A DNA stretch of 64,000 bases from Niastella koreensis GR20-10 (lineage in GTDB: Bacteria > Bacteroidota > Bacteroidia > Chitinophagales > Chitinophagaceae): the NCBI RefSeq assembly GCF_000246855.1, contig NC_016609.1:8382744-8446743 (forward strand), written 5' to 3'. The notes beneath the pieces are model-generated. The model was not told the DNA's origin. It saw only the letters and a program-made list of their open reading frames with translations, and made no database searches. This document shows positions 1 to 64,000 of the stretch, piece after piece. Both the position numbers and the translations under genes were made by a program. Within the stretch, counting starts at the first letter, position 1. Each line of letters starts with the position of its first letter.

Positions 1-765
1 CCGGCCAATGCGTTTGAAGGTAAAAAAGTACTCTCCGCCGTAAAAGGTATTCTGCCCGATAATAACTTATTGTTGAACGATCACCTGAAGGAGGCATTCA
101 ACCTGCCTTTGTCTGATTACTTTACGGTAATGGGCCCCTGTCATGCCGAGGAGGTAGCCTCGGAAAAACTATCCTACCTCACTTTTTCAGGCATAGATGT
201 ATCGATGGCAGAAAAGATAGCAGCCTGCTTTACCACCCCATATTTAAATACCGTTGTTAATCCCGATGTATACGGCGTGCAATATGCAGCCGTGCTGAAA
301 AACATTTATGCCCTGGGCGCCGGTATTGCCCACGGGTTGGAATATGGCGATAATTTCTTAAGTGTGCTCATTGCCAATTGCGCAGATGAAATGGCCGGTT
401 TTTTGAAAAAAGTAGGCATCCAGCATATCGAGGTGGGGGTGCATGATGGCGAAGACCCGGTGACCCACCGCAAAACACCCAACTATGCCGCATCGGTATA
501 TCTGGGCGATCTGCTGGTAACCTGTTATTCGTTGTACAGTCGTAACAGAACTTTCGGTAATATGATTGGTAAGGGATATTCGGTGCGGGCCACGCAGCTC
601 GAAATGAACATGGTGGCCGAGGGATATAACGCCAGTAAATGTATTTTCCTGGTAAATCAACAGATCGGGGCCGAAATGCCCATAGCCGAAACCGTTTACC
701 GCATTTTGTGGGAAAATGTTAAACCCCGCAAAGGCTTTAATCTGGTAGAAAAAACGTTAGTCTAA
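1..765 (+). CDS. gpsA: NAD(P)H-dependent glycerol-3-phosphate dehydrogenase (5' end outside window)
   Basis: The last 254 codons of a cytoplasmic dehydrogenase that reduces dihydroxyacetone phosphate to sn-glycerol-3-phosphate, the backbone for phospholipids. The reading frame is open from base 1, so the Rossmann N-terminus lies upstream of the window. Visible family motifs are GPCHAEEVA, the lysine-containing VLKNIYALGAGIAHGL block (the catalytic lysine follows VL) and SRNRTFG, which matches the Arg-Asn substrate-binding pair of GpsA. The C-terminus looks complete and ends with TAA at 763-765. It is followed by a low-complexity inverted repeat and a 36-residue ORF. Family assignment is strong; only the missing N-terminus limits it. 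Confidence 0.93.
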   Translation, partial: PANAFEGKKVLSAVKGILPDNNLLLNDHLKEAFNLPLSDYFTVMGPCHAEEVASEKLSYLTFSGIDVSMAEKIAACFTTPYLNTVVNPDVYGVQYAAVLKNIYALGAGIAHGLEYGDNFLSVLIANCADEMAGFLKKVGIQHIEVGVHDGEDPVTHRKTPNYAASVYLGDLLVTCYSLYSRNRTFGNMIGKGYSVRATQLEMNMVAEGYNASKCIFLVNQQIGAEMPIAETVYRILWENVKPRKGFNLVEKTLV

Positions 766-905
766 TGTGATAATTAGATAATTCGATAATGTGATAATTG
801 AAAAACACGGTAGCAAACTTTTTATACATCTGGTTGTAATAATTATAGCCTTTTCGCGACAAATAAAACTAGCCCATTAGCCTATTATCACATTAGCAAA
901 TTAGA
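763..905. repeat. Intergenic inverted repeat of AATGTGATAATTAG-type units
   Basis: The left arm, about 763-799, repeats the unit taatgtgataatta. The right arm, about 868-905, carries its reverse complement (tattatcacatta). The arms flank about 70 bases of AT-rich sequence. The same unit reappears 60 kb away at 61001-61106. This is one of a family of similarly built gaps in the window. Confidence 0.7.
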
Positions 906-910
906 TTTAA

Positions 911-1021
911 ATGCCTTTCTCTTTAGGACCATATGGAATTACTGCAATGCTGGTGCTGGCCGGTATTGTTATCATCAACGAGGTGATTAAACTCGTTAAA
1001 AAAGACCATCATTCGGCCTAA
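911..1021 (+). CDS. Very small single-span membrane peptide (36 aa)
   Basis: An ATG-started frame of 36 codons ending in TAA. Residues about 8-24 are hydrophobic (start MPFSLGPYGITAML, then VLAGIVIINEVIKL) and are followed by the basic tail VKKDHHSA, as in a single transmembrane segment with a positive-inside end. It lies between a repeat-rich gap and a strong terminator (1050-1076), which would end its transcript and supports its being a real unit. I do not recognise the family. The size allows a chance ORF, but the amphipathic layout and the terminator argue for a gene. Confidence 0.5.
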   Translation: MPFSLGPYGITAMLVLAGIVIINEVIKLVKKDHHSA

Positions 1022-1048
1022 ACAGGCGTAACATATTGATTATCTATA

Positions 1049-1076
1049 GGCCCCCGAGCAGTCGGGGGCTTTTTTA
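1049..1076 (+). terminator. Rho-independent terminator
   Basis: Stem GCCCCCGA (1050-1057) pairs with TCGGGGGC (1062-1069) around loop GCAG, followed by six T. It ends the transcript of the 36-residue peptide and possibly gpsA. Confidence 0.85.
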
Positions 1077-1125
1077 TGTCTTGTATTTAGCTGACAGTGA
1101 AGTTATTGCAAGGGTTTCTTCGGAA

Positions 1126-1204
1126 CTTCTTCGCAAATCCTCTTAGACAACCTGTAGGTTTCTTCGCAAATTTGCGAAGAACTTGCGAAGGATTTGCGAA
1201 GAAG
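1126..1204. repeat. Nested palindrome: 16-bp inverted arms around a 22-bp perfect palindrome
   Basis: The outer arms CTTCTTCGCAAATCCT (1126-1141) and AGGATTTGCGAAGAAG (1189-1204) are exact reverse complements. Between them, 1160-1181 is a perfect 22-bp palindrome made of TTCTTCGCAAA and its complement. All parts use the same CTTCGCAAA word. The gap lies between two genes whose 3' ends face each other. Confidence 0.85.
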
Positions 1205-1237
1205 GGTAAGCTGAGTCTGTGCTCGGTCCCGAAGAAT

Positions 1238-1264
1238 GTCTGAACCGGGATTCCCGGTTCAGAC
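1238..1264 (-). terminator. Strong hairpin over the hemW stop codon
   Basis: GTCTGAACCGGGA (1238-1250) and TCCCGGTTCAGAC (1252-1264) are exact complements and overlap the hemW stop (1259-1261). There is no clear T run on the minus strand, so it may protect the 3' end or attenuate rather than act as a classical terminator. Confidence 0.55.
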
Positions 1265-2380
1265 AAAAAGCGCTGCCGCTATACCATCCGCAAATAGTTT
1301 CCCTTCTTTGGTTAGTTGCAGGTGATTATTGTAGAACCGCATTTTACCACTATCTATAAATGGTTGGGCGGCCCGTTGTAACTGGTTTGCTTCCCTTTCC
1401 CCAAACCGGCTTACTATCCAGCCAAGATCGAGGCCCTCGATGGTGCGCAGCGAGGTCATGGTGTATTCGTTTAACCGTTGGGTGTGGGTAAGGGTTTCCA
1501 TTTCCAAAGGCACCTTGTTTTCCTTTAGCGATTGTATGTACAACGCGTTGTTGGCAATGTTCCATTGCCGCGATGTACCGTTAAACGAGTGGGCGGAAGG
1601 GCCAAGTCCCAGGTAAGAAGCGCCCTGCCAGTAAGAGCTGTTATGACGGCTGCGCATGCCGGGCAGCGCGAAATTCGAGATCTCGTAATGCTCATAGCCC
1701 GCCTGTTGCAGCCAGTCCATCAGTAATAAAAACTGGCGGGCCTGATCTTCGGTATTTACCTCGGCGGTTTTGTGTTTGTTTATCATGGAGGCCAGGGCGG
1801 TGCCTGGTTCAACGGTCAATGCATAACAGGAGATATGCGGAACGCCTATGGCAATGGCCTGTTGCACATTGTGCTGCCATTTATCATCGGGCAGGGTAGG
1901 GCCGCCATAGATAAGATCGATGGTGATATTAGGAAAATATTGTATAGCCAGTTGTAAATTGTCGATTGCCTGTTTGGCTGAATGTGCCCGGTTCATCCAG
2001 CGCAGGTCCTCTTCAAAAAAAGATTGTACGCCTATGCTTAACCGGTTAACGCCCGCCTGTTTCCATTCCTGCAGCTTATGCTCAGTGATGTCGTCGGGGT
2101 TGGCTTCCAGGGTGATCTCGGCATTGGCCGCCACCTGAAATTGCTGGTGCAGGGCCTGCAAAATAGCCGACAGTGCTGACTGCGTTAACAGGGAAGGCGT
2201 GCCGCCGCCAAAGTAAATGGTGTTCACCGTTTCCGGTGGCAGATAATTCTTTTGCAGGCTTATTTCTTTCAATAAAGCATCTACAAATTCGTTCTTTAGC
2301 TTCAATGAGGTGGAGAAGTGAAAGTTACAGTAATGACAGGCCTGCCTGCAAAACGGGATATGTAAATAAATGCCTGACAT
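1259..2380 (-). CDS. hemW: Radical SAM family heme chaperone HemW
   Basis: A 373-residue protein of the HemW (formerly HemN-like) family, which uses a [4Fe-4S] cluster and S-adenosylmethionine and is now viewed as a heme chaperone rather than an oxygen-independent coproporphyrinogen oxidase. The cluster motif is at the N-terminus with Cys11, Cys15 and Cys18 (CRQACHYC), followed by the SAM-binding FGGGTPS block near residue 60 and ANPDD near 95. The extra N-terminal segment with an additional cysteine found in true HemN is absent, which supports HemW. The C-terminal HemW domain, with EYTMTSLRTIEGLDL, is present. Full family length. It is transcribed alone, divergently from the next gene. Confidence 0.9.
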   Translation of the reverse strand: MSGIYLHIPFCRQACHYCNFHFSTSLKLKNEFVDALLKEISLQKNYLPPETVNTIYFGGGTPSLLTQSALSAILQALHQQFQVAANAEITLEANPDDITEHKLQEWKQAGVNRLSIGVQSFFEEDLRWMNRAHSAKQAIDNLQLAIQYFPNITIDLIYGGPTLPDDKWQHNVQQAIAIGVPHISCYALTVEPGTALASMINKHKTAEVNTEDQARQFLLLMDWLQQAGYEHYEISNFALPGMRSRHNSSYWQGASYLGLGPSAHSFNGTSRQWNIANNALYIQSLKENKVPLEMETLTHTQRLNEYTMTSLRTIEGLDLGWIVSRFGEREANQLQRAAQPFIDSGKMRFYNNHLQLTKEGKLFADGIAAALFV

Positions 2381-2435
2381 CGTATTCCGTATTTTTATTC
2401 GAATATTACAGTTTAATTAATTGTACAGCGTCTTA

Positions 2436-4331
2436 ATGGCAAAGATAGTACCATGTAACAAGTATTTTGATGCTTCTACATGTAGCAGAGGGCTTGCATT
2501 GCCTGATGGTCATTGCCAATTGCCTGCTTGCCTGCAGAAGCCTCGGCAAAGGCGGATTGTCTATTGCCTGTTGTCTGTTGTCTGTTGCCTGTTGACCCCT
2601 TTTTTGCTGTCTGCGCAATACCGGTTACAAATAAAACCTGTCGATAAAGATTCGGGTTTCATCTATTCAACCCTGCGGCTCGATTCAAATTTCAAGAACC
2701 AGGAACTGGCTAAGGATTACATCAGCAAACTGCCCGAACTGTTGCAGGCAAAAGGTTATCCCGCCGCTTCCATCGACTCAGTTTATTATGAAGCCAACAG
2801 GACCGTATGTTCCCTGTACGTGGGCGAAGCCTTTCAATGGGCCCGTTTGCATGTTGACTCGGCCAATAAAAAACTGCTCGATGTTATTAACGTGAATGCC
2901 AGAAAACAGGCTATGAGTTTTGAACAGGTGCAGGCCGCCCAGCAAAAGCTGCTCGATTACCTGGAGAACAACGGTTATCCGTTTGCAAAGATCAAACTCG
3001 ATAGCATCAGCTACATTAATCAGCAATTTGAAGCTTACCTGAACATAAATAAAGGGCCCCTTTATAAGATCGATAGCATTCGCAACTATGGCACCGCCAG
3101 CATATCCTCCATCTTTTTACAGCGCTACCTGGGCATTATGAATGGCAGCTATTACAAAAAGGAAAAGCTGATGGCGGTTAGCAAAAAACTCAACGACCTG
3201 GGATATGTGGAAGAAAAACATATCTGGAACCTGACCATGCTGGGAACAGGTTCTATTCTGAATGTATACCTGGCGCCCAAACGCAGCAGCCAGATCAATG
3301 TGCTGGTAGGTTTTTTGCCAAACAGTACCCAAACCCAAAACAGTAAACTGCAGGTAACCGGGGAAGCCACCATAAACCTGAAGAACTCGCTTGGGGGGGG
3401 CGAAACCATTGGCATAAACTGGCAGCAGTTACAGGTTAAATCGCCCAAGCTCGACCTGGCGTTTCAGCAGCCCTACCTGTTTGGCTCGCCCTTTGGCATG
3501 AACGCCAGTTTCAATTTATTCAAGAAAGACAGTTCGTACGTAAATATCAATATGCAGGTAGGGGCGCAGTACGCCCTTTCGGCCAGCCAGGGCGGAAGCG
3601 TGTACATCCAAAGCTTTCAAACCAATGTGCTGGCAATAGACTCCCTGGGCATCGTAAACAATCACGTGTTGCCCGAGCAGGCGGACATCAGATCGGTAAA
3701 CCTGGGCGTGAACTATGAATGGTATAATACCGATTACCGGTTCAACCCCCGCAGCGGAAATGAGTGGGTGATAAATGTAACGGCAGGATCGAAAAAGATA
3801 AAAAAGAACCCGCAGATCCTGAACCTGAAAGACGAAAACGACCCCAGCTTCGATTTCAACAGCCTGTACGACACCGTACAGCTGAACAGCTACCAGTTCA
3901 AGCTGAAAGGATATATGGCGCATTATTTTAAATTAACCCGGTTCAGCACCCTTAAAACCGGCATTAATGGGGCCTGGTACCAAAGCCCGGCCATCTTCAA
4001 AAACGAATTATTTCAAATTGGTGGATATAAATTATTGCGTGGTTTTGATGAAGAAAGCATTTTTGCATCGCAATACGCAATTGGCACCCTGGAGTACCGT
4101 TACCTGGTTGGGCGAAATTCGTACCTGAGCTATTTTTTTGATGGGGGATGGTCGAAAAACGCGAGTGTATACGCCCGGTCAAGTAACTATTATTGGGGTA
4201 CGGGGATTGGGATGGCGTTTGAAACAAAAGCAGGTATTTTTAATTTGTCGTACGCGGTGGGTAAGCGCGATGATACCAAATTCAACCTGCGGCAATCAAA
4301 GATCCACGTGGGTTACCTAAATTATTTTTGA
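2436..4331 (+). CDS. Outer-membrane beta-barrel protein, BamA/TamA-like (Omp85 superfamily)
   Basis: A 631-residue frame if started at ATG 2436. After a hydrophobic signal-like stretch (VCCLLTPFLLSAQ, cut after SAQ) come about 200 residues of POTRA-like alpha/beta sequence. A long beta-strand-rich part follows and ends in ...VGYLNYF, with the terminal aromatic typical of outer-membrane barrels. The late GGYKLLRGFDEESI block matches the RGF/RGY motif of the Omp85 surface-antigen domain. Likely a non-essential BamA/TamA homologue acting in outer-membrane assembly or export. The start is doubtful: the 45 residues before the hydrophobic core are encoded by repetitive DNA (2500-2600) and no other in-frame ATG lies nearby, so the true start may be a non-ATG codon close to 2560-2580. 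DUF4271 and hemD follow. Confidence 0.72.
   Translation: MAKIVPCNKYFDASTCSRGLALPDGHCQLPACLQKPRQRRIVYCLLSVVCCLLTPFLLSAQYRLQIKPVDKDSGFIYSTLRLDSNFKNQELAKDYISKLPELLQAKGYPAASIDSVYYEANRTVCSLYVGEAFQWARLHVDSANKKLLDVINVNARKQAMSFEQVQAAQQKLLDYLENNGYPFAKIKLDSISYINQQFEAYLNINKGPLYKIDSIRNYGTASISSIFLQRYLGIMNGSYYKKEKLMAVSKKLNDLGYVEEKHIWNLTMLGTGSILNVYLAPKRSSQINVLVGFLPNSTQTQNSKLQVTGEATINLKNSLGGGETIGINWQQLQVKSPKLDLAFQQPYLFGSPFGMNASFNLFKKDSSYVNINMQVGAQYALSASQGGSVYIQSFQTNVLAIDSLGIVNNHVLPEQADIRSVNLGVNYEWYNTDYRFNPRSGNEWVINVTAGSKKIKKNPQILNLKDENDPSFDFNSLYDTVQLNSYQFKLKGYMAHYFKLTRFSTLKTGINGAWYQSPAIFKNELFQIGGYKLLRGFDEESIFASQYAIGTLEYRYLVGRNSYLSYFFDGGWSKNASVYARSSNYYWGTGIGMAFETKAGIFNLSYAVGKRDDTKFNLRQSKIHVGYLNYF
2440..2447 (-). 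promoter_or_regulatory. Candidate -7 element for hemW
   Basis: The minus strand reads TATCTTTG, matching the Bacteroidota TAnnTTTG -7 consensus, about 60 bases before the hemW ATG. No well-spaced -33 TTG is visible. Confidence 0.4.
2505..2605 (+). repeat. Low-complexity repeats inside the apparent 5' end of the barrel gene
   Basis: GCCTGCTTGCCTGCAG and GGCAAAGGCGG words are followed by tandem TTGCCTGTTGTCTGTTGTCTG units. These resemble the ATTGTC/ATTGCC units of the gaps at 23070-23182 and 24866-24898. Here they seem to be translated as, or to lie just before, the signal peptide. Confidence 0.55.
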
Positions 4332-4392
4332 GCATAAATACATTTCCGGCAATGGCGGCACTACAATATTTTTGCAAACCCAAAAGTTCCCT

Positions 4393-5448
4393 GTGAAGAA
4401 ATTCATTCTACTCGCTTTTTGTTGTTGCTTAATGATGGTGTCGCTTGCGCAAAGCGGAAAGGATACTATTCCTCCCCGGGAACAACGCGATACGCCCGGT
4501 ATTAAAAGAGATACCATTACCCGGAAAAAAGAAAAAGACACCGTTAACCATACATTGGCCGATACAGCGCTTACCGTTGCCCGGCCCGATACGGCCGACA
4601 GTGTTAAAACCGTACGCCGGCCGGTTGTTGCTACCCGCCCTGATTCGGTTATACCGGTGGCCAGCGTGGTAAAAGAGGAGGGGCCGGAGCCCAAACCTAC
4701 CCTGGCGGGTTTTGAGAATGCGTTGCGCGACCATCCTTATTTTAACTTTTATGGAAAGGCGGTATTGATCACCGAACAGCTGAAGAAGGGAAGCCATGAC
4801 GAAAGCATGTTTTACTTTCTGTGCCTCCTGTTGTTCTTTTATGGGTTCATCCGCATCGCCTTTTTGAAGTACCTCGATAACCTCAACACCTTGTTCCTCA
4901 GGGTTACTATGCGGCATCAGCAGATCAGGGACCAGGTGTTGCAATCACCCTTGCCCTCCCTTTTCCTGAATATTCTGTTTGTTATCTCCACCGGCCTGTT
5001 CCTGAGTTTTGTGGCCGACTATTATAATATAGTACCGGGTATGAACCGGTGGCTGCTGTTATTTTATTGCTGTGTGCTGCTGGCTACTATTTATATGGGT
5101 AAGTTCATTCTGCTTAAAATGGTAGGCTGGATGTTCAATATCAGGTCAGCGACGGATACCTATATTTTCATAGTTTTCCTGGTAAATAAGATGCTGGGCA
5201 TCTATTTATTACCGGCTTTACTGTTTATGGCCTTCGCAAAAGGGCAGTTTTTGACAATTTTAATGACTTTGACTTATTTCTTTATTGCTATATTATTTAT
5301 TTATCGGTTTATAATAGCATACAGGCCAGTAAGAAATGAGATTAAACTGTCAAGATTCCATTTTTTTATTTACCTTTGCGCCTTCGAAATAGCACCCCTT
5401 TTATTGATTTACAAGGTGTTATTGATTTTTGTGGAAAGAAGTTATTAA
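4393..5448 (+). CDS. DUF4271 domain-containing integral membrane protein
   Basis: 351 residues from GTG 4393, chosen because it gives a compact signal/anchor segment (MKKFILLAFCCCLMMVSLAQ); an upstream TTG at 4372 would add seven residues. Residues about 22-110 are Thr/Pro/Asp-rich and probably periplasmic. From about residue 140 there are roughly seven hydrophobic helices. The family is typical of Bacteroidota and is often found next to hemD, as here. Its function is unknown. The 3' end contains the hemD promoter (5422-5453), so the two genes are transcribed at least partly separately. Family name from pattern recognition; confident on topology, less on the DUF number. Confidence 0.75.
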   Translation: MKKFILLAFCCCLMMVSLAQSGKDTIPPREQRDTPGIKRDTITRKKEKDTVNHTLADTALTVARPDTADSVKTVRRPVVATRPDSVIPVASVVKEEGPEPKPTLAGFENALRDHPYFNFYGKAVLITEQLKKGSHDESMFYFLCLLLFFYGFIRIAFLKYLDNLNTLFLRVTMRHQQIRDQVLQSPLPSLFLNILFVISTGLFLSFVADYYNIVPGMNRWLLLFYCCVLLATIYMGKFILLKMVGWMFNIRSATDTYIFIVFLVNKMLGIYLLPALLFMAFAKGQFLTILMTLTYFFIAILFIYRFIIAYRPVRNEIKLSRFHFFIYLCAFEIAPLLLIYKVLLIFVERSY

Positions 5449-5453
5449 CTTTG
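5422..5453 (+). promoter_or_regulatory. Promoter of hemD, inside the preceding gene
   Basis: TTG (5422-5424), a 21-bp spacer, then TAACTTTG (5446-5453), a full match to the Bacteroidota TTG-N19-21-TAnnTTTG promoter. Predicted transcription start is near 5460. This favours ATG 5474 as the hemD start. Confidence 0.65.
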
Positions 5454-5473
5454 CAAATCCATACGTAGCTAAT

Positions 5474-6271
5474 ATGGTTAAAAACGGGGCTAAAAACGTA
5501 GCAACAGCTACAAACACCATTAAAAGAATCCTGATTACTCAACCCAGGCCGGAAACCGATAAATCACCGTACTTCGAACTTGCCAGAAAGTACAGTGTTG
5601 AATTGGAGTTCCAGCCATTCATACGTCTTGAAGGTATTCCCGCCAAAGAGTTCCGCAAGCAAAAGATAGAAATACCTAATTATACAGCTGTAATCTTTAC
5701 CAGTCGCAACGCAATTGATCACTTCTTCCGCATTTGCGAGGAAATGAAGATCAGTATTTCGCAGGATACGAAGTATTTCTGCATTACTGAAGCCGTTGCA
5801 TTGTACTTGCAGAAATTTATCCTGTATCGCAAGCGCAAGGTGTTTTATGGGGCCGATAGTACGAACAAGAGCATGTTTGATGTAATAAACAAACATAAAG
5901 AGAACGAGAAGTTCCTGTACCCCTGTTCCGAAAATCAGCAGGATAATGAGATTGTGAGCTGGCTGAAAGCGAACAATTGTGAATTTGCCACCCCATTCAT
6001 GTACCGCACTATCAGTTGCGATGTGAAGGAGCTGCTGACAAAAACCGAATACGACATCATTTGCTTTTTTACCCCCAGCGGCGTAAAAAGTCTTTTCGAT
6101 AACGTGCCTGCCTATCAACAGAACGGCACCCGCATTGGTGCGTTCGGCAGCAATACTTCCCGCGCCGTTGAAGACGCCGGTTTAACCCTGGATATTAAGG
6201 CGCCGGCCCCACAGGCCCCGTCTATGGTAGCGGCGTTGGAACAGTACCTGGCAGCGCATAAAAAGAAATAA
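5474..6271 (+). CDS. hemD: Uroporphyrinogen-III synthase
   Basis: A 265-residue cytoplasmic enzyme that closes and inverts ring D of hydroxymethylbilane to give uroporphyrinogen III in tetrapyrrole synthesis. The sequence is as divergent as usual for this family, but shows the two-domain bilobed layout: an early ILITQPRP strand, VIFTSRNAIDHFF (family TSxNAV), a middle hinge, and CFFTPSGVKSLFD plus IGAFGSNTSRAVEDAG (family fTSpsgv and IGxxTaxal). Start ATG 5474 was chosen because a good promoter lies just upstream; the frame could extend to 5429. Ends with a Lys-rich tail. Transcribed after the DUF4271 gene. Confidence 0.85.
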   Translation: MVKNGAKNVATATNTIKRILITQPRPETDKSPYFELARKYSVELEFQPFIRLEGIPAKEFRKQKIEIPNYTAVIFTSRNAIDHFFRICEEMKISISQDTKYFCITEAVALYLQKFILYRKRKVFYGADSTNKSMFDVINKHKENEKFLYPCSENQQDNEIVSWLKANNCEFATPFMYRTISCDVKELLTKTEYDIICFFTPSGVKSLFDNVPAYQQNGTRIGAFGSNTSRAVEDAGLTLDIKAPAPQAPSMVAALEQYLAAHKKK

Positions 6272-6382
6272 AGCAGGCTAAAAGGTGAAAGCCTAAAGCC
6301 AAAAGCAAAACCATATAGTTAAAGGCATCCCGATAATCGGGGTGCCTTTTGCTTTAGGCTTTCAGCTTTGAGCTTTCAGCTG
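6269..6382. repeat. Intergenic inverted repeat of AAAGCCTAAAGC units around a terminator
   Basis: The left arm, about 6269-6308, is built of aaagcctaaagccaaaagc words. The right arm, about 6347-6382, is built of gctttaggctttcagcttt words. They pair imperfectly around the hairpin at 6321-6350. The same unit type recurs at 24087-24168. Confidence 0.75.
6321..6350 (+). terminator. Terminator after hemD
   Basis: AAAGGCATCCCGAT pairs with ATCGGGGTGCCTTT (one G-T pair) around a single A, followed by TTTT. Nearly symmetric, so it could work in both directions. Confidence 0.75.
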
Positions 6383-6504
6383 TATTCTCCCCCGGGAACA
6401 CGATTTGCTATAATAACCTTCCAGGGCATCATTAAGAAATAGTGATTTACCACCATTTTACGGTTTCCTTTTACACATATATTTGAAATCAGGTACTTTT
6501 AAGC

Positions 6505-8562
6505 ATGGCTAAACACACAAACAGGCTGGCAGAAGAAACGAGTCCCTACTTGTTGCAACACGCCCATAACCCCGTTGACTGGTACCCCTGGGGCAATGAG
6601 GCGCTTGACCGGGCAAAAAAAGAAGACAAACCTTTGCTGGTAAGCATTGGGTATGCCGCCTGCCACTGGTGTCATGTGATGGAAAAGGAGAGTTTTGAAA
6701 ATGAGGAAACGGCTTCCATGATGAATGCCCATTTCATCAATGTTAAGATAGATCGCGAAGAGCGGCCGGATCTTGATCATATATATATGGATGCGGTGCA
6801 GGCCATGACCGGCAGCGGCGGCTGGCCCCTGAACATCTTTCTTACCCCCGATGGCCGGCCCTTCTATGGCGGTACCTATTTCCCGCCCAAAGCCATTTAT
6901 AACCGGCCTTCCTGGCACGATGTATTAACAGGCGTGGCCAATGCCTGGACCGAAAAACGAGACGATATAGATGCGCAGGCTACTAATTTAACCGGACATA
7001 TAGTTCAATCCAACTCCTTTGGCCAGCAGGCTGTGGAGGGTGATATAAATATGGACGCGCTTTTTTCAAAAGAGATAGCCGATACCATGTTCAACAACAT
7101 TATGGGTACGGCCGATAAAGAAGAAGGTGGTTTTGGGAGTGCCCCCAAATTTCCACAAACCTTTACAATTGGGTATTTGCTGCGTTATTACCATAAAACC
7201 GGCAATGAGCAGGCGTTGGCCCAGGCCTGCCTGAGTTTAGATAAAATGATCCGGGGCGGTTTGTATGATCACCTCGGTGGTGGGTTTGCCCGGTATTCAA
7301 CCGACAGGGAATGGCTGGTGCCGCATTTTGAAAAAATGCTATATGATAACGCCTTACTGGTATCTGTGCTGTGCGATGCCTGGCAGCTGACCCAACAACC
7401 GTTGTATAAACAGGCGGTGGAGGAAACGCTGGCTTTTGTGGAAAGGGAGTTGCATTCTCCCGAAAAGGGTTTTTATTCGGCCCTGGATGCCGACAGTGAA
7501 GGGGTTGAGGGGAAGTTTTATGTATGGAGTAAACCCGAAATAGAAGCCATTTTACAACAGGACGCCGCCGTATTCTGTGCTTTTTATGATGTTACCGAAG
7601 GCGGCAATTGGGAGCATACCAACATTTTGAACATACGTAAACCGTTGAAACAGTTTGCGGCGGACAATAATATTCCCGAAGCCAGGCTGCAGGAATTGTT
7701 GCAGCAGGGGCGTGAAAAGCTGTTACAACACCGCGCGGGCCGGATAAGACCCCAGCTTGATGATAAAATATTGCTGGGCTGGAACGCGTTGATGAACACG
7801 GCCTATAGCAAGGCGTACAGTGTTTTTGGCAATCCGCAATATGCGGAAGTGGCCGAGGAGAACATGAAATTTATCATGAACCGGTTCACCCGGGATGGCC
7901 TGGAATTTTTTCATACCTATAAAAAAGAAATAGCAAGATACCCAGCCTTTTTGGACGATTATGCGTATTTAATACAGGCGTTGATCCATTTGCAGGAGAT
8001 CACCGGTAAAGCAGCATATCTGTATAAGGCAAAAGCATTGACACAACAGGTAATTGACCAGTTCAGCGAGGAAGGCACCGGTTATTTCTTTTATACCCAT
8101 CAGGGGCAGCAGGATGTAATTGTGCGAAAAAAAGAAGTGTATGATGGCGCAATTCCCTCAGGAAACGCAATAATGGCTTTTAATTTGCAGTACTTGGGCG
8201 TTGTTTTTGATATGTCCGGTTGGAAGGAAAGGGCCATTGAAATGTGCGCAGGACTACACCAGGCTGTACATCGCTATCCGGGATCTTTTGGCGTATGGGC
8301 TAGCATGATATTATCAATTGCAGGGGGTATTGCAGAAATAGCCATTATTGGAAAAGACGTTGAATTGGTAAGGCGCGAGCTTTTGCAGCATTTTATCCCG
8401 TTCCGGGTTCTCCAAAGTGCCCCCCAGGCAAATAATGATTTACCCTTATTAGCCGGTAAAACACCTACCCCTGATACGCAAATTTACTTATGTAAAAACT
8501 ACCAGTGTAGCGCGCCTGTAGTCAAAGTATCTGACCTGATCCGTCTTCTGAAAAATGTGTAA
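6505..8562 (+). CDS. DUF255 thioredoxin-domain protein (YyaL/SSP411 family)
   Basis: 685 residues, matching the usual length of the YyaL/spermatogenesis-associated protein 20 family. The N-terminal 165 residues form a thioredoxin-like domain that begins with the conserved [21 protein letters not shown] block and carries a CHWC motif (Cys53, Cys56) in place of a classical CGPC. The remaining part is an alpha/alpha-toroid like that of glycoside epimerases, with [17 protein letters not shown] and [11 protein letters not shown]. No signal peptide, so it is cytoplasmic. The biochemical role is not settled; a redox or sugar-related role is proposed for relatives. Monocistronic, with repeat-rich DNA before it. 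Confidence 0.9.
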
Positions 8563-8660
8563 AAATTTAAAATTTTGGGGATACAATAATCCAATTTCCG
8601 GTATCGTTTACATGTAAGCTTATATCACGTAATTGCAGTTTTAAAAAATAAATTCTATTC

Positions 8661-8691
8661 TTGTGATGAAGTCGGTAAAACATTATTTTTG
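8661..8691 (+). promoter_or_regulatory. Promoter of the gldKLMN cluster
   Basis: TTG (8661-8663), a 20-bp gap, then TATTTTTG (8684-8691), a full match to the Bacteroidota promoter. Predicted start near 8698, 13 bases before ATG 8711. This rules against the upstream ATG at 8663 as the gldK start. Confidence 0.7.
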
Positions 8692-8710
8692 CCCAATACC
8701 CTTTAATATT

Positions 8711-9991
8711 ATGAAAATGAAGAACCTATCCGCCTTAACAGCGCTGGTGGCTCTGATCGCTACCGGATGTGGCAAAGTAGGAAAATCCTCAAAAGGCCTG
8801 CCCAATGATGGTCAGTTGCATGGTGTATCTGCGGCTGCAAAGTACAATTTGACCAGACCTCCAGGAATGGTTTATGTACCACCAGGGACGTTCCATATGG
8901 GACCCAGCGATGAGGATGTTAACTACGCTTATACTGCCCGTAACAAGCAAATTTCTATTAATGGTTTCTGGATGGACGCAACCGAGATCACAAACAACGA
9001 GTATCGTCAGTTTGTGCAATGGGTTCGCGACTCTATCGGCGCCACCCTGCTTCAGTATGGTAAAGAAGTAGATGGTACTTTCTCAGTTGACTGGAAAAAA
9101 GCGAAAACCATTAAATGGGATGACAAAGCGACTATCGAGAAGATCGATCAGCTGATCCTGTCGCCTGAAAACCGCATTTTCGGCAAAAAGGAGATCGATC
9201 CTTCAAAATTGATATACCATTCAGAAACATTCCAGCTGAAAGAAGCTGCTGAACGTGGAAACGCCGGCAAGCCCCGCTCTCAGTTCATTGTAAAAAGGAA
9301 TGTGCCTATTTATCCAGATACCCTGGTTTGGATTCGTGACTTCTCTTATTCTTACAACGAACCAATGACCAAGCGGTATTTCGTTCACCCGGCCTTCGGC
9401 AACTACCCTGTAGTAGGTGTGAACTGGAAACAGGCCAGCGCATTCTGCGAATGGAGAACTCACTACCTGAATTCTTTCCTCGAGTCTAAGAAAAGACCTA
9501 CCGAATCAGATTTCCGTTTACCAACAGAAGCAGAGTGGGAATATGCTGCCCGTGGCGGTCGTTCTCAATCAATGTTCCCCTGGGGTAACTATTATCTGAG
9601 AAATAAGAAAGGTTGCTTACTGGCCAACTTCAAACCCGGCCGTGGTAACTATCCAGAAGACGGAGCTTTCTATACTGCCCGCGCAGATGCTTACTGGCCA
9701 AACGACTTTGGTTTGTATTGCATGGCCGGTAACGTATCGGAGTGGACTTCTTCTCTGTTCTACGAAGGCGCTTACAACTTCCAACACGATATGAACCCAG
9801 ACATTCGTTTCGATGCCAATGACGATGCACCTCCACGTATGAAACGTAAGGTAATTCGCGGTGGCAGCTGGAAAGATGTAGGATTCTTCCTTCAAACGAG
9901 CACCCGTAGTTATGAATATATGGATACAGCTAAGTCTTACATTGGCTTCCGCTGTGTGATTGATTTACCTGCTATGCAGAAGAAACGTTAA
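8711..9991 (+). CDS. gldK: Gliding motility / T9SS lipoprotein GldK
   Basis: 426 residues from ATG 8711. The signal peptide ends in a lipobox with Cys20 (LIATGC). The mature protein carries a formylglycine-generating-enzyme-like (sulfatase-modifying) fold, with PPGTFHMGPSDED at the front and FRLPTEAEWEYAARGG, MAGNVSEWTSS and VIRGGSWKD toward the end. In Flavobacterium and Porphyromonas, GldK/PorK forms the periplasmic ring of the type IX secretion system together with GldN/PorN at the outer membrane. It is the first gene of gldKLMN and has its own promoter. Gene order and domain content make the identification firm. Confidence 0.95.
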   Translation: MKMKNLSALTALVALIATGCGKVGKSSKGLPNDGQLHGVSAAAKYNLTRPPGMVYVPPGTFHMGPSDEDVNYAYTARNKQISINGFWMDATEITNNEYRQFVQWVRDSIGATLLQYGKEVDGTFSVDWKKAKTIKWDDKATIEKIDQLILSPENRIFGKKEIDPSKLIYHSETFQLKEAAERGNAGKPRSQFIVKRNVPIYPDTLVWIRDFSYSYNEPMTKRYFVHPAFGNYPVVGVNWKQASAFCEWRTHYLNSFLESKKRPTESDFRLPTEAEWEYAARGGRSQSMFPWGNYYLRNKKGCLLANFKPGRGNYPEDGAFYTARADAYWPNDFGLYCMAGNVSEWTSSLFYEGAYNFQHDMNPDIRFDANDDAPPRMKRKVIRGGSWKDVGFFLQTSTRSYEYMDTAKSYIGFRCVIDLPAMQKKR

Positions 9992-10124
9992 AATCTATTT
10001 AAGAGTAAAATTTTTTAACGGCGAATCCGTTTTATTGGAGATTGATTTAACAACAAAATCAAACTGGAATTTTATTCTCTCAACCCTTTGAAAACCCGTT
10101 TTCTAAAAATTAAAATTTAAAGTT

Positions 10125-10895
10125 ATGGCTGGAGTTTCTAAATCTACTGAAAGACTGGTAAACGTAATCGTATGTATGGGTGCTGCTGTAGTTATCTTTG
10201 GTGCCTGGCAAAAAATTACCCACCAGGCGCTTGCTGACTTTTTCTTGACTGCAGGTCTTATTACTGAGGCAGTTATCTTCGTGGTATATGCATTCTTACC
10301 CCCTCCCGGATCAGAAATGCATGCAATTGCTGAAGCATTACCAAAATTAGCCGGTGGCGTTGCTTCTTCAGGCAACCCCGCTATCGCTAAAATGGATGAA
10401 ATGTTCCAGGAAGCTGATATCACACCTGCTAACCTTGCACGTTTAAGCGAAGGTTTCAAAAAATTAGGTTCTACTGTTACTAATATAGCCGACGTATCTG
10501 ATGTAGTTAAAACTACTTCTGACTATACAGCAAAAACTAAAGAAGTAACTGTTGCCCTGGATAAAATGAAAGATGTTTATACTGGCGCTGCTGCTTCAGT
10601 TTCTAGTTTCAACAGTGCTGCTGATGGCACAAAACAGTTCCATGAGCAGGTTCAGGTTCTGACCAAAAATTTAGGTTCTCTGAATGCTATTTACGAACTG
10701 GAGTTACAGGATACAAACAACCACCTGAAAGCTATGAACAGCTTCTACGGTAACCTGGTACAGGCTTCACAAACCATGCAGGGCAGCGTAGATGATGCTA
10801 AGAAAGCTCACGAACAGATCTCTAAACTGGCAGGTAACCTGAGCCACCTGAATACCATTTATGGTAACATGCTCACTGCTATGTCAGGTCGTTAA
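10125..10895 (+). CDS. gldL: Gliding motility / T9SS motor protein GldL
   Basis: 256 residues. Two transmembrane helices near the N-terminus (about residues 11-28 and 36-57, with YAFLPPPGSEM after the second) are followed by a long cytoplasmic, alanine-rich helical domain (GSLNAIYELELQDTNNHLKAM). GldL and GldM form the inner-membrane, proton-motive-force-driven motor of gliding and type IX secretion. The 133-bp gap after gldK has no clear terminator, consistent with one transcription unit. Identification rests on the paired helices, the conserved proline segment after the second helix, and position. Confidence 0.95.
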   Translation: MAGVSKSTERLVNVIVCMGAAVVIFGAWQKITHQALADFFLTAGLITEAVIFVVYAFLPPPGSEMHAIAEALPKLAGGVASSGNPAIAKMDEMFQEADITPANLARLSEGFKKLGSTVTNIADVSDVVKTTSDYTAKTKEVTVALDKMKDVYTGAAASVSSFNSAADGTKQFHEQVQVLTKNLGSLNAIYELELQDTNNHLKAMNSFYGNLVQASQTMQGSVDDAKKAHEQISKLAGNLSHLNTIYGNMLTAMSGR

Positions 10896-10972
10896 TCAGG
10901 TCGGTATCCATATCCGTATCTAATGCAATCAGATTAGTGAACAAAATTGTTTAAACTAGAAAAACCTAAACC

Positions 10973-12562
10973 ATGGCTTTACCTAAAGAGCCGAGGCAGA
11001 AGATGATTAACATGATGTACCTGGTGCTTACAGCTCTGCTGGCACTCAACGTATCATCAGAAATCCTCAATGCCTTCGTTACAGTAAATGGCAGTATTGT
11101 TAAGTCGAATGCAGTAATAGGCGATAAGAACAATCTGACCTACGCATCTTTTGACGCAAAATTAAAAGATGAGCAGACAAAAGCCCAGGCAGAACGTTGG
11201 GCTCCTAAAGCTCAGGATGCTAAAAAATTGTCTGCTGATCTCTATGCTTATATTGAGACATTGAAAGCCGACCTGGAAAAAGCAGCCGGTACACACGAAA
11301 ACCACGTTACCGGTAAACAAGAGATCAATGCTGATAACCTGGATGCTGCTATCCGTTTAATGGATAAAGAAGGAAAAGGTAAAGAGTTATATGCCAAACT
11401 GGGTGAGTTCAAAAAGAACATCCTTGCTGGTGTAAATCCTAACGATCCTACTTTGAGTCCTAAAGAAAAATCGGACATGACAGCGGATCTGGACAAGTTA
11501 CAGAAATCCATTCCCATGGATCTGTCTGTTCCAGCTTCTAAAACCGGTACTAAATATGGTAATGATGTAGATGGCTGGATTCAAAGCTATTTCCACATGA
11601 CGCCGGCTATCGCAGCTTTAACCATTCTGAGCAAATTCCAGAATGATGTAAAGAGCTCTGAAGCTCAGGTTGTTGACTACTACCACTCTAAAATTGGTGA
11701 AGTGAAGCTGGTTTATAATAAATTCCAGGCTATTGCAACATCAAACACTACTTACGCTATGCCTGGCGATCCGGTTGAGATCACTGCTGGTGTAGGCGCT
11801 TTCAGCGACGCTGCAAAACCAAAGATCACTATCAATGGTCAAAACATGCCCCTGACAGCCGATGGAACAGCTATCTTTAAAACTACAGCAAGCGGTACTG
11901 GCGAACACCCGGTTAACGTGGTGATTGAGTACCAAAAACCTGATGGTTCTATTGACCGTGTTACCAAAAGCATCAAGTATACAGTAGGTGTTCCTTCAGG
12001 AGCTTCTATTTTCCTCGAGAAAATGAACGTACTGTACATTGGTGTTGACAACCCGCTCACCGTTTCTGGTGGTAGCGTAGGTGCTGAAAAAACAAGAGTA
12101 AGCTTTGCCGATGGTTCTATCACAAAAACCGGTAACGACCATTACGTTGCTAAGCCCAGCAAACCTGGTATGTCTGAAATCGTTGTAACAGCAGAAGGCA
12201 AAACCTTTAAATTCCCAATGCGTTTAAAATATCTGCCTCCGCCAGCAGCTTTTGTTGGAACAAAGAAAGGCGGAAGTATTGGTGCAGCTGAATTTAAAGC
12301 AATGGGTGCCGTTCTCGCGAAACTGGAAGAAAGTGACTTCATGGCTCCTTTCCAGGTAGTTAGCTACCGTGTAGGTGCTGTAGGTGGCCCCATCCAGCTG
12401 TATCGTGAAGCTACCAACGATGGAAACCGCTGGAGCGGTCAGGCTGCCAGCATCATTACCAGCGCTGGTCCTGGAACAAGGATCTTCATCGACGCAATCA
12501 ATGTTATAGGTCCTGATGGCCGTAAGCGTGAGATCCCAGGCATGCAATTCAGCCTTAAGTAA
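10973..12562 (+). CDS. gldM: Gliding motility / T9SS motor protein GldM
   Basis: 529 residues. The protein begins with the hallmark MALPKEPRQKMINMMYLV and a single transmembrane helix (about residues 15-36), which inserts into the GldL bundle. The periplasmic part has a helical D1 domain and three beta-rich domains. The last (from about FVGTKKGGSIGAAEF) matches the GldM C-terminal domain that contacts the GldK/GldN ring. Length agrees with the family (about 510-530). It starts 77 bp after gldL and is followed 25 bp later by gldN. Confidence 0.95.
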   Translation: MALPKEPRQKMINMMYLVLTALLALNVSSEILNAFVTVNGSIVKSNAVIGDKNNLTYASFDAKLKDEQTKAQAERWAPKAQDAKKLSADLYAYIETLKADLEKAAGTHENHVTGKQEINADNLDAAIRLMDKEGKGKELYAKLGEFKKNILAGVNPNDPTLSPKEKSDMTADLDKLQKSIPMDLSVPASKTGTKYGNDVDGWIQSYFHMTPAIAALTILSKFQNDVKSSEAQVVDYYHSKIGEVKLVYNKFQAIATSNTTYAMPGDPVEITAGVGAFSDAAKPKITINGQNMPLTADGTAIFKTTASGTGEHPVNVVIEYQKPDGSIDRVTKSIKYTVGVPSGASIFLEKMNVLYIGVDNPLTVSGGSVGAEKTRVSFADGSITKTGNDHYVAKPSKPGMSEIVVTAEGKTFKFPMRLKYLPPPAAFVGTKKGGSIGAAEFKAMGAVLAKLEESDFMAPFQVVSYRVGAVGGPIQLYREATNDGNRWSGQAASIITSAGPGTRIFIDAINVIGPDGRKREIPGMQFSLK

Positions 12563-12587
12563 AAAACATTATAAAAACAGGGAACTA

Positions 12588-13622
12588 ATGAAGAACCGTA
12601 TTATAAAACTGTGTTTGTTGCTGACTGTGATGGTATTTACAGCCAACTTCGCAGATGCTCAGGCAAAAAAGCCTAACCGGCCTGCAAAAAAGCGTGCTGG
12701 TGCAGTTAAAAAAAGCACTGTGAAAAGCAAGAACAAGCCTGTTGCTGCTGTAGCGCCACCACCGGTTGACACCGTAAAACCAGCTCCGATTGAAGCGAAG
12801 CTGGACATTCCGCCGATCAAAAAATCGCTGCGTAATGATAACGCTATCGAGCGTAACCTGGTGAAAGACCGGATTCCCTTGGCATACGAACACATCCGGG
12901 AAGATGATGCCGTGTATATGCAGCGGGTTTGGCGTGAGATTGACGTACACGAGAAAATGAACCTGCCTTTCGTATACAAAGCAGAAGGCGACCAGGGTAA
13001 TGAGCGGTTCATTTATATCCTGTTAAATGCAATCAAAAACGACAGTATCACTGCGTTCTCTGCCGATGACGACCGGTTTACCACACCTTTGACTTTCAAG
13101 GATATAGTGAAAGGACTGGTTGGAACACCCAAGCCATTACAGGTTCCTGACCTTAAAAATGACCCTGATGGTTCAAAAGGTCTGATGCGTGATACCGTTA
13201 TCGTTGATGAGTTCAATCCTGACAAGATCGAAAGATTCTGGATCAAGGAAGACTGGGTATTCGACAAGGAATCTTCGCGTATGCAGGTGCGTATCCTCGG
13301 GATCGCCCCGCTGAAGACCATTACCAACGACGATGGCTCTTTCCGCGATGTAACTCCCATCTTCTGGGTTTACTACCCCGATCTGAGACCCATCTTTGCT
13401 AAACACGAGGTGTACAATGGTAAAAACTTTGGCGCCCGTATGAGTTGGGAAGAGTTGTTTGAGAGCCGCATGTTCGCAAGCCGCATCATCAAATCAACTG
13501 TTAACAACCCCAATGATGAGTTCATCAAATCGTACATTAAAGATCCTATCCTGGCGCTGTTAGAAGGCGAAGACATGAAGGAGCGGATATTTAACTACGA
13601 GCAGGACCTTTGGTCATACTAG
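12588..13622 (+). CDS. gldN: Gliding motility / T9SS protein GldN
   Basis: 344 residues from ATG 12588, which gives a clean signal peptide (CLLLTVMVFTANFADAQ); the frame is open 24 codons further up into gldM, but that extension is not a signal sequence. A Lys/Ala/Pro-rich linker (residues about 24-70) is followed by the conserved GldN/PorN domain, including DDAVYMQRVWREIDVHEKMNLPF (17 residues cited in part) and IFWVYYPDLRPIFAKHEVYN. GldN forms a ring with GldK below the outer membrane. Last gene of the cluster, followed by a strong bidirectional terminator. Confidence 0.95.
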   Translation: MKNRIIKLCLLLTVMVFTANFADAQAKKPNRPAKKRAGAVKKSTVKSKNKPVAAVAPPPVDTVKPAPIEAKLDIPPIKKSLRNDNAIERNLVKDRIPLAYEHIREDDAVYMQRVWREIDVHEKMNLPFVYKAEGDQGNERFIYILLNAIKNDSITAFSADDDRFTTPLTFKDIVKGLVGTPKPLQVPDLKNDPDGSKGLMRDTVIVDEFNPDKIERFWIKEDWVFDKESSRMQVRILGIAPLKTITNDDGSFRDVTPIFWVYYPDLRPIFAKHEVYNGKNFGARMSWEELFESRMFASRIIKSTVNNPNDEFIKSYIKDPILALLEGEDMKERIFNYEQDLWSY

Positions 13623-13642
13623 TAAGATTAGACATCATTATA

Positions 13643-13681
13643 ATAAAAAAAGGCATCGTAAATTTACGATGCCTTTTTTTA
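13643..13681 (+). terminator. Terminator after gldN
   Basis: A-run plus AGGCATCGTAAA pairs perfectly with TTTACGATGCCT followed by a T-run, a symmetric, strong intrinsic terminator that ends the gldKLMN transcript. Confidence 0.9.
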
Positions 13682-13840
13682 TTTATTACATTAAGCCATT
13701 GTAGGTCATGCGAAAACCGGAGTCGTTGTATAAACATTATATCAGGAATTTTTTTAAAAATACCCACTATTAGGTATTGTTTTGTTCCGCCTATTCACTA
13801 TTTTTACAATGGTTTTTCATAGGATATTGGATTTTAAAAA

Positions 13841-13880
13841 CGGGGCTGGATGTCTATCCGGGCCCCTTTTTCTTTTTAGG
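13841..13880 (+). terminator. Second plus-strand terminator, 160 bp after the first
   Basis: GGGGCTGGAT (13842-13851) pairs with ATCCG(G)GCCCC around loop GTCT with one bulge, followed by TTTTTCTTTTT. No gene lies between it and the gldN terminator, so either it is a backup or it ends a short RNA from 13690-13840. Confidence 0.6.
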
Positions 13881-13894
13881 GGTATCTATCAATA

Positions 13895-13926
13895 AAAGAG
13901 AAGCCTCCCAATCAATTGGAAGGCTG
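13895..13926 (-). terminator. Terminator of uvrC
   Basis: AGCCTCCCAAT (13902-13912) pairs with ATTGGAAGGCT. On the minus strand the hairpin is followed by a TTCTCTTTT run, placing it correctly beyond the uvrC stop at 13948. Confidence 0.7.
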
Positions 13927-13947
13927 TAATATATAGTTTGTGAATCG

Positions 13948-15771
13948 TCAGTTTACCTCAGCCTCATCAGGTTTATCAAAGTAATTCCTAATCAAGTTAG
14001 CCTTAGATGTTCCTACGGCCGACGTTAGCTCCTCCAGGCTCAGTTCCTTCACCCGTTTAACCGATTTAAATTCTTTCAGTAATTGTTCCGCCGTGTTCTT
14101 ACCAATGCCTTTTATTTGCTCAAGCTCGTTCTTGAAAGTGCCCTGGCTGCGTTTTTTACGGTGAAATGTAATACCAAAACGGTGCACCTCATCACGAATG
14201 GAGCGGATCAGTTTCAAACTATCACTATTGTAAGGCAGCTTCACCGATTCCTTATCGCCCGGGAAAAAGATCTCTTCTTCGTTTTTTGCCAATCCCACCA
14301 GCGTCATTTTGCCCTGCAGGCCCAGTTCGTTTATGCCTTCCAGTGCGGCGCCCAGCTGGCCTTTACCACCATCGATGATCACCAGTTGCGGAAAAGGCTG
14401 CTGTTCCAGTTGTAATCGTTTATACCGCCGCGTAACAGCCTCTTTCATGGTGGCAAAGTCATTGATGCCCTGCACCGTTTTTACATTGAAATGCCGGTAG
14501 TCCTGTTTACTGGGTACACCATCTTTAAAACAAACCATGGCCGATACGGGGTAACTGCCCTGGAAGTTGGAATTATCAAAACATTCAATGTGAACGGGGA
14601 TGGCGGGTAATTGCAGGTCGTGTTGTATTTGTTCCAGCACCCGGTGTTTGGTAGAAGCATCCTTGCCATCGAGCTTCAGCATTTTCCGTTGCCTGATCTC
14701 TTCCTTGAAATAGTTTACGTTCAGCGCGGCCATATCCAGCAGTTTCTTTTTATCACCGGCCTTGGGCACGGTAACCACTATTCCCGGTTCGTCATATTCA
14801 ATTTCAAACGGAACAATGATCTCGGGGCTCAGGCTGTTGAAGGTGGAGCGCAGTTGTGCAATAGCAAACGACAACACTTCTTCAGCAGGTTCATCGAGGT
14901 GGGTTTCCCATTGCGAAGTATGGGTTTGCACAATGGTGCCGTTCTGCATCATCAGGTAGGTTACATAGGCAATATCGCCATCACGCAAAATTGAAAATAC
15001 ATCTGCATTGCCCAGGTGCCTGCTTACGATCACCGAACGGGCGTCGTACTCTTCGAGGTGTTCAATTTTTTTACGTAATATCTGCGCTTTCTCAAATGCA
15101 AGGTTCTCGGCAGCTTCCTTCATCTCTTTTTTATAATGACTGATCACCGGGCCCAGGTTGCCCTTGAGAATATTCCGTAACTGCATTAATCCCTCCCCAT
15201 ATTCTTCTTCGGTTTGATGGCTTTCACAGGGGCCCTTGCAATTGCCCAGGTGGTATTCAAGACAAACCTTGAACTTGCCCTTCCGGATGTTGGCGGGGGT
15301 GAGGTTAAGTTTACAGGTGCGTAGCTGAATATTTGCCTTTACAAAATCGAGCAGCTCCCGCACTTTGGCTACCGAGGTAAAAGGGCCCAGGTATTCGGAA
15401 CCGTCGTTTATTTTACGGCGGGTAAGAAACACGCGGGGAAAGTTCTCTTTTTTGATGACAATGTAGGGATAGGTCTTGTCATCTTTCAGGTTTATGTTAA
15501 AACGCGGCTGAAACTGTTTTATCAGCGAGTTCTCCAGCAGGAAGGCATCTTGCTCACTGGGTACAATGGTGAACTCTATGCGCCTTATACGCTGAACCAG
15601 CTCATGGGTTTTATAGGAGGTGAACGTTTTGGTAAAATAAGAGCTCACCCGTTTACGGAGGTTCTTTGCTTTACCTACGTAAAGCAGGGTATCCCCCGAA
15701 TCGTAATATTTGTAAATACCGGGGTCAACCGGTAATGTTGGTGCAATTTGTTGAAATTCCTGTGCTGTCAT
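13948..15771 (-). CDS. uvrC: Excinuclease ABC subunit C
   Basis: 607 residues from ATG 15771, the normal UvrC length; the frame is open 34 codons upstream into the preceding gene, without family similarity. The order is an N-terminal GIY-YIG nuclease (DPGIYKYYD ... LLYVGKAKNLRKRVSSYF), a small cysteine cluster region, a UVR helix pair (ILRKKIEHLEEYD) that binds UvrB, an RNase H-like nuclease domain (HIECFDNSN, VIIDGGKGQL), and C-terminal helix-hairpin-helix motifs (IKGIGKNTAEQLL). It makes both incisions in nucleotide excision repair. It starts 13 bp after a lipoprotein gene, so the two are probably co-transcribed. Confidence 0.95.
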   Translation of the reverse strand: MTAQEFQQIAPTLPVDPGIYKYYDSGDTLLYVGKAKNLRKRVSSYFTKTFTSYKTHELVQRIRRIEFTIVPSEQDAFLLENSLIKQFQPRFNINLKDDKTYPYIVIKKENFPRVFLTRRKINDGSEYLGPFTSVAKVRELLDFVKANIQLRTCKLNLTPANIRKGKFKVCLEYHLGNCKGPCESHQTEEEYGEGLMQLRNILKGNLGPVISHYKKEMKEAAENLAFEKAQILRKKIEHLEEYDARSVIVSRHLGNADVFSILRDGDIAYVTYLMMQNGTIVQTHTSQWETHLDEPAEEVLSFAIAQLRSTFNSLSPEIIVPFEIEYDEPGIVVTVPKAGDKKKLLDMAALNVNYFKEEIRQRKMLKLDGKDASTKHRVLEQIQHDLQLPAIPVHIECFDNSNFQGSYPVSAMVCFKDGVPSKQDYRHFNVKTVQGINDFATMKEAVTRRYKRLQLEQQPFPQLVIIDGGKGQLGAALEGINELGLQGKMTLVGLAKNEEEIFFPGDKESVKLPYNSDSLKLIRSIRDEVHRFGITFHRKKRSQGTFKNELEQIKGIGKNTAEQLLKEFKSVKRVKELSLEELTSAVGTSKANLIRNYFDKPDEAEVN

Positions 15772-15784
15772 GATTGTTGATTCC

Positions 15785-16393
15785 TTAATCGGCAAAACTC
15801 TGTGGGTCCCAGACCACCTTTTCCATAGAAGTAACAGCCGGCGCGTTCTTTGGTTGGCGAATGGTAAGTACATAAAAGTAATCCATCATCTTCCAGGTAA
15901 GTTTTTGTTCAATGGTGGTGTCGCCGCTGCTGAACGACCTTTCCATGTAAACGCGTTTTACCTGGTCGGTGGCCAGGCTGGGCTGCAGGAATACCATTAC
16001 ATTCCGCAAAGAACCATCGGCGTCTTTTGGCGAATAAATAAAGTTCAGCATTTCAGTGGTTTCATCCATCAGCGAATGCTCGGTAAAATGGTTGTGGAAC
16101 GAAGCGGAATCCAGTTCGGGCAACAGGAACTGGCTGGCCAGTTTATGAAACTCCGCCGGCTGAATGTAGGATGAGTCTTTTTTGCCATTTGTATTCATTT
16201 TTTTAAGAATAGCGCCGGCATAAGTATCCACCTTCGTAATATCATTTTTAATAAGATCTGTTATAGGTAAATAAGTGCCGGAATTCAGTGAATCCTGGGT
16301 GGTTTCAGCATTACCTGCAGGCTGCTGGGGTTTGTGTTTACAGGCTACGGCCAGTAATAACAGGGCCGGAAATAATAGATTTATCCGCTTCAT
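15785..16393 (-). CDS. Predicted lipoprotein of unknown function
   Basis: 202 residues with a lipoprotein signal (MKRINLLFPALLLLAVAC; lipidated Cys18). The mature part has no motif I recognise; it contains several YFY/VWDP aromatic patches near the C-terminus and is rich in Asp/Thr. Likely tethered to the inner face of the outer membrane. It directly precedes uvrC with a 13-bp gap and is therefore probably in one transcript, although a functional link to DNA repair is not evident. The gene is bounded upstream by a long low-complexity inverted repeat. Confidence 0.7.
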   Translation of the reverse strand: MKRINLLFPALLLLAVACKHKPQQPAGNAETTQDSLNSGTYLPITDLIKNDITKVDTYAGAILKKMNTNGKKDSSYIQPAEFHKLASQFLLPELDSASFHNHFTEHSLMDETTEMLNFIYSPKDADGSLRNVMVFLQPSLATDQVKRVYMERSFSSGDTTIEQKLTWKMMDYFYVLTIRQPKNAPAVTSMEKVVWDPQSFAD

Positions 16394-16470
16394 CGGGTAA
16401 AAATATTGAATTCCGCTGTGTGAACGAAAGGGACATTTGAAAAGTAAGGGGAAGGAGAAATAAGAAGTTG

Positions 16471-16612
16471 AAAGTCAGTTGTGAGTAGTCAGTAGTCAGT
16501 AGTCAGTAGTCAGTAGTCAGTTAGCTCGAGATTATTTAGAACTCCGAATATTCGGGAACCCACTCACTACTCACTACTCACTACTCACTACTCACTACTG
16601 ACTACTCACTAG
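16471..16612. repeat. Intergenic inverted repeat of AGTAGTCAGT / ACTCACTACTC units
   Basis: The left arm (about 16480-16522) is a tandem of AGTAGTCAGT-type units; the right arm (about 16560-16611) is a tandem of CACTACTCACTACT units, the near reverse complement. About 38 bases separate them. The arms could form a stem of about 40 bp with regular mismatches. The right-arm unit type recurs at 55258-55306. Confidence 0.8.
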
Positions 16613-18081
16613 CGGATAGTTTTGGTTACGCCTATCTGGATACCATAGTTATACAGATTCTCGCGGATAGGGTATTTCTGAATATAACTTGAGAATAATT
16701 GATAACGCAACTGCGGTCCGATCTTCCATCTCAGATCGCCGGTTTTATAAGAGATAAAGGCTTCCACACTGGTGTTTACATTCCACTTTCTAACCAGTGA
16801 TGGTTCGGTGGCGTATTTGTAATCGGCAGTAAGCAGGTAACTGTTCCGGTTCAGCAAATAAGTTGGCTGAACGGTTCCGCCAATGCCTACATGGATTTTA
16901 TCCTTACCCAGCAGGTTTACTTCCATACCTAAAGGAACCGACAACTGGAAGTACTGGTTGTGCAGGTTTTCTGCTGCATCGCCACCAAAGTTGCGGTAAC
17001 GGGTGTAAGTGGTAAGCTCACCGGTGGCAATACCCCAGTTTGAATTGAGGGCAATGGTGGCCGGTTCAGAATTGGAAGAACTATATGCCTGTATATCGTA
17101 CCGGGTAAAATTGAACAGCAACCCGGTTTTCAGTGTAAAGGTTTTATTGATCGTGTACAGAATGTTTGAACCCACTTCAAAGCCCATGGCCGGTTTATGG
17201 TTCACCAGCTTTTCAGGATCGCCTTCGATAATTGGTGCAAGTGGCAATGTTTTCACATCTGAAGGATAGTTGCTTCCCCGCCAGGTGCGATAGTTCATAG
17301 TGGGCGTAAACGTCAACTGCCAGCCAAGCCGTTTTTGTTTAGGCACGGGTAATTCATATACCGCATTATTGGCGAGCCAGTTCAGGCGTTTATTATCTTC
17401 CTGGGCATTGTGGGTGTTTTCACCCAGTTTAGATCCGTCGATGGCAACAGGATTGGTTAAAGAACTGGCGGCAGGCACCTGGAAAAATTGATTGCTGACT
17501 TCAGGTTCTTCTGCTCCACCCTCTGTGTGCCCGGGTTGCCGGAATTTTTTAACTGGCCTTGAATCCAGATCATATACGGGGGCCTCCTCGTTAAACGCCA
17601 GAACAGGATTGCCCGGAATTGCAGTATTGTTGGTAGTGGCTGTTGTTACCGGTGGTTGCTCCATGTTAATCACCACAGCGGTATTGCCTTCGGAATTATT
17701 ATCAGGATTGAGTACAAAAGTTCTTTGTTTGGCAATGCTGCTTGCAGTACCGGCAGGTTGTTTTGGATTGCCAAAAGGAACTATAACGGCAGGTTTATTA
17801 TCGCCAGATTCGGTAGTAGTTTCGGTTGATTTGGAAAGTGTGGAAGCCGGATTGTTTTTACTAATAGCCTTGTTGCTGGCCGATGGAGTGATAAATTCAA
17901 TGAATGTATAATAACCAACAGCACCCAGAAAGAGAATTAAACTTAACCAATACCATTTTCTGTTTGGGTGTAATGAACGGTGAATGCCTTTCCACACCTT
18001 ATCAGATGGATACATTTTATATTGGTCAGCCTTTTCTTTCAGCAGTTCTTCAATATCCTCATTATAAAAACCTCGATCCAT
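16609..18081 (-). CDS. Membrane-anchored protein with C-terminal beta-barrel domain, partner of ECF sigma factor
   Basis: 490 residues. The N-terminal 40 residues (MDRGFYNEDIEELLKEKADQ...) look like a short cytoplasmic sigma-binding segment. A transmembrane helix follows at about residues 43-63, then a Ser/Thr/Asn/Pro-rich linker (to about 230), then a strand-rich domain (about 260-490) that resembles an outer-membrane beta-barrel repeat (YFQLSVPLGMEVNLLGKDKI). The gene starts 92 bp after an ECF sigma gene on the same strand, an arrangement common in Bacteroidota for regulatory or envelope-stress pairs. Role as an anti-sigma or envelope sensor is inferred from position and topology only. Confidence 0.6.
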   Translation of the reverse strand: MDRGFYNEDIEELLKEKADQYKMYPSDKVWKGIHRSLHPNRKWYWLSLILFLGAVGYYTFIEFITPSASNKAISKNNPASTLSKSTETTTESGDNKPAVIVPFGNPKQPAGTASSIAKQRTFVLNPDNNSEGNTAVVINMEQPPVTTATTNNTAIPGNPVLAFNEEAPVYDLDSRPVKKFRQPGHTEGGAEEPEVSNQFFQVPAASSLTNPVAIDGSKLGENTHNAQEDNKRLNWLANNAVYELPVPKQKRLGWQLTFTPTMNYRTWRGSNYPSDVKTLPLAPIIEGDPEKLVNHKPAMGFEVGSNILYTINKTFTLKTGLLFNFTRYDIQAYSSSNSEPATIALNSNWGIATGELTTYTRYRNFGGDAAENLHNQYFQLSVPLGMEVNLLGKDKIHVGIGGTVQPTYLLNRNSYLLTADYKYATEPSLVRKWNVNTSVEAFISYKTGDLRWKIGPQLRYQLFSSYIQKYPIRENLYNYGIQIGVTKTIR

Positions 18082-18173
18082 ATCAATTAGTGTTTGTACG
18101 GTATGTTTTTCATAGGGTTAGGTCTGTATATCAGTAAAGTGAGATAACATAAATTGAAAACAGATCACCATGT

Positions 18174-18755
18174 TTATCTTCCTGCTGCTACTCCTAACCA
18201 ATTGCTCTTTTCTTTGGGCCGCATGATGATTTTTTTCTTTACCAGAATATCTTCAAGCATTTGTTTGGCCCGGGTATATTGCGAACGGCTGGTACTTTCT
18301 TCAATATCCAGCATGTCGGCAATTTCTTTGTGCGAATACCCTTCAATGGCATATAGGTTAAGAACCGTACGGTAACCTATAGGTAGCAGACGGATGCATT
18401 CTACTACTTGTTTTGCCTGAACTATTGAAGGCACTGATTCTTCGCGCACCTGGATGCTGGTAGCATGAATGATATCGACGCTTTCGTTGAACTTCTTGTT
18501 CTTTTTGAGGTGGTTGATACAGGTATGAACTATGATTCGCCGTATCCAACCCTCAAATGCTCCTTTGTTCTGAAAGGTGTGTATCTGTGAAAATACCTTG
18601 ATAAACCCTTCCTGTAACATGTCTTCAGCATCTTCCCGGTGGTGGGCGAACCTGTAACACACTGACAGCATTTTGGGGCTGTACCTGTTGTACAACTCCC
18701 GTTGGGCAGTGGTGTCGTTACGTAAACAGCCTTGTAAAATGGCGTCGTCGGTCAT
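18174..18755 (-). CDS. ECF RNA polymerase sigma factor
   Basis: 193 residues from ATG 18755 (a TTG 11 codons upstream is possible). Region 2 is visible as YNRYSPKMLSVCYRF...EDAEDMLQEGFIKVF (about residues 22-60, with the -10-reading GWIRRIIVHTCINH helix after it), and region 4 as LPIGYRTVLNLYAIEGYSH and IADMLDIEESTSRSQYTRAK, a helix-turn-helix. It directs RNA polymerase to an unknown regulon. The adjacent membrane/beta-barrel protein is the likely regulator. No promoter of the vegetative type is obvious upstream, which would fit autoregulation. Confidence 0.88.
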   Translation of the reverse strand: MTDDAILQGCLRNDTTAQRELYNRYSPKMLSVCYRFAHHREDAEDMLQEGFIKVFSQIHTFQNKGAFEGWIRRIIVHTCINHLKKNKKFNESVDIIHATSIQVREESVPSIVQAKQVVECIRLLPIGYRTVLNLYAIEGYSHKEIADMLDIEESTSRSQYTRAKQMLEDILVKKKIIMRPKEKSNWLGVAAGR

Positions 18756-19053
18756 ATAAACCGTTTGGTTGCCCTGTAATTTAGACAATTTTTCGATGTA
18801 AAAGCTGCGCTATTTATAAAAAATTAACCCTTCCGGGCACCGGTTTTAATGTGGCAAAACCGGGTTTTAGCGGCCGTTTTTGTCGTTTGTAATTTGGATA
18901 ACCATGAGTTTCATCCCTTTATCTAACCCGGTGGCGTAAGTTTTGCTGCATTTTAAAATAGCTGTTTAACCCTCTCTGATTTTTTAAACAACGCCATGAA
19001 ACCGGCCTGCTAACGAGCAATATATTCTACAAGACATCTTAAAACATGCGACC

Positions 19054-20880
19054 ATGGCTAATTTAGAAGAAGTAACCCAATCCGGCTCCCCATCAATTGA
19101 AATACACAATGTCGATGAACATGGCGAACATGCCAAACATTCGTTCTGGAGCAAGTATGTATTTAGTCAGGACCATAAAATGATTGCCCGCCAGTTCCTG
19201 ATAACGGGTATGATCTGGGCTATCATCGGGGCTGGCTTTTCTGTGCTGTTCCGGATTCAATTGGCTTATCCCAACGACAGCTTTCCCATTCTTGAAGACC
19301 TGCTGGGGCATTGGGGCGAAGGAGGACATATTAATCACGAGTTTTATTATTCCCTGGTTACCATGCATGGAACCATCATGATCTTTTTTGTGCTAACTGC
19401 CGGGTTAAGCGGCACCTTTGCCAACTTTTTAATTCCCCTGCAATGCGGTGCGCGCGATATGGCTTCGCCCATGCTGAATATGCTTTCCTACTGGTTCTTT
19501 CTGGCTGCCAGTATTGTTATGTTCTCCTCGCTGTTTTTGGAAAGCGGTCCGGCCAGTGGTGGATGGACGGCCTATCCGCCGCTAAGTGCGCTGGGCGATG
19601 CCATGCCCGGTTCGCGGGCGGGCGTTGATTACTGGCTTATATCGCTTGCCTTGTTTGTGGTAAGCACCCTGCTGGGCGGCATCAATTACATTTCAACCAT
19701 TTTAAACCTGCGCACCAAGGGGATGACCATGACGCGATTGCCATTAACCATCTGGGCCCTGTTCTTTACTGCCTGTTTGGGATTATTATCGTTCCCGGTG
19801 TTACTCTCTGGTTTCATCCTGTTGTTGTTCGATCGTCATGCAGGCACCAGCTTTTATCTTAGTGATATTTATATGAGCAGCATTGGCAAAGCCCTGCCCC
19901 ATGAGGGCGGCAGCGCCATTCTGTACCAGCACCTGTTCTGGTTTTTAGGCCACCCCGAAGTATATATTGTGATCCTACCGGCTATGGGTATTGCATCGGA
20001 GGTTATCAGTGTCAATTCGCGCAAACCTATTTTTGGTTATACGGCCATGGTAGGGTCGTTGTTTGCCATTGCCATCCTATCGTTCCTGGTATGGGCGCAC
20101 CATATGTTTGTGACGGGTATGAATCCCTTCCTGGGTTCGGTGTTCGTATTATTGACGCTGCTCATTGCCATACCCTCGGCCATAAAAGTATTTAACTGGC
20201 TTACCACGTTGTGGCGGGGAAATATCCGGTTTACGCCGGCCATGTTATTCGCCATTGGGTTTGTAAGCGTATTTATTTCGGGCGGGTTAACCGGCATCTG
20301 GCTGGGTAATTCAACCATTGATATACATGTGCACGACACGTATTTTATTATCGCCCACTTTCACCTGGTAATGGGCGTGGCGGCTATGTTTGGGATGTTT
20401 GCCGGTATTTACCACTGGTTTCCTAAAATGTATGGCCGGTATATGAACAACACACTTGGTAATATTCATTTCTGGGTAACTATGGCAGGGGCTTACTGTA
20501 TTTTCTGGCCCATGCACTATGAGGGACTGGCAGGTATGCCGCGGCGTTACCTGGATTATTCCGGCTGGGCATCGTTCAACCAGTTTGAAGACCTGAACCG
20601 GTTTATCACCATTGCCTCTATCATTGTTTTTGCCGTGCAGTTATTGTTTGTCTTTAATTTCTTTTATTCCATTTTCAAAGGAAGAACCGTAACCAGTTTA
20701 AACCCCTGGCAGGCTACCACCCTGGAGTGGACAACACCCATACATCCACCACATGGTAACTGGGAAGGGGAGATACCGGAGGTGCATAGGTGGGCTTATG
20801 ATTATGACAGAGGTGATAGATCGTTTATACCTCAAACAGAGGAGGTAGGTGACAGGGAGCCGCAGTTTGTGGAGAAGTAA
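19054..20880 (+). CDS. ctaD: Cytochrome c oxidase subunit I
   Basis: 608 residues, about 12 transmembrane helices. Key residues of an A-type heme-copper oxidase can be placed: His105 (low-spin heme, TMHGTIMIF), Asp135 (D-channel entry, CGARDMASP), His300-Pro-Glu-Val-Tyr304 (Cu-B ligand and the His-Tyr cross-link), His349-His350 (Cu-B), Lys378 (K-channel, IPSAIKVFNW), and His435/His437 (heme a3 and heme a, AHFHLVMG). It reduces O2 to water at the end of respiration and pumps protons. Unusually for the family, no subunit II, III or other cox/act genes flank it; its neighbours are a sigma-factor operon and gpmI, with its own terminator. Confidence 0.95.
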   Translation: MANLEEVTQSGSPSIEIHNVDEHGEHAKHSFWSKYVFSQDHKMIARQFLITGMIWAIIGAGFSVLFRIQLAYPNDSFPILEDLLGHWGEGGHINHEFYYSLVTMHGTIMIFFVLTAGLSGTFANFLIPLQCGARDMASPMLNMLSYWFFLAASIVMFSSLFLESGPASGGWTAYPPLSALGDAMPGSRAGVDYWLISLALFVVSTLLGGINYISTILNLRTKGMTMTRLPLTIWALFFTACLGLLSFPVLLSGFILLLFDRHAGTSFYLSDIYMSSIGKALPHEGGSAILYQHLFWFLGHPEVYIVILPAMGIASEVISVNSRKPIFGYTAMVGSLFAIAILSFLVWAHHMFVTGMNPFLGSVFVLLTLLIAIPSAIKVFNWLTTLWRGNIRFTPAMLFAIGFVSVFISGGLTGIWLGNSTIDIHVHDTYFIIAHFHLVMGVAAMFGMFAGIYHWFPKMYGRYMNNTLGNIHFWVTMAGAYCIFWPMHYEGLAGMPRRYLDYSGWASFNQFEDLNRFITIASIIVFAVQLLFVFNFFYSIFKGRTVTSLNPWQATTLEWTTPIHPPHGNWEGEIPEVHRWAYDYDRGDRSFIPQTEEVGDREPQFVEK

Positions 20881-21021
20881 GTTGAAAAGTTGATAAGGTT
20901 GATAGAGGAAAGCCAAAAGCAAACAGGGTTGACGGTCTTAAACCATCAACCCTGTTTGCTATTTTGGATGTATTTCCTTTATCAACACTGTCAATTCTAT
21001 CAACCTTTCAACTATTAAATC
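20881..21021. repeat. Intergenic inverted repeat of GTTGATAAGGTTGAT units around a terminator
   Basis: The left arm (20881-20911) consists of gttgaaaagttgataaggttgat words; the right arm (about 20970-21021) has atcaacctttcaac and ttatcaaca words. They enclose the hairpin at 20918-20960. Units of the same kind appear at 45299-45345 and 59888-59925. Confidence 0.75.
20918..20962 (+). terminator. Terminator between convergent ctaD and gpmI
   Basis: AGCAAACAGGGTTGA pairs exactly with TCAACCCTGTTTGCT, with an inner GGT/ACC pair, followed by ATTTT. Near-symmetric, so it can serve both convergent genes. Confidence 0.75.
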
Positions 21022-22538
21022 AACACCTCACCAGTCATTTCTGCCGGAATAGGAAGGTGCATCACGGTAAGAATAGTGGGAGCAATATCGCCCAGTTTAC
21101 CTGGTTTTACAGATCCTTTAAAATCATTAGAGATAATGAACAAAGGCACAAGGTTCATAGTGTGGGCGGTATTGGGCGTACCATCCTGGTTAATCAGGTA
21201 ATCGGCATTACCGTGATCGGCAGTTAAGAAAACAGTATACCCATGCGCCAGTGCAGCAGTTACCACGCGCTCAACACAATGGTCAACGGTTTCAACAGCT
21301 TTAATGGCGGCAGAGAAAACGCCGGTGTGACCCACCATGTCGGCATTGGCAAAATTCAGACAAATAAAATCAGCTGATTCTTTTTCAATTTCCGGAACAA
21401 TGGCGTCGGTTACTTCGTTTGCGCTCATTTCAGGCTTCAGGTCGTACGTTGCCACTTTAGGGGAAGGGATCATAATGCGGCGTTCACCTTCAAAAGGCTG
21501 CTCACGGCCCCCACTGAAAAAGAAAGATACGTGCGGGTATTTTTCAGTTTCGGCTATGCGGATCTGTTTCTTGCCATTATTGGCCAGAATTTCACCCAGC
21601 GTATTGTTCAGGTTATCGTTCTCAAATACCACGTTCACGTTTTTGAAAGTCTTATCATACTCCGTCATGGTGGTATAGTTCAGCGACAGTTTCTTCATGC
21701 CAAAATCAGGCATATCGGTTTGCGAAAGCACTTCGGTGATCTCCCGGCAGCGGTCGGTGCGGAAGTTAAAACAGATAACCGCATCACCATCTTTTATGGT
21801 AGCCAAAGGTTTTTGATCGGCGCCAAGGATAACCGTTGGCTTTATAAATTCATCGGTAACGTTGGCGGCATAAGATTGCTCAATGGCTGCCAGTGGATCG
21901 GTTGCTTTTTCGCCAATGCCATTTACCATAGCATCGTAAGCAAGTTTCACCCGTTCCCATCGTTTATCGCGGTCCATGGCATAATACCGGCCATCTATGG
22001 TGGCAATTTTACCAACGTTCTCGTTCAGGTGACGCTGTAAGTCGGTCACAAAGCCCAATCCGCTTTTAGGGTCGGTATCTCGGCCATCGGTGAATGCATG
22101 AACAAATACTTCGGAAACACCTTCCTGTTTGCACAGGGTGATGATGGCTTTTAAATGATTGGTGTGAGAGTGTACGCCGCCATCGCTTACCAGGCCTATG
22201 AGGTGTAAAGGTTTTTTATTGTCTTTGCTGTAGCGGATGGCTTTTAATAAATGTTCGTTTTTAAAAAAGGAACCATCGCGTACTGCAACATTGATGCGTT
22301 GTAATTCCTGGTAAACAATACGGCCGGCGCCCAGGTTCAGGTGGCCAACTTCACTGTTTCCCATTTGTCCATCGGGTAACCCTACTAATTCGCCACAGGT
22401 AATTAATGTGGTATTAGGATATTTTGCATACAATGAGCTTACAAAAGGAGTTTTTGCATTTTGAATAGCATCTGAAGATTTAACCTTTCCAAGGCCCCAA
22501 CCGTCCATGATGACTAATATAGCTTTATTATTTTGCAT
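21015..22538 (-). CDS. gpmI: 2,3-bisphosphoglycerate-independent phosphoglycerate mutase
   Basis: 507 residues, the usual length. This cytoplasmic glycolytic/gluconeogenic enzyme interconverts 3- and 2-phosphoglycerate through a phosphoserine. The N-terminal alkaline-phosphatase-like metal site is VIMDGWGLGK, the catalytic Ser62 lies in MGNSEVGHLNLGAGR, the substrate-binding loop is HAFTDGRDTDPKSG, and the second metal site is VFLTADHGNADY near the C-terminus with NTAHTMNLVP. Monocistronic. A TACCTTTG -7 element lies at 22578-22585. Confidence 0.97.
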   Translation of the reverse strand: MQNNKAILVIMDGWGLGKVKSSDAIQNAKTPFVSSLYAKYPNTTLITCGELVGLPDGQMGNSEVGHLNLGAGRIVYQELQRINVAVRDGSFFKNEHLLKAIRYSKDNKKPLHLIGLVSDGGVHSHTNHLKAIITLCKQEGVSEVFVHAFTDGRDTDPKSGLGFVTDLQRHLNENVGKIATIDGRYYAMDRDKRWERVKLAYDAMVNGIGEKATDPLAAIEQSYAANVTDEFIKPTVILGADQKPLATIKDGDAVICFNFRTDRCREITEVLSQTDMPDFGMKKLSLNYTTMTEYDKTFKNVNVVFENDNLNNTLGEILANNGKKQIRIAETEKYPHVSFFFSGGREQPFEGERRIMIPSPKVATYDLKPEMSANEVTDAIVPEIEKESADFICLNFANADMVGHTGVFSAAIKAVETVDHCVERVVTAALAHGYTVFLTADHGNADYLINQDGTPNTAHTMNLVPLFIISNDFKGSVKPGKLGDIAPTILTVMHLPIPAEMTGEVLI

Positions 22539-22577
22539 ATAACTAGATGATTATGTTTGGCTTGTTATTGAGAAATG

Positions 22578-22585
22578 CAAAGGTA
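22578..22585 (-). promoter_or_regulatory. Candidate -7 element of gpmI
   Basis: The minus strand reads TACCTTTG, an exact TAnnTTTG match, about 40 bases before the gpmI ATG. A good -33 TTG is not visible. Confidence 0.45.
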
Positions 22586-22678
22586 AGGCAATGCGCCGGT
22601 AGTAGTAATTTTTGGCGCCATTCTTACTTTGGCATATTTTTAGCGAATTTAGCGGTGAAACGTAAAATTTGTTCATTT

Positions 22679-23068
22679 ATGAAAAAGTATCTGGGATTTG
22701 CGATGGTAGCCATTTCGCTGGTCCTGGTGTCATTTACCCCCCTTTATTCTATCGACGACGTGGTAGCTGCCATGAAAACCGGTAATGCCAATCAGCTCTC
22801 GAAGTATTTTGACAGCCGCATTGATCTATCATTGCCAGGTAAGAGCGATAATTACAGCAAAAGCCAGGCTGAAATGATCTTGAAAGATTTTTTTGCCAAC
22901 AATACTGTAAAGAACTTCGTAGTAAAACATAAAGGGGAGCAAAATGGCTCCCAGTTCTGCATCGGATTACTGCAAACCAAAAACGGGAACTTCCGCACTA
23001 AATTCTTTATGAAGCAAAAAGGCGACCAGCAGGTTGTTCAGGAGCTTGGGATTGAAGTAACGGAGTAA
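22679..23068 (+). CDS. DUF4783-like exported protein
   Basis: 129 residues from ATG 22679, which begins a signal peptide (KKYLGFAMVAISLVLVSF); the open frame upstream has no signal character. The mature part (SIDDVVAAMKTGNANQLSKYF then KSQAEMILKDFFANN) fits the small NTF2-like DUF4783 family found in Bacteroidota, in which an alpha+beta cone carries no known catalytic site. Likely periplasmic. Function unknown. It stands alone between gpmI and nadC. Confidence 0.7.
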   Translation: MKKYLGFAMVAISLVLVSFTPLYSIDDVVAAMKTGNANQLSKYFDSRIDLSLPGKSDNYSKSQAEMILKDFFANNTVKNFVVKHKGEQNGSQFCIGLLQTKNGNFRTKFFMKQKGDQQVVQELGIEVTE

Positions 23069-23069
23069 T

Positions 23070-23182
23070 CAATAGGCAATTCCCCGGCTTCGCCCGGGAA
23101 CAACAGACAATAGGCAAAACTTCAAAAAATTCATGATGTCCGAACTTTGGCAAGCCTTGCCTATTGTCAATTGGCAATTGTA
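23070..23182. repeat. Intergenic inverted repeat of CAATAGGCAAT / ATTGTCAATTGGCAAT units
   Basis: Left words (caataggcaattcc, aacagacaataggcaa; 23070-23120) face right words (ttgcctattgtcaattggcaattg; 23153-23180). The right arm contains the -33 element of nadC and abuts its -7 element. Confidence 0.65.
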
Positions 23183-23188
23183 CCTTTG
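23157..23188 (+). promoter_or_regulatory. Promoter of nadC with almost no leader
   Basis: TTG (23157-23159), a 21-bp gap, TACCTTTG (23181-23188). The nadC ATG is at 23193, so transcription would start at or within a few bases of the start codon. Confidence 0.65.
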
Positions 23189-23192
23189 ATTT

Positions 23193-24047
23193 ATGCTCAC
23201 ATTCAACGAACAGCTACATCTATTAATAGAAGCGGCGCTGCACGAAGACATTGGCGACGGAGATCACTCCACCTTATCGGCTATACCTGCCGATGCAAGA
23301 GGAAAAGCCGTGTTAAAGATCAAACAGGCCGGCACTATTGCCGGTATGCAGGTTGCTGAAGCTATTTTCAGGTATAAAGAACCTGGCGCACGGTTTATTG
23401 CTTTTAAAAAAGATGGCGATACTATGTTGCCCGGCGAAAATGCATTTGAAGTAATTGCCACGGTACATACTATTCTGCAATGCGAAAGGCTGGTGTTGAA
23501 TTGCATGCAGCGCATGAGCGGCATTGCCACCCTCACCCGTCAATATACTGACCAGTTAAAAGGATACGCCACCAAATTACTGGATACGCGCAAAACCACG
23601 CCTGGTTTCCGGCTTCTGGAAAAAGAAGCAGTGCGTATTGGCGGCGGTCACAATCACCGCATGGGGTTGTATGATATGATCATGCTGAAGGATAACCATA
23701 TTGATTATTGCGGAGGCCTTGAAAAAGCCATCGAACGGGCCTGGGAATATGTACAACAGGTAAAACCCGGGTTAAAAATTGAAGTGGAAACCCGCAGCCT
23801 GGATGATGTTAAACGGGTGGTGGCCTTTGGCAAAGTTGACCGTATTATGCTGGATAATTTTACCCCCCAGCAGCTTAGTCAGGCGTTGAAAATAATAAAC
23901 GGTCAGTATGAAACCGAAGCCAGTGGTGGAATAACCCTCGAAAATATTACCGAATATGCTCAAACCGGCGTAGATTATGTAAGCGTTGGCGCACTTATTC
24001 ACCAGGCAGTGAGCCTTGATTTGAGTTTAAAGGCGGTTATTGCATAG
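23193..24047 (+). CDS. nadC: Nicotinate-nucleotide pyrophosphorylase (quinolinate phosphoribosyltransferase)
   Basis: 284 residues. It converts quinolinate and PRPP to nicotinate mononucleotide, CO2 and pyrophosphate in NAD synthesis. Motifs: EDIGDGDHST at the N-terminus, CERLVLNCMQRMSGIAT, DTRKTTPGFR, the signature RIGGGHNHRMGLYDMIMLKDNH region (about residues 148-169), DRIMLDNF, and EASGGITLENI for the phosphate-binding loop. Full length. Its promoter overlaps an intergenic repeat and leaves essentially no 5' leader. kynA (tryptophan dioxygenase) elsewhere in the window could feed quinolinate, but the other kynurenine genes are not here. Confidence 0.97.
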   Translation: MLTFNEQLHLLIEAALHEDIGDGDHSTLSAIPADARGKAVLKIKQAGTIAGMQVAEAIFRYKEPGARFIAFKKDGDTMLPGENAFEVIATVHTILQCERLVLNCMQRMSGIATLTRQYTDQLKGYATKLLDTRKTTPGFRLLEKEAVRIGGGHNHRMGLYDMIMLKDNHIDYCGGLEKAIERAWEYVQQVKPGLKIEVETRSLDDVKRVVAFGKVDRIMLDNFTPQQLSQALKIINGQYETEASGGITLENITEYAQTGVDYVSVGALIHQAVSLDLSLKAVIA

Positions 24048-24086
24048 AACGTATTTCTGTGGAATAAATATAGCATTACAAAATAA

Positions 24087-24168
24087 AGTTGAAGGCTAAA
24101 GTTGAAAGGTTAAAGCTCAAAGCAATTATAGTGAGCGCTTTGACCTTTAGGCTTTCTCCTTTCAGCTA
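24087..24168. repeat. Intergenic inverted repeat of AAGTTGAAAGGTTAAAGC units
   Basis: The left arm (24087-24124) carries gttgaaggctaaagttgaaagg words; the right arm (24137-24168) carries gctttgacctttaggctttctcctttcagct. They can pair as a stem of about 30 bp with a short loop. Same unit type as 6269-6382. Confidence 0.75.
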
Positions 24169-24181
24169 AAATTTTGAGACC

Positions 24182-24529
24182 ATGAGTAAAAAGAATAAGC
24201 CCGATAACAAAGGCTTCGTATACAGCACCGATCCCAACTTCAAATTTGAAGAAGAGCAAAAAGGCCGATCACAAACATTACCACCCGAACAACAGAAATT
24301 ACGCATCTGGTTAAATACCAGGTTGCGTGCCGGCAAAGCGGTTACCCTCATCGTTGATTTTGCAGGAACCGAAGATGACCTGGAAGACCTGGGCAAGAAG
24401 CTGAAGAACTATTGCGGTACAGGAGGTTCTGCCAAAGATGGCGAGATCCTTATCCAGGGCGATCAACGCGATAAAGTATTACAATGGCTGTTAAAGAATG
24501 GCTATAAAAACAGCAAGAAGGCGGGGTAG
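24182..24529 (+). CDS. SUI1/eIF1-like translation factor (YciH family)
   Basis: 115 residues. The C-terminal 75 residues match the SUI1 fold: RLRAGKAVTLIVDFAGTEDD, LGKKLKNYCGTGGSAKDGEI and LIQGDQRDKVLQWLLKNGY. Bacterial members (YciH) resemble eIF1 and can influence start-codon selection or act under stress. The N-terminal 30 residues are a charged, likely flexible tail (KKNKPDNKGFVYSTDPNFKF) common to Bacteroidota versions. Monocistronic. Confidence 0.9.
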   Translation: MSKKNKPDNKGFVYSTDPNFKFEEEQKGRSQTLPPEQQKLRIWLNTRLRAGKAVTLIVDFAGTEDDLEDLGKKLKNYCGTGGSAKDGEILIQGDQRDKVLQWLLKNGYKNSKKAG

Positions 24530-24585
24530 GCGATCGTTTTTCTGATAGTATTTGCTTATGTATTTCATCCTGGAATTTGTTAACT

Positions 24586-24810
24586 ATGATTGGTTGGGCT
24601 ATTCTATATGCAATTCTATTTTTTATTGCTTTTATTTCGCTGCTTATTGGCGTACCATCCTGGATAATGGGTACTATAAACAGAGACCGTGGCTGGGTTG
24701 TTTTTGCGTATAGGGTGCTGGGAGTTATGCTGGTGGCAGTTGCCCTAATATATACAATGCGTTACACTGTGGTAAAAAGTTGGATTAACCATTTGCTGCA
24801 CCTTCATTAG
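24586..24810 (+). CDS. Small two-span membrane protein, unknown
   Basis: 74 residues from ATG 24586. Two hydrophobic segments (about 2-27 and 43-60) are separated by a polar loop (NRDRGW), ending with KSWINHLLHLH. No known motif. The gene is followed by a strong terminator and may share a transcript with the SUI1 gene 56 bp upstream. Confidence 0.6.
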   Translation: MIGWAILYAILFFIAFISLLIGVPSWIMGTINRDRGWVVFAYRVLGVMLVAVALIYTMRYTVVKSWINHLLHLH

Positions 24811-24829
24811 AAAGATCACTTACTTATAA

Positions 24830-24866
24830 TAAAAGAGGGCCCGTTACTTAAAACGAGCCCTCTTTG
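24830..24866 (+). terminator. Terminator, convergent with isocitrate dehydrogenase
   Basis: AAAGAGGGC(c)CGT pairs with ACG(a)GCCCTCTTT around TACTTAAA. A-rich on one side and T-rich on the other, so usable in both directions. Confidence 0.8.
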
Positions 24867-24888
24867 CATATTGTCAATTGCCCATTGT

Positions 24889-26340
24889 TTATTGCCCTGC
24901 TGCTGAACTGTACGATTTCTTATCACCCCACATATTCAATAACTCCAGTGATGGTATTTTGAAATCACCACTTAAACTAACGTACAGGCCTATGATATCC
25001 TGTTGGTTCAGCGGATAATTATCGATGCTTTCAAAGCGAACGTTGTACTGGTTCACCAGGTTCGTGTAAACCGATCCGGTAGGCCATACCTGGGTGCCGC
25101 GGTTGCTGATATTGATGAGGTTGAATTTCACACCCGCATGACGCTGACATTTTTTAGCGATCACATCGGGTTGTTCATTGCTTTCGATGAACATATCAAC
25201 ACCAATGATCTTTTCCTGCTCCACTTCTTTTGTCTCCAGCATGGTGTTCTTTTCCAGTTTCAACGGCGTAGGCGTACCTGGTTTATTAGGTATTATTTCT
25301 TTGGCATTTAATTCAGGCGTTTTACCAAAGTTGCTGATGATGGCATCGGCAAACTCAGTGGTATTAAGGCTTGGTTTGCTTTTATCACCAAAGTCGCCGG
25401 TGTGCACGCCTTGTTCCAGCGTATACAATAATGCATTTTCAATAACAGCTGCATTTTCGGTAAGGCCCAGGTGACGAAGCATAGCAAACCCGCTTAACAA
25501 TAAGGCCGTGGGGTTGGCAATGTTCTTACCGGCAATATCAGGCGCTGTACCATGCACTGCTTCGAAAATACAGATGTGGTCGCCAATGTTGGCGCTGGGC
25601 GCAAAACCCAAACCACCTACCAAACCGGCGCACAGGTCAGATACGATATCGCCCTGCAGGTTGGTGAGTACCACTACATCAAACGTATCGGGGCGGGTAA
25701 CCAGCTTCATGCACAGGTCGTCAACAATTACATCATCTGCTTTCAGTTCAGGATATTCTTTGGCTACTTCATAAAAGCAGTCGAGGAACAAACCATCGGT
25801 GATCTTCATGATGTTGGCCTTGTGGCTGCAGGTGATGCGGCGGGCCTTTTTCTGGCGGGCCATTTCAAATGCATAGCGGATAACCTGTAAGCTACCGGGG
25901 CGGGTAATAAAGCGGCGGCTTAAGGCAACGTCCTGCGTAAGCATGTGCTCGATGCCACCATAGGTATCTTCAATATTTTCGCGAACTACAGTTATGTCGA
26001 TGGGGATGCCGGCTTTGGAGAAAACAGTATCAACGCCGTGCAGGGTTTGAAAAACGCGTTTGTTGGCGTAGGTGTTCCAGGTTTTGCGAGCAGTAACGTT
26101 CACACTCTTAACGCCTTTGCCTTTTGGGGTTTCCATGGGGCCTTTGAATAATACGCCCAGGCGCTCGATGGTTTGTTGGGCTTCGGGAGTCATTCCATTT
26201 GAAAAACCCTTGTCGAATACCCATTTTCCCATGTCAACCACTTCATATTCCAGGGGAACTTTATTGGCGTCGAAGATCTTTAAAACGGCACTCATGATCT
26301 CGGGACCTATGCCGTCGCCTTTGGCCACTGCAATTTTCAT
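24889..26340 (-). CDS. icd: NADP-dependent isocitrate dehydrogenase, long form
   Basis: 483 residues from ATG 26340 (the frame is open 13 codons further). It oxidatively decarboxylates isocitrate to 2-oxoglutarate in the TCA cycle. The N-terminus has AKGDGIGPEI, with the substrate motif KGPMETPKGKG..SVNVTARKTWNTYAN, the catalytic VVRENIEDTYGGIEH, and the metal/cofactor stretch NLQGDIVSDLCAGLVGG followed by FEAVHGTAPDIAGKNIANPT. The C-terminal 140 residues (from about NTMLETKEVEQEKIIGVDMF) form the extra domain of the long, Thermus/Rickettsia-like subfamily, which separates it from the E. coli enzyme. Monocistronic. Confidence 0.92.
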   Translation of the reverse strand: MKIAVAKGDGIGPEIMSAVLKIFDANKVPLEYEVVDMGKWVFDKGFSNGMTPEAQQTIERLGVLFKGPMETPKGKGVKSVNVTARKTWNTYANKRVFQTLHGVDTVFSKAGIPIDITVVRENIEDTYGGIEHMLTQDVALSRRFITRPGSLQVIRYAFEMARQKKARRITCSHKANIMKITDGLFLDCFYEVAKEYPELKADDVIVDDLCMKLVTRPDTFDVVVLTNLQGDIVSDLCAGLVGGLGFAPSANIGDHICIFEAVHGTAPDIAGKNIANPTALLLSGFAMLRHLGLTENAAVIENALLYTLEQGVHTGDFGDKSKPSLNTTEFADAIISNFGKTPELNAKEIIPNKPGTPTPLKLEKNTMLETKEVEQEKIIGVDMFIESNEQPDVIAKKCQRHAGVKFNLINISNRGTQVWPTGSVYTNLVNQYNVRFESIDNYPLNQQDIIGLYVSLSGDFKIPSLELLNMWGDKKSYSSAAGQ

Positions 26341-26585
26341 GTATATAGTTTTTGTTTGTTTAATTAAAGCCACATGCAACCGGTCACGATACCTGAATGT
26401 GTTTATATATTTAATAATGAATAGGTTATCGCGAAAGTTTCATGTTGTAAATGTAAAAACTGGTCGATGTGAATAAATCCGGGGCAAAATTAGCTATTCC
26501 ACACACAATTCATATTAAAACGTGAATAATTGCTATGGCGAGCTTTTAATTTTGATTATCTTTAAATTCCAAACTAGTTAGCGTA

Positions 26586-26972
26586 ATGGTCTCAAAGATT
26601 TCCGAAGGCATAGAAATAAGTGTCGAAACGTTCTATCAACCCGATTATTCCAACCCTGTATCGGGAGAATATATGTTTGCCTACCGGATCACCATTGAAA
26701 ATCACAACAACTATCCAGTTAAACTGCACCGCCGCCACTGGTATATTATCGACAGCAATGGAACCAATCGTGAAGTAGAAGGCGAAGGGGTAGTAGGCGT
26801 TCAACCCACTTTACAACCCGGCGAGCGGTATCAGTATGTAAGCGGTTGCAACCTGCGCAGCGAAATGGGTAAAATGCATGGCACCTATCTCATGGAGAAT
26901 TTGTTTAATAAAACATCGTTCGATGTGAATATTCCCGTGTTTGAGATGATTGTGCCGTTTAAGATGAATTGA
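26586..26972 (+). CDS. apaG: ApaG domain protein
   Basis: 128 residues, exactly the ApaG length. The fibronectin-III-like fold is shown by GIEISVETFYQPDYSNP, MFAYRITIENHNNYPVKLHRRHWYI (cited in parts: ITIENHN, LLHRRHW-type block), EVEGEGVVGVQPTLQPGE and GTYLMEN. ApaG proteins are linked to Co2+/Mg2+ tolerance and diadenosine tetraphosphate metabolism in enterobacteria, but their biochemical activity is unsettled. Monocistronic, with a strong terminator. Confidence 0.93.
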   Translation: MVSKISEGIEISVETFYQPDYSNPVSGEYMFAYRITIENHNNYPVKLHRRHWYIIDSNGTNREVEGEGVVGVQPTLQPGERYQYVSGCNLRSEMGKMHGTYLMENLFNKTSFDVNIPVFEMIVPFKMN

Positions 26973-26973
26973 T

Positions 26974-27097
26974 AAGGTACAAGGCTCAGGAAACAAGTCA
27001 CAAGAAATTCTTAATAAAAAGGCCCCGACGATACCGTCGGGGCCTTTTCTTTTATAAAATTAGTTTGTTTTACTTGTGCCTTGCGGCTTGAAGGTTG
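26974..27097. repeat. Inverted repeat of ACAAGGCTCAGGAAACAAG-type words around a terminator
   Basis: Left words (ggtacaaggctcaggaaacaagtcacaag, 26975-27003) are roughly complementary to right words (cttgtgccttgcggcttgaagg, 27074-27096). They flank the terminator at 27016-27050. Confidence 0.55.
27016..27053 (+). terminator. Terminator between apaG and the POT gene
   Basis: AAAAAGGCCCCGACG pairs with CGTCGGGGCCTTTT around ATAC; symmetric and strong. Confidence 0.9.
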
Positions 27098-27109
27098 AGG
27101 CTTTCACGG

Positions 27110-28858
27110 CTACGCCGCGTCAACATGCATCATCTTCTTCAACTGCTTTGTAAGCAGGAACAGGATCAGCGACGCTACACCCGCCATCCCTACAAACAGC
27201 ATAAAGAAATCGTACAGGTTGGTCATATGATAACCCAGGAAACTGGTGGTTTTACCGGATTCAGGGTACAGGGCACTCAGCACACCGGCTAATTTATTTG
27301 CTGCCGCATTGGCCAAAAACCAAACGGCCATTAATAAAGAAGCGAATTTGAATGGCGCCAGTTTATTTACCAGCGACAAACCGATAGGTGATAACGACAG
27401 TTCACCCCAGGTGTGCAGGGCATACATACCGGTAAGCCAGATCATGCTCACTTTAATCCCGGGTTGAACATTCTTTACTCCGAAGGCTATCCATAAATAA
27501 CCCAGGGCCAGCAGGGCCAAACCCATAGCCATTTTAAATGGCGACGTTGGTTCGCGTTTGCCCATCTTTAGCCACATCCAGGCAAAAAACGGGGCAAAGG
27601 TTACCACGAAGATGGAGTTCAACGACTGGAACCAGGCGGCAGGAATTTCATTTAATTCAACGGATTGCTTATGCAACGAAATCAAATAAATATTTCCGGC
27701 AACAATTGATGCCGCAAAAAGGAATAACAGTCCATATATAGTAGCTCTTAATTCTTTATCATAAGCGGTACCAAGGTTCCTGGCTGCTCTTTTGAAAAGT
27801 GAAATAATATAAACCAGTAAAAGCGCTGATACACCAATTATTGACCAGACAGGGAAATTGAACCCTACCTGTCTGTTGGTTTGTTCATCGGCAAAAAAGG
27901 TAAGCGAAGCGCCTGCCTGTTCAAACGCCGACCAGAAGAAGATCACGAAGAAAGCAACTATAAAAATGACGCTAATACGCTGGCGTTCAATTTTGCTTAA
28001 TGATTTGTCGGAGAAAATAACAAATGCAATAAACAGTACGCTGGCTATTAACAGGTAGGTGAGGTAGCTGAATTTTTTTGCATCTATATATAGCATTGCA
28101 ATTAGTACGCCTGCAAAAAGCAACAGACCCAGCACTATGTTCAGCGGGTTGGAAAACTGCTTGGGCGAATTGGCGGGTATTTCACCTAATGGCTTCCCTT
28201 CGGGGGATTTTACATATTTGGATTGAAATGCTCTTTGAACAATTACGCTTATCAGCATACCAATGCCTGCCACCAGGAACGACCATTTAAAATCATATTC
28301 ACCTACCCAACCACAAACAAAAGGTCCGATAGCGCCACCTACGTTAATACCCATATAGAATATGGTGTACGCAGCATCGCTTCTACGGTCGCCCTTGGGG
28401 TACAACTGGCCTACCATGGAAGAGATATTGGGTTTGAAGAAACCGTTACCGGCAATCATTAAACCCAGTCCGGTAAAGAAAAGAATGGAAGAAATATCGG
28501 GGGCAGACTTATATAAGGAAGCGCAGAAAAAAAGTACAAACTCACCAATGGCCATTACCAAACCGCCGAGAATGATAGAACGTTTATTTCCCCAGTAACG
28601 GTCGGAAATATAACCGCCAACAAGAGGAGTGAGGTAAACGAGGCTGGTATAACTGCCATACAGGTTACTGGCGAAAGCTTTGTCGAATAACAAAACTTTG
28701 GTCATGAATAACACCAATATGGCCCGCATGCCATAGTAGTTGTATCGTTCCCACATTTCAGTGGCAAATAGAATGTACAATCCTTTCGGATGTCCTTTTT
28801 TGGCGGGTATTACAACATCGTGTAATACATCGGGGTTAGCGGTGGCAGTTTGAGACAT
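27110..28858 (-). CDS. Proton-dependent oligopeptide transporter (POT/PTR2 family, MFS)
   Basis: 582 residues from ATG 28858. An inner-membrane symporter that imports di- and tripeptides with protons. The family motif ExxERxxYY is present as EMWERYNYYGMRAIL at the start of helix 1, followed by LVYLTPLVGGYISDRYWGNKR (MFS loop 2-3) and GNGFFKPNISSMVGQLY. About 14 hydrophobic helices, with two extra helices in the middle as usual for bacterial POTs. The C-terminal tail is short. Monocistronic. It could supply peptide-derived amino acids, fitting a protein-degrading soil bacterium. Confidence 0.92.
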   Translation of the reverse strand: MSQTATANPDVLHDVVIPAKKGHPKGLYILFATEMWERYNYYGMRAILVLFMTKVLLFDKAFASNLYGSYTSLVYLTPLVGGYISDRYWGNKRSIILGGLVMAIGEFVLFFCASLYKSAPDISSILFFTGLGLMIAGNGFFKPNISSMVGQLYPKGDRRSDAAYTIFYMGINVGGAIGPFVCGWVGEYDFKWSFLVAGIGMLISVIVQRAFQSKYVKSPEGKPLGEIPANSPKQFSNPLNIVLGLLLFAGVLIAMLYIDAKKFSYLTYLLIASVLFIAFVIFSDKSLSKIERQRISVIFIVAFFVIFFWSAFEQAGASLTFFADEQTNRQVGFNFPVWSIIGVSALLLVYIISLFKRAARNLGTAYDKELRATIYGLLFLFAASIVAGNIYLISLHKQSVELNEIPAAWFQSLNSIFVVTFAPFFAWMWLKMGKREPTSPFKMAMGLALLALGYLWIAFGVKNVQPGIKVSMIWLTGMYALHTWGELSLSPIGLSLVNKLAPFKFASLLMAVWFLANAAANKLAGVLSALYPESGKTTSFLGYHMTNLYDFFMLFVGMAGVASLILFLLTKQLKKMMHVDAA

Positions 28859-29171
28859 GTAGTTTTTGTTTTTTAGAAAAGTCAAGCAATTCGTTCATGC
28901 AGTATTTAACGGCCCAAAATAGTGATTAATTAAATACGGGTAACAGGCAATGGACATATTGTTTAGCCAATTATTAGCATTTTAATGTTTACCTGGTACG
29001 CTTTCAGTGCTATTCCTGAAACATATGAAAAACAGTCTATTGTTTTAACAATGAGTGAGTTGTAACTTTAAAAATAATGGCCTGGGTAGTAAATGGGTAG
29101 TAAATTAAAATTCATTAATCCCCCCCGAATGCCGAAATTCGCCGCGGCAAAACCTACTTCACTTATTAATC
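28859..29171. other. Intergenic region between divergent POT and purD genes (313 bp)
   Basis: No gene seen. AT-rich, with a weak purD-side promoter candidate: TTG (29061-29063) near TAACTTTA (29064-29071) is too close to be a proper pair, so only the -7-like element is noted. A C-run lies at 29122-29129 and a GC-rich patch before the purD start. No riboswitch recognised. Confidence 0.4.
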
Positions 29172-30452
29172 ATGAATATTTTACTCTTAGGATCTGGCGG
29201 CCGGGAACATGCCCTGGCCTGGAAACTCGCACAAAGTAAACAATGTGATCAGTTATTTATTGCACCCGGAAATGCCGGCACCTCGCAGTATGGCAACAAT
29301 GTCAATCTTTCGATCATTGATTTTGGCGCCATTAAGCAGTTTGTCCTGGACAACAACATCACATTAGTGGTGGTTGGTCCGGAAGAACCGCTGGTAAAGG
29401 GTGTGACCGATTTCTTTAGAAAAGACGACCAACTGAAACAGGTGGTGGTTATTGGTCCTTCACAATATGGGGCGCAACTCGAAGGCAGCAAGGCCTTTGC
29501 CAAGAAATTCATGATGCGTCATGGCATTCCCACAGCGGCTTACCGCGAATTTGATGAAAGCAACTATGCCGAAGGCATTACTTATTTACAGCAGCATGCC
29601 CTGCCCATTGTGCTGAAAGCCGATGGCCTGGCGGCCGGTAAAGGCGTGCTTATTTGCCAGTCGCATGTAGAAGCGATTGCCGAATACGAGCTGATGTTGC
29701 AACACAGCAAATTTGGCGACGCCAGCAAAAAGGTAGTGGTGGAAGAGTTTTTAACCGGCATTGAGCTGAGCGTTTTTGCATTAACCGATGGCAAAGACTA
29801 CGTATTACTGCCTGAAGCCAAGGATTATAAAAGGATCGGCGAAGGAGATACCGGATTGAATACCGGTGGAATGGGCGCCGTAAGCCCCGTACCGTTTGCC
29901 GATGAAACCTTTATGAAAAAGGTGATAGATAAAGTGGTAAAACCAACTGTTCGCGGCCTGGAACAGGAAGCGATCGACTATAAAGGATTTGTGTTTTTCG
30001 GCCTCATTAAGGTAGGCGATGAACCGTATGTAATTGAATACAACTGCCGGATGGGCGACCCCGAAACTGAAGTGGTAATGCCCCGCCTGAAAACCGACCT
30101 GGTGGAGCTGTTCATGGCCACCGATAACGGTACGCTTAACACCATAAAAATCGAGCAGGACAGCCGATATGCCTGTACTGTAATGGCTGTAAGCGGCGGC
30201 TACCCCGGTAACTACGACAAAGGATTTGTAATAAGCGGGTTAAATAAAACCGTACCGGCCGATAGCCTGGTTTTCCATGCAGGAACTTCACTGAAAGATG
30301 GCAATGTGGTAACCAGTGGCGGCCGGGTACTTACTGTAACTTCTTATGGCAATACGGTAACTGCTGCCGTTGCCAGATCGAAGGAAACGCTGCAACAGAT
30401 CTCGTTCGAGGGTATGTACTACCGGCAGGATATCGGCTTCGAGTTCGAGTAA
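29172..30452 (+). CDS. purD: Phosphoribosylamine-glycine ligase
   Basis: 426 residues. It joins glycine to phosphoribosylamine using ATP in purine synthesis. ATP-grasp layout: LLGSGGREHALAWKL at the N-terminus, VVVGPEEPLVKGVTDFF, GSKAFAKKFMMRHGIPTA, KADGLAAGKGVL for the nucleotide site, NTGGMGAVSPVPF and FVFFGLIKV...EYNCRMGDPETEVVMPRL for metal binding. Full length. kynA follows after 25 bp and is probably co-transcribed. Confidence 0.97.
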   Translation: MNILLLGSGGREHALAWKLAQSKQCDQLFIAPGNAGTSQYGNNVNLSIIDFGAIKQFVLDNNITLVVVGPEEPLVKGVTDFFRKDDQLKQVVVIGPSQYGAQLEGSKAFAKKFMMRHGIPTAAYREFDESNYAEGITYLQQHALPIVLKADGLAAGKGVLICQSHVEAIAEYELMLQHSKFGDASKKVVVEEFLTGIELSVFALTDGKDYVLLPEAKDYKRIGEGDTGLNTGGMGAVSPVPFADETFMKKVIDKVVKPTVRGLEQEAIDYKGFVFFGLIKVGDEPYVIEYNCRMGDPETEVVMPRLKTDLVELFMATDNGTLNTIKIEQDSRYACTVMAVSGGYPGNYDKGFVISGLNKTVPADSLVFHAGTSLKDGNVVTSGGRVLTVTSYGNTVTAAVARSKETLQQISFEGMYYRQDIGFEFE

Positions 30453-30477
30453 AAGCTTTTCGGAAAATACGCTCTAC

Positions 30478-31548
30478 ATGCAACAACAAAAACAAGTACA
30501 CTACAGTGATTATCTGCAATTAGACAAGATCCTGAACGCTCAGACCCTGGAAAGTGACTTACTGCAGCAGCATGCCCATGATGAAATGCTGTTCATTGTC
30601 ATTCACCAGGCTTACGAGCTTTGGTTCAAACAATTGCTGTTTGAGATCGATTCGGTGGCTGCCATTATGCAAAAGCCGGCAGTTAACGACAATTCGCCAG
30701 AACTGCAAACCGTTGTTCACCGGTTAAACCGCATGGTAACCATTTTGAAGGTGCTGGTGCATCAGATAGACATTATGGAAACCATGACACCGATGGATTT
30801 TCTCGATTTCCGGGATATGCTTCGGCCCGCATCGGGTTTTCAAAGCTGGCAGTTTAAACTGGTAGAAGCCAAGCTGGGCCTCAAATACCAGCAACGCCAT
30901 GGCCAGGAATACTACATTTCCCAATTAAGGCAACAGCAAATCGATCTCATTAAACAAACGGAAAAAGAAAGATCGTTTATTGAACTGCTTAACACCTGGC
31001 TGGAACGCATGCCCTTTTTTGAGGAAGAATCAAACTGGGAACATTACAAACAGGTAACCCAAACTCCTCCCCTATTGAAGGAGGTCGGGAGGGGGCCATC
31101 TCCTTTCTGGGGGGACTACCGTTATATTTATGCCAGTGGACTGGCTGAAGCCGAGCAAAACAATCTACAGTTTTTTGATGCGGTGTTTGCAGATGAGTCG
31201 GCTTCGCCCGAAAGACAATTATCGCCCAAAGCCTGCCGGGCAGCGCTTTTCATTATGTTATACCGCGGTTATCCCATTTTACAATTGCCTTTTCAGCTGC
31301 TGAATGGTTTGTTGGAAATTGATGAACAATTAAGCACCTGGCGGTACCGGCACATGAGCATGGTACAGCGAATGATAGGCACCCGTATTGGTACCGGCGG
31401 CAGCACTGGCCGCGACTATTTGAAAGGTGCATTGGACAAACATTACATTTTCGCAGAAATAAGCCGGCTTACGAGCTTTTTGATTGAAAGAAGAAAGCTG
31501 CCGGTTTTAAGCCATGAAATGGAGAACAGACTTGGCTTTGCAGGATAA
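30478..31548 (+). CDS. kynA: Tryptophan 2,3-dioxygenase
   Basis: 356 residues from ATG 30478. A cytoplasmic heme enzyme that opens the tryptophan indole ring to N-formylkynurenine. Signature residues are in HAHDEMLFIVIHQAYELWFKQ, LDFRDMLRPASGFQSWQFK, and the C-terminal heme-ligand/substrate block TWRYRHMSMVQRMIGTRIGTGGS. Between the helical part and the C-terminal block, residues about 195-213 (TQTPPLLKEVGRGPSPFWG) are encoded by a C/G-rich palindromic sequence that looks like an in-frame insertion of an intergenic repeat at a variable loop; the frame and flanking family motifs are intact, so the enzyme is probably functional. Co-transcribed with purD. Confidence 0.93.
   Translation: MQQQKQVHYSDYLQLDKILNAQTLESDLLQQHAHDEMLFIVIHQAYELWFKQLLFEIDSVAAIMQKPAVNDNSPELQTVVHRLNRMVTILKVLVHQIDIMETMTPMDFLDFRDMLRPASGFQSWQFKLVEAKLGLKYQQRHGQEYYISQLRQQQIDLIKQTEKERSFIELLNTWLERMPFFEEESNWEHYKQVTQTPPLLKEVGRGPSPFWGDYRYIYASGLAEAEQNNLQFFDAVFADESASPERQLSPKACRAALFIMLYRGYPILQLPFQLLNGLLEIDEQLSTWRYRHMSMVQRMIGTRIGTGGSTGRDYLKGALDKHYIFAEISRLTSFLIERRKLPVLSHEMENRLGFAG
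31062..31122 (+). repeat. C/G-rich palindromic repeat inside kynA
   Basis: CTCCTCCCCTATTGAAGGAG followed by GTCGGGAGGGGGCC, with CTCC/GGAG and CCTCCC/GGGAGG complementarity. Base composition departs sharply from the surrounding gene, and the encoded residues are Pro/Gly/Lys-rich. It resembles C/G-rich intergenic palindromes of Bacteroidota. Confidence 0.5.
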
Positions 31549-32009
31549 ACTTTTTTACCGGTTACCGGTTGCTGAAACAGGCGACCGGTAACAATTTTCA
31601 CTTCAGTAGGTATTTCTACGTACCAACCGTGTATGTCAATTATACGGACGATCAACCCCTAAACAACAGGCCATTTTTTTACATGTGAAGTATATAACCG
31701 TGCAAAAAGCAGGTTATGAAACAATTTAAACAATAAGTAACAATTAACGTTTCAGTATAACGTTAGTGAAAGACTTTTACCTGCGATTTTTGTGCCACAA
31801 AAAACACGTAAAAAAGCAGGTTAAGATATAATCCGGAATAGCAATACACAGCCTCCCGCACCGGAACTGTAGCGGAAAGCAGCAGAACGATAAGCGAAAT
31901 TTGTACCAGAAAAAAAATACTTGATCCAGCAAAGGTTGTGCTTTGTTAATTCGAATTATTTGCCTCAATTTTGCATGCATTACATTCAATCCAAAATCTG
32001 ACCTTCTAA
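31549..32009. other. Intergenic region upstream of mreB (461 bp)
   Basis: No gene seen. A hairpin at 31561-31592 (GTTACCGGTTGC with GCGACCGGTAAC) could end the purD-kynA transcript, although its T run is weak. The rest is AT-rich with several TAAC words that do not form a regular array. The mreB promoter was not placed with confidence. Confidence 0.4.
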
Positions 32010-33035
32010 ATGGGCTTATTCAACTTTTTCACCCAGGAGATTGCCATCGATCTGGGCACTGCCAATACCCTAATCATACATAATGACGAAGTAGTGGTGA
32101 ATGAACCGAGTATTGTAGCGCTGGACCGTAACAACCCTAAAACGGTTCTGGCAGTAGGGAAACGGGCGTTGATGATGCATGAAAAGACCCATGAGAGCAT
32201 CCGCACTGTTCGCCCGCTTAAAGACGGTGTAATTGCCGACTTTAACGCAGCAGAATTAATGATCCGGGAGATGATCAAAATGATCTACCCCAAAAAGCCT
32301 TTGTTCCCCCCAAGCTGGCGGATGATGATATGCATCCCTTCCAGCATTACCGAGGTGGAAAAAAGAGCGGTGCGCGACAGCGCTGAGCAGGCAGGCGCCA
32401 AAGAGGTGTACCTGTTGCACGAACCCATGGCTGCTGCCCTGGGTATTGGCATTGATGTAGAAGAGCCGGTTGGTAACATGATCATCGATATCGGTGGTGG
32501 TACTACCGGTATCACTGTAATTGCCCTGGCAGGTATCGTGTGCGACCAGAGTATTCGTATCGCCGGTGACGAGTTCACTGCCGACATTATGGAAGCTCTC
32601 CGCCGCTATCACAGCTTGCTGATTGGTGAAAGAACTGCCGAACAAATTAAAATAAACATTGGTGCGGCTATGAAAGACCTGGATAATCCACCAGATGATA
32701 TTCCAGTGAACGGCCGCGACCTGGTAACCGGTATTCCTAAACAGATCATGGTTAGCTACCAGGAAATTGCCGAAGCGCTCGATAAAAGCATCTTTAAAAT
32801 TGAAGAAGCGATCCTGAAGGCGCTTGAAATGACCCCTCCCGAATTAGCTGCCGATATTTACAGACGCGGTTTATACCTCACTGGCGGTGGAGCCCTGCTG
32901 CGTGGTTTGGATAAACGCCTGAGCCAAAAAATTAAATTGCCTGTGCACGTGGCTGACGATCCATTAAAAAGCGTAGTACGCGGAACCGGCCTGGCACTGA
33001 AAAATTATGATCGCTATCCATTTGTGATGCGTTAA
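32010..33035 (+). CDS. mreB: Rod shape-determining protein MreB
   Basis: 341 residues, actin-like ATPase that polymerises under the inner membrane and guides the elongation machinery. ATP-binding motifs: phosphate-1 IDLGTANTLI (about residues 11-20), phosphate-2 MIIDIGGGTTGITVIAL, and adenosine motif LTGGGALLRGLD. The amphipathic N-terminal segment (MGLFNFFTQEI) serves for membrane contact. First gene of a five-gene elongasome cluster: mreB, mreC, mreD, mrdA, rodA. Confidence 0.97.
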   Translation: MGLFNFFTQEIAIDLGTANTLIIHNDEVVVNEPSIVALDRNNPKTVLAVGKRALMMHEKTHESIRTVRPLKDGVIADFNAAELMIREMIKMIYPKKPLFPPSWRMMICIPSSITEVEKRAVRDSAEQAGAKEVYLLHEPMAAALGIGIDVEEPVGNMIIDIGGGTTGITVIALAGIVCDQSIRIAGDEFTADIMEALRRYHSLLIGERTAEQIKINIGAAMKDLDNPPDDIPVNGRDLVTGIPKQIMVSYQEIAEALDKSIFKIEEAILKALEMTPPELAADIYRRGLYLTGGGALLRGLDKRLSQKIKLPVHVADDPLKSVVRGTGLALKNYDRYPFVMR

Positions 33036-33109
33036 TATTTAATAAAATTTGGCATTGTTTTTCAGGCTATTGGGCCGGTATTTGTAATTTTTCATATTAA
33101 AAACCGCAG

Positions 33110-33961
33110 GTGCGTAATATTTTTCTCTTCATCAGGAGGTACTTCAATTTTGTATTCTTCGTGGTGCTGCAGATTGCGGCCCTGTATATCCTTTTTCATT
33201 ACAACAAATTCCATGAAGCGGTTTTTTCTGGCGTAGCCAATGAATTAACCGGCAATATAGGTGGTAAATATTCCAATGTCACTTACTATTTCCACCTGAA
33301 GTCAACCAACGATCAGTTGGCCAAAGAAAACGAAGAACTGCGTAACAAGCTGTTAGCCAACTTCGAACGGCCCGATACCACGCAGAAGCTGGTTGCAGAT
33401 ACCATACCTTACGATACCCTTGGGCATTACCGCAAATACCTGTACCGCAGCGCCCGGGTGGTGAACAACTCAGTTAGCTTACCCAACAATACTTTTACCA
33501 TTAACCGGGGCGAAAATGAAGGCATTCATAAAAATATGGGTGTTATAAGCCCCAATGGAGTAGCGGGGGTAGTTATTAATACCAGCAACAATTATGCAGT
33601 GGTAATGAGCTTGTTACATCGCCAAACCACCATCAGCGCCAGCCTTAAAAAGACCGGGGAGACCGGCAAGGTTTTTTGGGATGGTTCCAGTCCTTTATAT
33701 GTTAACCTGAAAGATATTCCCAAAAGCGCCCAGGTACAAAAAGGCGACTCGGTTGTAACCAGTCCTTATGCCTCCCATTTCCCCCAGGGCATTTTGATTG
33801 GCACGGTGATGGATATAGTGGACGACAAAACCAGCAGCTTTTACACATTACGGTTAAAACCGGCTACCAACTTCTTTAATATTCAATATGTAATGGTTGT
33901 AGAAAACCTGTTAAAGGATGAGCAGGCCAAACTGGAAGGAGAAACTAATAAAATTAACTAA
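33110..33961 (+). CDS. mreC: Rod shape-determining protein MreC
   Basis: 283 residues from a GTG start. A transmembrane helix (about residues 12-30) is followed by a coiled coil (about 65-90, KSTNDQLAKENEELRNKLL) and a beta-rich periplasmic domain with NRGENEGIHKNMGVI, NYAVVMSLLHRQTTISA and the late SPYASHFPQGILIG block. MreC bridges MreB to the penicillin-binding protein in the periplasm. Its stop overlaps the mreD start (TAATG), pointing to translational coupling. Confidence 0.95.
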   Translation: MRNIFLFIRRYFNFVFFVVLQIAALYILFHYNKFHEAVFSGVANELTGNIGGKYSNVTYYFHLKSTNDQLAKENEELRNKLLANFERPDTTQKLVADTIPYDTLGHYRKYLYRSARVVNNSVSLPNNTFTINRGENEGIHKNMGVISPNGVAGVVINTSNNYAVVMSLLHRQTTISASLKKTGETGKVFWDGSSPLYVNLKDIPKSAQVQKGDSVVTSPYASHFPQGILIGTVMDIVDDKTSSFYTLRLKPATNFFNIQYVMVVENLLKDEQAKLEGETNKIN

Positions 33962-34494
33962 TGAGCGATCTGGTACGTAATACGGTCCGTTTTGTATTGT
34001 TTATACTGGTGCAGTATTATGTATTGTTTCAAATACACCCACTACATCAGTTTGTAGTGCCTTATGTATATTTTTTGTACGTGCTCTGGCTGCCCTTCAG
34101 CATGGGCCGCATGACCTTGATGTTCGTAAGCTTTGTATTTGGTTTAACCCTCGATTATTTTACCCAAACCCCGGGTTTACATGCCGCCGCCTGCGTATTG
34201 ATAGCATATGTGCGCGGTTTTGTAGTGAACATCCTGATCCCGCAGGAAGGCGCCGAACAGAACTATAGGTCGCCCTCACCTGTTAGTATGGGATGGGCCC
34301 CTTATGCGATCTATGTGCTGGTGTTAACTCTGGTGCATCATATCTATCTGGTTTTTCTGGAATGGCTGCAGTTTGGATCATTCCTGTTTTTCCTGGGAAA
34401 GGTGTTGGCAACAACTGGCGTCAGTTTAATGCTGATACTCATTACCGAGCTGTTGTTCTTCAGAAAAGAGAAATTCAGGACCAACACTGCCTAA
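33961..34494 (+). CDS. mreD: Rod shape-determining protein MreD
   Basis: 177 residues, about five transmembrane helices, little polar sequence. It belongs to MreD by size, topology and place directly after mreC with a one-base overlap. The LDYFTQTPGLHAAACVLIAY stretch resembles the conserved DxxxxxxLGxxA region of the family. Sequence conservation in MreD is always low, so context carries most of the weight. Confidence 0.9.
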   Translation: MSDLVRNTVRFVLFILVQYYVLFQIHPLHQFVVPYVYFLYVLWLPFSMGRMTLMFVSFVFGLTLDYFTQTPGLHAAACVLIAYVRGFVVNILIPQEGAEQNYRSPSPVSMGWAPYAIYVLVLTLVHHIYLVFLEWLQFGSFLFFLGKVLATTGVSLMLILITELLFFRKEKFRTNTA

Positions 34495-34601
34495 GGCCAA
34501 TTGCCTGTTGAATTAGTGGTGCATAAAAAGAATTAACTTCGCTTACAATATATTAATCAATTTTTGTTTGGTAATTAGTACTGTAATGTACGTTAAGTCC
34601 T

Positions 34602-36704
34602 ATGTCTGTATTTAACCAGTCAAGAAGTAACATAATACGCCTGATATTTCTCGGACTCTTCCTCATTATAATAGTTCAGTTATTTAACCTTCAGGTAATC
34701 CAGGGCAAATACAAGGTATTGGCCATGGAGAACGCGGTATTTGCGAAAGTGAAGTATCCCGACAGGGGTATCATTTACGACCGCAAGAACCGGCCAATCC
34801 TGAACAACACTATTATGTACGACCTGGTAGTGGTGCCCAATGAGGCCAGGAAGAACGATACTTTAGGGCTTTGTGAGATCCTTAATATTGATACTGCTGA
34901 ATATAACAAACGCATCAGGGAGGCAGTTATAAAGAACGGACGGTACCGGCCTTCTATTTTTGAAGATCTGCTGGAGCCGCAATTACAGGCCCGCCTCGAT
35001 GAGAACATCTGGAAATTTCCTGGCTTTGCGTTGGTTGAACGTCCGGTACGCGTGTATCCTTTTAATGCCGCTGCGCATATTATGGGCTACATTGGCGAAG
35101 CCGATTCAAACATCATCAAACGCTCCAGCGGGTTTTACCATATGGGCGACTACGTTGGCCGCAGCGGCCTGGAAGCTTATTATGAAAGAGTGCTAATGGG
35201 ACAGCGTGGGGTTGAGTTCTTATTGAAGGATAACAAGAACCGCCTGGTGGGGAATTATGAAAAAGGCCGTTACGATACACCCGCTGTTCGTGGCCGTAAC
35301 CTGCATACTTATATTGATATTGAACTGCAACAACTGGCCGAAAAACTTATCAATGGTAAGCTGGGCGCGGTAGTAGCGCTCGATCCCAAAACCGGTGGCA
35401 TTCTGGCCATGGCTTCGGGCCCCAACTATGATCCCAATACATTGACTGGTCCCAATAAACAAAAGAATTACGGCCGCATGGTACTGGACGTGAAGGCGCC
35501 GCTGTTAAATCGCGCCATCCAGGGTTTTTATCCCCCCGGTTCAACCTATAAACCACTGGGAGCATTAATAGGATTGGATGAAGGTGTGATAACACCTGCC
35601 AGTGGTATTAGCTGTACCGGCGCCTATTATGGTTGTAATAAAGTAGTTCGTTGTACCGAGCACTGGCAGGGGCACTCAGCCAACCTGCGTTTATCTATAG
35701 CCTGGTCGTGTAACTCATTCTTTTCTGATGTATTCAGAAAAACTATTGATAATCCTGCGTACCATAGTTCCCGCACCGGTTTGGTAAAATGGACAGAATA
35801 TATGAACCGGTTTGGATTGGGTCACCGTATTGGTATTGACCTGCCAAGTGAAATTGGTGGCAATGTGCCCGATACCACGCAGTATGACAAAGAGTACCGC
35901 CGTTCCTGGAATTCCTGTACCATGGTAACCATCGGTATTGGCCAGGATAAATTAACGGTTACGCCTTTGCAAATGGCCAATTCAATGGCCATTGTTGCCA
36001 ATAAAGGATATTACTACATTCCGCATTTTGTAAAGAATTTCGAGAACGAGAATGAACAGGATACGGTAATGAAAAAGTACCGTGAGAAACATGAGGTGCT
36101 GACCCACATTCCCGAAGATCAATTTGATATTGTACAGGAAGGAATGCAGGATGTGGTAGAACACGGTACGGCGCAGGTGGCCAGAATACCTGGTATAAAT
36201 ATGTGCGCTAAAACAGGTACGGCTGAAAACAAAACGGTGCTCGATGGCAGAGTGATCCAGTTGAAAGATAACTCGATGTTCGTTTGTTTTGCCCCCCGCG
36301 AAGACCCTAAGATCTGTGTGGCTGTTGTTGTGCAGAATGCAGGCTTTGGTGCTACCTGGGCGGCGCCCATCGGCTCCCTGCTGGTAGAGAAATACCTTAC
36401 CGATTCTTTAAGAACAGAAAGGGTAGCAGAAGTGAAGCGGATCTCAGAGGCCAACATCATTCCTGATTATTTTGAAAGATTACAATATAAAACAGATTCA
36501 ATCCGGGCCCGTAAATGGTTCGATTTAACAAAGGACAGCAATTACATCAGAAAGTATTTGCCGCGGCAACGCGTTAATACCAACAGCGCCAGAAAGCAAA
36601 CCCAGTCGCCCGCAGCGCCTGTGGCTATGAAGCCGGCAAAAGATGTGATGATCAATGAGAATTTATATGCAAAACGATCAACGACCGATAAAAGAAATCC
36701 ATGA
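34602..36704 (+). CDS. mrdA: Penicillin-binding protein 2 (peptidoglycan transpeptidase)
   Basis: 700 residues. An N-terminal membrane anchor (about 11-31) is followed by the PBP dimerisation domain with AKVKYPDRGIIYDRKNRPIL, then the transpeptidase domain. Catalytic motifs: STYK (in YPPGSTYKPLGAL, catalytic Ser), SCN (in SIAWSCNSFF), and KTGT (in MCAKTGTAEN). This is the class B PBP of lateral wall elongation, working with RodA. Its stop overlaps the rodA start (ATGA). Confidence 0.96.
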   Translation: MSVFNQSRSNIIRLIFLGLFLIIIVQLFNLQVIQGKYKVLAMENAVFAKVKYPDRGIIYDRKNRPILNNTIMYDLVVVPNEARKNDTLGLCEILNIDTAEYNKRIREAVIKNGRYRPSIFEDLLEPQLQARLDENIWKFPGFALVERPVRVYPFNAAAHIMGYIGEADSNIIKRSSGFYHMGDYVGRSGLEAYYERVLMGQRGVEFLLKDNKNRLVGNYEKGRYDTPAVRGRNLHTYIDIELQQLAEKLINGKLGAVVALDPKTGGILAMASGPNYDPNTLTGPNKQKNYGRMVLDVKAPLLNRAIQGFYPPGSTYKPLGALIGLDEGVITPASGISCTGAYYGCNKVVRCTEHWQGHSANLRLSIAWSCNSFFSDVFRKTIDNPAYHSSRTGLVKWTEYMNRFGLGHRIGIDLPSEIGGNVPDTTQYDKEYRRSWNSCTMVTIGIGQDKLTVTPLQMANSMAIVANKGYYYIPHFVKNFENENEQDTVMKKYREKHEVLTHIPEDQFDIVQEGMQDVVEHGTAQVARIPGINMCAKTGTAENKTVLDGRVIQLKDNSMFVCFAPREDPKICVAVVVQNAGFGATWAAPIGSLLVEKYLTDSLRTERVAEVKRISEANIIPDYFERLQYKTDSIRARKWFDLTKDSNYIRKYLPRQRVNTNSARKQTQSPAAPVAMKPAKDVMINENLYAKRSTTDKRNP

Positions 36705-38047
36705 ACAACCAGCGTAATCCTACCATTTCAAAAGGGGTCGATTCAACCCTTATCTGGCTGTATTTAGTCCTGGTTGCGATCGGGCTGCTGAGTATCTTTT
36801 CAGTAACCTATCACGAAGGGGATGACGTAGTGCGCAGCTTCCTGAGCTTTAAAACAGATTACAGCAAGCAATTGATCTTTTTTGCGGTATCGTTATTGAT
36901 CGGGTTATTCATTCTGCTAACCGATAGTAAATTCTTTACCGCCACGGCCAATATCTGGTATGCATTCGGTATTCTGCTCCTGCTGATCGTATTTCCATTT
37001 CATACCAATATCAAGGGAACAGAGTCCATTATTAAACTGGGTGGGTTTAACTTACAACCCGCGGAGTTGATGAAAGTGTTTGTGTGCCTGGCGTTGGCTA
37101 AATACCTGTCGCGGGTTGAAACAGATTTCAGTAAAACCAGTTCGCAGCTGATGGCGGCAGGTATTGTATGTTTACCCGCTTTGATAACCATTGCACAAAA
37201 AGAAACAGGGTTGGCCCTGGTGTTCCTGGCCTTCTTCCTGGTGATGTTTCGCGAAGGTTTACCCGCAGGTTACCTGATCATCGGGTTTTCACTGGCCGTA
37301 CTGGTAGTGGCTACCTTGCTCATAGATAAAGACATCCTGGCTATTACCCTGGTAGCCATTGCCTCAGTAGTTATTTACTTTGGCTGGCGGTTTACCCGGC
37401 AGCGTCGTGAACTGATTATTATAGTGAGCCTGGTGACGGTCACGTGCGTGGGCGTACAACGGTTTGCCGTACCGTTTATATTTACCCACATCTTACAAAA
37501 ACACCAGGTAGAACGTATCTTCTCCCTGATTGGGCGGGAAAACCCATATGCCAAACTGAACACTGTTGAGGGGGACGAACCTGAACCCGTAGGTTCTAAA
37601 AAAGATGCCGTCGACTACAACGTACGGCAAAGTAAGATTGCCATTGGTTCCGGTGGTTTTTTAGGTCGTGGCTTTTTAAAAGGCACCCAAACCCGTTTTG
37701 AGTTTGTGCCGGAGCAACGTACCGATTTTATTTTCTGTACTATCGGCGAGGGCTTTGGCTTTTTGGGTTGTTTGGTGGTGCTGGGTATTTACATCTTCCT
37801 GTTGTTACGAATGGTAAATATTGCCGAACGACAGCGAAGTGTATTCAGCCGGTGTTATGCCTACGGAGTAGCCTCAGTTTTCTTTTTTCATATTGCCATT
37901 AATATCTGTATGACAGTTGGTTTGGCGCCGGTGATTGGTATTCCATTGCCATTTATAAGTTATGGCGGTACCTCGTTGCTGGGTTTCAGTATTATGCTGT
38001 TTGTACTGGTGCGCCTCGATGCAGACAGACAAATGGTGTTGCGATAA
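36701..38047 (+). CDS. rodA: Peptidoglycan glycosyltransferase RodA (SEDS family)
   Basis: 448 residues, about ten transmembrane helices. SEDS motifs: IKLGGFNLQPAELMKVF, an extended periplasmic loop with VRQSKIAIGSGGFLGRGFLKGTQ (abridged), FVPEQRTDFIFCTIGEGFGFLG and the final PFISYGGTSLL. It polymerises glycan strands from lipid II with PBP2. Longer than the E. coli protein because of the insert around residues 285-305. Overlaps mrdA by four bases, so the pair is translationally coupled. Confidence 0.95.
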   Translation: MNNQRNPTISKGVDSTLIWLYLVLVAIGLLSIFSVTYHEGDDVVRSFLSFKTDYSKQLIFFAVSLLIGLFILLTDSKFFTATANIWYAFGILLLLIVFPFHTNIKGTESIIKLGGFNLQPAELMKVFVCLALAKYLSRVETDFSKTSSQLMAAGIVCLPALITIAQKETGLALVFLAFFLVMFREGLPAGYLIIGFSLAVLVVATLLIDKDILAITLVAIASVVIYFGWRFTRQRRELIIIVSLVTVTCVGVQRFAVPFIFTHILQKHQVERIFSLIGRENPYAKLNTVEGDEPEPVGSKKDAVDYNVRQSKIAIGSGGFLGRGFLKGTQTRFEFVPEQRTDFIFCTIGEGFGFLGCLVVLGIYIFLLLRMVNIAERQRSVFSRCYAYGVASVFFFHIAINICMTVGLAPVIGIPLPFISYGGTSLLGFSIMLFVLVRLDADRQMVLR

Positions 38048-38057
38048 AGCTTGCATT

Positions 38058-38085
38058 GCCCGCCGTAGCTTTAGCATAGGCGGGC
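38058..38085. repeat. REP-like GCCCGCC/GGCGGGC palindrome
   Basis: GCCCGCC (38058-38064) and GGCGGGC (38079-38085) flank GTAGCTTTAGCATA. Similar CCGCC...GGCGG elements with a TAGCTTTAGC core are, from memory, frequent in intergenic DNA of Chitinophagaceae. It could also act as a weak terminator of the mre cluster. Confidence 0.55.
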
Positions 38086-38104
38086 CAGTTTAACAAATAA
38101 GATC

Positions 38105-38842
38105 ATGAAAGTTATACCCCTGAGTGAAGGCACGTTTACGATAGATAAAACAAAGCTGTTTGTTCCCTTCGATACAGAGAAAGATAACCTGCAGGAGCGG
38201 CCGGTAGGAAGTTTGCTGGTAGAAATTCAACCCTTTGTGGTTATTACTTCTGAAGATGTGCTGCTGTTGGATACGGGTTTGGGTTTTACCACCGGGGGCG
38301 GCCGGTTACAATTACATCAGAACTTAATGGATAATGGCATTAATCCAGGTGAAATAACCAAGGTATTGATGTCGCATTTGCATAAAGACCATGCTGGTGG
38401 CATTGCCATGGGTAGTGGTGCGGAAAGGACCCTCAGCTTTCCACAGGCAACCTATTATATTCAGAAACAGGAGATGGCCTATGTATATGAGAAAGGATTC
38501 CCTTCTTATATACCCGATGAGCTGGATTGTTTAAAAGATGCGCCAAATGTGGTGTGGCTCGATGGCAATGGCGTGATTGATGGGTACATCAAATACGAAA
38601 TAACCGGCGCACACAGTAAATATCACCAGGTATACTGGATTGTTGATGGTGGTGAAACTGTTTTCTTTGGCGGCGATGACGCCCCTCAACTGCAGCAGAT
38701 GCGCAGCCGCTTTGTGGCCAAGTATGATTATGATGGCAAAAAAGCCATGGAGTTGCGCCAGCAGTGGTGGCAGGTTGGTGAAAAGGAGCGGTGGAAATTT
38801 TTATTCTACCATGACGTAAAGAATCCCACCTGGGAATATTGA
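38105..38842 (+). CDS. MBL-fold metallo-hydrolase
   Basis: 245 residues. The metal-binding signature is MSHLHKDHAGG (HxHxDH), preceded by the DTGLGF strand; further ligands are likely the His in EITGAHSKYHQ and the FYHD near the C-terminus, with GGDD as the bridging aspartate region. No signal peptide, so cytoplasmic. The family includes lactonases, glyoxalase II-like and phosphodiesterase-like hydrolases; the substrate cannot be told from sequence. It follows rodA by 58 bp but is separated by a REP-like hairpin. Confidence 0.8.
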   Translation: MKVIPLSEGTFTIDKTKLFVPFDTEKDNLQERPVGSLLVEIQPFVVITSEDVLLLDTGLGFTTGGGRLQLHQNLMDNGINPGEITKVLMSHLHKDHAGGIAMGSGAERTLSFPQATYYIQKQEMAYVYEKGFPSYIPDELDCLKDAPNVVWLDGNGVIDGYIKYEITGAHSKYHQVYWIVDGGETVFFGGDDAPQLQQMRSRFVAKYDYDGKKAMELRQQWWQVGEKERWKFLFYHDVKNPTWEY

Positions 38843-38979
38843 ATATCGTAGTTAAAGACAACTTCAACGTTGGATATTCGACAATCATTATTCGATATTT
38901 TTTGTGGCCAAAGGCCACAAAAAAGGCCTGCCCTGGAAAGAGCCGGCCATTGCTAACCTATGAAAAACACCTAGTTTAA

Positions 38980-39411
38980 TCAGTTTCCGCGGAAAGGTCT
39001 TCGGTTTTCCATTTTCTGCATCCGGCGTTCCATCAGTTCCTTTTGCAGTACGGTACCAAATTCCTTTTCAGCTTTAAAAAATGTATTTACTTTTTCAGAA
39101 GACAGGGCTTTACCAAACTCCCCGTTATACTTCTTACGAATATTTAAGAGCTTTTCTTCAGTACCAATTTCTCCTTCCTGGTTCTGCCGGGCATCGAGCC
39201 TGGTTTTTCTGATCTCGCCCATGTATTCATTGTAAATGGGCCAGAACTTCTGCGCTTCGTCTGTGCTCAGGTTTAATTTTTTAGTGAGGTATGCAATCTT
39301 CAGTGCCTCAATACGGCTACCATTGCCCTTTTGGCCGGCATCATCATCCTGTGCCAGGGACACCGCCGATATACCCAGCGCCATCACTATTATGAGTATA
39401 ATTTTTTTCAT
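38980..39411 (-). CDS. Small Spy/CpxP-like periplasmic protein
   Basis: 143 residues with signal peptide (IILIIVMALGISAVSLAQ). The mature part is highly charged and helical. The LTKKLNLSTDEAQKFWPIYNEY block resembles the LTxxQ/Spy motif region and recurs in Bacteroidota sensors next to ECF sigma genes. A predicted periplasmic chaperone or stress sensor. It starts 4 bp downstream of the repeat-containing protein, so they form one operon with the sigma gene. Confidence 0.7.
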   Translation of the reverse strand: MKKIILIIVMALGISAVSLAQDDDAGQKGNGSRIEALKIAYLTKKLNLSTDEAQKFWPIYNEYMGEIRKTRLDARQNQEGEIGTEEKLLNIRKKYNGEFGKALSSEKVNTFFKAEKEFGTVLQKELMERRMQKMENRRPFRGN

Positions 39412-39415
39412 GAGT

Positions 39416-40516
39416 TTAATTCGTTTGAATGTCTTTTACAGTGCTGTACTTTTCAATGTACTGTTGCAGGTCCTCATCCGATACATCGGCCAGCATATCT
39501 TTCATATCGCTGGTGGTTAATTCTTCGGAATTGGCTGCCAATGTTGCTCCGGTGGGCGCCGCTGACTGGCTCTCCAGGTAATTTTCAAGATTATCATCAC
39601 TGATGCTATCGAGGTCTTTTGAAGCAAGAACGATAGTATCATCACCGCCAGTTGCTCCCTTATGCCCTGGTTTCAGGTAAAACAATCCTGCGGTAACAAT
39701 AAGCCCTGCTACTACTGCAGCTGCAGCGTACCGTAATACGCGGCGGGTAAAGCTTATTGACACCACCTTAGCTGGTTGCTGCGCCCTGATTGCTTTTAAT
39801 ACCTGGCCAGGCAGTTGTTCAAAATAACCTGCGGGTACATGGTATACCTGCATTCTTTTTAAACCATTCGTCAATGGCGACCCGTTTTCGAGTGCATCAT
39901 TTACAAAATCGATGGCCTGTGCGCCGGCAATAGCATTTTCGCCTAACTCCTCAAAATAACCAGCCGGTGTGCTGAATGGCATCTTTTTACCAATTTTACC
40001 CAACAGGGGAGAAACGATATCCGCTTCTTCATTTGCCTTATCGGTGGCCGTGGTTTTAACCCGGTTAAGTATAATGGCTGGTAAATTGTTAAAGTAACCG
40101 GCAGGAACCTGGTATGGATTATTATTTGCTTGTTGTAATGTAGATGAAAGCGATGTTTCCTCCTGCTTTACCCGTTGTAAAACGGTGTTGGCAAATGCTT
40201 CAAAATAGCCTTGCGGAACTTCGTAAGGATTGTTATTTGCCTGTTGTAAAGCCGCGGAAAGTGTTGCTTCCTCACCCTTTACCCGTTGCAGAATGGTATT
40301 GGCCAATCCTTCAAAGTAACCTTGCGGTACCTGGTAGGGATGCTGGGCGGGAGGTAAAACAGGGGCGGCTTCCATAGCCTTAACCAGTTGCAATAACTGG
40401 CCGGCCAGCCCTTCAAAATACCCGGCAGGCACTGTGTAAGGAGCCTGATAGCTGATACCAGCTACAACCGGGCTGATTTCCCTCAATTCATTCAGTATGT
40501 TATTCCTGTTTTCCAT
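39416..40516 (-). CDS. Repeat-containing membrane protein, probable anti-sigma factor
   Basis: 366 residues. Six related modules of the form PYxVPxGYFExLxxxxLxRVK occur at about residues 21-45, 60-80, 95-115, 131-150, 175-195 and 215-238 (for example NPYEVPQGYFEAFANTVLQR). A transmembrane helix (about 255-277, YAAAAVVAGLIVTAGLFYL) is followed by an acidic periplasmic tail with DDTIVLASKDLDSISDDNLE. The gene lies between an ECF sigma gene (34 bp upstream) and a Spy-like gene (4 bp downstream). Anti-sigma function is inferred from the operon and topology; the repeats may each be a short helical sigma- or protein-binding unit. Confidence 0.65.
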   Translation of the reverse strand: MENRNNILNELREISPVVAGISYQAPYTVPAGYFEGLAGQLLQLVKAMEAAPVLPPAQHPYQVPQGYFEGLANTILQRVKGEEATLSAALQQANNNPYEVPQGYFEAFANTVLQRVKQEETSLSSTLQQANNNPYQVPAGYFNNLPAIILNRVKTTATDKANEEADIVSPLLGKIGKKMPFSTPAGYFEELGENAIAGAQAIDFVNDALENGSPLTNGLKRMQVYHVPAGYFEQLPGQVLKAIRAQQPAKVVSISFTRRVLRYAAAAVVAGLIVTAGLFYLKPGHKGATGGDDTIVLASKDLDSISDDNLENYLESQSAAPTGATLAANSEELTTSDMKDMLADVSDEDLQQYIEKYSTVKDIQTN

Positions 40517-40550
40517 TGCACCAACTGAGACTAGATTTGTTAATTAAAGT

Positions 40551-41102
40551 TTAATGATTGAGGATATAATCCTCAATTTTTTTAACGGCGTGGTGGTAAG
40601 AAGCTTTAAGAGCCCCTTCCGAGGTTTCCAGCACCTGGCTCATTTCTTCATAAGGCATTTCGTCGTAATATCTTAGGGTGAATACAATCCGTTGCTTTTC
40701 AGGTAATTGCTGAATAGCAAGTTGTAATTTCCACTCCAGCTTATTAGGGTCGAAATGTTTATCGGCCTTGATCTTGTTCTCCAGTCCGCTTTCAACATCG
40801 CTGAGCGACACGGAACTTCTTTTCTTCAGCTGTTCCAGGTAAGTAAGGCATTCATTGGTAGCAATACGATACAACCAGGTGTACAGCTGAGAGTCTTCCC
40901 TGAAGTTTTCCAATCCGTTCCAAACCCTTATAAACACATTTTGTAATACATCATTTGCGTCCTCGTGCTCAACTACCATCCGGCGAATGTGCCAGTATAG
41001 CCGTTCCTGGTATTTTCGGATTATAGCCGTATAGGCCTTTTCTTTAGTGGCCGGATCGCGAAATTGCATCAGCAATTCGCTGTCTTGCATGGTCACCGAC
41101 AT
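40551..41102 (-). CDS. ECF RNA polymerase sigma factor
   Basis: 183 residues. Region 2: YTAIIRKYQERLYWHIRRMV, EDANDVLQNVFIRVWNGLENF and YTWLYRIATNECLTYL. Region 4: LPEKQRIVFTLRYYDEMPYEEM and VLETSEGALKASYHHAVKKI, a helix-turn-helix. It lies at the head of a three-gene operon with a likely anti-sigma factor and a Spy-like protein, which suggests an envelope-stress circuit. An inverted repeat TTGGAAC/GTTCCAA lies upstream (41130-41167). Confidence 0.92.
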   Translation of the reverse strand: MSVTMQDSELLMQFRDPATKEKAYTAIIRKYQERLYWHIRRMVVEHEDANDVLQNVFIRVWNGLENFREDSQLYTWLYRIATNECLTYLEQLKKRSSVSLSDVESGLENKIKADKHFDPNKLEWKLQLAIQQLPEKQRIVFTLRYYDEMPYEEMSQVLETSEGALKASYHHAVKKIEDYILNH

Positions 41103-41129
41103 AGGTTAGCTGTTTTCTGTGATAAAATA

Positions 41130-41167
41130 TTGGAACCTGTCAATTGTATTTAGTTTAAACGTTCCAA
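41130..41167 (-). promoter_or_regulatory. Inverted repeat TTGGAAC...GTTCCAA upstream of the ECF operon
   Basis: TTGGAAC (41130-41136) and GTTCCAA (41161-41167) lie 28-65 bp before the sigma gene start. Each half contains GGAAC, the -35 core preferred by many ECF sigmas, so it may be an autoregulated promoter or an operator. Inference only. Confidence 0.4.
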
Positions 41168-41323
41168 CAAATATATTATGATAAGGTATAAATCACTAAG
41201 TTATAATTGATATTAAAAACACCTTAATGTGTTGCCCGCAACAATAAAGTTAACGTGGGGGAAGGTATTTGAAATACCGGTTGTAATTATTAGCATTGTG
41301 GCCTGTACCTTAACCCAACCCTT

Positions 41324-41560
41324 ATGAAAGCTAAGAAAAACTCAGGCCCCGCGTGGCTTCTGCGTACCCTGGTGTTATGGCTATTAGGTATCTCCCTGTT
41401 GATCTTCCTGGTTGTTGCTTCTTTATCGTCGTTGTTCAGTTACTCTTTGTGGAGCTGGATAAATGTGCTGCGCTTTATAATTGGCGGCGGGATCGTTTTT
41501 CTATTGATCTGCTACGGTTTCTTTTTCAAAACGATCCTGAACGGAAGTAAAGAGAAATAA
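41324..41560 (+). CDS. Small two-span membrane protein
   Basis: 78 residues. Two hydrophobic segments (about 12-36 and 46-70), with positive ends (MKAKKNSG and KTILNGSKEK). No known domain. It is 28 bp before another membrane protein gene, and the two probably form a unit. Confidence 0.6.
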   Translation: MKAKKNSGPAWLLRTLVLWLLGISLLIFLVVASLSSLFSYSLWSWINVLRFIIGGGIVFLLICYGFFFKTILNGSKEK

Positions 41561-41588
41561 CCATTTCCCAAACTTTTATACCTTCTTT

Positions 41589-42131
41589 ATGGACACTAAA
41601 GCAATTGAAGAACATTGGGATGAATTTTTGCGCCAGCTTATACAGGCAAAACCTCAGGGATTTCTCAGTGAAAGTGAAAATGGCATTAAGATCTATTCTT
41701 TTGAAAGCTGGTTAAGGGATACCGGCAGGCAATCATTGATTCAGGAGTATTGCACTTACATAAAAGACAGCAATTACATGTCAACGGCTTTTGCCAGGAT
41801 CAATGGCGTAAGATGGCCAGGATCTAAAAACATGAAATTGCTGGCTGCTTTCCTGTTCTGGGCTATGTTTACAGGCGCTTGTTTGTACCTGTTGATAGTG
41901 GCTTTTCTGGCAACTTTTGACATTAAATTCCGGGGCTGGTTACCCGCTGTACTTTTTATCATAAGCGGGCCATTGGTAGTGGCAACGGCCTTATTACTGC
42001 AACGCATCAGACTAAACCGAAACCTGAAGAGCGGGTCAATAAAGCAGCCGCAGTATATCATTAAGAATTTTGATAGTGATGAACTGACCTTTCTGCGAAA
42101 TAAAAACAAGTTGTTTGTAGAAGGGAAATAA
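41589..42131 (+). CDS. Membrane protein of unknown function
   Basis: 180 residues. A soluble, acidic N-terminal region (about 1-78: MDTKAIEEHWDEFLRQLIQ) is followed by two transmembrane helices (about 80-105 and 117-138) and a basic C-terminal region (RIRLNRNLKSGSIKQ). I do not recognise it. It pairs with the preceding small membrane gene and ends in a terminator shared with the convergent transketolase gene. Confidence 0.6.
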   Translation: MDTKAIEEHWDEFLRQLIQAKPQGFLSESENGIKIYSFESWLRDTGRQSLIQEYCTYIKDSNYMSTAFARINGVRWPGSKNMKLLAAFLFWAMFTGACLYLLIVAFLATFDIKFRGWLPAVLFIISGPLVVATALLLQRIRLNRNLKSGSIKQPQYIIKNFDSDELTFLRNKNKLFVEGK

Positions 42132-42170
42132 AAAAGGTGAACGGTCAGAGACCATTCACCCTTTTCTTTA
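42131..42170 (+). terminator. Terminator between convergent genes
   Basis: A-run, then GGTGAA-C-GGT pairs with ACC-A-TTCACC (one mismatch) around CAGAG, followed by CTTTTCTTT. Confidence 0.75.
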
Positions 42171-42183
42171 TAAGCGAATAAGA

Positions 42184-43143
42184 TTATCCTTTTCTTGCGA
42201 TAACTTTTTGTGCTGCATCAACGATGTTTGGCGTATCCAAACCGTATTTTTTCAGCAATTGCAATGGTGTACCGCTTTCGCCAAACGTATCGTTGGTACC
42301 AATGTACTCAATAGGAATGGGGAAGTTTTTAGAGGCAGTTTGTGCAATAGCATCACCTAAACCGCCAATGATATTGTGTTCTTCCACAGTAACCGCGCAG
42401 CGGGTTTTGCGAATAGATTTCAGGATTGCTTCGGTATCCAGCGGTTTAATAGTGTGGATGTTTACCACTTCAACGCTGATGCCTTTTTCTTCGAGAATGC
42501 GGCCGGCTTCAATGGCTTTCCATACCATGTGACCACAGGCGAAAATGGAAACATCAGTGCCTTCGCTGAAGAACTGGGCTTTACCAATTTCAAATTTTTG
42601 ATCGGCAGCTGTGAAAATAGGCCAGCTTGGGCGGCCAAAACGCAGGTAAACAGGACCCACATATTCAGCAACGGCAATAGTAGCCGCTTTGGTTTGGTTG
42701 TAATCGCAAGGCACGATCACCGTCATACCAGGGAGCATTTTCATTAAACCGATATCTTCGAGGATCTGGTGAGTAGCACCGTCTTCGCCCAGCGTTAAAC
42801 CGGCGTGCGAAGCACAGACTTTTACGTTTTTACCAGAATATACTATTGACTGACGAATTTGATCGTATACACGGCCAGTGGAGAAGTTGGCAAAAGTGGT
42901 GGTAAAAGGAATTTTTCCTCCAATCGTTAAACCGGCTGCTATACCCATCATATTGGCTTCAGCGATCCCTACCTGAACATAACGCTCGGGAAACTCTTTC
43001 ATGAACTGGTTCAGTTTCATAGAACCGGCCAGATCGGCTGTAAGGGCTACTACATTTGAATTCTTACGGGCTGCTTCCACAATACCATCGCCAAAACCGC
43101 TGCGGGTATCTTTTTGTCCGGTTACCTGTATTTCTTTCAGCAT
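42184..43143 (-). CDS. Transketolase, C-terminal subunit of split enzyme
   Basis: 319 residues from ATG 43143. It corresponds to the pyrimidine-binding and C-terminal domains of transketolase: ADLAGSMKLNQFMKEFPERY, VGIAEANMMGIAAGLTIGGK, the catalytic histidine region CASHAGLTLGEDGATHQ and the C-terminal VEEHNIIGGLGDAIAQ. The thiamine-diphosphate-binding N-terminal half is encoded by a separate gene in split-type enzymes; it is not in this window, so the partner sits elsewhere. Enzyme of the pentose phosphate pathway. A terminator after galE separates it from the genes upstream. Confidence 0.9.
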   Translation of the reverse strand: MLKEIQVTGQKDTRSGFGDGIVEAARKNSNVVALTADLAGSMKLNQFMKEFPERYVQVGIAEANMMGIAAGLTIGGKIPFTTTFANFSTGRVYDQIRQSIVYSGKNVKVCASHAGLTLGEDGATHQILEDIGLMKMLPGMTVIVPCDYNQTKAATIAVAEYVGPVYLRFGRPSWPIFTAADQKFEIGKAQFFSEGTDVSIFACGHMVWKAIEAGRILEEKGISVEVVNIHTIKPLDTEAILKSIRKTRCAVTVEEHNIIGGLGDAIAQTASKNFPIPIEYIGTNDTFGESGTPLQLLKKYGLDTPNIVDAAQKVIARKG

Positions 43144-43171
43144 GTTAAAAATTTGGTGGTGCAAAGTAAGG

Positions 43172-43220
43172 TAAAAAAAAGCAAATGGCTCAATGGCATT
43201 TTAATAGTTGCCATTGAGCC
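43172..43220 (-). terminator. Terminator of galE
   Basis: GGCTCAATGGCA (43187-43198) pairs perfectly with TGCCATTGAGCC (43209-43220). On the minus strand it is followed by a TTTGCTTTTTTTT run, placing it correctly after galE and before the transketolase gene. Confidence 0.85.
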
Positions 43221-43242
43221 GCAGCATGTATTTAAACTAACA

Positions 43243-44298
43243 TTAGTTAAGATCGGCTGGCCTGCTTTGATAGAAACTGGTATCTGCCTTCAGGCGTTGC
43301 TCCCATTTCCAGGCAGTGGCCATCATATCTTCCAGTGAGTATTTTGTTTCCCAACCCAGTGAATTGCGGGCCAGGTCGTTATTGGCGTAAATGGCTATTA
43401 CGTCACCGGAGCGGCGTGGGCCAATTACATAATTCAATTTTACATTACTCACTTTTTCAAAGGCCTCTATGGCTTCCAGTACGCTTACGCCATTGCCTGT
43501 TCCCAGGTTAAATACTTCACAGCGCTGTTTGTTTTTTTCAGCCAGTAAGTATTGAATAGAAAGCGTATGCGCATGTGCAATATCGCTTACATGAATGTAA
43601 TCCCGGATGCACGACCCATCGCGTGTTGGATAATCGTCGCCATGCACCTGCATTACAGGTATTTTACCAATAGCTGTTTGCGTAATGGCGGGCACCAGGT
43701 TGGCCGGGCGGCCAATGGGCAGCTCACCAATCAAAATAGAAGGGTGGGCGCCTACCGGGTTAAAATAGCGCAACAGAATACATTGGGTGGGGTTGGCTTT
43801 TGAAAACTCATTGATGATTTGCTCACCCATTTGTTTGGTGTATCCATATGGCGATTCAGCCGGTTTGGGTGGTGTTAATTCTGTTACCGGAATTTTATCG
43901 GGGTTACCATAAACCGTGCAGGAAGAAGAGAATACAAAATGGGGAATATTAAATTCCGAAACACATTTCAGCAGGTTGATCAATGAAAACAGGTTGTTCT
44001 CAAAATACATCAACGGCTGCTCTACTGATTCGCCTACTGCCTTATAAGCAGCGAAATGTATAATGCCGGTAATGTCGGTATTTTCCTGAAAAATGGCGAA
44101 AGTGTCGTCAAAGTCGCACAGGTCTACCTTATAGTTCTTAACTTTTTTGCCGGTGATTTTTTCAATGCCTTCTAAAATGCGGGGGGTTGACCGGGAATTG
44201 TCATCGACTGAAATTACATCAAAGCCGTTTTCTATAAGGTCAACAATGGTGTGAGATCCAATATAACCACATCCGCCTGTAACCAGAATTTTGCTCAT
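43243..44298 (-). CDS. galE: UDP-glucose 4-epimerase
   Basis: 351 residues. Short-chain dehydrogenase fold with NAD: ILVTGGCGYIGSHTIVDL at the N-terminus, FAAYKAVGESVEQP, the catalytic SSSCTVYG and YGYTK (Tyr-x-x-x-Lys) and FNPVGAHPS, plus FNLGTGNGVSV. It interconverts UDP-glucose and UDP-galactose for surface sugars. It lies 19 bp after rfbA and forms a two-gene operon with it. Confidence 0.93.
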   Translation of the reverse strand: MSKILVTGGCGYIGSHTIVDLIENGFDVISVDDNSRSTPRILEGIEKITGKKVKNYKVDLCDFDDTFAIFQENTDITGIIHFAAYKAVGESVEQPLMYFENNLFSLINLLKCVSEFNIPHFVFSSSCTVYGNPDKIPVTELTPPKPAESPYGYTKQMGEQIINEFSKANPTQCILLRYFNPVGAHPSILIGELPIGRPANLVPAITQTAIGKIPVMQVHGDDYPTRDGSCIRDYIHVSDIAHAHTLSIQYLLAEKNKQRCEVFNLGTGNGVSVLEAIEAFEKVSNVKLNYVIGPRRSGDVIAIYANNDLARNSLGWETKYSLEDMMATAWKWEQRLKADTSFYQSRPADLN

Positions 44299-44317
44299 TA
44301 TATCGTTTTATTTAAGA

Positions 44318-45184
44318 TTAGCTTTCTTTCAATAAGTTCATAAGATATTGGCCATATCCACTCTTAAGCAAGGGTTGGGCCACGGAAATCAGCTGTTCTT
44401 TTGTGATAAAACCTTTGCGGTAAGCTATTTCTTCAATACAAGCGATTTTTATGCCCTGTCTTTGTTCAATAACCTGTACAAACTGAGAGGCTTGCATCAG
44501 GGAATCAAAAGTACCTGTATCTAACCAGGCGGTACCTCTGTCAAGAATGGAAACTTTTAATTTCCCCCTGCGAAGATATTCTTTATTTACATCTGTGATT
44601 TCATATTCGCCCCGGGGACTCGGTTGCAGGTCGCGGGCAATGGCTACTACTTCATTATCATAGAAATATAAACCAGGTACCGCATAACTGCTTTTGGGTT
44701 GTGCTGGCTTTTCTTCTATAGAAATAACCTTGTTGCTTTTATCAAATTCAACCACGCCATATCGCTCAGGATCGCTGACATGATAAGCATATACAATGCC
44801 ACCATCGGGGGTGTTGTTTTTGGACAATTGTTCGCCCAGGCCCACACCGTAGAAAATATTATCGCCCAGCACCAGCGCTACATTGTCTTTCCCTATGAAA
44901 TCGGCGCCAATTACAAATGCCTGCGCCAGTCCGTTGGGTACAGCCTGTTCGGCATAGGTAAAGTTTAAACCCAGCTTTGAGCCATCGCCCAGCAGTCTTT
45001 TAAACTGGGGAAGATCGTGGGGTGTTGAAATGATTAATATATCCCGGATGCCGGCAAGCATTAATGTAGACAATGGGTAATAGATCATGGGTTTATCATA
45101 AATGGGCATGATCTGTTTACTGATCGCATAGGTTATTGGGTGCAACCGTGTGCCTGAACCCCCCGCTAAAATAATTCCTTTCAT
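44318..45184 (-). CDS. rfbA: Glucose-1-phosphate thymidylyltransferase
   Basis: 288 residues, the usual length. It makes dTDP-glucose, the first step to dTDP-rhamnose. Motifs: [20 protein letters not shown] with the Mg/triphosphate loop, [67 protein letters not shown] and [14 protein letters not shown]. The rest of the rfb operon (rfbBCD) is not in the window; galE is the only neighbour. Confidence 0.96.
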
Positions 45185-45298
45185 GTCTGCAATTAAATTT
45201 TATTGAAATGCATTAACACAACAGCCTCGTAAGGGTGCGTAAATTATGCCAAAGTAATAAGAAACAGTTGGAATTCAAAAAGGAAGTGGGGGAATTGG

Positions 45299-45345
45299 CT
45301 GACAAGTTAACGGGTTGACGGGTTAACCCGTTGACGGGGAAAAGC
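45299..45345. repeat. Low-complexity GGGTTGACGGGTTAACCCG unit with internal palindrome
   Basis: Tandem words gttaacgggttgacgggttaacccgttgac (abridged) contain the palindrome CGGGTTAACCCG. Related to the GTTGAC units at 20881-21021 and 59888-59925. Confidence 0.6.
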
Positions 45346-45363
45346 AGGCAAAAGATAAAGGTA

Positions 45364-45388
45364 GAAGCAGGAGGTTACCTCCTGCTTC
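45364..45388 (-). terminator. Terminator of pit
   Basis: GAAGCAGGAGGT (45364-45375) pairs with ACCTCCTGCTTC (45377-45388). On the minus strand it follows the pit stop and leads into CTTTATCTTTTG. The one-base centre means that the innermost pairs stay open. Confidence 0.65.
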
Positions 45389-45394
45389 GGTATC

Positions 45395-46465
45395 TTAAGC
45401 AACAGGATTGATCAATTTCAGAATATAATACACAATAGCTGCAAGAAGGCCGCTCACTGGAATGGTGAGGATCCATGCCCATAACAGGTTAATGGAAACG
45501 CCCCAGCGTACAGCCGATAAACGTTTGGTCATACCCACACCCATAATAGAACCTACGATGGTATGCGTGGTACTCACGGGTACACCCAATCCCTGCGAAA
45601 CGCCGTAGAGGGTAAGCGCACCGGCGGTTTCGGCAGCCACCCCTTCGAGCGGGGTAACCTTAGTGATCTTTGTTCCCATGGTTTTAATAATACGCCAGCC
45701 ACCCATCATGGTACCTGCACCAATACACAAGTAACAGGTGATAGGTATCCATTGGGGCACATGAGCATAGCTAGATTTACCATGGGCATCTACCACTTCC
45801 TGAATATGGGCCCAGTGTGGTACAGGCATTCCATTTTTCACGCACCAGGCGCCAAATACCACCATGGAGGCGGTGATAATACCGATCACTTTTTGCGAAT
45901 CGCTGCCACCGTGGCCTAAACTGAAGGCGGCGGAAGATAATAGCTGCAAACGGCGAAACCATTTATCTGCCTGGTAGGGATTAGCCCTTCGGCATAGGTT
46001 GACTATTATGACCGTTATAATAAATGCTATGATCATGCCTATAAAGGGAGCCAGTACAATGAATAGCATGATATTAAAGATGGTTCCCTGGTTAATAACG
46101 CTGAAGCTGTGAGCGTGCGCTACAGCTGCGCCTGCAAAACCACCAATGAGGGTATGCGATGAACTGGAAGGAATACCAAACCACCAGGTAAGCAGGTTCC
46201 AGAAAATGGCGGCTATAAGGCCGGCCATAATTACATATAAGTTAATGGAATCGGCGTGTACGGTTTTGGCAACGGTGTTGGCCACTTTCAGGTCAAAGAT
46301 CCAATAGGCTATGAAGTTGAACATGGCTGCCCAAACTACTGCCTGAAAAGGAGTGAGTACTTTGGTTGAAACAACTGTGGCTATGGAGTTGGCAGCGTCA
46401 TGAAAACCATTGATCAAATCGAAGGCCAGTCCGAGTATAATAATTACAACTAATAATGTAAACAT
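45395..46465 (-). CDS. pit: Low-affinity inorganic phosphate transporter (Pit family)
   Basis: 356 residues, about ten transmembrane helices. The duplicated Pit signature is visible: LAFDLINGFHDAANSIATVV near the N-terminus and GVSQGLGVPVSTTHTIVGSI near the C-terminus, together with WWFGIPSSSSHTLIGG and HGGSDSQKVIGII. It imports metal-phosphate with protons. Its start lies 36 bp after the DUF47 gene, a frequent Pit partner thought to regulate the transporter. First of several phosphate-related genes in this part of the window. Confidence 0.93.
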   Translation of the reverse strand: MFTLLVVIIILGLAFDLINGFHDAANSIATVVSTKVLTPFQAVVWAAMFNFIAYWIFDLKVANTVAKTVHADSINLYVIMAGLIAAIFWNLLTWWFGIPSSSSHTLIGGFAGAAVAHAHSFSVINQGTIFNIMLFIVLAPFIGMIIAFIITVIIVNLCRRANPYQADKWFRRLQLLSSAAFSLGHGGSDSQKVIGIITASMVVFGAWCVKNGMPVPHWAHIQEVVDAHGKSSYAHVPQWIPITCYLCIGAGTMMGGWRIIKTMGTKITKVTPLEGVAAETAGALTLYGVSQGLGVPVSTTHTIVGSIMGVGMTKRLSAVRWGVSINLLWAWILTIPVSGLLAAIVYYILKLINPVA

Positions 46466-46501
46466 TGCGGCAGCGGTTAGGTAAAAAACAGGTCCTGTCT
46501 G

Positions 46502-47149
46502 TTACGCGTATTTAATAATGATAGATTCAATAACGTTACCGGCATCTTCACATTTATCAGTTACAATTTCCATTACCTGGTAAATTTCCCGCTTTTTGAT
46601 CACCTCTTTGGCGTCGGGTTCTGTTTCAAATAACCTGTCGATGCTTAAATCAAAAATATCGTCGGCCTGATTTTCAATGCTGTTTACTTTAACCAGTGCA
46701 TCAGTTATCTGGCGCATATCACGCATATCGCGTAATTGCAGTACGGCATTTTTTATTTGCTCGCAACCCTGATCTATCAGATCAGCCATTTTTTGAATGC
46801 CCTGGTCGTTGGGATTTACTTTGTAGAAGTTGATTTTTTTAGCTGAGGCGAAAATATAGTCGGCAATGTCATCCAGCGCGCTGGCCAGGTAGTGAATGTC
46901 TTCACGGTCGAAGGGGGTAATAAAATTTCTGCCGAGCTCAGTAAAGATCTTATGGGTATAATCGTCGTTCACATGTTCCAGGTCTTCGATCTGGGAAATC
47001 AAAGCAGCCCTTTTGTCGAAGTCGGGCTCCGTAACAACCTCTTTCATTACCTTACCCATTTTAGCCACAGTGTGGGCAACCTGTTCAAACAAGGAATAGA
47101 ATATCCTATCCTTCGGCATGAAAATCTTCATTATAGAGTTTAAGCCCAT
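46502..47149 (-). CDS. DUF47 (PhoU-like) regulator of phosphate transport
   Basis: 215 residues, all-helical, with two PhoU-like three-helix units. The start MGLNSIMKIFMPKDRIFYSLF matches the conserved N-terminus of the family, and the double ExxxD metal motifs are visible in DIHYLASALDDIADYIF and ENQADDIFDLSIDRLF (EDxxD types). DUF47 proteins nearly always lie before pit, as here. Likely cytoplasmic, binding Pit. The upstream -7 element TATTTTTG (47169-47176) places its transcription start about 15 bases before the ATG. Confidence 0.9.
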   Translation of the reverse strand: MGLNSIMKIFMPKDRIFYSLFEQVAHTVAKMGKVMKEVVTEPDFDKRAALISQIEDLEHVNDDYTHKIFTELGRNFITPFDREDIHYLASALDDIADYIFASAKKINFYKVNPNDQGIQKMADLIDQGCEQIKNAVLQLRDMRDMRQITDALVKVNSIENQADDIFDLSIDRLFETEPDAKEVIKKREIYQVMEIVTDKCEDAGNVIESIIIKYA

Positions 47150-47168
47150 TTTTCCTAAAAATTTGTCG

Positions 47169-47176
47169 CAAAAATA
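47169..47176 (-). promoter_or_regulatory. -7 element of the DUF47-pit operon
   Basis: The minus strand reads TATTTTTG, an exact TAnnTTTG match. No TTG -33 is visible at the right distance, and no minus-strand 11-bp repeat array covers the -33 region. Confidence 0.45.
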
Positions 47177-47213
47177 GAACTAATACCATAGGATAAAAAA
47201 AAGGGAGTCTCGG

Positions 47214-47246
47214 TAATAATTACTTAACACAAAGATAATATTTATC
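47214..47246 (+). promoter_or_regulatory. Predicted distal Pho-box array (3 repeats)
   Basis: TAATAATTACT (47214), TAACACAAAGA (47225), TAATATTTATC (47236): three direct repeats at exact 11-bp spacing. The first two share TAATAATTACTTAA with the porin-proximal array. Orientation is toward the porin, not toward DUF47. Confidence 0.55.
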
Positions 47247-47442
47247 CCGGAAGCTGTTCTTGCGTGTTTAACATATTGATTTGCAATTAATAGAAATAGT
47301 CTTAGTCATTGGATGCTAACCAGTTAAACAATTGGAAACCTGTTTAACCTTTAATTTCTTAATAAAATATTATTCCAGCCAGCTAAGAAAAAATGTACGG
47401 CTACCGAGAATAAACAATTTACCGGGTAAAGTGTATGAAGTT

Positions 47443-47486
47443 TAAATCATTCTTAACACTGAGGTAATAATTACTTAATATTGGGC
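47443..47486 (+). promoter_or_regulatory. Predicted proximal Pho-box array of the porin (4 repeats)
   Basis: TAAATCATTCT (47443), TAACACTGAGG (47454), TAATAATTACT (47465), TAATATTGGGC (47476), exact 11-bp spacing, ending 17 bases before the porin ATG. The last repeat also resembles a -7 element (TAATATTG), so the exact promoter geometry is unclear here. Confidence 0.6.
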
Positions 47487-47503
47487 CCGCAAAAAACTGC
47501 TTA

Positions 47504-48829
47504 ATGGGTCCTGAACGTATTCCGGTAGCTGCTTTTTACCGCAAATTCATTGCTATTCTGATCTTTATATCTGTTTCTTCTTTTGTGCATGCCCAGTTTT
47601 TGACCGACATGATTGATACCACCACCAGCATGGGCAAAGGGATTTTACAATTGTACAGGAAGTTTGATCGCGTTTATATTACCGGATACCTGCAAACCCA
47701 GTACCAGGTGGTGCAGCAAAAAGGGGCCCACAGCTTTAGCGGCGGCGATTTTGCCCCCAACGTGGATAACAGGTTTATGCTCCGGCGCGGCCGGCTCCGG
47801 TTCGATTATGCCCACATGAATGCTGATGAACAGGTTTCCGTTTACTTTGTATTTCAGTTTGATGGCACTGAACGCGGGGTTTTCATCCGCGATTTCTGGG
47901 GACGCGTATTTGAAAATAAATGGCAGGTGTTTCAATTAACCACCGGTATGTTTGCCCGGCCATTTGGTTACGAAGTGAACCTGGGTTCTGCCGACCGGGA
48001 ATCGCTGGAGCGGGGACGCATGTCGCAAACATTAATGAAGGTGGAACGTGACCTGGGCGCCATGATTTCCTTTGAACCCCGCCGGCCAGACCATCCGTTG
48101 CGTTATTTAAAAATAGATGCCGGTTTTTTCAACGGGCCGGGTTTGAACGCCACCCAGGATTATGACTCCTATAAAGATTTTATTGCCCGTGCCTCCTGGA
48201 AACCTTACCCGCTTTCCAGCTCACTTTTAATTTCAGGCGGACTTTCCTATTTCAATGGCGGCATGTTCCAGAATACAAAATATACCTACGAAATAAGCAA
48301 AGACGCCGCCGGTAAACAGTTTGTGGTAGATTCTGCAGATGGGAACATTGGTCGTAAAGCACCCCGTAAATATTATGGGGCCGATCTGCAATTAAAGTGG
48401 AAGCATAAGTATGGCGCTACTGAATTGCGGCTTGAATACTGGCGGGGTACCCAAACCGCATCGGCCAGTACCAGCGAAACGCCGGCAGCCCTGTTACAGG
48501 AGCCTTACTATGTTCGCAAGTTTGATGGCGCCTTTGCTTACCTGTTGCAAAACGTTGTAAACAGTAAACATCAGGTGGGTCTTAAATTCGATTGGTACGA
48601 TCCCAATACAGCCGTAAAAGGAAAGGAGATTGGCCAGAACGGAAATAATATAAATGCCACTAATATTAAATACACCACGCTGAGTGTTGGATATAATTAT
48701 AACATCAATGAAAATGTGCGGCTGATGTTGTGGTACGACTTTATTCAGAATGAACACACTTCTTTAGCCGGTTATACGGGCGATGTAAAGGATAATATTT
48801 TTACCACAAGGCTGCAGTTCAGGTTTTAG
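47504..48829 (+). CDS. Phosphate-selective porin O/P-like outer-membrane protein
   Basis: 441 residues with a signal peptide (FIAILIFISVSSFVHAQ). The mature part is strand-rich and ends in FTTRLQFRF, a typical outer-membrane barrel terminus. The RFMLRRGRLRFDYAHMN and FQLTTGMFARPFGYEVN blocks are the conserved features of the OprP/OprO porin family, which forms anion or phosphate channels in Pseudomonas and is widespread in Bacteroidota. Together with the neighbouring pit-DUF47 pair and the upstream 11-bp repeats, a role in phosphate or polyphosphate uptake is likely but inferred. The porin itself has no plug domain, unlike the next gene. Confidence 0.82.
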   Translation: MGPERIPVAAFYRKFIAILIFISVSSFVHAQFLTDMIDTTTSMGKGILQLYRKFDRVYITGYLQTQYQVVQQKGAHSFSGGDFAPNVDNRFMLRRGRLRFDYAHMNADEQVSVYFVFQFDGTERGVFIRDFWGRVFENKWQVFQLTTGMFARPFGYEVNLGSADRESLERGRMSQTLMKVERDLGAMISFEPRRPDHPLRYLKIDAGFFNGPGLNATQDYDSYKDFIARASWKPYPLSSSLLISGGLSYFNGGMFQNTKYTYEISKDAAGKQFVVDSADGNIGRKAPRKYYGADLQLKWKHKYGATELRLEYWRGTQTASASTSETPAALLQEPYYVRKFDGAFAYLLQNVVNSKHQVGLKFDWYDPNTAVKGKEIGQNGNNINATNIKYTTLSVGYNYNINENVRLMLWYDFIQNEHTSLAGYTGDVKDNIFTTRLQFRF

Positions 48830-48846
48830 TTGATTTAATATTATGG

Positions 48847-48890
48847 TAACATTGACCTAACGTTTAGATAATATGCCGTTAACATTACCC
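48847..48890 (+). promoter_or_regulatory. Predicted distal Pho-box array of the TonB receptor (4 repeats)
   Basis: TAACATTGACC (48847), TAACGTTTAGA (48858), TAATATGCCGT (48869), TAACATTACCC (48880), all at 11-bp spacing on the plus strand. Confidence 0.65.
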
Positions 48891-48919
48891 TTGCTTTAAA
48901 GCGTAAATACAAGGGCGGT

Positions 48920-48974
48920 TAATAATTCCTTAACATACCCGTAATATGACGATAACACCTTAAGGATACTTTTG
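48920..48974 (+). promoter_or_regulatory. Predicted proximal Pho-box array and -7 element of the TonB receptor
   Basis: TAATAATTCCT (48920), TAACATACCCG (48931), TAATATGACGA (48942), TAACACCTTAA (48953), exact 11-bp spacing, followed 14 bp after the last repeat start by TACTTTTG (48967-48974), a perfect TAnnTTTG. The array occupies the place of the -33 element, as Pho boxes do in E. coli. Confidence 0.7.
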
Positions 48975-48996
48975 CGCGCAAATAAACCGACCATTT

Positions 48997-51801
48997 GTGA
49001 GCAAAATTTATGTTCTTATAATTGCTTGTTTGCTGACTGCTTTCTGCACAAATGCCCAAACGGGTAAACTGGCTGGTAAAATTCTTAATGAGAAGAATGA
49101 ACCGCTTGTAGGGGTATCTGTAAAAATTACGGGCAGCCAGGGTGGTACCACCACCGATGTAGAAGGCCGCTTTACACTTACTCTCTCAGCCGGAAAAAAA
49201 TACGAGTTAACATTTTCTGCTGTTGGCTATGGTTCCAAAACCATAGATGAGGTTGAGGTAACTCCCGGACAGGTTACCGATCTGAATGTTTCTTTAACGG
49301 CAACCGGTAAAAACCTGAATACAGTAACAGTTACCGCAAACCGTTCTTCAGCGCGTAAGGAAACAACCGCTTCGTTAATTCAGTATCAAAAAAATACCAA
49401 TACAGTAGCTGCAGTAATATCGGCTGAGTCTATCCGCCGCTCACCAGATAGAAATACCGGTGAAGTGTTGAAACGGGTACCTGGTACTTCAATTATAGAT
49501 GGCAAATACCTTGTAGTAAGAGGTTTGAGCGACCGGTACAATTTTGCCATGCTGAATGGTATTCCGTTGAGCAGCACCGAGCCCGATCGCAAAACATTCT
49601 CCTTTGACATCTTTCCTGCTTCACTGATAGATAATATTATTATTAATAAAGCTTTTGTTCCCGAACTGCCTGCAGAATGGGCTGGTGGTTTGGTACAGGT
49701 AAATACCAAAGACGTTCCGGCAGCTGGTTTTCTGAATATAACTGTTGGTACCGGTTTTAATACCCAAACATTAAGTAAAGATTTTTACAACTATCAGGGT
49801 GGTAAATACGACTGGTTAGGCATTGATGATGGCATCCGGGCGCTTCCTGCTGAAATGCCTACCAAATCTAAATTCAACTCCCTGGGTGATGGCGACAAAG
49901 CGCAATTAGGAAAAAGCTTTAGCAATATCTGGACTTCAGATAAAGCCTCTTCTGTTTTTGCAAGATTGAATTCCAAATTTGAGCTCAGTGGTGGTTTTAC
50001 CAAAGTGTTTAAAAATGGTTATAAACTGGGTGCAACCCTTGGCTTAACCTATAACCAAAATGTAAAACGCACGCACATCCAAAACGGTGTGTATACTGTT
50101 GCTAATAATATCCCCAGTCTGAATATTGATTACGATAATGAGAAATACAGCCATGATGTGCTGTGGGGTGGTTTGGCGAATGTTACCCTTCAATTAGGTA
50201 ATAATCATAAGATCTCTGTCAAGAACCTGTTCAACGTGAACTCCACTAATTATGTTACCGAAAGAACCGGTCTTGATTACGCACAGGGTAATGATGGACA
50301 ACCCCTCATAGCAAGGGAATTGGCGTTAAAATCAAACATATTTTATAATACCCAGATCTCAGGCGATCATAACCTGCCTACTATAAAAACCAAACTCCAC
50401 TGGTATGGCAGTTTTAATATTCTTGACCAGTATATTCCTGATCAACGCCGTATTCAATACAACCTTGAATCTACTCCAACGGGTAATCGATATATGTTGC
50501 TGGGTGTTGCACAAACTTCTCAGTTATCTGGCAGCCGCTATTTCGGCTACTTAAGCGATTATATTTATACAGCAGGTGGCGATGTAACCAAGTCATTCAA
50601 TTTATTTGGACTGAGCCAGTCAGTTAAAGCTGGTTACCTGTTCCAGGTAAAAGACCGGTTATTTGATTCAAGACCATTTACCATTTATCTGCCAAATGAT
50701 AATGCAGCATTACGTGCATTACCCGCCGATAAGATCTATGCACCGGAGAACTTTGGTAATGGCTTCGATAATAAATTTGCCATCAGCGAGTTGAGCAGTA
50801 ATAGATACCGCTATATCGCGAATTCTATTTTAAATGCAGGATTTATCCAGTTCGATAACCAGTTCACCGATAAACTGAGAGCCACCTGGGGTGTACGGGT
50901 AGAAGATTATGATCAGTTGATAGGAAGTGTAAAGCAAAGTGACCCCCGTCATTTGCATACCGAAGTGAGAGACTTTTTGCCAGGTGTAAACATTACTTAT
51001 AAATTGGGAAGCTCAGCCAACCTGCGTTTATCAGGATCGCAAACAGTGGTACGTCCGGAGTTCCGTGAATTGAGCGATTTTCAATTCTATGATTTTGATA
51101 TGAACGCTACGTTAACCGGTAACAAATACCTGGAGCGTACTAAAATAACCAATGCCGATTTCCGGTATGAGTTGTATCCAAAAGCGGGGGAAGTATTTTC
51201 AATTGGTGTATTTTATAAATATTTCCAAAAGCCAATTGAGTTTTCTTTCAACCCTGCAGGACTTGGCAGCCAGTTCAATTATGTAAATGCTGATAAGGCA
51301 ACAGGCTATGGTGCAGAACTGGAATACCGGAAGAAATTGGATTTTGTACAGGCATTACACAACTTCACATTCCAGGGTAATTTCTCTTACATCTATAACC
51401 GGGTAAAATCAGAGAGTTTAACATTAGACAGGCCAATGCAGGGACAAAGCCCTTATGTTATAAATGCTGCTTTACAATATGACGTTGAAAAACTGGGATT
51501 GTATACTACGTTGTTATATAACCAGATTGGCGATAGAATTGCTTTTGTAGGCAATAAAGTTCTGGGAATACCGGAAATCTGGGAAAACACCCGTCCTTTA
51601 TTGGATTTGCAGGTTGCCAAAAAAGTAATAAAAAGCAAAGGCGAGGTTAAACTGAACGTTTCAGACATCTTTAACAAGGCTGCTAATTATTATTACGACT
51701 TTAACGAAAACAAGAAGTATGATAAATCAAGCGATAAGCTGGTTATCAAACGCAAATACGGCACTACTTTCAACATTTCATTTTCTTACAACATAAAATA
51801 A
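48997..51801 (+). CDS. TonB-dependent receptor with N-terminal carboxypeptidase-like domain
   Basis: 934 residues from GTG 48997. Signal peptide (YVLIIACLLTAFCTNAQ), then a carboxypeptidase-regulatory-like domain (about 22-110: GKLAGKILNEKNEPLVGVSV and GYGSKTI), a plug domain (about 125-240: RSPDRNTGEVLKRVPGTSII, YLVVRGLSDRYNFAMLNGIP), and a 22-strand barrel ending in TTFNISFSYNIK. It lacks the SusC-type LYVIDG motif and no susD gene follows, so it is not a classical glycan-uptake pair. It sits between a porin and a beta-helix lipoprotein and is preceded by two predicted Pho-box arrays. Uptake of a phosphorus-containing ligand is inferred, not shown. Confidence 0.85.
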   Translation: MSKIYVLIIACLLTAFCTNAQTGKLAGKILNEKNEPLVGVSVKITGSQGGTTTDVEGRFTLTLSAGKKYELTFSAVGYGSKTIDEVEVTPGQVTDLNVSLTATGKNLNTVTVTANRSSARKETTASLIQYQKNTNTVAAVISAESIRRSPDRNTGEVLKRVPGTSIIDGKYLVVRGLSDRYNFAMLNGIPLSSTEPDRKTFSFDIFPASLIDNIIINKAFVPELPAEWAGGLVQVNTKDVPAAGFLNITVGTGFNTQTLSKDFYNYQGGKYDWLGIDDGIRALPAEMPTKSKFNSLGDGDKAQLGKSFSNIWTSDKASSVFARLNSKFELSGGFTKVFKNGYKLGATLGLTYNQNVKRTHIQNGVYTVANNIPSLNIDYDNEKYSHDVLWGGLANVTLQLGNNHKISVKNLFNVNSTNYVTERTGLDYAQGNDGQPLIARELALKSNIFYNTQISGDHNLPTIKTKLHWYGSFNILDQYIPDQRRIQYNLESTPTGNRYMLLGVAQTSQLSGSRYFGYLSDYIYTAGGDVTKSFNLFGLSQSVKAGYLFQVKDRLFDSRPFTIYLPNDNAALRALPADKIYAPENFGNGFDNKFAISELSSNRYRYIANSILNAGFIQFDNQFTDKLRATWGVRVEDYDQLIGSVKQSDPRHLHTEVRDFLPGVNITYKLGSSANLRLSGSQTVVRPEFRELSDFQFYDFDMNATLTGNKYLERTKITNADFRYELYPKAGEVFSIGVFYKYFQKPIEFSFNPAGLGSQFNYVNADKATGYGAELEYRKKLDFVQALHNFTFQGNFSYIYNRVKSESLTLDRPMQGQSPYVINAALQYDVEKLGLYTTLLYNQIGDRIAFVGNKVLGIPEIWENTRPLLDLQVAKKVIKSKGEVKLNVSDIFNKAANYYYDFNENKKYDKSSDKLVIKRKYGTTFNISFSYNIK

Positions 51802-51823
51802 ACAACGTAAATAAATAAGGTTT

Positions 51824-53233
51824 ATGAAAAAGCTATTTTATATAATTGCTTTAGCTGGTTTGGCTTTAAACGGTTGCCGTAAAATTGAAATTGACGGCGA
51901 TGGTAATGGTGGCAGCAACAATAATGGTACTGATACTACTGTAGAGAATACCATTCTTGTAGGTAGAATCACAGCCAACCGCACCTTGTCTGCAAAGTAT
52001 ACTTACAAATTACGCGGGCTGGTATATGTTACCAATGGTGCTATTTTAACCATTGAACCAGGAACCAAAATTGTTGGTGAAAATGGTCAGAACGGTGGAT
52101 TGATCATCACCCGCAGTGCAAAGATCATTGCTGAAGGTACTGTTGATAAACCAATTGTTTTCACTTCAGAAGCTTCTAATCCTAAACGCGGTGACTGGGC
52201 TGGGGTGGTATTGTTAGGTAATGCGCCTACCAATGCCTCATTCAATGGTCAGGCAGGTCTCGGTGAAATAGAAGGTGGTGTTAACAACAGTGATGGATTA
52301 GGACTGTATGGTACACCAACAACCCAATTGCAAAACCCTGCTGATAACAGCGGTATTTTAAAGTATGTAAGAATTGAATATGCCGGTTATGCATTCCTGC
52401 CTGATAAAGAGATCAACGGTTTAACTTTTGGTGGTGTAGGAAGCAACACAGTTGTTGATAATGTTCAGGTATCATATGCCAACGACGATTCATTTGAGTG
52501 GTTTGGCGGTACTGTTAAATGTACGCACCTCATCAGCTTCCGTACGCTGGATGATGATTTCGATACTGATAACGGTTTTTCCGGTAAAATACAGTTCGGT
52601 ATTTCATTAAGAGATTCTTCAGTGGCCGATATTTCAAACAGTGAAGCATTTGAAAGCGATAATGATGCAAACGGTAGCTCATTAGTACCACAAACCAGCG
52701 CTGTTTTCTCAAACATGACCATAGTAGGACCTAAAATGCTCACTACTACCAGTGTAAGCAACTATTTTGTTTGGGGCGCTCAAATCAGAAGAAATTCGAG
52801 CCTGTCTATTTTCAACTCTGTTATCATGGGCTATCCTAATGGCTTGTATATCGATGCCACAAAAGGAACTCCAACAGATTTGAATATCCCAGGTTCTCTG
52901 TTTGTTCAGAACACCATTATTGCAGGTTGCCCTACACCTATCCTGTATGGGCCCAGCACAACAACTGCAACCGGAGCAACTACTGCTTCTATCACTACCT
53001 GGTTTAATACGGCCAGCTATGGTAACAGCATTCTTACCAATAACACAGATGTAGCATTAACGGCGCCTTTCAATTACACAGCGCCTGATTTTAACCCAAC
53101 TGCAGCTTCTCCTGCAGCTTCTGGGGCAAGCTTTACAAATTCTAAATTGACGTCTGGCTTTACCAGCGTTGGTTACAAAGGCGCCTGCGCTGTAGGTGAT
53201 ACCTGGTGGAAAACATGGACAAGATTTATGTAG
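51824..53233 (+). CDS. Surface-type lipoprotein with right-handed beta-helix repeats
   Basis: 469 residues, lipoprotein signal (IIALAGLALNGC; Cys18). A Gly/Asn-rich linker (DGDGNGGSNNNG) is followed by repeating strand-turn units such as LTIEPGTKIVGENGQNG, LIITRSAKIIAEGTVDKP and NTVVDNVQVSYANDDSFEW, which read as a parallel beta-helix. The gene lies 22 bp after the TonB receptor and is probably co-transcribed. It is likely the surface-exposed partner that captures or processes the receptor's ligand, as SusD does for SusC, but of an unrelated fold. No catalytic motif stands out. A terminator follows. Confidence 0.75.
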   Translation: MKKLFYIIALAGLALNGCRKIEIDGDGNGGSNNNGTDTTVENTILVGRITANRTLSAKYTYKLRGLVYVTNGAILTIEPGTKIVGENGQNGGLIITRSAKIIAEGTVDKPIVFTSEASNPKRGDWAGVVLLGNAPTNASFNGQAGLGEIEGGVNNSDGLGLYGTPTTQLQNPADNSGILKYVRIEYAGYAFLPDKEINGLTFGGVGSNTVVDNVQVSYANDDSFEWFGGTVKCTHLISFRTLDDDFDTDNGFSGKIQFGISLRDSSVADISNSEAFESDNDANGSSLVPQTSAVFSNMTIVGPKMLTTTSVSNYFVWGAQIRRNSSLSIFNSVIMGYPNGLYIDATKGTPTDLNIPGSLFVQNTIIAGCPTPILYGPSTTTATGATTASITTWFNTASYGNSILTNNTDVALTAPFNYTAPDFNPTAASPAASGASFTNSKLTSGFTSVGYKGACAVGDTWWKTWTRFM

Positions 53234-53249
53234 TAATATTTACTGATTT

Positions 53250-53290
53250 TAAAATCCGCTTCTCTTTTAAAGAGGAGCGGATTTTTTATT
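53250..53290 (+). terminator. Terminator after the receptor operon, overlapping a promoter
   Basis: AAATCCGCT-t-CTCTT pairs with AGAG-g-AGCGGATTT around TTAA, followed by a T run. The T run is at the same time part of the -7 region of the next gene. Confidence 0.8.
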
Positions 53291-53294
53291 TTTG
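53287..53294 (+). promoter_or_regulatory. -7 element of the next lipoprotein gene
   Basis: TATTTTTG (53287-53294) matches TAnnTTTG and starts in the T run of the preceding terminator; ATG follows at 53315. Confidence 0.5.
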
Positions 53295-53314
53295 CCCCAC
53301 AATTAACTAATAGT

Positions 53315-53863
53315 ATGAGAGCACTTGTTATTTGTTTTTTGATATTAATTACTGCTGCCTGTAATGAGCCTGTAAAAACAAACAATAATAATCCGAAGGA
53401 AAAATTCGATAAGATAGAAAGTATTACAGGATCAGATAACTGGCAGCTGATTGATGGCGTGGATACTTCCTATTTATTCTTCAGCAGAATTGGGAATGAG
53501 GTAGATGTGTATAGATATACTATCAGCAAAGGAGATTCTGTAAATACCCAAATGAATAATATAGTACATCGAAACGATTCGGTGATCTGGAATTGGAACA
53601 ATGAAAAGTTGTTATTGACTGGTGCCGATGGCAATACCATTAACTGGCAGGCTATGAATACGGGTAAGGATGCGTGCAAAATGGTTAAAACAGACAGTGT
53701 ACATATTTCATTTGTATTACCAAACGGGCATACAGCCGATTTAAAAAAGACCTTACCATTGAGTGTGTTCCTGGTTCGGCAGAAATATGATTATATCCAT
53801 GGTACATCTTATACCGATAGCGCAACCATACTTACCCGGCACCCAAAGAAAAAGGCGAAATAG
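53315..53863 (+). CDS. Predicted lipoprotein, unknown
   Basis: 182 residues. The signal ends at ILITAAC (Cys16). The mature part is polar and strand-rich (WQLIDGVDTSYLFFSRIG, SVIWNWNNEKLLLTGADG) with a C-terminal basic tail (HPKKKAK). No recognised domain. It has its own promoter directly after the receptor operon terminator, and converges with the next gene. Confidence 0.65.
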   Translation: MRALVICFLILITAACNEPVKTNNNNPKEKFDKIESITGSDNWQLIDGVDTSYLFFSRIGNEVDVYRYTISKGDSVNTQMNNIVHRNDSVIWNWNNEKLLLTGADGNTINWQAMNTGKDACKMVKTDSVHISFVLPNGHTADLKKTLPLSVFLVRQKYDYIHGTSYTDSATILTRHPKKKAK

Positions 53864-53881
53864 CCCTCAAAAATGGCTTCG

Positions 53882-55081
53882 TTATTTTTTTTGTGGAGTA
53901 TATGCATACGCAACCTCGTAGGGAACCTTCTTTAATTCAGGCAGCGTTTCCCCTATCATCAGGTCTTCTTTTTGCGGGGTAGGTTCACAAATGGAGTATT
54001 TGTTTCCATTGTAAACAATTGGCTTGCCAACCGGCCATTTAAATTGCACCCCTATTGTTACATGTTTGGGATATGTTACCACGATCATGGGCAGATCATA
54101 GATCTCTTTTACAAGACAATAGAACAAAGCAACCCGGTCGTCACAGTCACTTTGATCGTACAACAGGGTTTGCTCGGGCGACAGGCGTTTTTCGCCGCCA
54201 AAAACTTCAGTATCCGGTTCAAACATAAACGCATACCGCGTAAAACGCATCAGGTAATCAACCCCGCTTTTTACACTCAATCCTTTCAGGCTTTTCTTCA
54301 ACAGCGGTATCAGGGAATAATAGGTTTCTTTACTGAGCGGAATATTCAGGTACAATGCATAATCTACCACCGGATAGTTGACAAAAAGCGTTTGGATCTG
54401 GTTATTCAGTTTTACTTTAAAATGGTAGTCACTTGCATTGTAATTGAAATACAGGTCTTTTACGGTGTAATCGGTTGGCCTGAATTCGGGCAGGTGAGTG
54501 ATTTTGTAGGAAAAAACATTGTTCGCGCCGGCAACAGGCAGATCGATTAACGTGAATACGTGCTTTTGAAAGTCGATATTATTGCCATAATCATGATAGT
54601 TCAAACAAACATATTGTTTGCCATTTACCATGCGGTATGGGATATTATAGATGTTCTCTGCGCAATAAATGTAAAACAGGATATAATTGCCCGAAACAGC
54701 CAGCCGGGCATCGTAGCCTAATCTGCTTAGCAGGTACCATTTGTACACAGTATACCGGTGGTAATCGCCCGATTTGGGACTTATCTGCTGGGCTGTTTTC
54801 CTTACTAGCTGGTAAAAAAGCCAGTCATCGGGTTTGAACCTGTCTTTATAGGAAAGCAATGCATTCACCACCGGATCATAAGCTTTGGGGTTGAGGTGTT
54901 GGTAAAAGGCGGTGATGGCCGCTTCGTCCGATAAGGCGGGGGCGTCGGGAATAATCGATCTGTCAAAATCAAAGCTGACCGGTTCTCCGCAAAAATCAAA
55001 TTGAATCGTATTGGCCGCGGAAGCGGTTGGGCGGATAGCAAAGGTTACTACAAGGAATAATATGGTTAAACACCTGCTCAC
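53882..55081 (-). CDS. Exported transglutaminase-like protein
   Basis: 399 residues from GTG 55081. Signal peptide (TILFLVVTFAIRPTASA). The C-terminal region has DQSDCDDRVALFYCLVKEIY followed by VVTYPKHVTIGVQF, which fits the Cys...His layout of the transglutaminase-like (cysteine-peptidase) fold, with Asp not clearly placed. Middle parts are strand-rich (YKITHLPEFRPTDYTVKDLY). Likely periplasmic. The upstream TAACTTTC is a weak -7 element. A role in cross-linking or proteolysis cannot be decided. It is convergent with the preceding lipoprotein. Confidence 0.65.
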   Translation of the reverse strand: MSRCLTILFLVVTFAIRPTASAANTIQFDFCGEPVSFDFDRSIIPDAPALSDEAAITAFYQHLNPKAYDPVVNALLSYKDRFKPDDWLFYQLVRKTAQQISPKSGDYHRYTVYKWYLLSRLGYDARLAVSGNYILFYIYCAENIYNIPYRMVNGKQYVCLNYHDYGNNIDFQKHVFTLIDLPVAGANNVFSYKITHLPEFRPTDYTVKDLYFNYNASDYHFKVKLNNQIQTLFVNYPVVDYALYLNIPLSKETYYSLIPLLKKSLKGLSVKSGVDYLMRFTRYAFMFEPDTEVFGGEKRLSPEQTLLYDQSDCDDRVALFYCLVKEIYDLPMIVVTYPKHVTIGVQFKWPVGKPIVYNGNKYSICEPTPQKEDLMIGETLPELKKVPYEVAYAYTPQKK

Positions 55082-55133
55082 TGTTAATTTCCACTATTAA
55101 TATACGAAAGTTAACAATAAGGTAATATTAATT

Positions 55134-55310
55134 TTGAAGGCAGAAGGCAGAAAACAACCTCAAGCTTTAAGCCGCAAGCAATACACTTCTGCGCGGTGGG
55201 CAGCCATACATCCCAGGCGGTGTAAGCTTAGTTATTTGTCTGAAATGTCGCGAGCCTACTCACTACTCACTACTCACTACTCACTACTGACCACTCACCA
55301 CTCACAATTT
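55134..55310. repeat. Low-complexity repeats, including CTCACTACTCACTA units
   Basis: 55134-55180 carries AGGCAGAAGGCAGAA and AAGCTTTAAGCCGCAAGC words. 55258-55306 is a tandem of CACTACTCACTACT, the same unit as the right arm of 16471-16612. Here no facing reverse-complement arm is evident. Confidence 0.65.
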
Positions 55311-55390
55311 GGTAACACTGCTGTAACAACGGGCTAATAGTGCACCGGTACCTTGCAGTGATTCCATTTTTCAGTAATGTTCATTTCATT

Positions 55391-55475
55391 TAACAGATGC
55401 TGTTATTAACGCCGTTCTCCCAGCTCTCCCGGGAGGGCGGCGTTCACGTGAAGAACAGCTGTTAGTTAAATGCGG
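55391..55475. repeat. Cluster of strong hairpins
   Basis: TTAACAG-atg-CTGTTA (55391-55406), AACGCCG-tt-CTCCC with GGGAG-gg-CGGCGTT (55409-55445), TTCACGTGAA (55444-55453) and AACAGCTGTT (55456-55465). Compact, GC-rich in AT-rich surroundings. Not a normal terminator because there is no T run. Confidence 0.6.
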
Positions 55476-55616
55476 AATTGATGTTTACGAATGAAGTGCT
55501 ATGTTTACTAGATAAAATTAAATACTGGTGGGTAGTAATTGGAAAATTGTAAGAAAAAAGTAAAATTCTATAAATAAATGTGAATTTGTACTTTCCTGGC
55601 GGTATCTTTAACAATC

Positions 55617-55758
55617 TTATCCTCGCTGAAAGCGTTTTTCTGGTCTCCAGCGTTAATAACTTCTAATTATACTATTAAGATTCTCTATAAAGTGAGAGTT
55701 TTATTTTCTCTCATGTGACTGACGCCGTTCGATTTCTATCGTGACGGCTCTTTTTTTT
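55617..55758 (+). ncRNA. Candidate small RNA with intrinsic terminator
   Basis: The 3' end is a good terminator: GCCGT and CGAT (55724-55733) pair with ATCG and ACGGC (55738-55748), then nine T. Upstream hairpins CGCTG/CAGCG (55624-55652) and TGAGAG/CTCTCA (55693-55713) give a structured body. A weak -7 (TATCTTTA, 55603-55610) precedes it; the TTTG at 55585-55588 is closer than the usual 20 bp. No ORF. A 6S-like or regulatory RNA is possible; the family was not recognised. Confidence 0.35.
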
Positions 55759-55760
55759 TA
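55724..55760 (+). terminator. Intrinsic terminator without an obvious gene
   Basis: Stem 55724-55748 (GCCGTtCGAT ... ATCGtgACGGC) followed by a nine-T run at 55751-55759. Confidence 0.75.
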
Positions 55761-56139
55761 TCTTGGCTGCATAAAATGCGGATTACTCTTTACAGTTATT
55801 TATTACAGACATCATTAACCAGCTTTAGAACACGAATTCGTAACTATTCACCATAAGTTTTGAACTTTCACGTATAAGTGCAGAACTTTTCGGGAAATGT
55901 TCCCTACATGCCGCATGAAGTTGGCTACTTATACGCCAAAGTAGCTAACATTAGGGCAAAGTATGACCACATTACTCCAAAGAGTGATTAATCGCTCCAA
56001 AGTTGACTCGAAATGAGGCATTTTAAGCTACTTACGACACTAAGTTGGCAACTTATGGTCAAAAGTTTGAAAGAGGCTACCTTACTGCCAATTTTACACT
56101 GGAATTTTACCTTTTTTGACAGGACATTTTTCATATAAT

Positions 56140-56177
56140 AACAGGTGCCACGTTTTGTTACAAACGTAGCACCTGTT
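56140..56177 (-). terminator. Hairpin after the glycosyltransferase gene
   Basis: AACAGGTG-c-CACGTTT pairs with AAACGT-a-GCACCTGTT around a short loop. It lies 25 bp past the minus-strand gene stop; the T tract is interrupted (TTATTATATG). Confidence 0.65.
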
Positions 56178-56200
56178 ACAACGGAAGAACGAAGTTTATA

Positions 56201-57235
56201 TTAATTGAAAATAAGATCGGGATAGGGAATCTCGAGCTGCCATTTAAGATCGGTGCAGCGGTACATAAGTATATTAATGATTGCTTCAGTTGAATACTGG
56301 TAGTGTACGCTGGGTGTTTTGGGATCGTTCACCCAGTTGTTGAAGGTACCGGTAAAATCATCATCGATCTTGTCCAGGGTGGTGATGCCGATCTTCTTCA
56401 GGGCGGCAGCATTGCATTGTTGTTCGTATTGACCCTGGATAGGAATAGCAATCATTTTTTTATTCAGGTACAGAGCTTCTGCCGGAGTTTCAAAACCGGC
56501 CCCGCATACGATACCATGACAGCTGATAAGGCTGCGGTTGAAATCTTTTGAATCAACCGGGCGGAAGTTCAGATGATCGACCGTGTATGGTTTTAACGCC
56601 TGGCGGCTGAACACCTCGAACCGGTGGTCTTTAAAAAGCTTCAGCAATTCTATTAACTGCTTATCACAATAGGAGGGAAGGTAAACGGTTATATGACCTT
56701 TATTGGTGGCTTCGGCCTGTAAGATCTCTTCTTTGATAACAGGTGAAAAAATGAAGTCATCATAACTCTCAAAATGCAGACCAATATAGTTGGAAGCCTT
56801 GGCGTAGTTCTGCAGAATCCATTCACCGGCTTTGCTGGGTTTATCGGGCCGGGGAGTTTTGTCGGATACAAAGCTGGCCTGGTGACCAAAGTTCACCGAA
56901 GGCACTTTTTTACGCGCGCAGGCTAAAGCGGTAATACACTCAAAATCGTTAATTACCAGGTCGTAATTTTCAACGGGGAGGTCGCGCACTTCTTTCATAA
57001 CCCGGTAGGGTGAAATGCTTTTAACAATCTTCCAGTAATCGAGGCTGCCATCGCAGGTGTAAAACAGGCTCAATCCTTTGCTGCGGTATTTAATAGGGGC
57101 ATTCAGGGAAAGCGTGCTGTTGGCGCCGCTTAAAAAAATGTCAACCGTACCAAATTTCTGTAAATAGGGCAACAATTCCATAGCACGACTGATGTGTCCG
57201 TTGCCTGTAGCCTGTATTGCGTAGAATATCTTCAT
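56201..57235 (-). CDS. Glycosyltransferase (GT28/MGT-like), predicted glycolipid synthase
   Basis: 344 residues. The N-terminal IFYAIQATGNGHISRAMEL block is the GNGHxxR acceptor/membrane loop of GT-B enzymes of the MurG/monogalactosyldiacylglycerol-synthase type. The C-terminal nucleotide-sugar site is CHGIVCGAGFETPAEALYL (family GGxGTxxEAL) and IPIQGQYEQQCNAAALKKIG. No signal peptide; probably membrane-associated. It follows a PlcP-like phospholipase gene by 25 bp. In phosphate-starved bacteria such a pair turns phospholipid into diacylglycerol and then glycolipid; this role is inferred from context and the Pho-box array upstream. Confidence 0.75.
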   Translation of the reverse strand: MKIFYAIQATGNGHISRAMELLPYLQKFGTVDIFLSGANSTLSLNAPIKYRSKGLSLFYTCDGSLDYWKIVKSISPYRVMKEVRDLPVENYDLVINDFECITALACARKKVPSVNFGHQASFVSDKTPRPDKPSKAGEWILQNYAKASNYIGLHFESYDDFIFSPVIKEEILQAEATNKGHITVYLPSYCDKQLIELLKLFKDHRFEVFSRQALKPYTVDHLNFRPVDSKDFNRSLISCHGIVCGAGFETPAEALYLNKKMIAIPIQGQYEQQCNAAALKKIGITTLDKIDDDFTGTFNNWVNDPKTPSVHYQYSTEAIINILMYRCTDLKWQLEIPYPDLIFN

Positions 57236-57260
57236 AATGTTGAAATGTCTTCCTCAGAAT

Positions 57261-58091
57261 TTAAATAGCCAGTGAGTTTATGTAAAAACTGATCTCATCA
57301 GTTAACACGTTTACTTTGGCTGGTATATCAATAGCAGTTTGCGGGAAATCTTTTTCGTTGTATTCAAAAATGGTCCATTCGTTTTGCTTGTACTCCAGGG
57401 CGGTTAAATGTTCCACCCAGTCGCCCGAATTCAGGTATGTAACTTTTCCTTTTTCGTTTTCGATCACTCTTTTTTGCGGCTGGTGAATATGGCCACAGAT
57501 CACATACTCATATTTTTTCTCGATGGCCAGTTCGGCGGCAATTTGTTCAAAGGCGTCTATCTTGGCCATCTTGTTTACGCTGGCCATTACATTTTTTGAA
57601 ATGGATAATTTCTCCCGGCCAAAAATTTTCAACACAGAATTTACCAGCCGGTTAAACAGGATCAATGCGCCATAACCGCTGCTGCCCAATTTTGCCAATA
57701 CCCTGGCGCCGCCTTTTGTGGTATTGTCAAACACGTCACCGTGAAAGATCCAGGTCATTTTATTATCGATCTCCAGTACCAATTTGTCGGTCAGGGTAAA
57801 ATGGCTGAGCTGAAAATCGGCGTACCGGCGGAGTAACTCATCATGGTTACCGGTAATGTAAAAAACGCGCGTACCCTTGGTGATCAGGTTCAACACCTCT
57901 TTTATAACCGCCATATGGGAGGCGGGGAAATAACGTTTGGAGAATTGCCATCCGTCAATGATGTCCCCGTTAAGGATAAGAATGTTAGGCAGGATACTTT
58001 TCAGGTAAGCAACCAGTTCTTTTGCACGACATCCGTATGTACCTAAGTGTACATCAGATATAACTACCACATCTACTGCTCGTTTTTCCAT
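57261..58091 (-). CDS. Metallophosphoesterase, PlcP-like phospholipase C
   Basis: 276 residues from ATG 58091. Calcineurin-like two-metal site: DVHLG (Asp13, His15), GDIIDGW (Asp43), GNHDE (Asn82, His83), HGDVFD and CGHIHQP. Features that separate PlcP from LpxH-type hydrolases are visible: DVHLGTYGCRAKELVAYLK, GWQFSKRYFP and the late LNSGDWVEHLTALEY. PlcP of Sinorhizobium cleaves membrane phospholipid to diacylglycerol under phosphate limitation. Here it is the first gene of an operon with a glycosyltransferase and has five predicted Pho-box repeats before it. Function by family resemblance from memory, so the subfamily call needs a phylogeny. Confidence 0.78.
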   Translation of the reverse strand: MEKRAVDVVVISDVHLGTYGCRAKELVAYLKSILPNILILNGDIIDGWQFSKRYFPASHMAVIKEVLNLITKGTRVFYITGNHDELLRRYADFQLSHFTLTDKLVLEIDNKMTWIFHGDVFDNTTKGGARVLAKLGSSGYGALILFNRLVNSVLKIFGREKLSISKNVMASVNKMAKIDAFEQIAAELAIEKKYEYVICGHIHQPQKRVIENEKGKVTYLNSGDWVEHLTALEYKQNEWTIFEYNEKDFPQTAIDIPAKVNVLTDEISFYINSLAI

Positions 58092-58117
58092 TGAGTTTGG
58101 GTTTATCAAAATTCCCT

Positions 58118-58183
58118 CATATATATGACCTCATTGTTACAGTAATATTAAGATGGCGTTAGTATTGTGTAAACTAATTGTTA
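58118..58183 (-). promoter_or_regulatory. Predicted Pho-box array (5 repeats) and -7 element of the plcP-like operon
   Basis: On the minus strand, from 58183 downward: TAACAATTAGT, TTACACAATAC (58172), TAACGCCATCT (58161), TAATATTACTG (58150), TAACAATGAGG (58139), each 11 bp apart. TATATATG (58125-58118) begins exactly 14 bp after the start of the last repeat, the same geometry as at the TonB receptor. It leaves a leader of about 20 bases. Confidence 0.68.
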
Positions 58184-58342
58184 AGCAGCCGTTTGTATAA
58201 AACGGTGCCGGTTGTGGGTAAACGTAATCATTTGTTCATACTGGAAAAACAATACGATAATATGGCAGGTGTACCTTAGGGTCCGTTTTATTGCTGTGTG
58301 TTATACATAAATAACAATCGTAGCAGTTTCTTAATGTTGACC

Positions 58343-58375
58343 GGCGGAGCTTTTTTAAGTTTCGCCCTTTTTTTT
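58343..58375 (+). terminator. Plus-strand terminator with no gene before it
   Basis: GGCGGAGCTT (58343-58352) pairs with AAGTTTCGCC (58357-58366), two G-T pairs, loop TTTT, then C and eight T. A short RNA divergent from the plcP-like operon may end here. Confidence 0.75.
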
Positions 58376-58417
58376 ATGCAGAACGCAGAACACTAAACGC
58401 CTAACGCGGAAGACCTT

Positions 58418-58435
58418 GCCTGCCAGCAGGCAGGC
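58418..58435. repeat. GCCTGCC-AGCA-GGCAGGC palindrome
   Basis: A perfect 7-bp stem with a 4-base loop, not followed by T. Similar to REP-like elements of the phylum; related words occur at 2520-2550. Confidence 0.6.
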
Positions 58436-58475
58436 TCAAAATGCGGGGCGCCTGGTTTGCAGGTTTTTGCGTTGA

Positions 58476-58610
58476 GCTTTACCACAAGGGTTACAACTTA
58501 CCTGGACACAGTTTTATCCCGCCAGTGTTGTCATCTTCTCCGTCATCGGCGTGGGTACCACCTTGTATTCCCTGTTCTATTTCAACCGCAAATACAAGAC
58601 TATTGAATAA
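58476..58610 (+). pseudogene. 3' fragment of a membrane-protein gene
   Basis: In frame 3 of the plus strand a stop (TGA 58473) is followed by 44 sense codons and TAA (58608). The encoded end contains LTWTQFYPASVVIFSVIGVG and TTLYSLFYFNRKYKTIE: a transmembrane helix and a basic tail, with the C/G third-position preference of real genes here (GTC ATC TTC TCC). No ATG, GTG or TTG start is available before the helix. Upstream sequence is low-complexity. It reads as the decayed C-terminus of an integral membrane protein. The parent family is not recognised. It overlaps the end of the next gene by 11 bases. Confidence 0.45.
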
Positions 58611-59772
58611 TAAGTTGCCGCACCAGTTTCTCCTGGGTGGTTTTGTTGATGATGCGCACCATGTAAATGCCTTTGCCCAGTTCATTACCGGTGTTTATAT
58701 TCCCCGTAAGGGCATTGGTAAAGGAATAACGCTTCAACAACTGGCCGTTTACGCTGTGAATATTCACCTCCCAGTTACCGCGTTTGTTATTACTGAAAAT
58801 AAGATTACTGGCTCCTTTGGCAGGGTTAGGGTATAATTTAAGTTGTTCGTTGGCGGTACCATTTATCTTTATTGCACGAACAGCCGAATACTGTATAGAT
58901 CCGTTTGTATCTGTTTGTTTAATTCTGAACCACAGGATCTTGTTATTGTCGGCTAATTGAACCGGGTACGAATAACTATAGGCGCCGGTTTGCGCGGTAC
59001 CGGTCTTTGCAGCCAGCTCAGTAACGTTTCCAAAAACTTTTCCATCAGTGCTTTTTTGTATTGCATAATTGCGATTGTTTTTTTCATTTAAAGTGATCCA
59101 TTTTATATCGATGGAGGCATCGTTTATTTTATTGGTGGTAAACGAAGTGATATCTGCTGCCAGCACTACCTGAGGACAATATTTATAGGTGATCCTGAAA
59201 TTCACGGCATCCTGCGCCGATCCTTCCAGGTTATTGTTGATGCTGCCCTGGGCGGCAGAATAAGTAGAGGTGGTGTAATCGAAGTAAACTGAATCGTTTA
59301 CCATAAAATCTGCCGTATTGTAAACAGTATAGGTGGTGCTCTTTTGGTTCATAACATACAGCGGCCCCTGTTGGGTAAAATCGGGCCCTGAATTGGGAAT
59401 GCCATCAGAACCGGCAAGGGAATAATAACCGTATTGTTTCTGAAAGGAACTGGTCAAGGGATCAAGCAGGGCCGAACTGTTTATTTCATCGTCGCGGAAT
59501 ACTTTTACCCGGTAATTGGTTACCGGGTTCACCTCTCCGTTTTCCAGTTTAAAGTTGTAGATGAGGGTTATATTGGTTGTGATGTCTACCTCGGTTAAGG
59601 TACCCAGTGTGGGGTTGAATTTGGGAAACGAAAAGGAATATAACGAGTTACCCAATGCATGCACCGTAGTGTCGTAGGAGATTGAGCTGGTGTTGCCACT
59701 GCATTGTGCTTTACTGTGGTATGCTATTAAAAGAATAACAGGAAGCAGTACGGTCCGTTTCAACATTTTCAT
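58600..59772 (-). CDS. T9SS type A sorting-domain protein, secreted
   Basis: 390 residues from ATG 59772. Signal peptide (MLKRTVLLPVILLIAYHSKAQ, cut after KAQ). A strand-rich middle includes a fibronectin-like stretch (INDASIDIKWITLNEKNNRN and YAIQKSTDGKVF). The last 75 residues form the C-terminal type A sorting domain: LKLYPNPAKGASNLIFS, WEVNIHSVNGQLLKRYSF and GKGIYMVRI. Such proteins are exported to the cell surface or medium by the type IX system, whose core gldKLMN lies in this window. Function unknown; adhesin-like. Confidence 0.85.
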   Translation of the reverse strand: MKMLKRTVLLPVILLIAYHSKAQCSGNTSSISYDTTVHALGNSLYSFSFPKFNPTLGTLTEVDITTNITLIYNFKLENGEVNPVTNYRVKVFRDDEINSSALLDPLTSSFQKQYGYYSLAGSDGIPNSGPDFTQQGPLYVMNQKSTTYTVYNTADFMVNDSVYFDYTTSTYSAAQGSINNNLEGSAQDAVNFRITYKYCPQVVLAADITSFTTNKINDASIDIKWITLNEKNNRNYAIQKSTDGKVFGNVTELAAKTGTAQTGAYSYSYPVQLADNNKILWFRIKQTDTNGSIQYSAVRAIKINGTANEQLKLYPNPAKGASNLIFSNNKRGNWEVNIHSVNGQLLKRYSFTNALTGNINTGNELGKGIYMVRIINKTTQEKLVRQLIIQ

Positions 59773-59879
59773 AGTATTGGAAATTGCCCCAAAGAAACGG
59801 TTGTTGGTCACAGCTACACATATTGGTATGTGTGTAATCGTGGAATTTAAATAGTTCTATGTAGCTTTTGTGGAAAGAT

Positions 59880-59935
59880 GTTTAATGGTTGATAAGTTAA
59901 CAAGTTGACATGTTGACAGGGGGTGTCTGCCGTCT
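59880..59935. repeat. Low-complexity GTTGATAAGTTAACAAGTTGACA units
   Basis: 59888-59925 repeats GTTGATAAG / GTTAACAAG / GTTGACATG words. Same unit type as 20881-21021 and 45299-45345. It lies just after the histidine kinase gene end. Confidence 0.55.
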
Positions 59936-59941
59936 TCCAGC

Positions 59942-60991
59942 TCAATCCCTCTTGGATTCCAACGTAAACCCAATTGTCGTTCCAACATCCGGTGTGCTGC
60001 GCACATGAATACTTTGTCCGTGCGCTTCAATAATATGTTTGCAAATGGCGAGGCCCAAACCGGTGCCGCCTTTATCGCGGCTGCGGGCGGTATCGGTGCG
60101 GTAAAAGCGTTCAAAAATACGGGGCAGGTGCTCTTCCTCGATGCCAATACCATCGTCGCTTATTTCAATCAGTACGTGCTGATCGTCGGTATCGTAAATA
60201 CTGGCTACTATATTACCGTTATGTTTGCCATACTTGGTGGCATTTTCAACCAGGTTAATAAGCACCTGTTTTATTTTTTCTTTATCGGCAAAAACGGTGA
60301 TGGGCGCTTCGCAGCCTTTTTTAATTACGGTGCGGATATTTTTAGCCTGTGTTTTTATAGAAAGGGAGTCGTAGATCTCTTTAATAAGTTCCTGAATGGG
60401 AAAGTTCTGTTTGGCCAGTAATTGTTCGCCGCGTTCCAGTTTTGAGATCTCATCCAGGTCGTTCATCAGGTTCACCAGGCGATCTACGTTTTTGGAAGTA
60501 TTTTCCAGGAATCTTTTGGCTACGGCTTCTTCTTCCATGGCGCCGTCAAGCAAAAGATCTACATAACCCTGTATTGCGAAGATGGGCGTTTTAAATTCAT
60601 GGGCAAGGTTTTGAAGAAACTCCTTGCGGTAGGCTTCATTTTGGCGCAACAGCTCAATTTCCTTAATGCGGTGTTCGCCCCAGGCCTCCACATCGGCACG
60701 CACTTCGTCGATGCTTTTTTGGGGAAGAATGTATTTGAAATACATCTCCTCTTTTTTGGTAGCCTTGGTTTGGTAAATGAGTTTGTAGATCAGTTTTATT
60801 TTGCGGTAAATAAAACGTTCCATGGTAACCAGTATCAGCCAGTAACTGCCTGCAAAAACCACTACCAGCGAAGCCAATCCTATTTGCCAGTTGCCGGTAA
60901 GAATAAGAATGCCAACGGCAATTGGAAAAGCTAAGATAGCTGCAGTAAAAGCGGCCAGCTGCCGCGGTGAAAAATTTTTGGCTGAAGGCAT
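59942..60991 (-). CDS. Sensor histidine kinase, PhoR-like
   Basis: 349 residues. Two close transmembrane helices (about 13-31 and 36-56) leave almost no periplasmic loop. Then come a linker (about 60-120), a dimerisation/phosphoacceptor domain with LAHEFKTPIFAIQGYVDLLL (His131), and an ATPase domain with N-box LVENATKYGK, G1 DDGIGI, F-box FERFYR and G2 GGTGLGLAICKHI. The small periplasmic exposure matches PhoR-type phosphate sensing kinases, but no PAS domain is evident. It follows its response regulator gene. Assignment to phosphate sensing rests on the phosphate genes and predicted Pho boxes in the same window. Confidence 0.85.
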   Translation of the reverse strand: MPSAKNFSPRQLAAFTAAILAFPIAVGILILTGNWQIGLASLVVVFAGSYWLILVTMERFIYRKIKLIYKLIYQTKATKKEEMYFKYILPQKSIDEVRADVEAWGEHRIKEIELLRQNEAYRKEFLQNLAHEFKTPIFAIQGYVDLLLDGAMEEEAVAKRFLENTSKNVDRLVNLMNDLDEISKLERGEQLLAKQNFPIQELIKEIYDSLSIKTQAKNIRTVIKKGCEAPITVFADKEKIKQVLINLVENATKYGKHNGNIVASIYDTDDQHVLIEISDDGIGIEEEHLPRIFERFYRTDTARSRDKGGTGLGLAICKHIIEAHGQSIHVRSTPDVGTTIGFTLESKRD

Positions 60992-61000
60992 AGAAGACCA

Positions 61001-61106
61001 ATGTGATAATTAGCTAATTAGCTAATGTGATAATGAAAACTGAATACTGTGAAATTAGCAATTTAGCCAATTATCACAGTATCGTATTATCACATTATCA
61101 CATTGT
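61001..61106. repeat. Intergenic inverted repeat of AATGTGATAATTAGC units between kinase and regulator
   Basis: The left arm 61001-61034 (atgtgataattagctaattagctaatgtg, abridged) and the right arm 61052-61106 (tattatcacattatcacatt) are reverse complements. The right arm runs into the stop codon of the response regulator. Same unit as 763-905. Confidence 0.75.
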
Positions 61107-61775
61107 GAATTTGTAACCAACTCCTTTAACGGTGGTAATGCAATCGATGCCGAGCTTTTGGCGGATTTTTCGAATATGAACGTCGATGGTGCGGTCGCCA
61201 ACGATCACATCGTTACCCCAGATCTGGTTAAGGATCTCGTTGCGCAGAAATACCCGGCCGGGTTTTGACGCCAGGAGGTACAGCAGTTCAAATTCTTTTT
61301 TCGCCAATACCACCGCTTTGCTGTCTACCTTGGCTTCAAATTTAACCGGATCAATTTCGAGGTTATCGATCCTGATTACTTTTTCTTCCGGTTCTTTATT
61401 GATGCGGCGAAAGATAGCGTGTATACGGCTTACGAGAATTTTAGGGCTTACCGGTTTGCTGATATAATCGTCTGCACCGGTTTCCAGGCCTTTAACGTGA
61501 GAGCTTTCATCGCTGAGGGCGGTTAGGAATACGATAACAGTATCCTTAAATGCCGGTTGGGCACGTAAAATTTCACAAACTTCCACCCCGTTTTTGCGGG
61601 GCATCATAATATCCAGGATAATCAGGTCGGGCTGACTTAGCTTGGCTTTTTGAATGGCATCATCCCCATTATTAGCCGTCACTATCTCATAACCCTCTTT
61701 GGTAAGATTATACCGGATAATTTCAACTATATCAGGCTCGTCATCTGCAATAAGGATCTTGCCTTTAGCATTCAT
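61098..61775 (-). CDS. Response regulator, OmpR/PhoB family
   Basis: 225 residues from ATG 61775. Receiver domain: acidic pair Asp11-Asp12 (IADDEPD), phosphoacceptor Asp55 (LIILDIMMP), Thr/Lys switch residues in FLTALSDE and YISKPVSPK. The C-terminal winged helix-turn-helix has KKEFELLYLLASKPGRVFLR, WGNDVIVGDRTIDVHIRKIR and TTVKGVGYKF, of the OmpR/PhoB type that binds 11-bp-spaced direct repeats. It precedes the PhoR-like kinase by 106 bp. A candidate for the protein binding the 11-bp arrays. A TAGGTTTG -7 element lies at 61791-61798. Confidence 0.9.
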   Translation of the reverse strand: MNAKGKILIADDEPDIVEIIRYNLTKEGYEIVTANNGDDAIQKAKLSQPDLIILDIMMPRKNGVEVCEILRAQPAFKDTVIVFLTALSDESSHVKGLETGADDYISKPVSPKILVSRIHAIFRRINKEPEEKVIRIDNLEIDPVKFEAKVDSKAVVLAKKEFELLYLLASKPGRVFLRNEILNQIWGNDVIVGDRTIDVHIRKIRQKLGIDCITTVKGVGYKFTM

Positions 61776-61790
61776 TAAATGAAATTTTTG

Positions 61791-61798
61791 CAAACCTA
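61791..61798 (-). promoter_or_regulatory. -7 element of the response regulator gene
   Basis: The minus strand reads TAGGTTTG, an exact TAnnTTTG match, about 16 bases before the ATG. No -33 TTG at the usual distance. Confidence 0.5.
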
Positions 61799-62055
61799 CT
61801 CGAAAAGGTTCTACCCTGTAAATGATAATATTGAGTTCACAATTTGTTAATACGTAAAGGTAAAGAAAAAAGGCGCTCGGCCACCGTGCGGGAAGTGGAT
61901 AAGGAGTTACAAAGCATTCGTTATTAATTAGAAAGCTCTTTGTTGCCGCAAAAAGGATACCGGGCTAAATAAATAGATCTGATGTTTAGCCGGGAACGGG
62001 ACGCTTTAGTAAGGTATGGTTACCCTTAACCCCGTTCCCCTGATAGTTAATTTCA

Positions 62056-62245
62056 CCTTGTTTTCAGTTGAAAACAATACTCTACCAACCGGAAAGGCCC
62101 CGTTTTCAGTTAGAAACGGTGCGCTACCAACTGAAAACACCCCTTTTTCAGTTAGAAATGGTATGCTATCAACTGAAAACACCCCGTTTTCAGTTATAAA
62201 CAGGCCGGAATAAACTGAAAACGCACCGTTTTCAGTTATAAGTTT
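62056..62245. repeat. Tandem repeat with an exact 42-bp period
   Basis: TTTTCAGTT occurs at 62061, 62103, 62145, 62187 and 62229, exactly 42 bp apart. Its reverse complement AACTGAAAA occurs at 62129, 62171 and 62213, with a degenerate copy at 62087. Thus each period holds two facing half-sites. Both strands are open in a frame and encode a 14-residue repeat. Confidence 0.9.
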
Positions 62246-62395
62246 ATACCCAGGCTTCCCCATTCTGAGGCTTCTGTTATCCACCATGGCAGGGCTTTTT
62301 GACTTTCTTTTACTAACTTTCGCCGGGAATTATTGTTTCTTAATACAGAAAGGCGCTAACCAGACCAATTACAGGCACATATAACCCTTTGGTCA

Positions 62396-62403
62396 TATTT
62401 TTG
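62396..62403 (+). promoter_or_regulatory. -7 element of the last gene
   Basis: TATTTTTG, a TAnnTTTG match 24 bases before ATG 62427. No clear -33 TTG. Confidence 0.45.
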
Positions 62404-62426
62404 CTCTACCCCTAGATGTGCAGCAT

Positions 62427-64000
62427 ATGAGGATACATATACCAATTATTACGATCTGTTTACTTATTTGGCAATCGAATCTTGCGCAAACTTCATATCC
62501 TATAAAGGTGCCAATGGAGCGTGAGCTCTGGCATAACAATATCGATAAGCAGCAGAAGAAGGCCGTTCAATTTGTAAATCAGGGCAAAATTTCACCAGAT
62601 ACCACCGTTAGCCTGCAAATTATGGATGCCCTCATCCGGGGTGTGGATGACCTGGAGAACCAGATTGAAATGGATTCTACCCTCAACGGCAATGGAAAGA
62701 TCAAATACCTACGCAGCATCGACTACCTGTTACAAAACTATTTTTCGAATCTCAACCGGCGCGATTTTCCCGCTTCGCTGGCCCCGGCGCTTATAAAGGC
62801 GTTTGGCCAGTGTATGGAGCTGGATAAACAACATAAAAGTTTTGGCCCCGTTATAGAAAGCAACGACTATGGCGTTGATAAAATGCTGATAGAATCGCTC
62901 AAATATTCAGAAGATAACCCAGGCATGGCAGGCGCTCGCATTGTATTAATGCAAAAGTACCTGACCTTGCACCCGGACCAGATCATGTCTGAACTGGCTA
63001 AAAATCCCAACGCTTATTTTGCCGATAGCTTAATAAAAGTGGCGGTGAGTACCGACATCTCGAAGGTATACGATTACGCCCAGGCCAATAATAAATTGGG
63101 CGATCGTATCCGCCATCACAGCGATTCAACCGTACAACTGATTGCACGTATTGCCACCAGCAAAAGCGGCCAGTTATACTTTCCATTTCTGGATAACCTG
63201 ATGCGGGGGAAAATTACCCTGAAGGCTATTGATAGTGTGAAGGAGAACGACCTGGGCTATTACCGGTTGCTGGTAAAAACCAGGATAGAATATGTTGAAA
63301 GGTCATTACCACCTTATAATGACACCGCCAATCAATTGCAGACCTTAACGGAAATGATGAAGCGTAAGGCGAATCAATATTTTATTCGCGAAATAAATGC
63401 GCTGCATACCAGTCCCAGTGATAATATTCGTTTTCGCAGGCTCGATGGGTTAAGTGCACAGGAGCTATATTACCTGGCGGTTTTGGGCGAAGATGAAATT
63501 TATACTTCCAGTTACACCCGTGGGGTGTATCCCCGCATTTGGCAGGCCATGGCCAAACCACGGGCCGACAGTTTGATCATGAGCGTGCATGCCGACTTTT
63601 TCAGAAAGTTTATTAAAATGGCAGCCGGTTATAACGAACTGACCGACTTTTTGGGTAAAATGGATAAACAGAATGCCGAAACCCTGATGAAGGCGTTTGT
63701 GATAGGCCTGGAAAAACCGCGTAAAATAAACGACCTCGAAGATGCGGTTGACGTGGCTGACTCCTACAGCAGCATCATGGATAAAAACAAGGAGCTGGCT
63801 GATTTTATATTGAATGAGGTAAATGTTAGCTATACTAAAAATGTACAGGAGAACAATAAACGCGGGATGGTAATATATAACCTGCTGCGCATATTGTTTG
63901 AATCGGCCGATACCACCAAAAAAGTTGATCTGTCAGCATTATTGGGCATTCCGTCTATTTATGGTAAAGATTACAGCAACCTTACCGACGACAGCGGCCG
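62427..64000 (+). CDS. Large exported protein of unknown function (3' end outside window)
   Basis: An uninterrupted frame of 524 codons from ATG 62427 to the window edge. The N-terminus is a signal peptide (PIITICLLIWQSNLAQ). The visible sequence is mostly helical, with no repeats: WHNNIDKQQKKAVQFVNQGK, MLIESLKYSEDNPGMAGARI, YFPFLDNLMRGKITLKAID and FRRLDGLSAQELYYLAVLGE. No catalytic motif is recognisable. Codon use agrees with neighbours. It may be a periplasmic or secreted protein of a family limited to Bacteroidota; C-terminal domains, including a possible T9SS signal, would be beyond the window. Confidence 0.75.
   Translation, partial: MRIHIPIITICLLIWQSNLAQTSYPIKVPMERELWHNNIDKQQKKAVQFVNQGKISPDTTVSLQIMDALIRGVDDLENQIEMDSTLNGNGKIKYLRSIDYLLQNYFSNLNRRDFPASLAPALIKAFGQCMELDKQHKSFGPVIESNDYGVDKMLIESLKYSEDNPGMAGARIVLMQKYLTLHPDQIMSELAKNPNAYFADSLIKVAVSTDISKVYDYAQANNKLGDRIRHHSDSTVQLIARIATSKSGQLYFPFLDNLMRGKITLKAIDSVKENDLGYYRLLVKTRIEYVERSLPPYNDTANQLQTLTEMMKRKANQYFIREINALHTSPSDNIRFRRLDGLSAQELYYLAVLGEDEIYTSSYTRGVYPRIWQAMAKPRADSLIMSVHADFFRKFIKMAAGYNELTDFLGKMDKQNAETLMKAFVIGLEKPRKINDLEDAVDVADSYSSIMDKNKELADFILNEVNVSYTKNVQENNKRGMVIYNLLRILFESADTTKKVDLSALLGIPSIYGKDYSNLTDDSG

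Follow-up and report, generated by a model that had tools for sequence, protein, structure and literature searches.

The PHO box of Escherichia coli adjoins the –10 box and replaces the upstream promoter element, and the PhoP motif of Bacillus subtilis is TTAACA, which the TAAY units described below resemble. In the part covered of a review (PMC4415409), PHO boxes are head-to-tail 11-nt direct repeats upstream of phosphate genes, with the motif CTGTCAT in E. coli and GTTCACC in Streptomyces coelicolor and a consensus that varies between species. Within Bacteroidota, a study of Flavobacterium johnsoniae reports, in the sections covered, that phosphate depletion elicits a response from a PlcP and from a TonB receptor encoded in the phoBR cluster; its main text uses none of the terms 'pho box', 'promoter' and 'binding site' (PMC8115612). 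Marine-bacteria plcP clusters have a downstream glycosyltransferase gene, predicted upstream Pho boxes and phosphate-regulated plcP, with no Bacteroidota Pho-box sequence in the text covered (PMC4796936). We found no described phosphate-starvation operator of soil or plant-associated Bacteroidota in the open-access literature searched.

The stretch of DNA analysed here, 64,000 nt in total (hereinafter designated the window), carries arrays of head-to-tail 11-bp units beginning with TAAY, several of them before genes of the kinds known from these systems (Table 1). The promoter-type arrays (D, E and probably F and G) are very probably Pho boxes of the PhoB kind, serving a phosphate-starvation switch in promoters of Chitinophagaceae, a family of environmental bacteria, via a predicted regulator; this interpretation, already advanced in the original prediction, is supported by conservation before homologous genes in relatives, by the register with the –7 box, and by model matches in the window and at pstS-like operons unseen in training. 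As in the PHO boxes of E. coli PhoB, B. subtilis, Streptomyces and others, 11-nt direct repeats precede phosphate genes (PMC4415409, part covered). The E. coli consensus CTGTCAT is not found, the window units beginning with TAAY instead, and in contrast to known PHO boxes four units are usual here and are locked to a TAnnTTTG –7 box.

Table 1 Features of the locus in the window
Feature	Position	Strand	Remarks
PHO4/Pit-type phosphate transporter gene	45395..46465	-	PF01384
DUF47 (PhoU_div) gene	46502..47149	-	PF01865
Array A	47214..47246	+	3 TAAY units; divergent region between DUF47-pit genes and porin gene
Array B	47443..47486	+	4 units, first TAAA; upstream of porin gene
Outer-membrane porin gene	47504..48829	+	Porin_O_P type by relationship only; 43% identical to L316 protein
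Array C	48836..48890	+	5 exact TAAY units; upstream partner of D, before TonB-dependent receptor gene
Array D	48920..48963	+	Predicted Pho box; 4 exact TAAY units, 11-bp spacing
–7 box of D	48967..48974	+	TACTTTTG; first base 14 bp after first base of D's last unit
TonB-dependent receptor gene	48997..51801	+	PF07715, PF13715, PF14905
Probable lipoprotein gene	51824..53233	+	PF28492 in precomputed annotation
Array F	55302..55345	+	Units TCAC, TAAC, TAAC, TAAT
–7-like box of F	55349-55356	+	TACCTTGC; follows array F
Candidate small RNA after F	55357..55450	+	GC-rich hairpin 55408-55444
Element T	55682..55762	+	Conserved hairpin and U-tract; alignment A2
Glycosyltransferase gene	56201..57235	-	PF13528; downstream of plcP
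PlcP-like metallophosphoesterase gene	57261..58109	-	PF12850; first ATG 58091; name plcP based on family and neighbours
–7 box of plcP	58107..58114	-	GAATTTTG; in register with array E through unit TCAT
Array E	58118..58183	-	Before plcP; units TAAC, TTAC, TAAC, TAAT, TAAC, TCAT
Array G	58225..58268	+	Divergent from E
–7-like box of G	58272-58279	+	TACCTTAG; follows array G
Candidate small RNA after G	58280..58374	+	Terminator hairpin 58343-58366, then T run
Histidine kinase gene, PhoR-like	59942..60991	-	Below curated PhoR cut-offs
PhoB-like response regulator gene	61098..61775	-	Proposed array binder; best match to Bacteroidota PhoB model

All five arrays first proposed (A to E) are present where they had been placed, with corrections. 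Array C ends at 48890 as proposed but starts 11 bp before the 48847 given for it, with five exact units, and array E lies at the proposed 58183-58129 but continues into a sixth, overlooked unit, TCAT at 58128. The proposed unit TTAAY survives as TAAY, which is exact in 19 of 21 units (array C counted with five), the exceptions being the first unit of B, TAAA, and the second of E, TTAC; the preceding T occurs in 11 of the 21. The core TAATAATTNCTTAAY, claimed for three plus-strand arrays, is present in A, B and D. Arrays F and G had been missed in the first reading. Runs of four units in which no more than one letter mismatches occur in the window eight times at period 11, also eight times at period 8, and not at all at periods 9, 10, 12, 13 or 14. 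We trained a matrix on relatives and applied it to the window and to fetched loci. It scores D at 46.5, E at 37.5 (at 58161), G at 30.1 and F at 29.1, compared with 8.1 for the highest-scoring of 20 Markov simulations of 64 kb each, 1.8 for the reversed window and 1.3 for the complemented window; array B scores 3.6 and array A is absent from the top matrix sites of the window.

The spacing to the –7 box is fixed overall, the exceptions being arrays A and B. The proposed 14-bp distance to the –7 box, when measured from where the last unit starts, is true of D, and of E once TCAT is counted, but not of A or B. Among the arrays of relatives, which were placed by their TAAY letters alone and therefore provide an unbiased test, the distance from the start of the last unit to the start of TTTG in the –7 box is exactly 18 bases in 23 of 26 receptor and 21 of 24 plcP arrays.

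Arrays A and B may thus be repressing or auxiliary sites for the pit genes or the porin gene, acting without the polymerase recruitment implied by the geometry of D and E; judged from the sequence, this is possible, if somewhat doubtful. Besides the missing –7 register, array A faces away from DUF47 and lies upstream of that gene's likely –7 box, TATTTTTG. Among 30 DUF47 loci of relatives, we read about 11 as having a weak array that faces away from DUF47 at a distance of up to 250 bp and 7 as having one that faces it, three of these 7 having both. Against this reading, stronger arrays precede the porins of L074 and L076 (25.8 and 19.7 bits), so the porin gene may instead be activated directly. 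The L316 relative of the porin matches PF07396 above the cut-off, and the window porin has no Pfam match of its own above the cut-off. Arrays near DUF47 of relatives occur in either orientation, with no consistent one.

Conservation before orthologous genes, on which the original prediction had staked itself, was assessed in the upstream regions of 30 TonB-receptor and 30 plcP homologues of relatives; a region qualified when 14 or more of 16 TAAY letters matched at 11-bp spacing. Arrays of this kind are present in 28 of the 30 receptor and 25 of the 30 plcP regions. Three loci at contig ends (L110, L115 and L177), none of them in training, carry arrays that reach 16, 16 and 15 letters and have TTTG where it is expected; without these three, 26/30 and 24/30 regions qualify at period 11. 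At every other period from 7 to 15, 14 of 16 letters are reached in 0 to 2 of 30 regions, and dinucleotide shuffles reach the threshold in about 0.4 of 30 receptor and 0.15 of 30 plcP regions. The reversed control reaches 14 letters in 10/30 and 9/30, matches that are partly explained by TAAT reading identically in reverse, which makes this control imperfect. A second upstream array before the receptor, like array C, is also found in L197, L198, L199 and L201. Beyond the Chitinophagaceae, the array is partially conserved, with matches at 7 of 25 plcP loci.

The genome scan proposed as a check gave a divided answer. Simple TAAY counting is barely specific (40 matches vs 33 in the reversed control), and another simple pattern count does not separate signal from background (131 vs 137); we therefore relied on conservation and on a trained model, whose matches do concentrate in the window. 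This model, R1, covers 55 positions and was trained on relatives only, with the two loci of the own genome left out; since only loci with 16 or more of 20 letters, counting those of TTTG, were chosen for training (7 of the 60 dropped out), the register is in part built into it. Six of its ten best matches among the 150 scored of 2401 first-look candidates fall in the window, which is 0.7% of the genome. Array D is the best match among the candidates scored (34.2 bits, E-value 2.3e-7), and arrays E (28.2 bits, 1.8e-5), F (24.9 bits, 2.0e-4), B (19.2 bits, 0.013), A and G (each 17.5 bits, 0.045) are also matched. A match of 23.1 bits before dnaB in the same genome counts against Pho specificity, and among the fetched loci sites with matrix scores of 15-24 occur elsewhere with no evident link to phosphorus. 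The core of A and B is also present in a polyphosphate-kinase array (L001, L203), which has a matrix score below 8 and which we do not claim.

In addition to the receptor and plcP genes, the model matches 9 of 30 pstS-like loci of relatives, none of which was in training; all nine share the strand of pstS and precede either pstS itself or the gene before it, and the other 21 loci have no model match. Five of the nine extend through the –7 box with TTTG in register (26.1-33.4 bits) and belong to loci encoding PF12849 binding proteins; among these five best loci, the curated PstS cut-off is passed by L316 only. No gene of the own genome matches pstS at E 1e-15. A SusC-SusD-phosphonate gene set of that genome carries an array by the matrix (score 23.8); the phosphonate and PAP2 sites are weak in R1 (E-values 1.6, 0.8 and 0.6) yet high by matrix.

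The most likely binder of the predicted Pho boxes, judging from protein sequence and gene neighbourhood, is the PhoB-like regulator encoded at 61098, the best of 15 full-length matches to a Bacteroidota PhoB model in the genome (221.5 bits, next 181.6). Of 13 loci compared, two (L074 and L076) have the full regulator-kinase pair next to the receptor-lipoprotein genes; the pair is absent from L070 and L073, where at least 8 kb beyond the lipoprotein gene is present. At the putative recognition helix, the segment gdRTiDVHIRkiR of the regulator aligns with edRTvDVHIRrlR of E. coli PhoB (1gxp), a kind of segment common across the OmpR family. That the arrays bind instead another OmpR/PhoB-type regulator with a non-phosphate signal, for example envelope stress, is improbable. 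Fifteen regulators match the PhoB model over their whole length, at least two other OmpR-type regulators have period-11 TAAY arrays no more than 2 kb away, and the window regulator scores below the curated PhoB cut-offs (TIGR02154, 234.4 vs 296.2 bits; NF053854, 221.8 vs 270); however, the matches precede plcP, pstS-like, phosphonate and PAP2 genes, and linkage of the PhoB-like pair to the cluster recurs in two other loci. It is hardly credible that the arrays reflect AT-rich periodicity arisen by chance or are remnants of tandem repeats. Simple TAAY counts scarcely exceed the reversed control, and the matches elsewhere include plain tandem repeats such as TAACAGGGACA; yet the period, the register and the position are maintained across many genera, and the best simulated matrix score, 8.1, compares with 46.5, 37.5, 30.1 and 29.1 for D, E, G and F.

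Arrays F and G are each followed by a TAnnTT –7-like box in register and, within ~100 nt, by a conserved non-coding hairpin stretch. The stretch after F, with no ORF of at least 90 aa in the program-made ORF list, has a predicted fold of -31.3 kcal/mol (z -4.1 against mononucleotide shuffles) and is 0.66-0.86 identical to that of the same-genus genome L197 in 50-column windows; array F recurs there with 16.3 bits. The stretch after G is 0.96-1.00 identical to that of L197 (windows starting 58275-58325), compared with 0.72-0.94 for the glycosyltransferase gene, and array G has a 22.3-bit counterpart in a same-genus genome. Strong matches to element T (43.5-99.4 bits) occur in 7 of 147 genomes, six of them training sources and the new one G035 (43.5 bits); those to element G occur in 6 of 147, five of them training sources and the new one G085 (85.4 bits). 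Searches at E 0.01 return T in 32 and G in 18 of the 147 genomes, mostly near threshold. An array lies upstream of element G in the two same-genus genomes only, and in G085 and G029 a similarly shaped array lies upstream of a related T hairpin element. Rfam, at gathering score, gives 0 matches for elements F, T and G in window positions 42000-64000. From their sequence, arrays F and G might be Pho promoters of small regulatory RNAs, a tentative reading for which we hold the balance to be nearly even; it is weakened by the few copies beyond the training sequences and by one T-type stretch, that of L199, which folds no better than shuffles (z 0.0).

Taken as Pho boxes, the arrays suggest the following mechanism. 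The phosphorylated regulator at 61098-61775 (most likely), with the kinase at 59942-60991, would bind consecutive TAAY-starting 11-bp units head to tail, with the last unit, 14 bp ahead of the TAnnTTTG –7 box, substituting for the –33 element, and would thereby hold the sigma factor at promoters that have no good –33 box. Low phosphate would then switch on the receptor and lipoprotein genes and those for PlcP and the glycosyltransferase (membrane lipid remodelling), as presumptive operons, and elsewhere in the genome the SusCD-phosphonate operon and PAP2 lipid-phosphatase operons. F. johnsoniae offers the same kinds of genes, namely a phoBR cluster with TonB receptor and lipoprotein, a PlcP and a glycosyltransferase, a likeness in kind of gene, and its phoBR-cluster receptor has the same Pfam domains as the window receptor (PMC8115612, part covered). 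Counting against the Pho reading, F. johnsoniae oprP shows no significant change in phosphate depletion in the same sections, and deletion of a PhoP/PhoR-like system of Riemerella raises pstS 8-fold (PMC5399024, part covered).

The arrays show how an OmpR-type activator could meet the phylum's –33/–7 promoter, and with a model of 55 positions and a strict promoter register such regulons would become predictable from sequence. The analysis also points out two candidate phosphate-regulated small RNAs; if that reading is true, phosphate starvation, which is of central concern in soil and plant-associated Bacteroidota, would switch on at least two small RNAs beside plcP.

Between 45 and 62 kb the window, which belongs to a 9.03-Mb genome in a single contig, carries genes for a Pit-type phosphate transporter, a DUF47 protein, a porin, a TonB-dependent receptor, a probable lipoprotein, a glycosyltransferase, a PlcP-like metallophosphoesterase (plcP), a PhoR-like kinase and a PhoB-like regulator. 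The closest named relatives of the receptor are Chitinophagaceae/Chitinophagales records; the porin has no Pfam match of its own above cut-off and is 43% identical to a protein matching Porin_O_P. All arrays of 11-bp repeats named in the original prediction are present in the sequence, with array C beginning further upstream than first described. The repeat unit had been given as TTAAY, but the conserved word is TAAY, which is exact in 19 of the 21 units and preceded by T in only 11. The majority consensus of 51 arrays reads TAACAATTnCT TAATnnTnnnn TAACATTnnGG TAATATnnnnn nnnnAnnTTTG; its first unit accounts for the core TAATAATTNCTTAAY noticed in the original prediction. Four-unit TAAY matches in the window are as frequent at period 8 as at period 11, the former perhaps reflecting a local tandem repeat.

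Arrays, elements and genes of the window, and array sites elsewhere in the genome
Feature	Position	Strand	R1	Matrix	Context
Array A	47214				no -7 register
Array B	47443			3.6	no -7 register
Array C	48836				
Array D	48920				
Array E	58118-58183	minus			
Array F	55302		24.9 bits	29.1	TAnnTT box in register, non-coding DNA downstream
Array G	58225		17.5 bits	30.1	TAnnTT box in register, non-coding DNA downstream
Stretch after array F (array included)	55302-55450				hairpin
Stretch after array G (array included)	58225-58374				terminator hairpin, T run
Element T	55682-55762				hairpin, invariant CTCATGTGACT, terminator hairpin, T run
plcP	57261-58109	minus			
PhoB-like regulator	61098-61775	minus			
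Promoter-type site, phosphonate set			E 1.6	23.8	before SusC, SusD, HD-domain phosphonate oxygenase, PhnX-like hydrolase, DUF5690, FAD oxidoreductase
Promoter-type sites, PAP2			E 0.8 and 0.6	27.2 and 19.8	before PAP2-containing gene sets
Promoter-type array, DUF218	L344:5092	minus	E 0.12	29.1	upstream of genes for DUF218, an unknown protein and a TonB receptor
Likely second Pho cluster	L343:5677-18017				SusCD-phosphonate genes, XRE-cupin regulator, PAP2-PMT genes; two arrays in between
Array near DnaB-helicase-like gene	L205:7997 (G000:C1:6977956-6977996)	minus			23.1 bits; no -7 box in register
Sites without evident phosphorus link	L020; L082; L218; L010 and L216; L009			23.5; 19.9; 16.6; 15.7; 15.1	
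Period-11 TAAT arrays	G000:C1:7251817 and 8848236				<2 kb from other OmpR-type regulators

When one mismatch is allowed, the whole genome has 40 matches to four TAAY words, compared with 33 for the reversed pattern, and eight of the 40 fall inside the window; the simple pattern alone gives no clear answer as to chance. Relatives settle the question in favour of real arrays. Among 147 family genomes, a receptor match (E 1e-100) is present in 92 and a plcP match (E 1e-40) in 112; from these, 30 loci of each kind, own genome included, were taken and all 60 scored. The predicted conservation is seen: with units spaced at period 11, 14 or more of the 16 TAAY letters are matched upstream of 28/30 receptor and 25/30 plcP genes, counting three contig-end loci with 16, 16 and 15 letters; the two receptor loci that fall short come from a single genus (G061, G143), and the five remaining plcP loci have 13 letters each. 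Shuffled sequences reach 14 letters in 0.4/30 (receptor) and 0.15/30 (plcP), and reversed sequences in 10/30 and 9/30, the latter control being inflated because TAAT reads identically backwards. For every other period between 7 and 15 the count is 0-2 of 30 upstream regions, compared with 26/30 and 24/30 at period 11 without the three contig-end loci. The lowest score of a weight matrix built from relatives is 16.4 over the 29 plcP loci with correctly delimited flanks, most of which served as its training set.

The proposed distance to the -7 box (TAnnTTTG) is likewise borne out by relatives. When only TAAY is used to position the arrays, the distance from the first T of the last unit to the start of TTTG is exactly 18 bases in 23 of 26 promoters of receptor genes and 21 of 24 of plcP, which places that unit 14 bp before the -7 box, in the position of the -33 element. 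The leader of plcP in the window would be very short, the first ATG following the -7 box after 15 nt (58091-58107). Arrays A and B show no such register, array A not being among the matrix sites listed. Weak arrays in both orientations lie near DUF47 genes of relatives, and the porins at two relatives' loci (L074, L076) have better arrays than A and B, which may be auxiliary or repressing sites.

Sites were also sought with R1, a sequence-only model trained on 51 arrays from relatives with the own genome left out. Among 150 scored of 2401 first-look candidates in the own genome, the top ten include arrays D, E, F, B, G and A of the window (best E 2.3e-7), so that six of ten sit in 0.7% of the genome. 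The prediction that arrays would precede pst genes was examined in relatives. The own genome has no pstS at E 1e-15. Thirty pstS-like loci unused in training gave nine R1 matches, each on the pstS strand and located before pstS itself or before the gene ahead of it; the other 21 loci had none. Five of the nine matches also cover the -7 box and keep TTTG in register, and all five loci encode a PF12849 binding protein, the curated PstS cut-off being passed by L316 only. The preceding gene matches Porin_O_P above cut-off in L316, L336 and L325 and below it in L341, with no match in L342, and a permease gene follows in all three loci tested (L341, L336, L342).

Further sites in the own genome come from applying the matrix to fetched loci. 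R1 sees the phosphonate, PAP2 and DUF218 sites as weak. In the phosphonate set, the oxygenase (TIGR03276) and the FAD oxidoreductase (TIGR03364) score above cut-off and the PhnX-like hydrolase below. The region at L343 is likely a second Pho cluster. The first unit of the array at L205 lies 187 nt upstream of a gene named DnaB-helicase-like by eye from its sequence.

Arrays F and G, both promoter-type, had been overlooked in the original prediction. Compared with a same-genus genome, the stretch after array G is 96-100% identical in windows starting at 58275-58325, and the glycosyltransferase gene 72-94%. The stretch after array F is 66-86% identical and folds as a hairpin in each of the two genomes (z -4.1 and -2.5), with no good T run within the window. 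Element T has two copies in another genome (G085), and similarly shaped arrays precede T-type hairpins there and in G029; R1 scores the G085 array at just 11.9 bits and has no listed match ahead of the G029 element, and the T-type stretch of G085 has a fold z of 0.0. Elements F, T and G match no Rfam family. The stretches after arrays F and G are candidates for small RNAs regulated by phosphate.

The regulator proposed to bind the arrays ranks first of 15 whole-length matches to the Bacteroidota PhoB model (221.5 bits, compared with 181.6 for the next) and scores under the curated PhoB cut-offs. Its DNA-binding domain matches the E. coli PhoB structure 1gxp (E 2e-18), ranked behind an OmpR-family regulator (8hml, 8hig). 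Among 13 loci compared, a kinase-regulator pair of 62-65% identity adjoins the receptor and lipoprotein genes in L074 and L076; L075 has a partial kinase at its contig end, and the pair is absent within 8 kb or more in L070 and L073. We infer that this regulator binds the arrays. The two period-11 TAAT arrays near other OmpR-type regulators are possibly operators of those systems. According to PMC8115612, the phoBR cluster of F. johnsoniae includes a TonB receptor that shares all three Pfam domains of the window receptor, with a value of 8.02 in phosphate depletion, presumably a log2 change. In Riemerella, pstS is reported to have risen on deletion of a PhoP/PhoR-like system (PMC5399024).

PMC4415409 describes the PHO box as direct repeats of 11 nt whose consensus depends on the species, and also mentions work on the Bacteroides fragilis Pho regulon. 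Among the open-access matches listed, no Pho box is described for Chitinophagaceae or Bacteroidota; PMC4796936 reports predicted Pho boxes before plcP clusters of marine bacteria. In other Bacteroidota families, 25 plcP loci among those returned by the search were scored with R1; seven have a match that lies on the right strand and about 300 bp or less upstream, which accounts for eight of the nine matches (8.7-18.7 bits). The box or a close form of it extends past the family, where it is diverged or lost.
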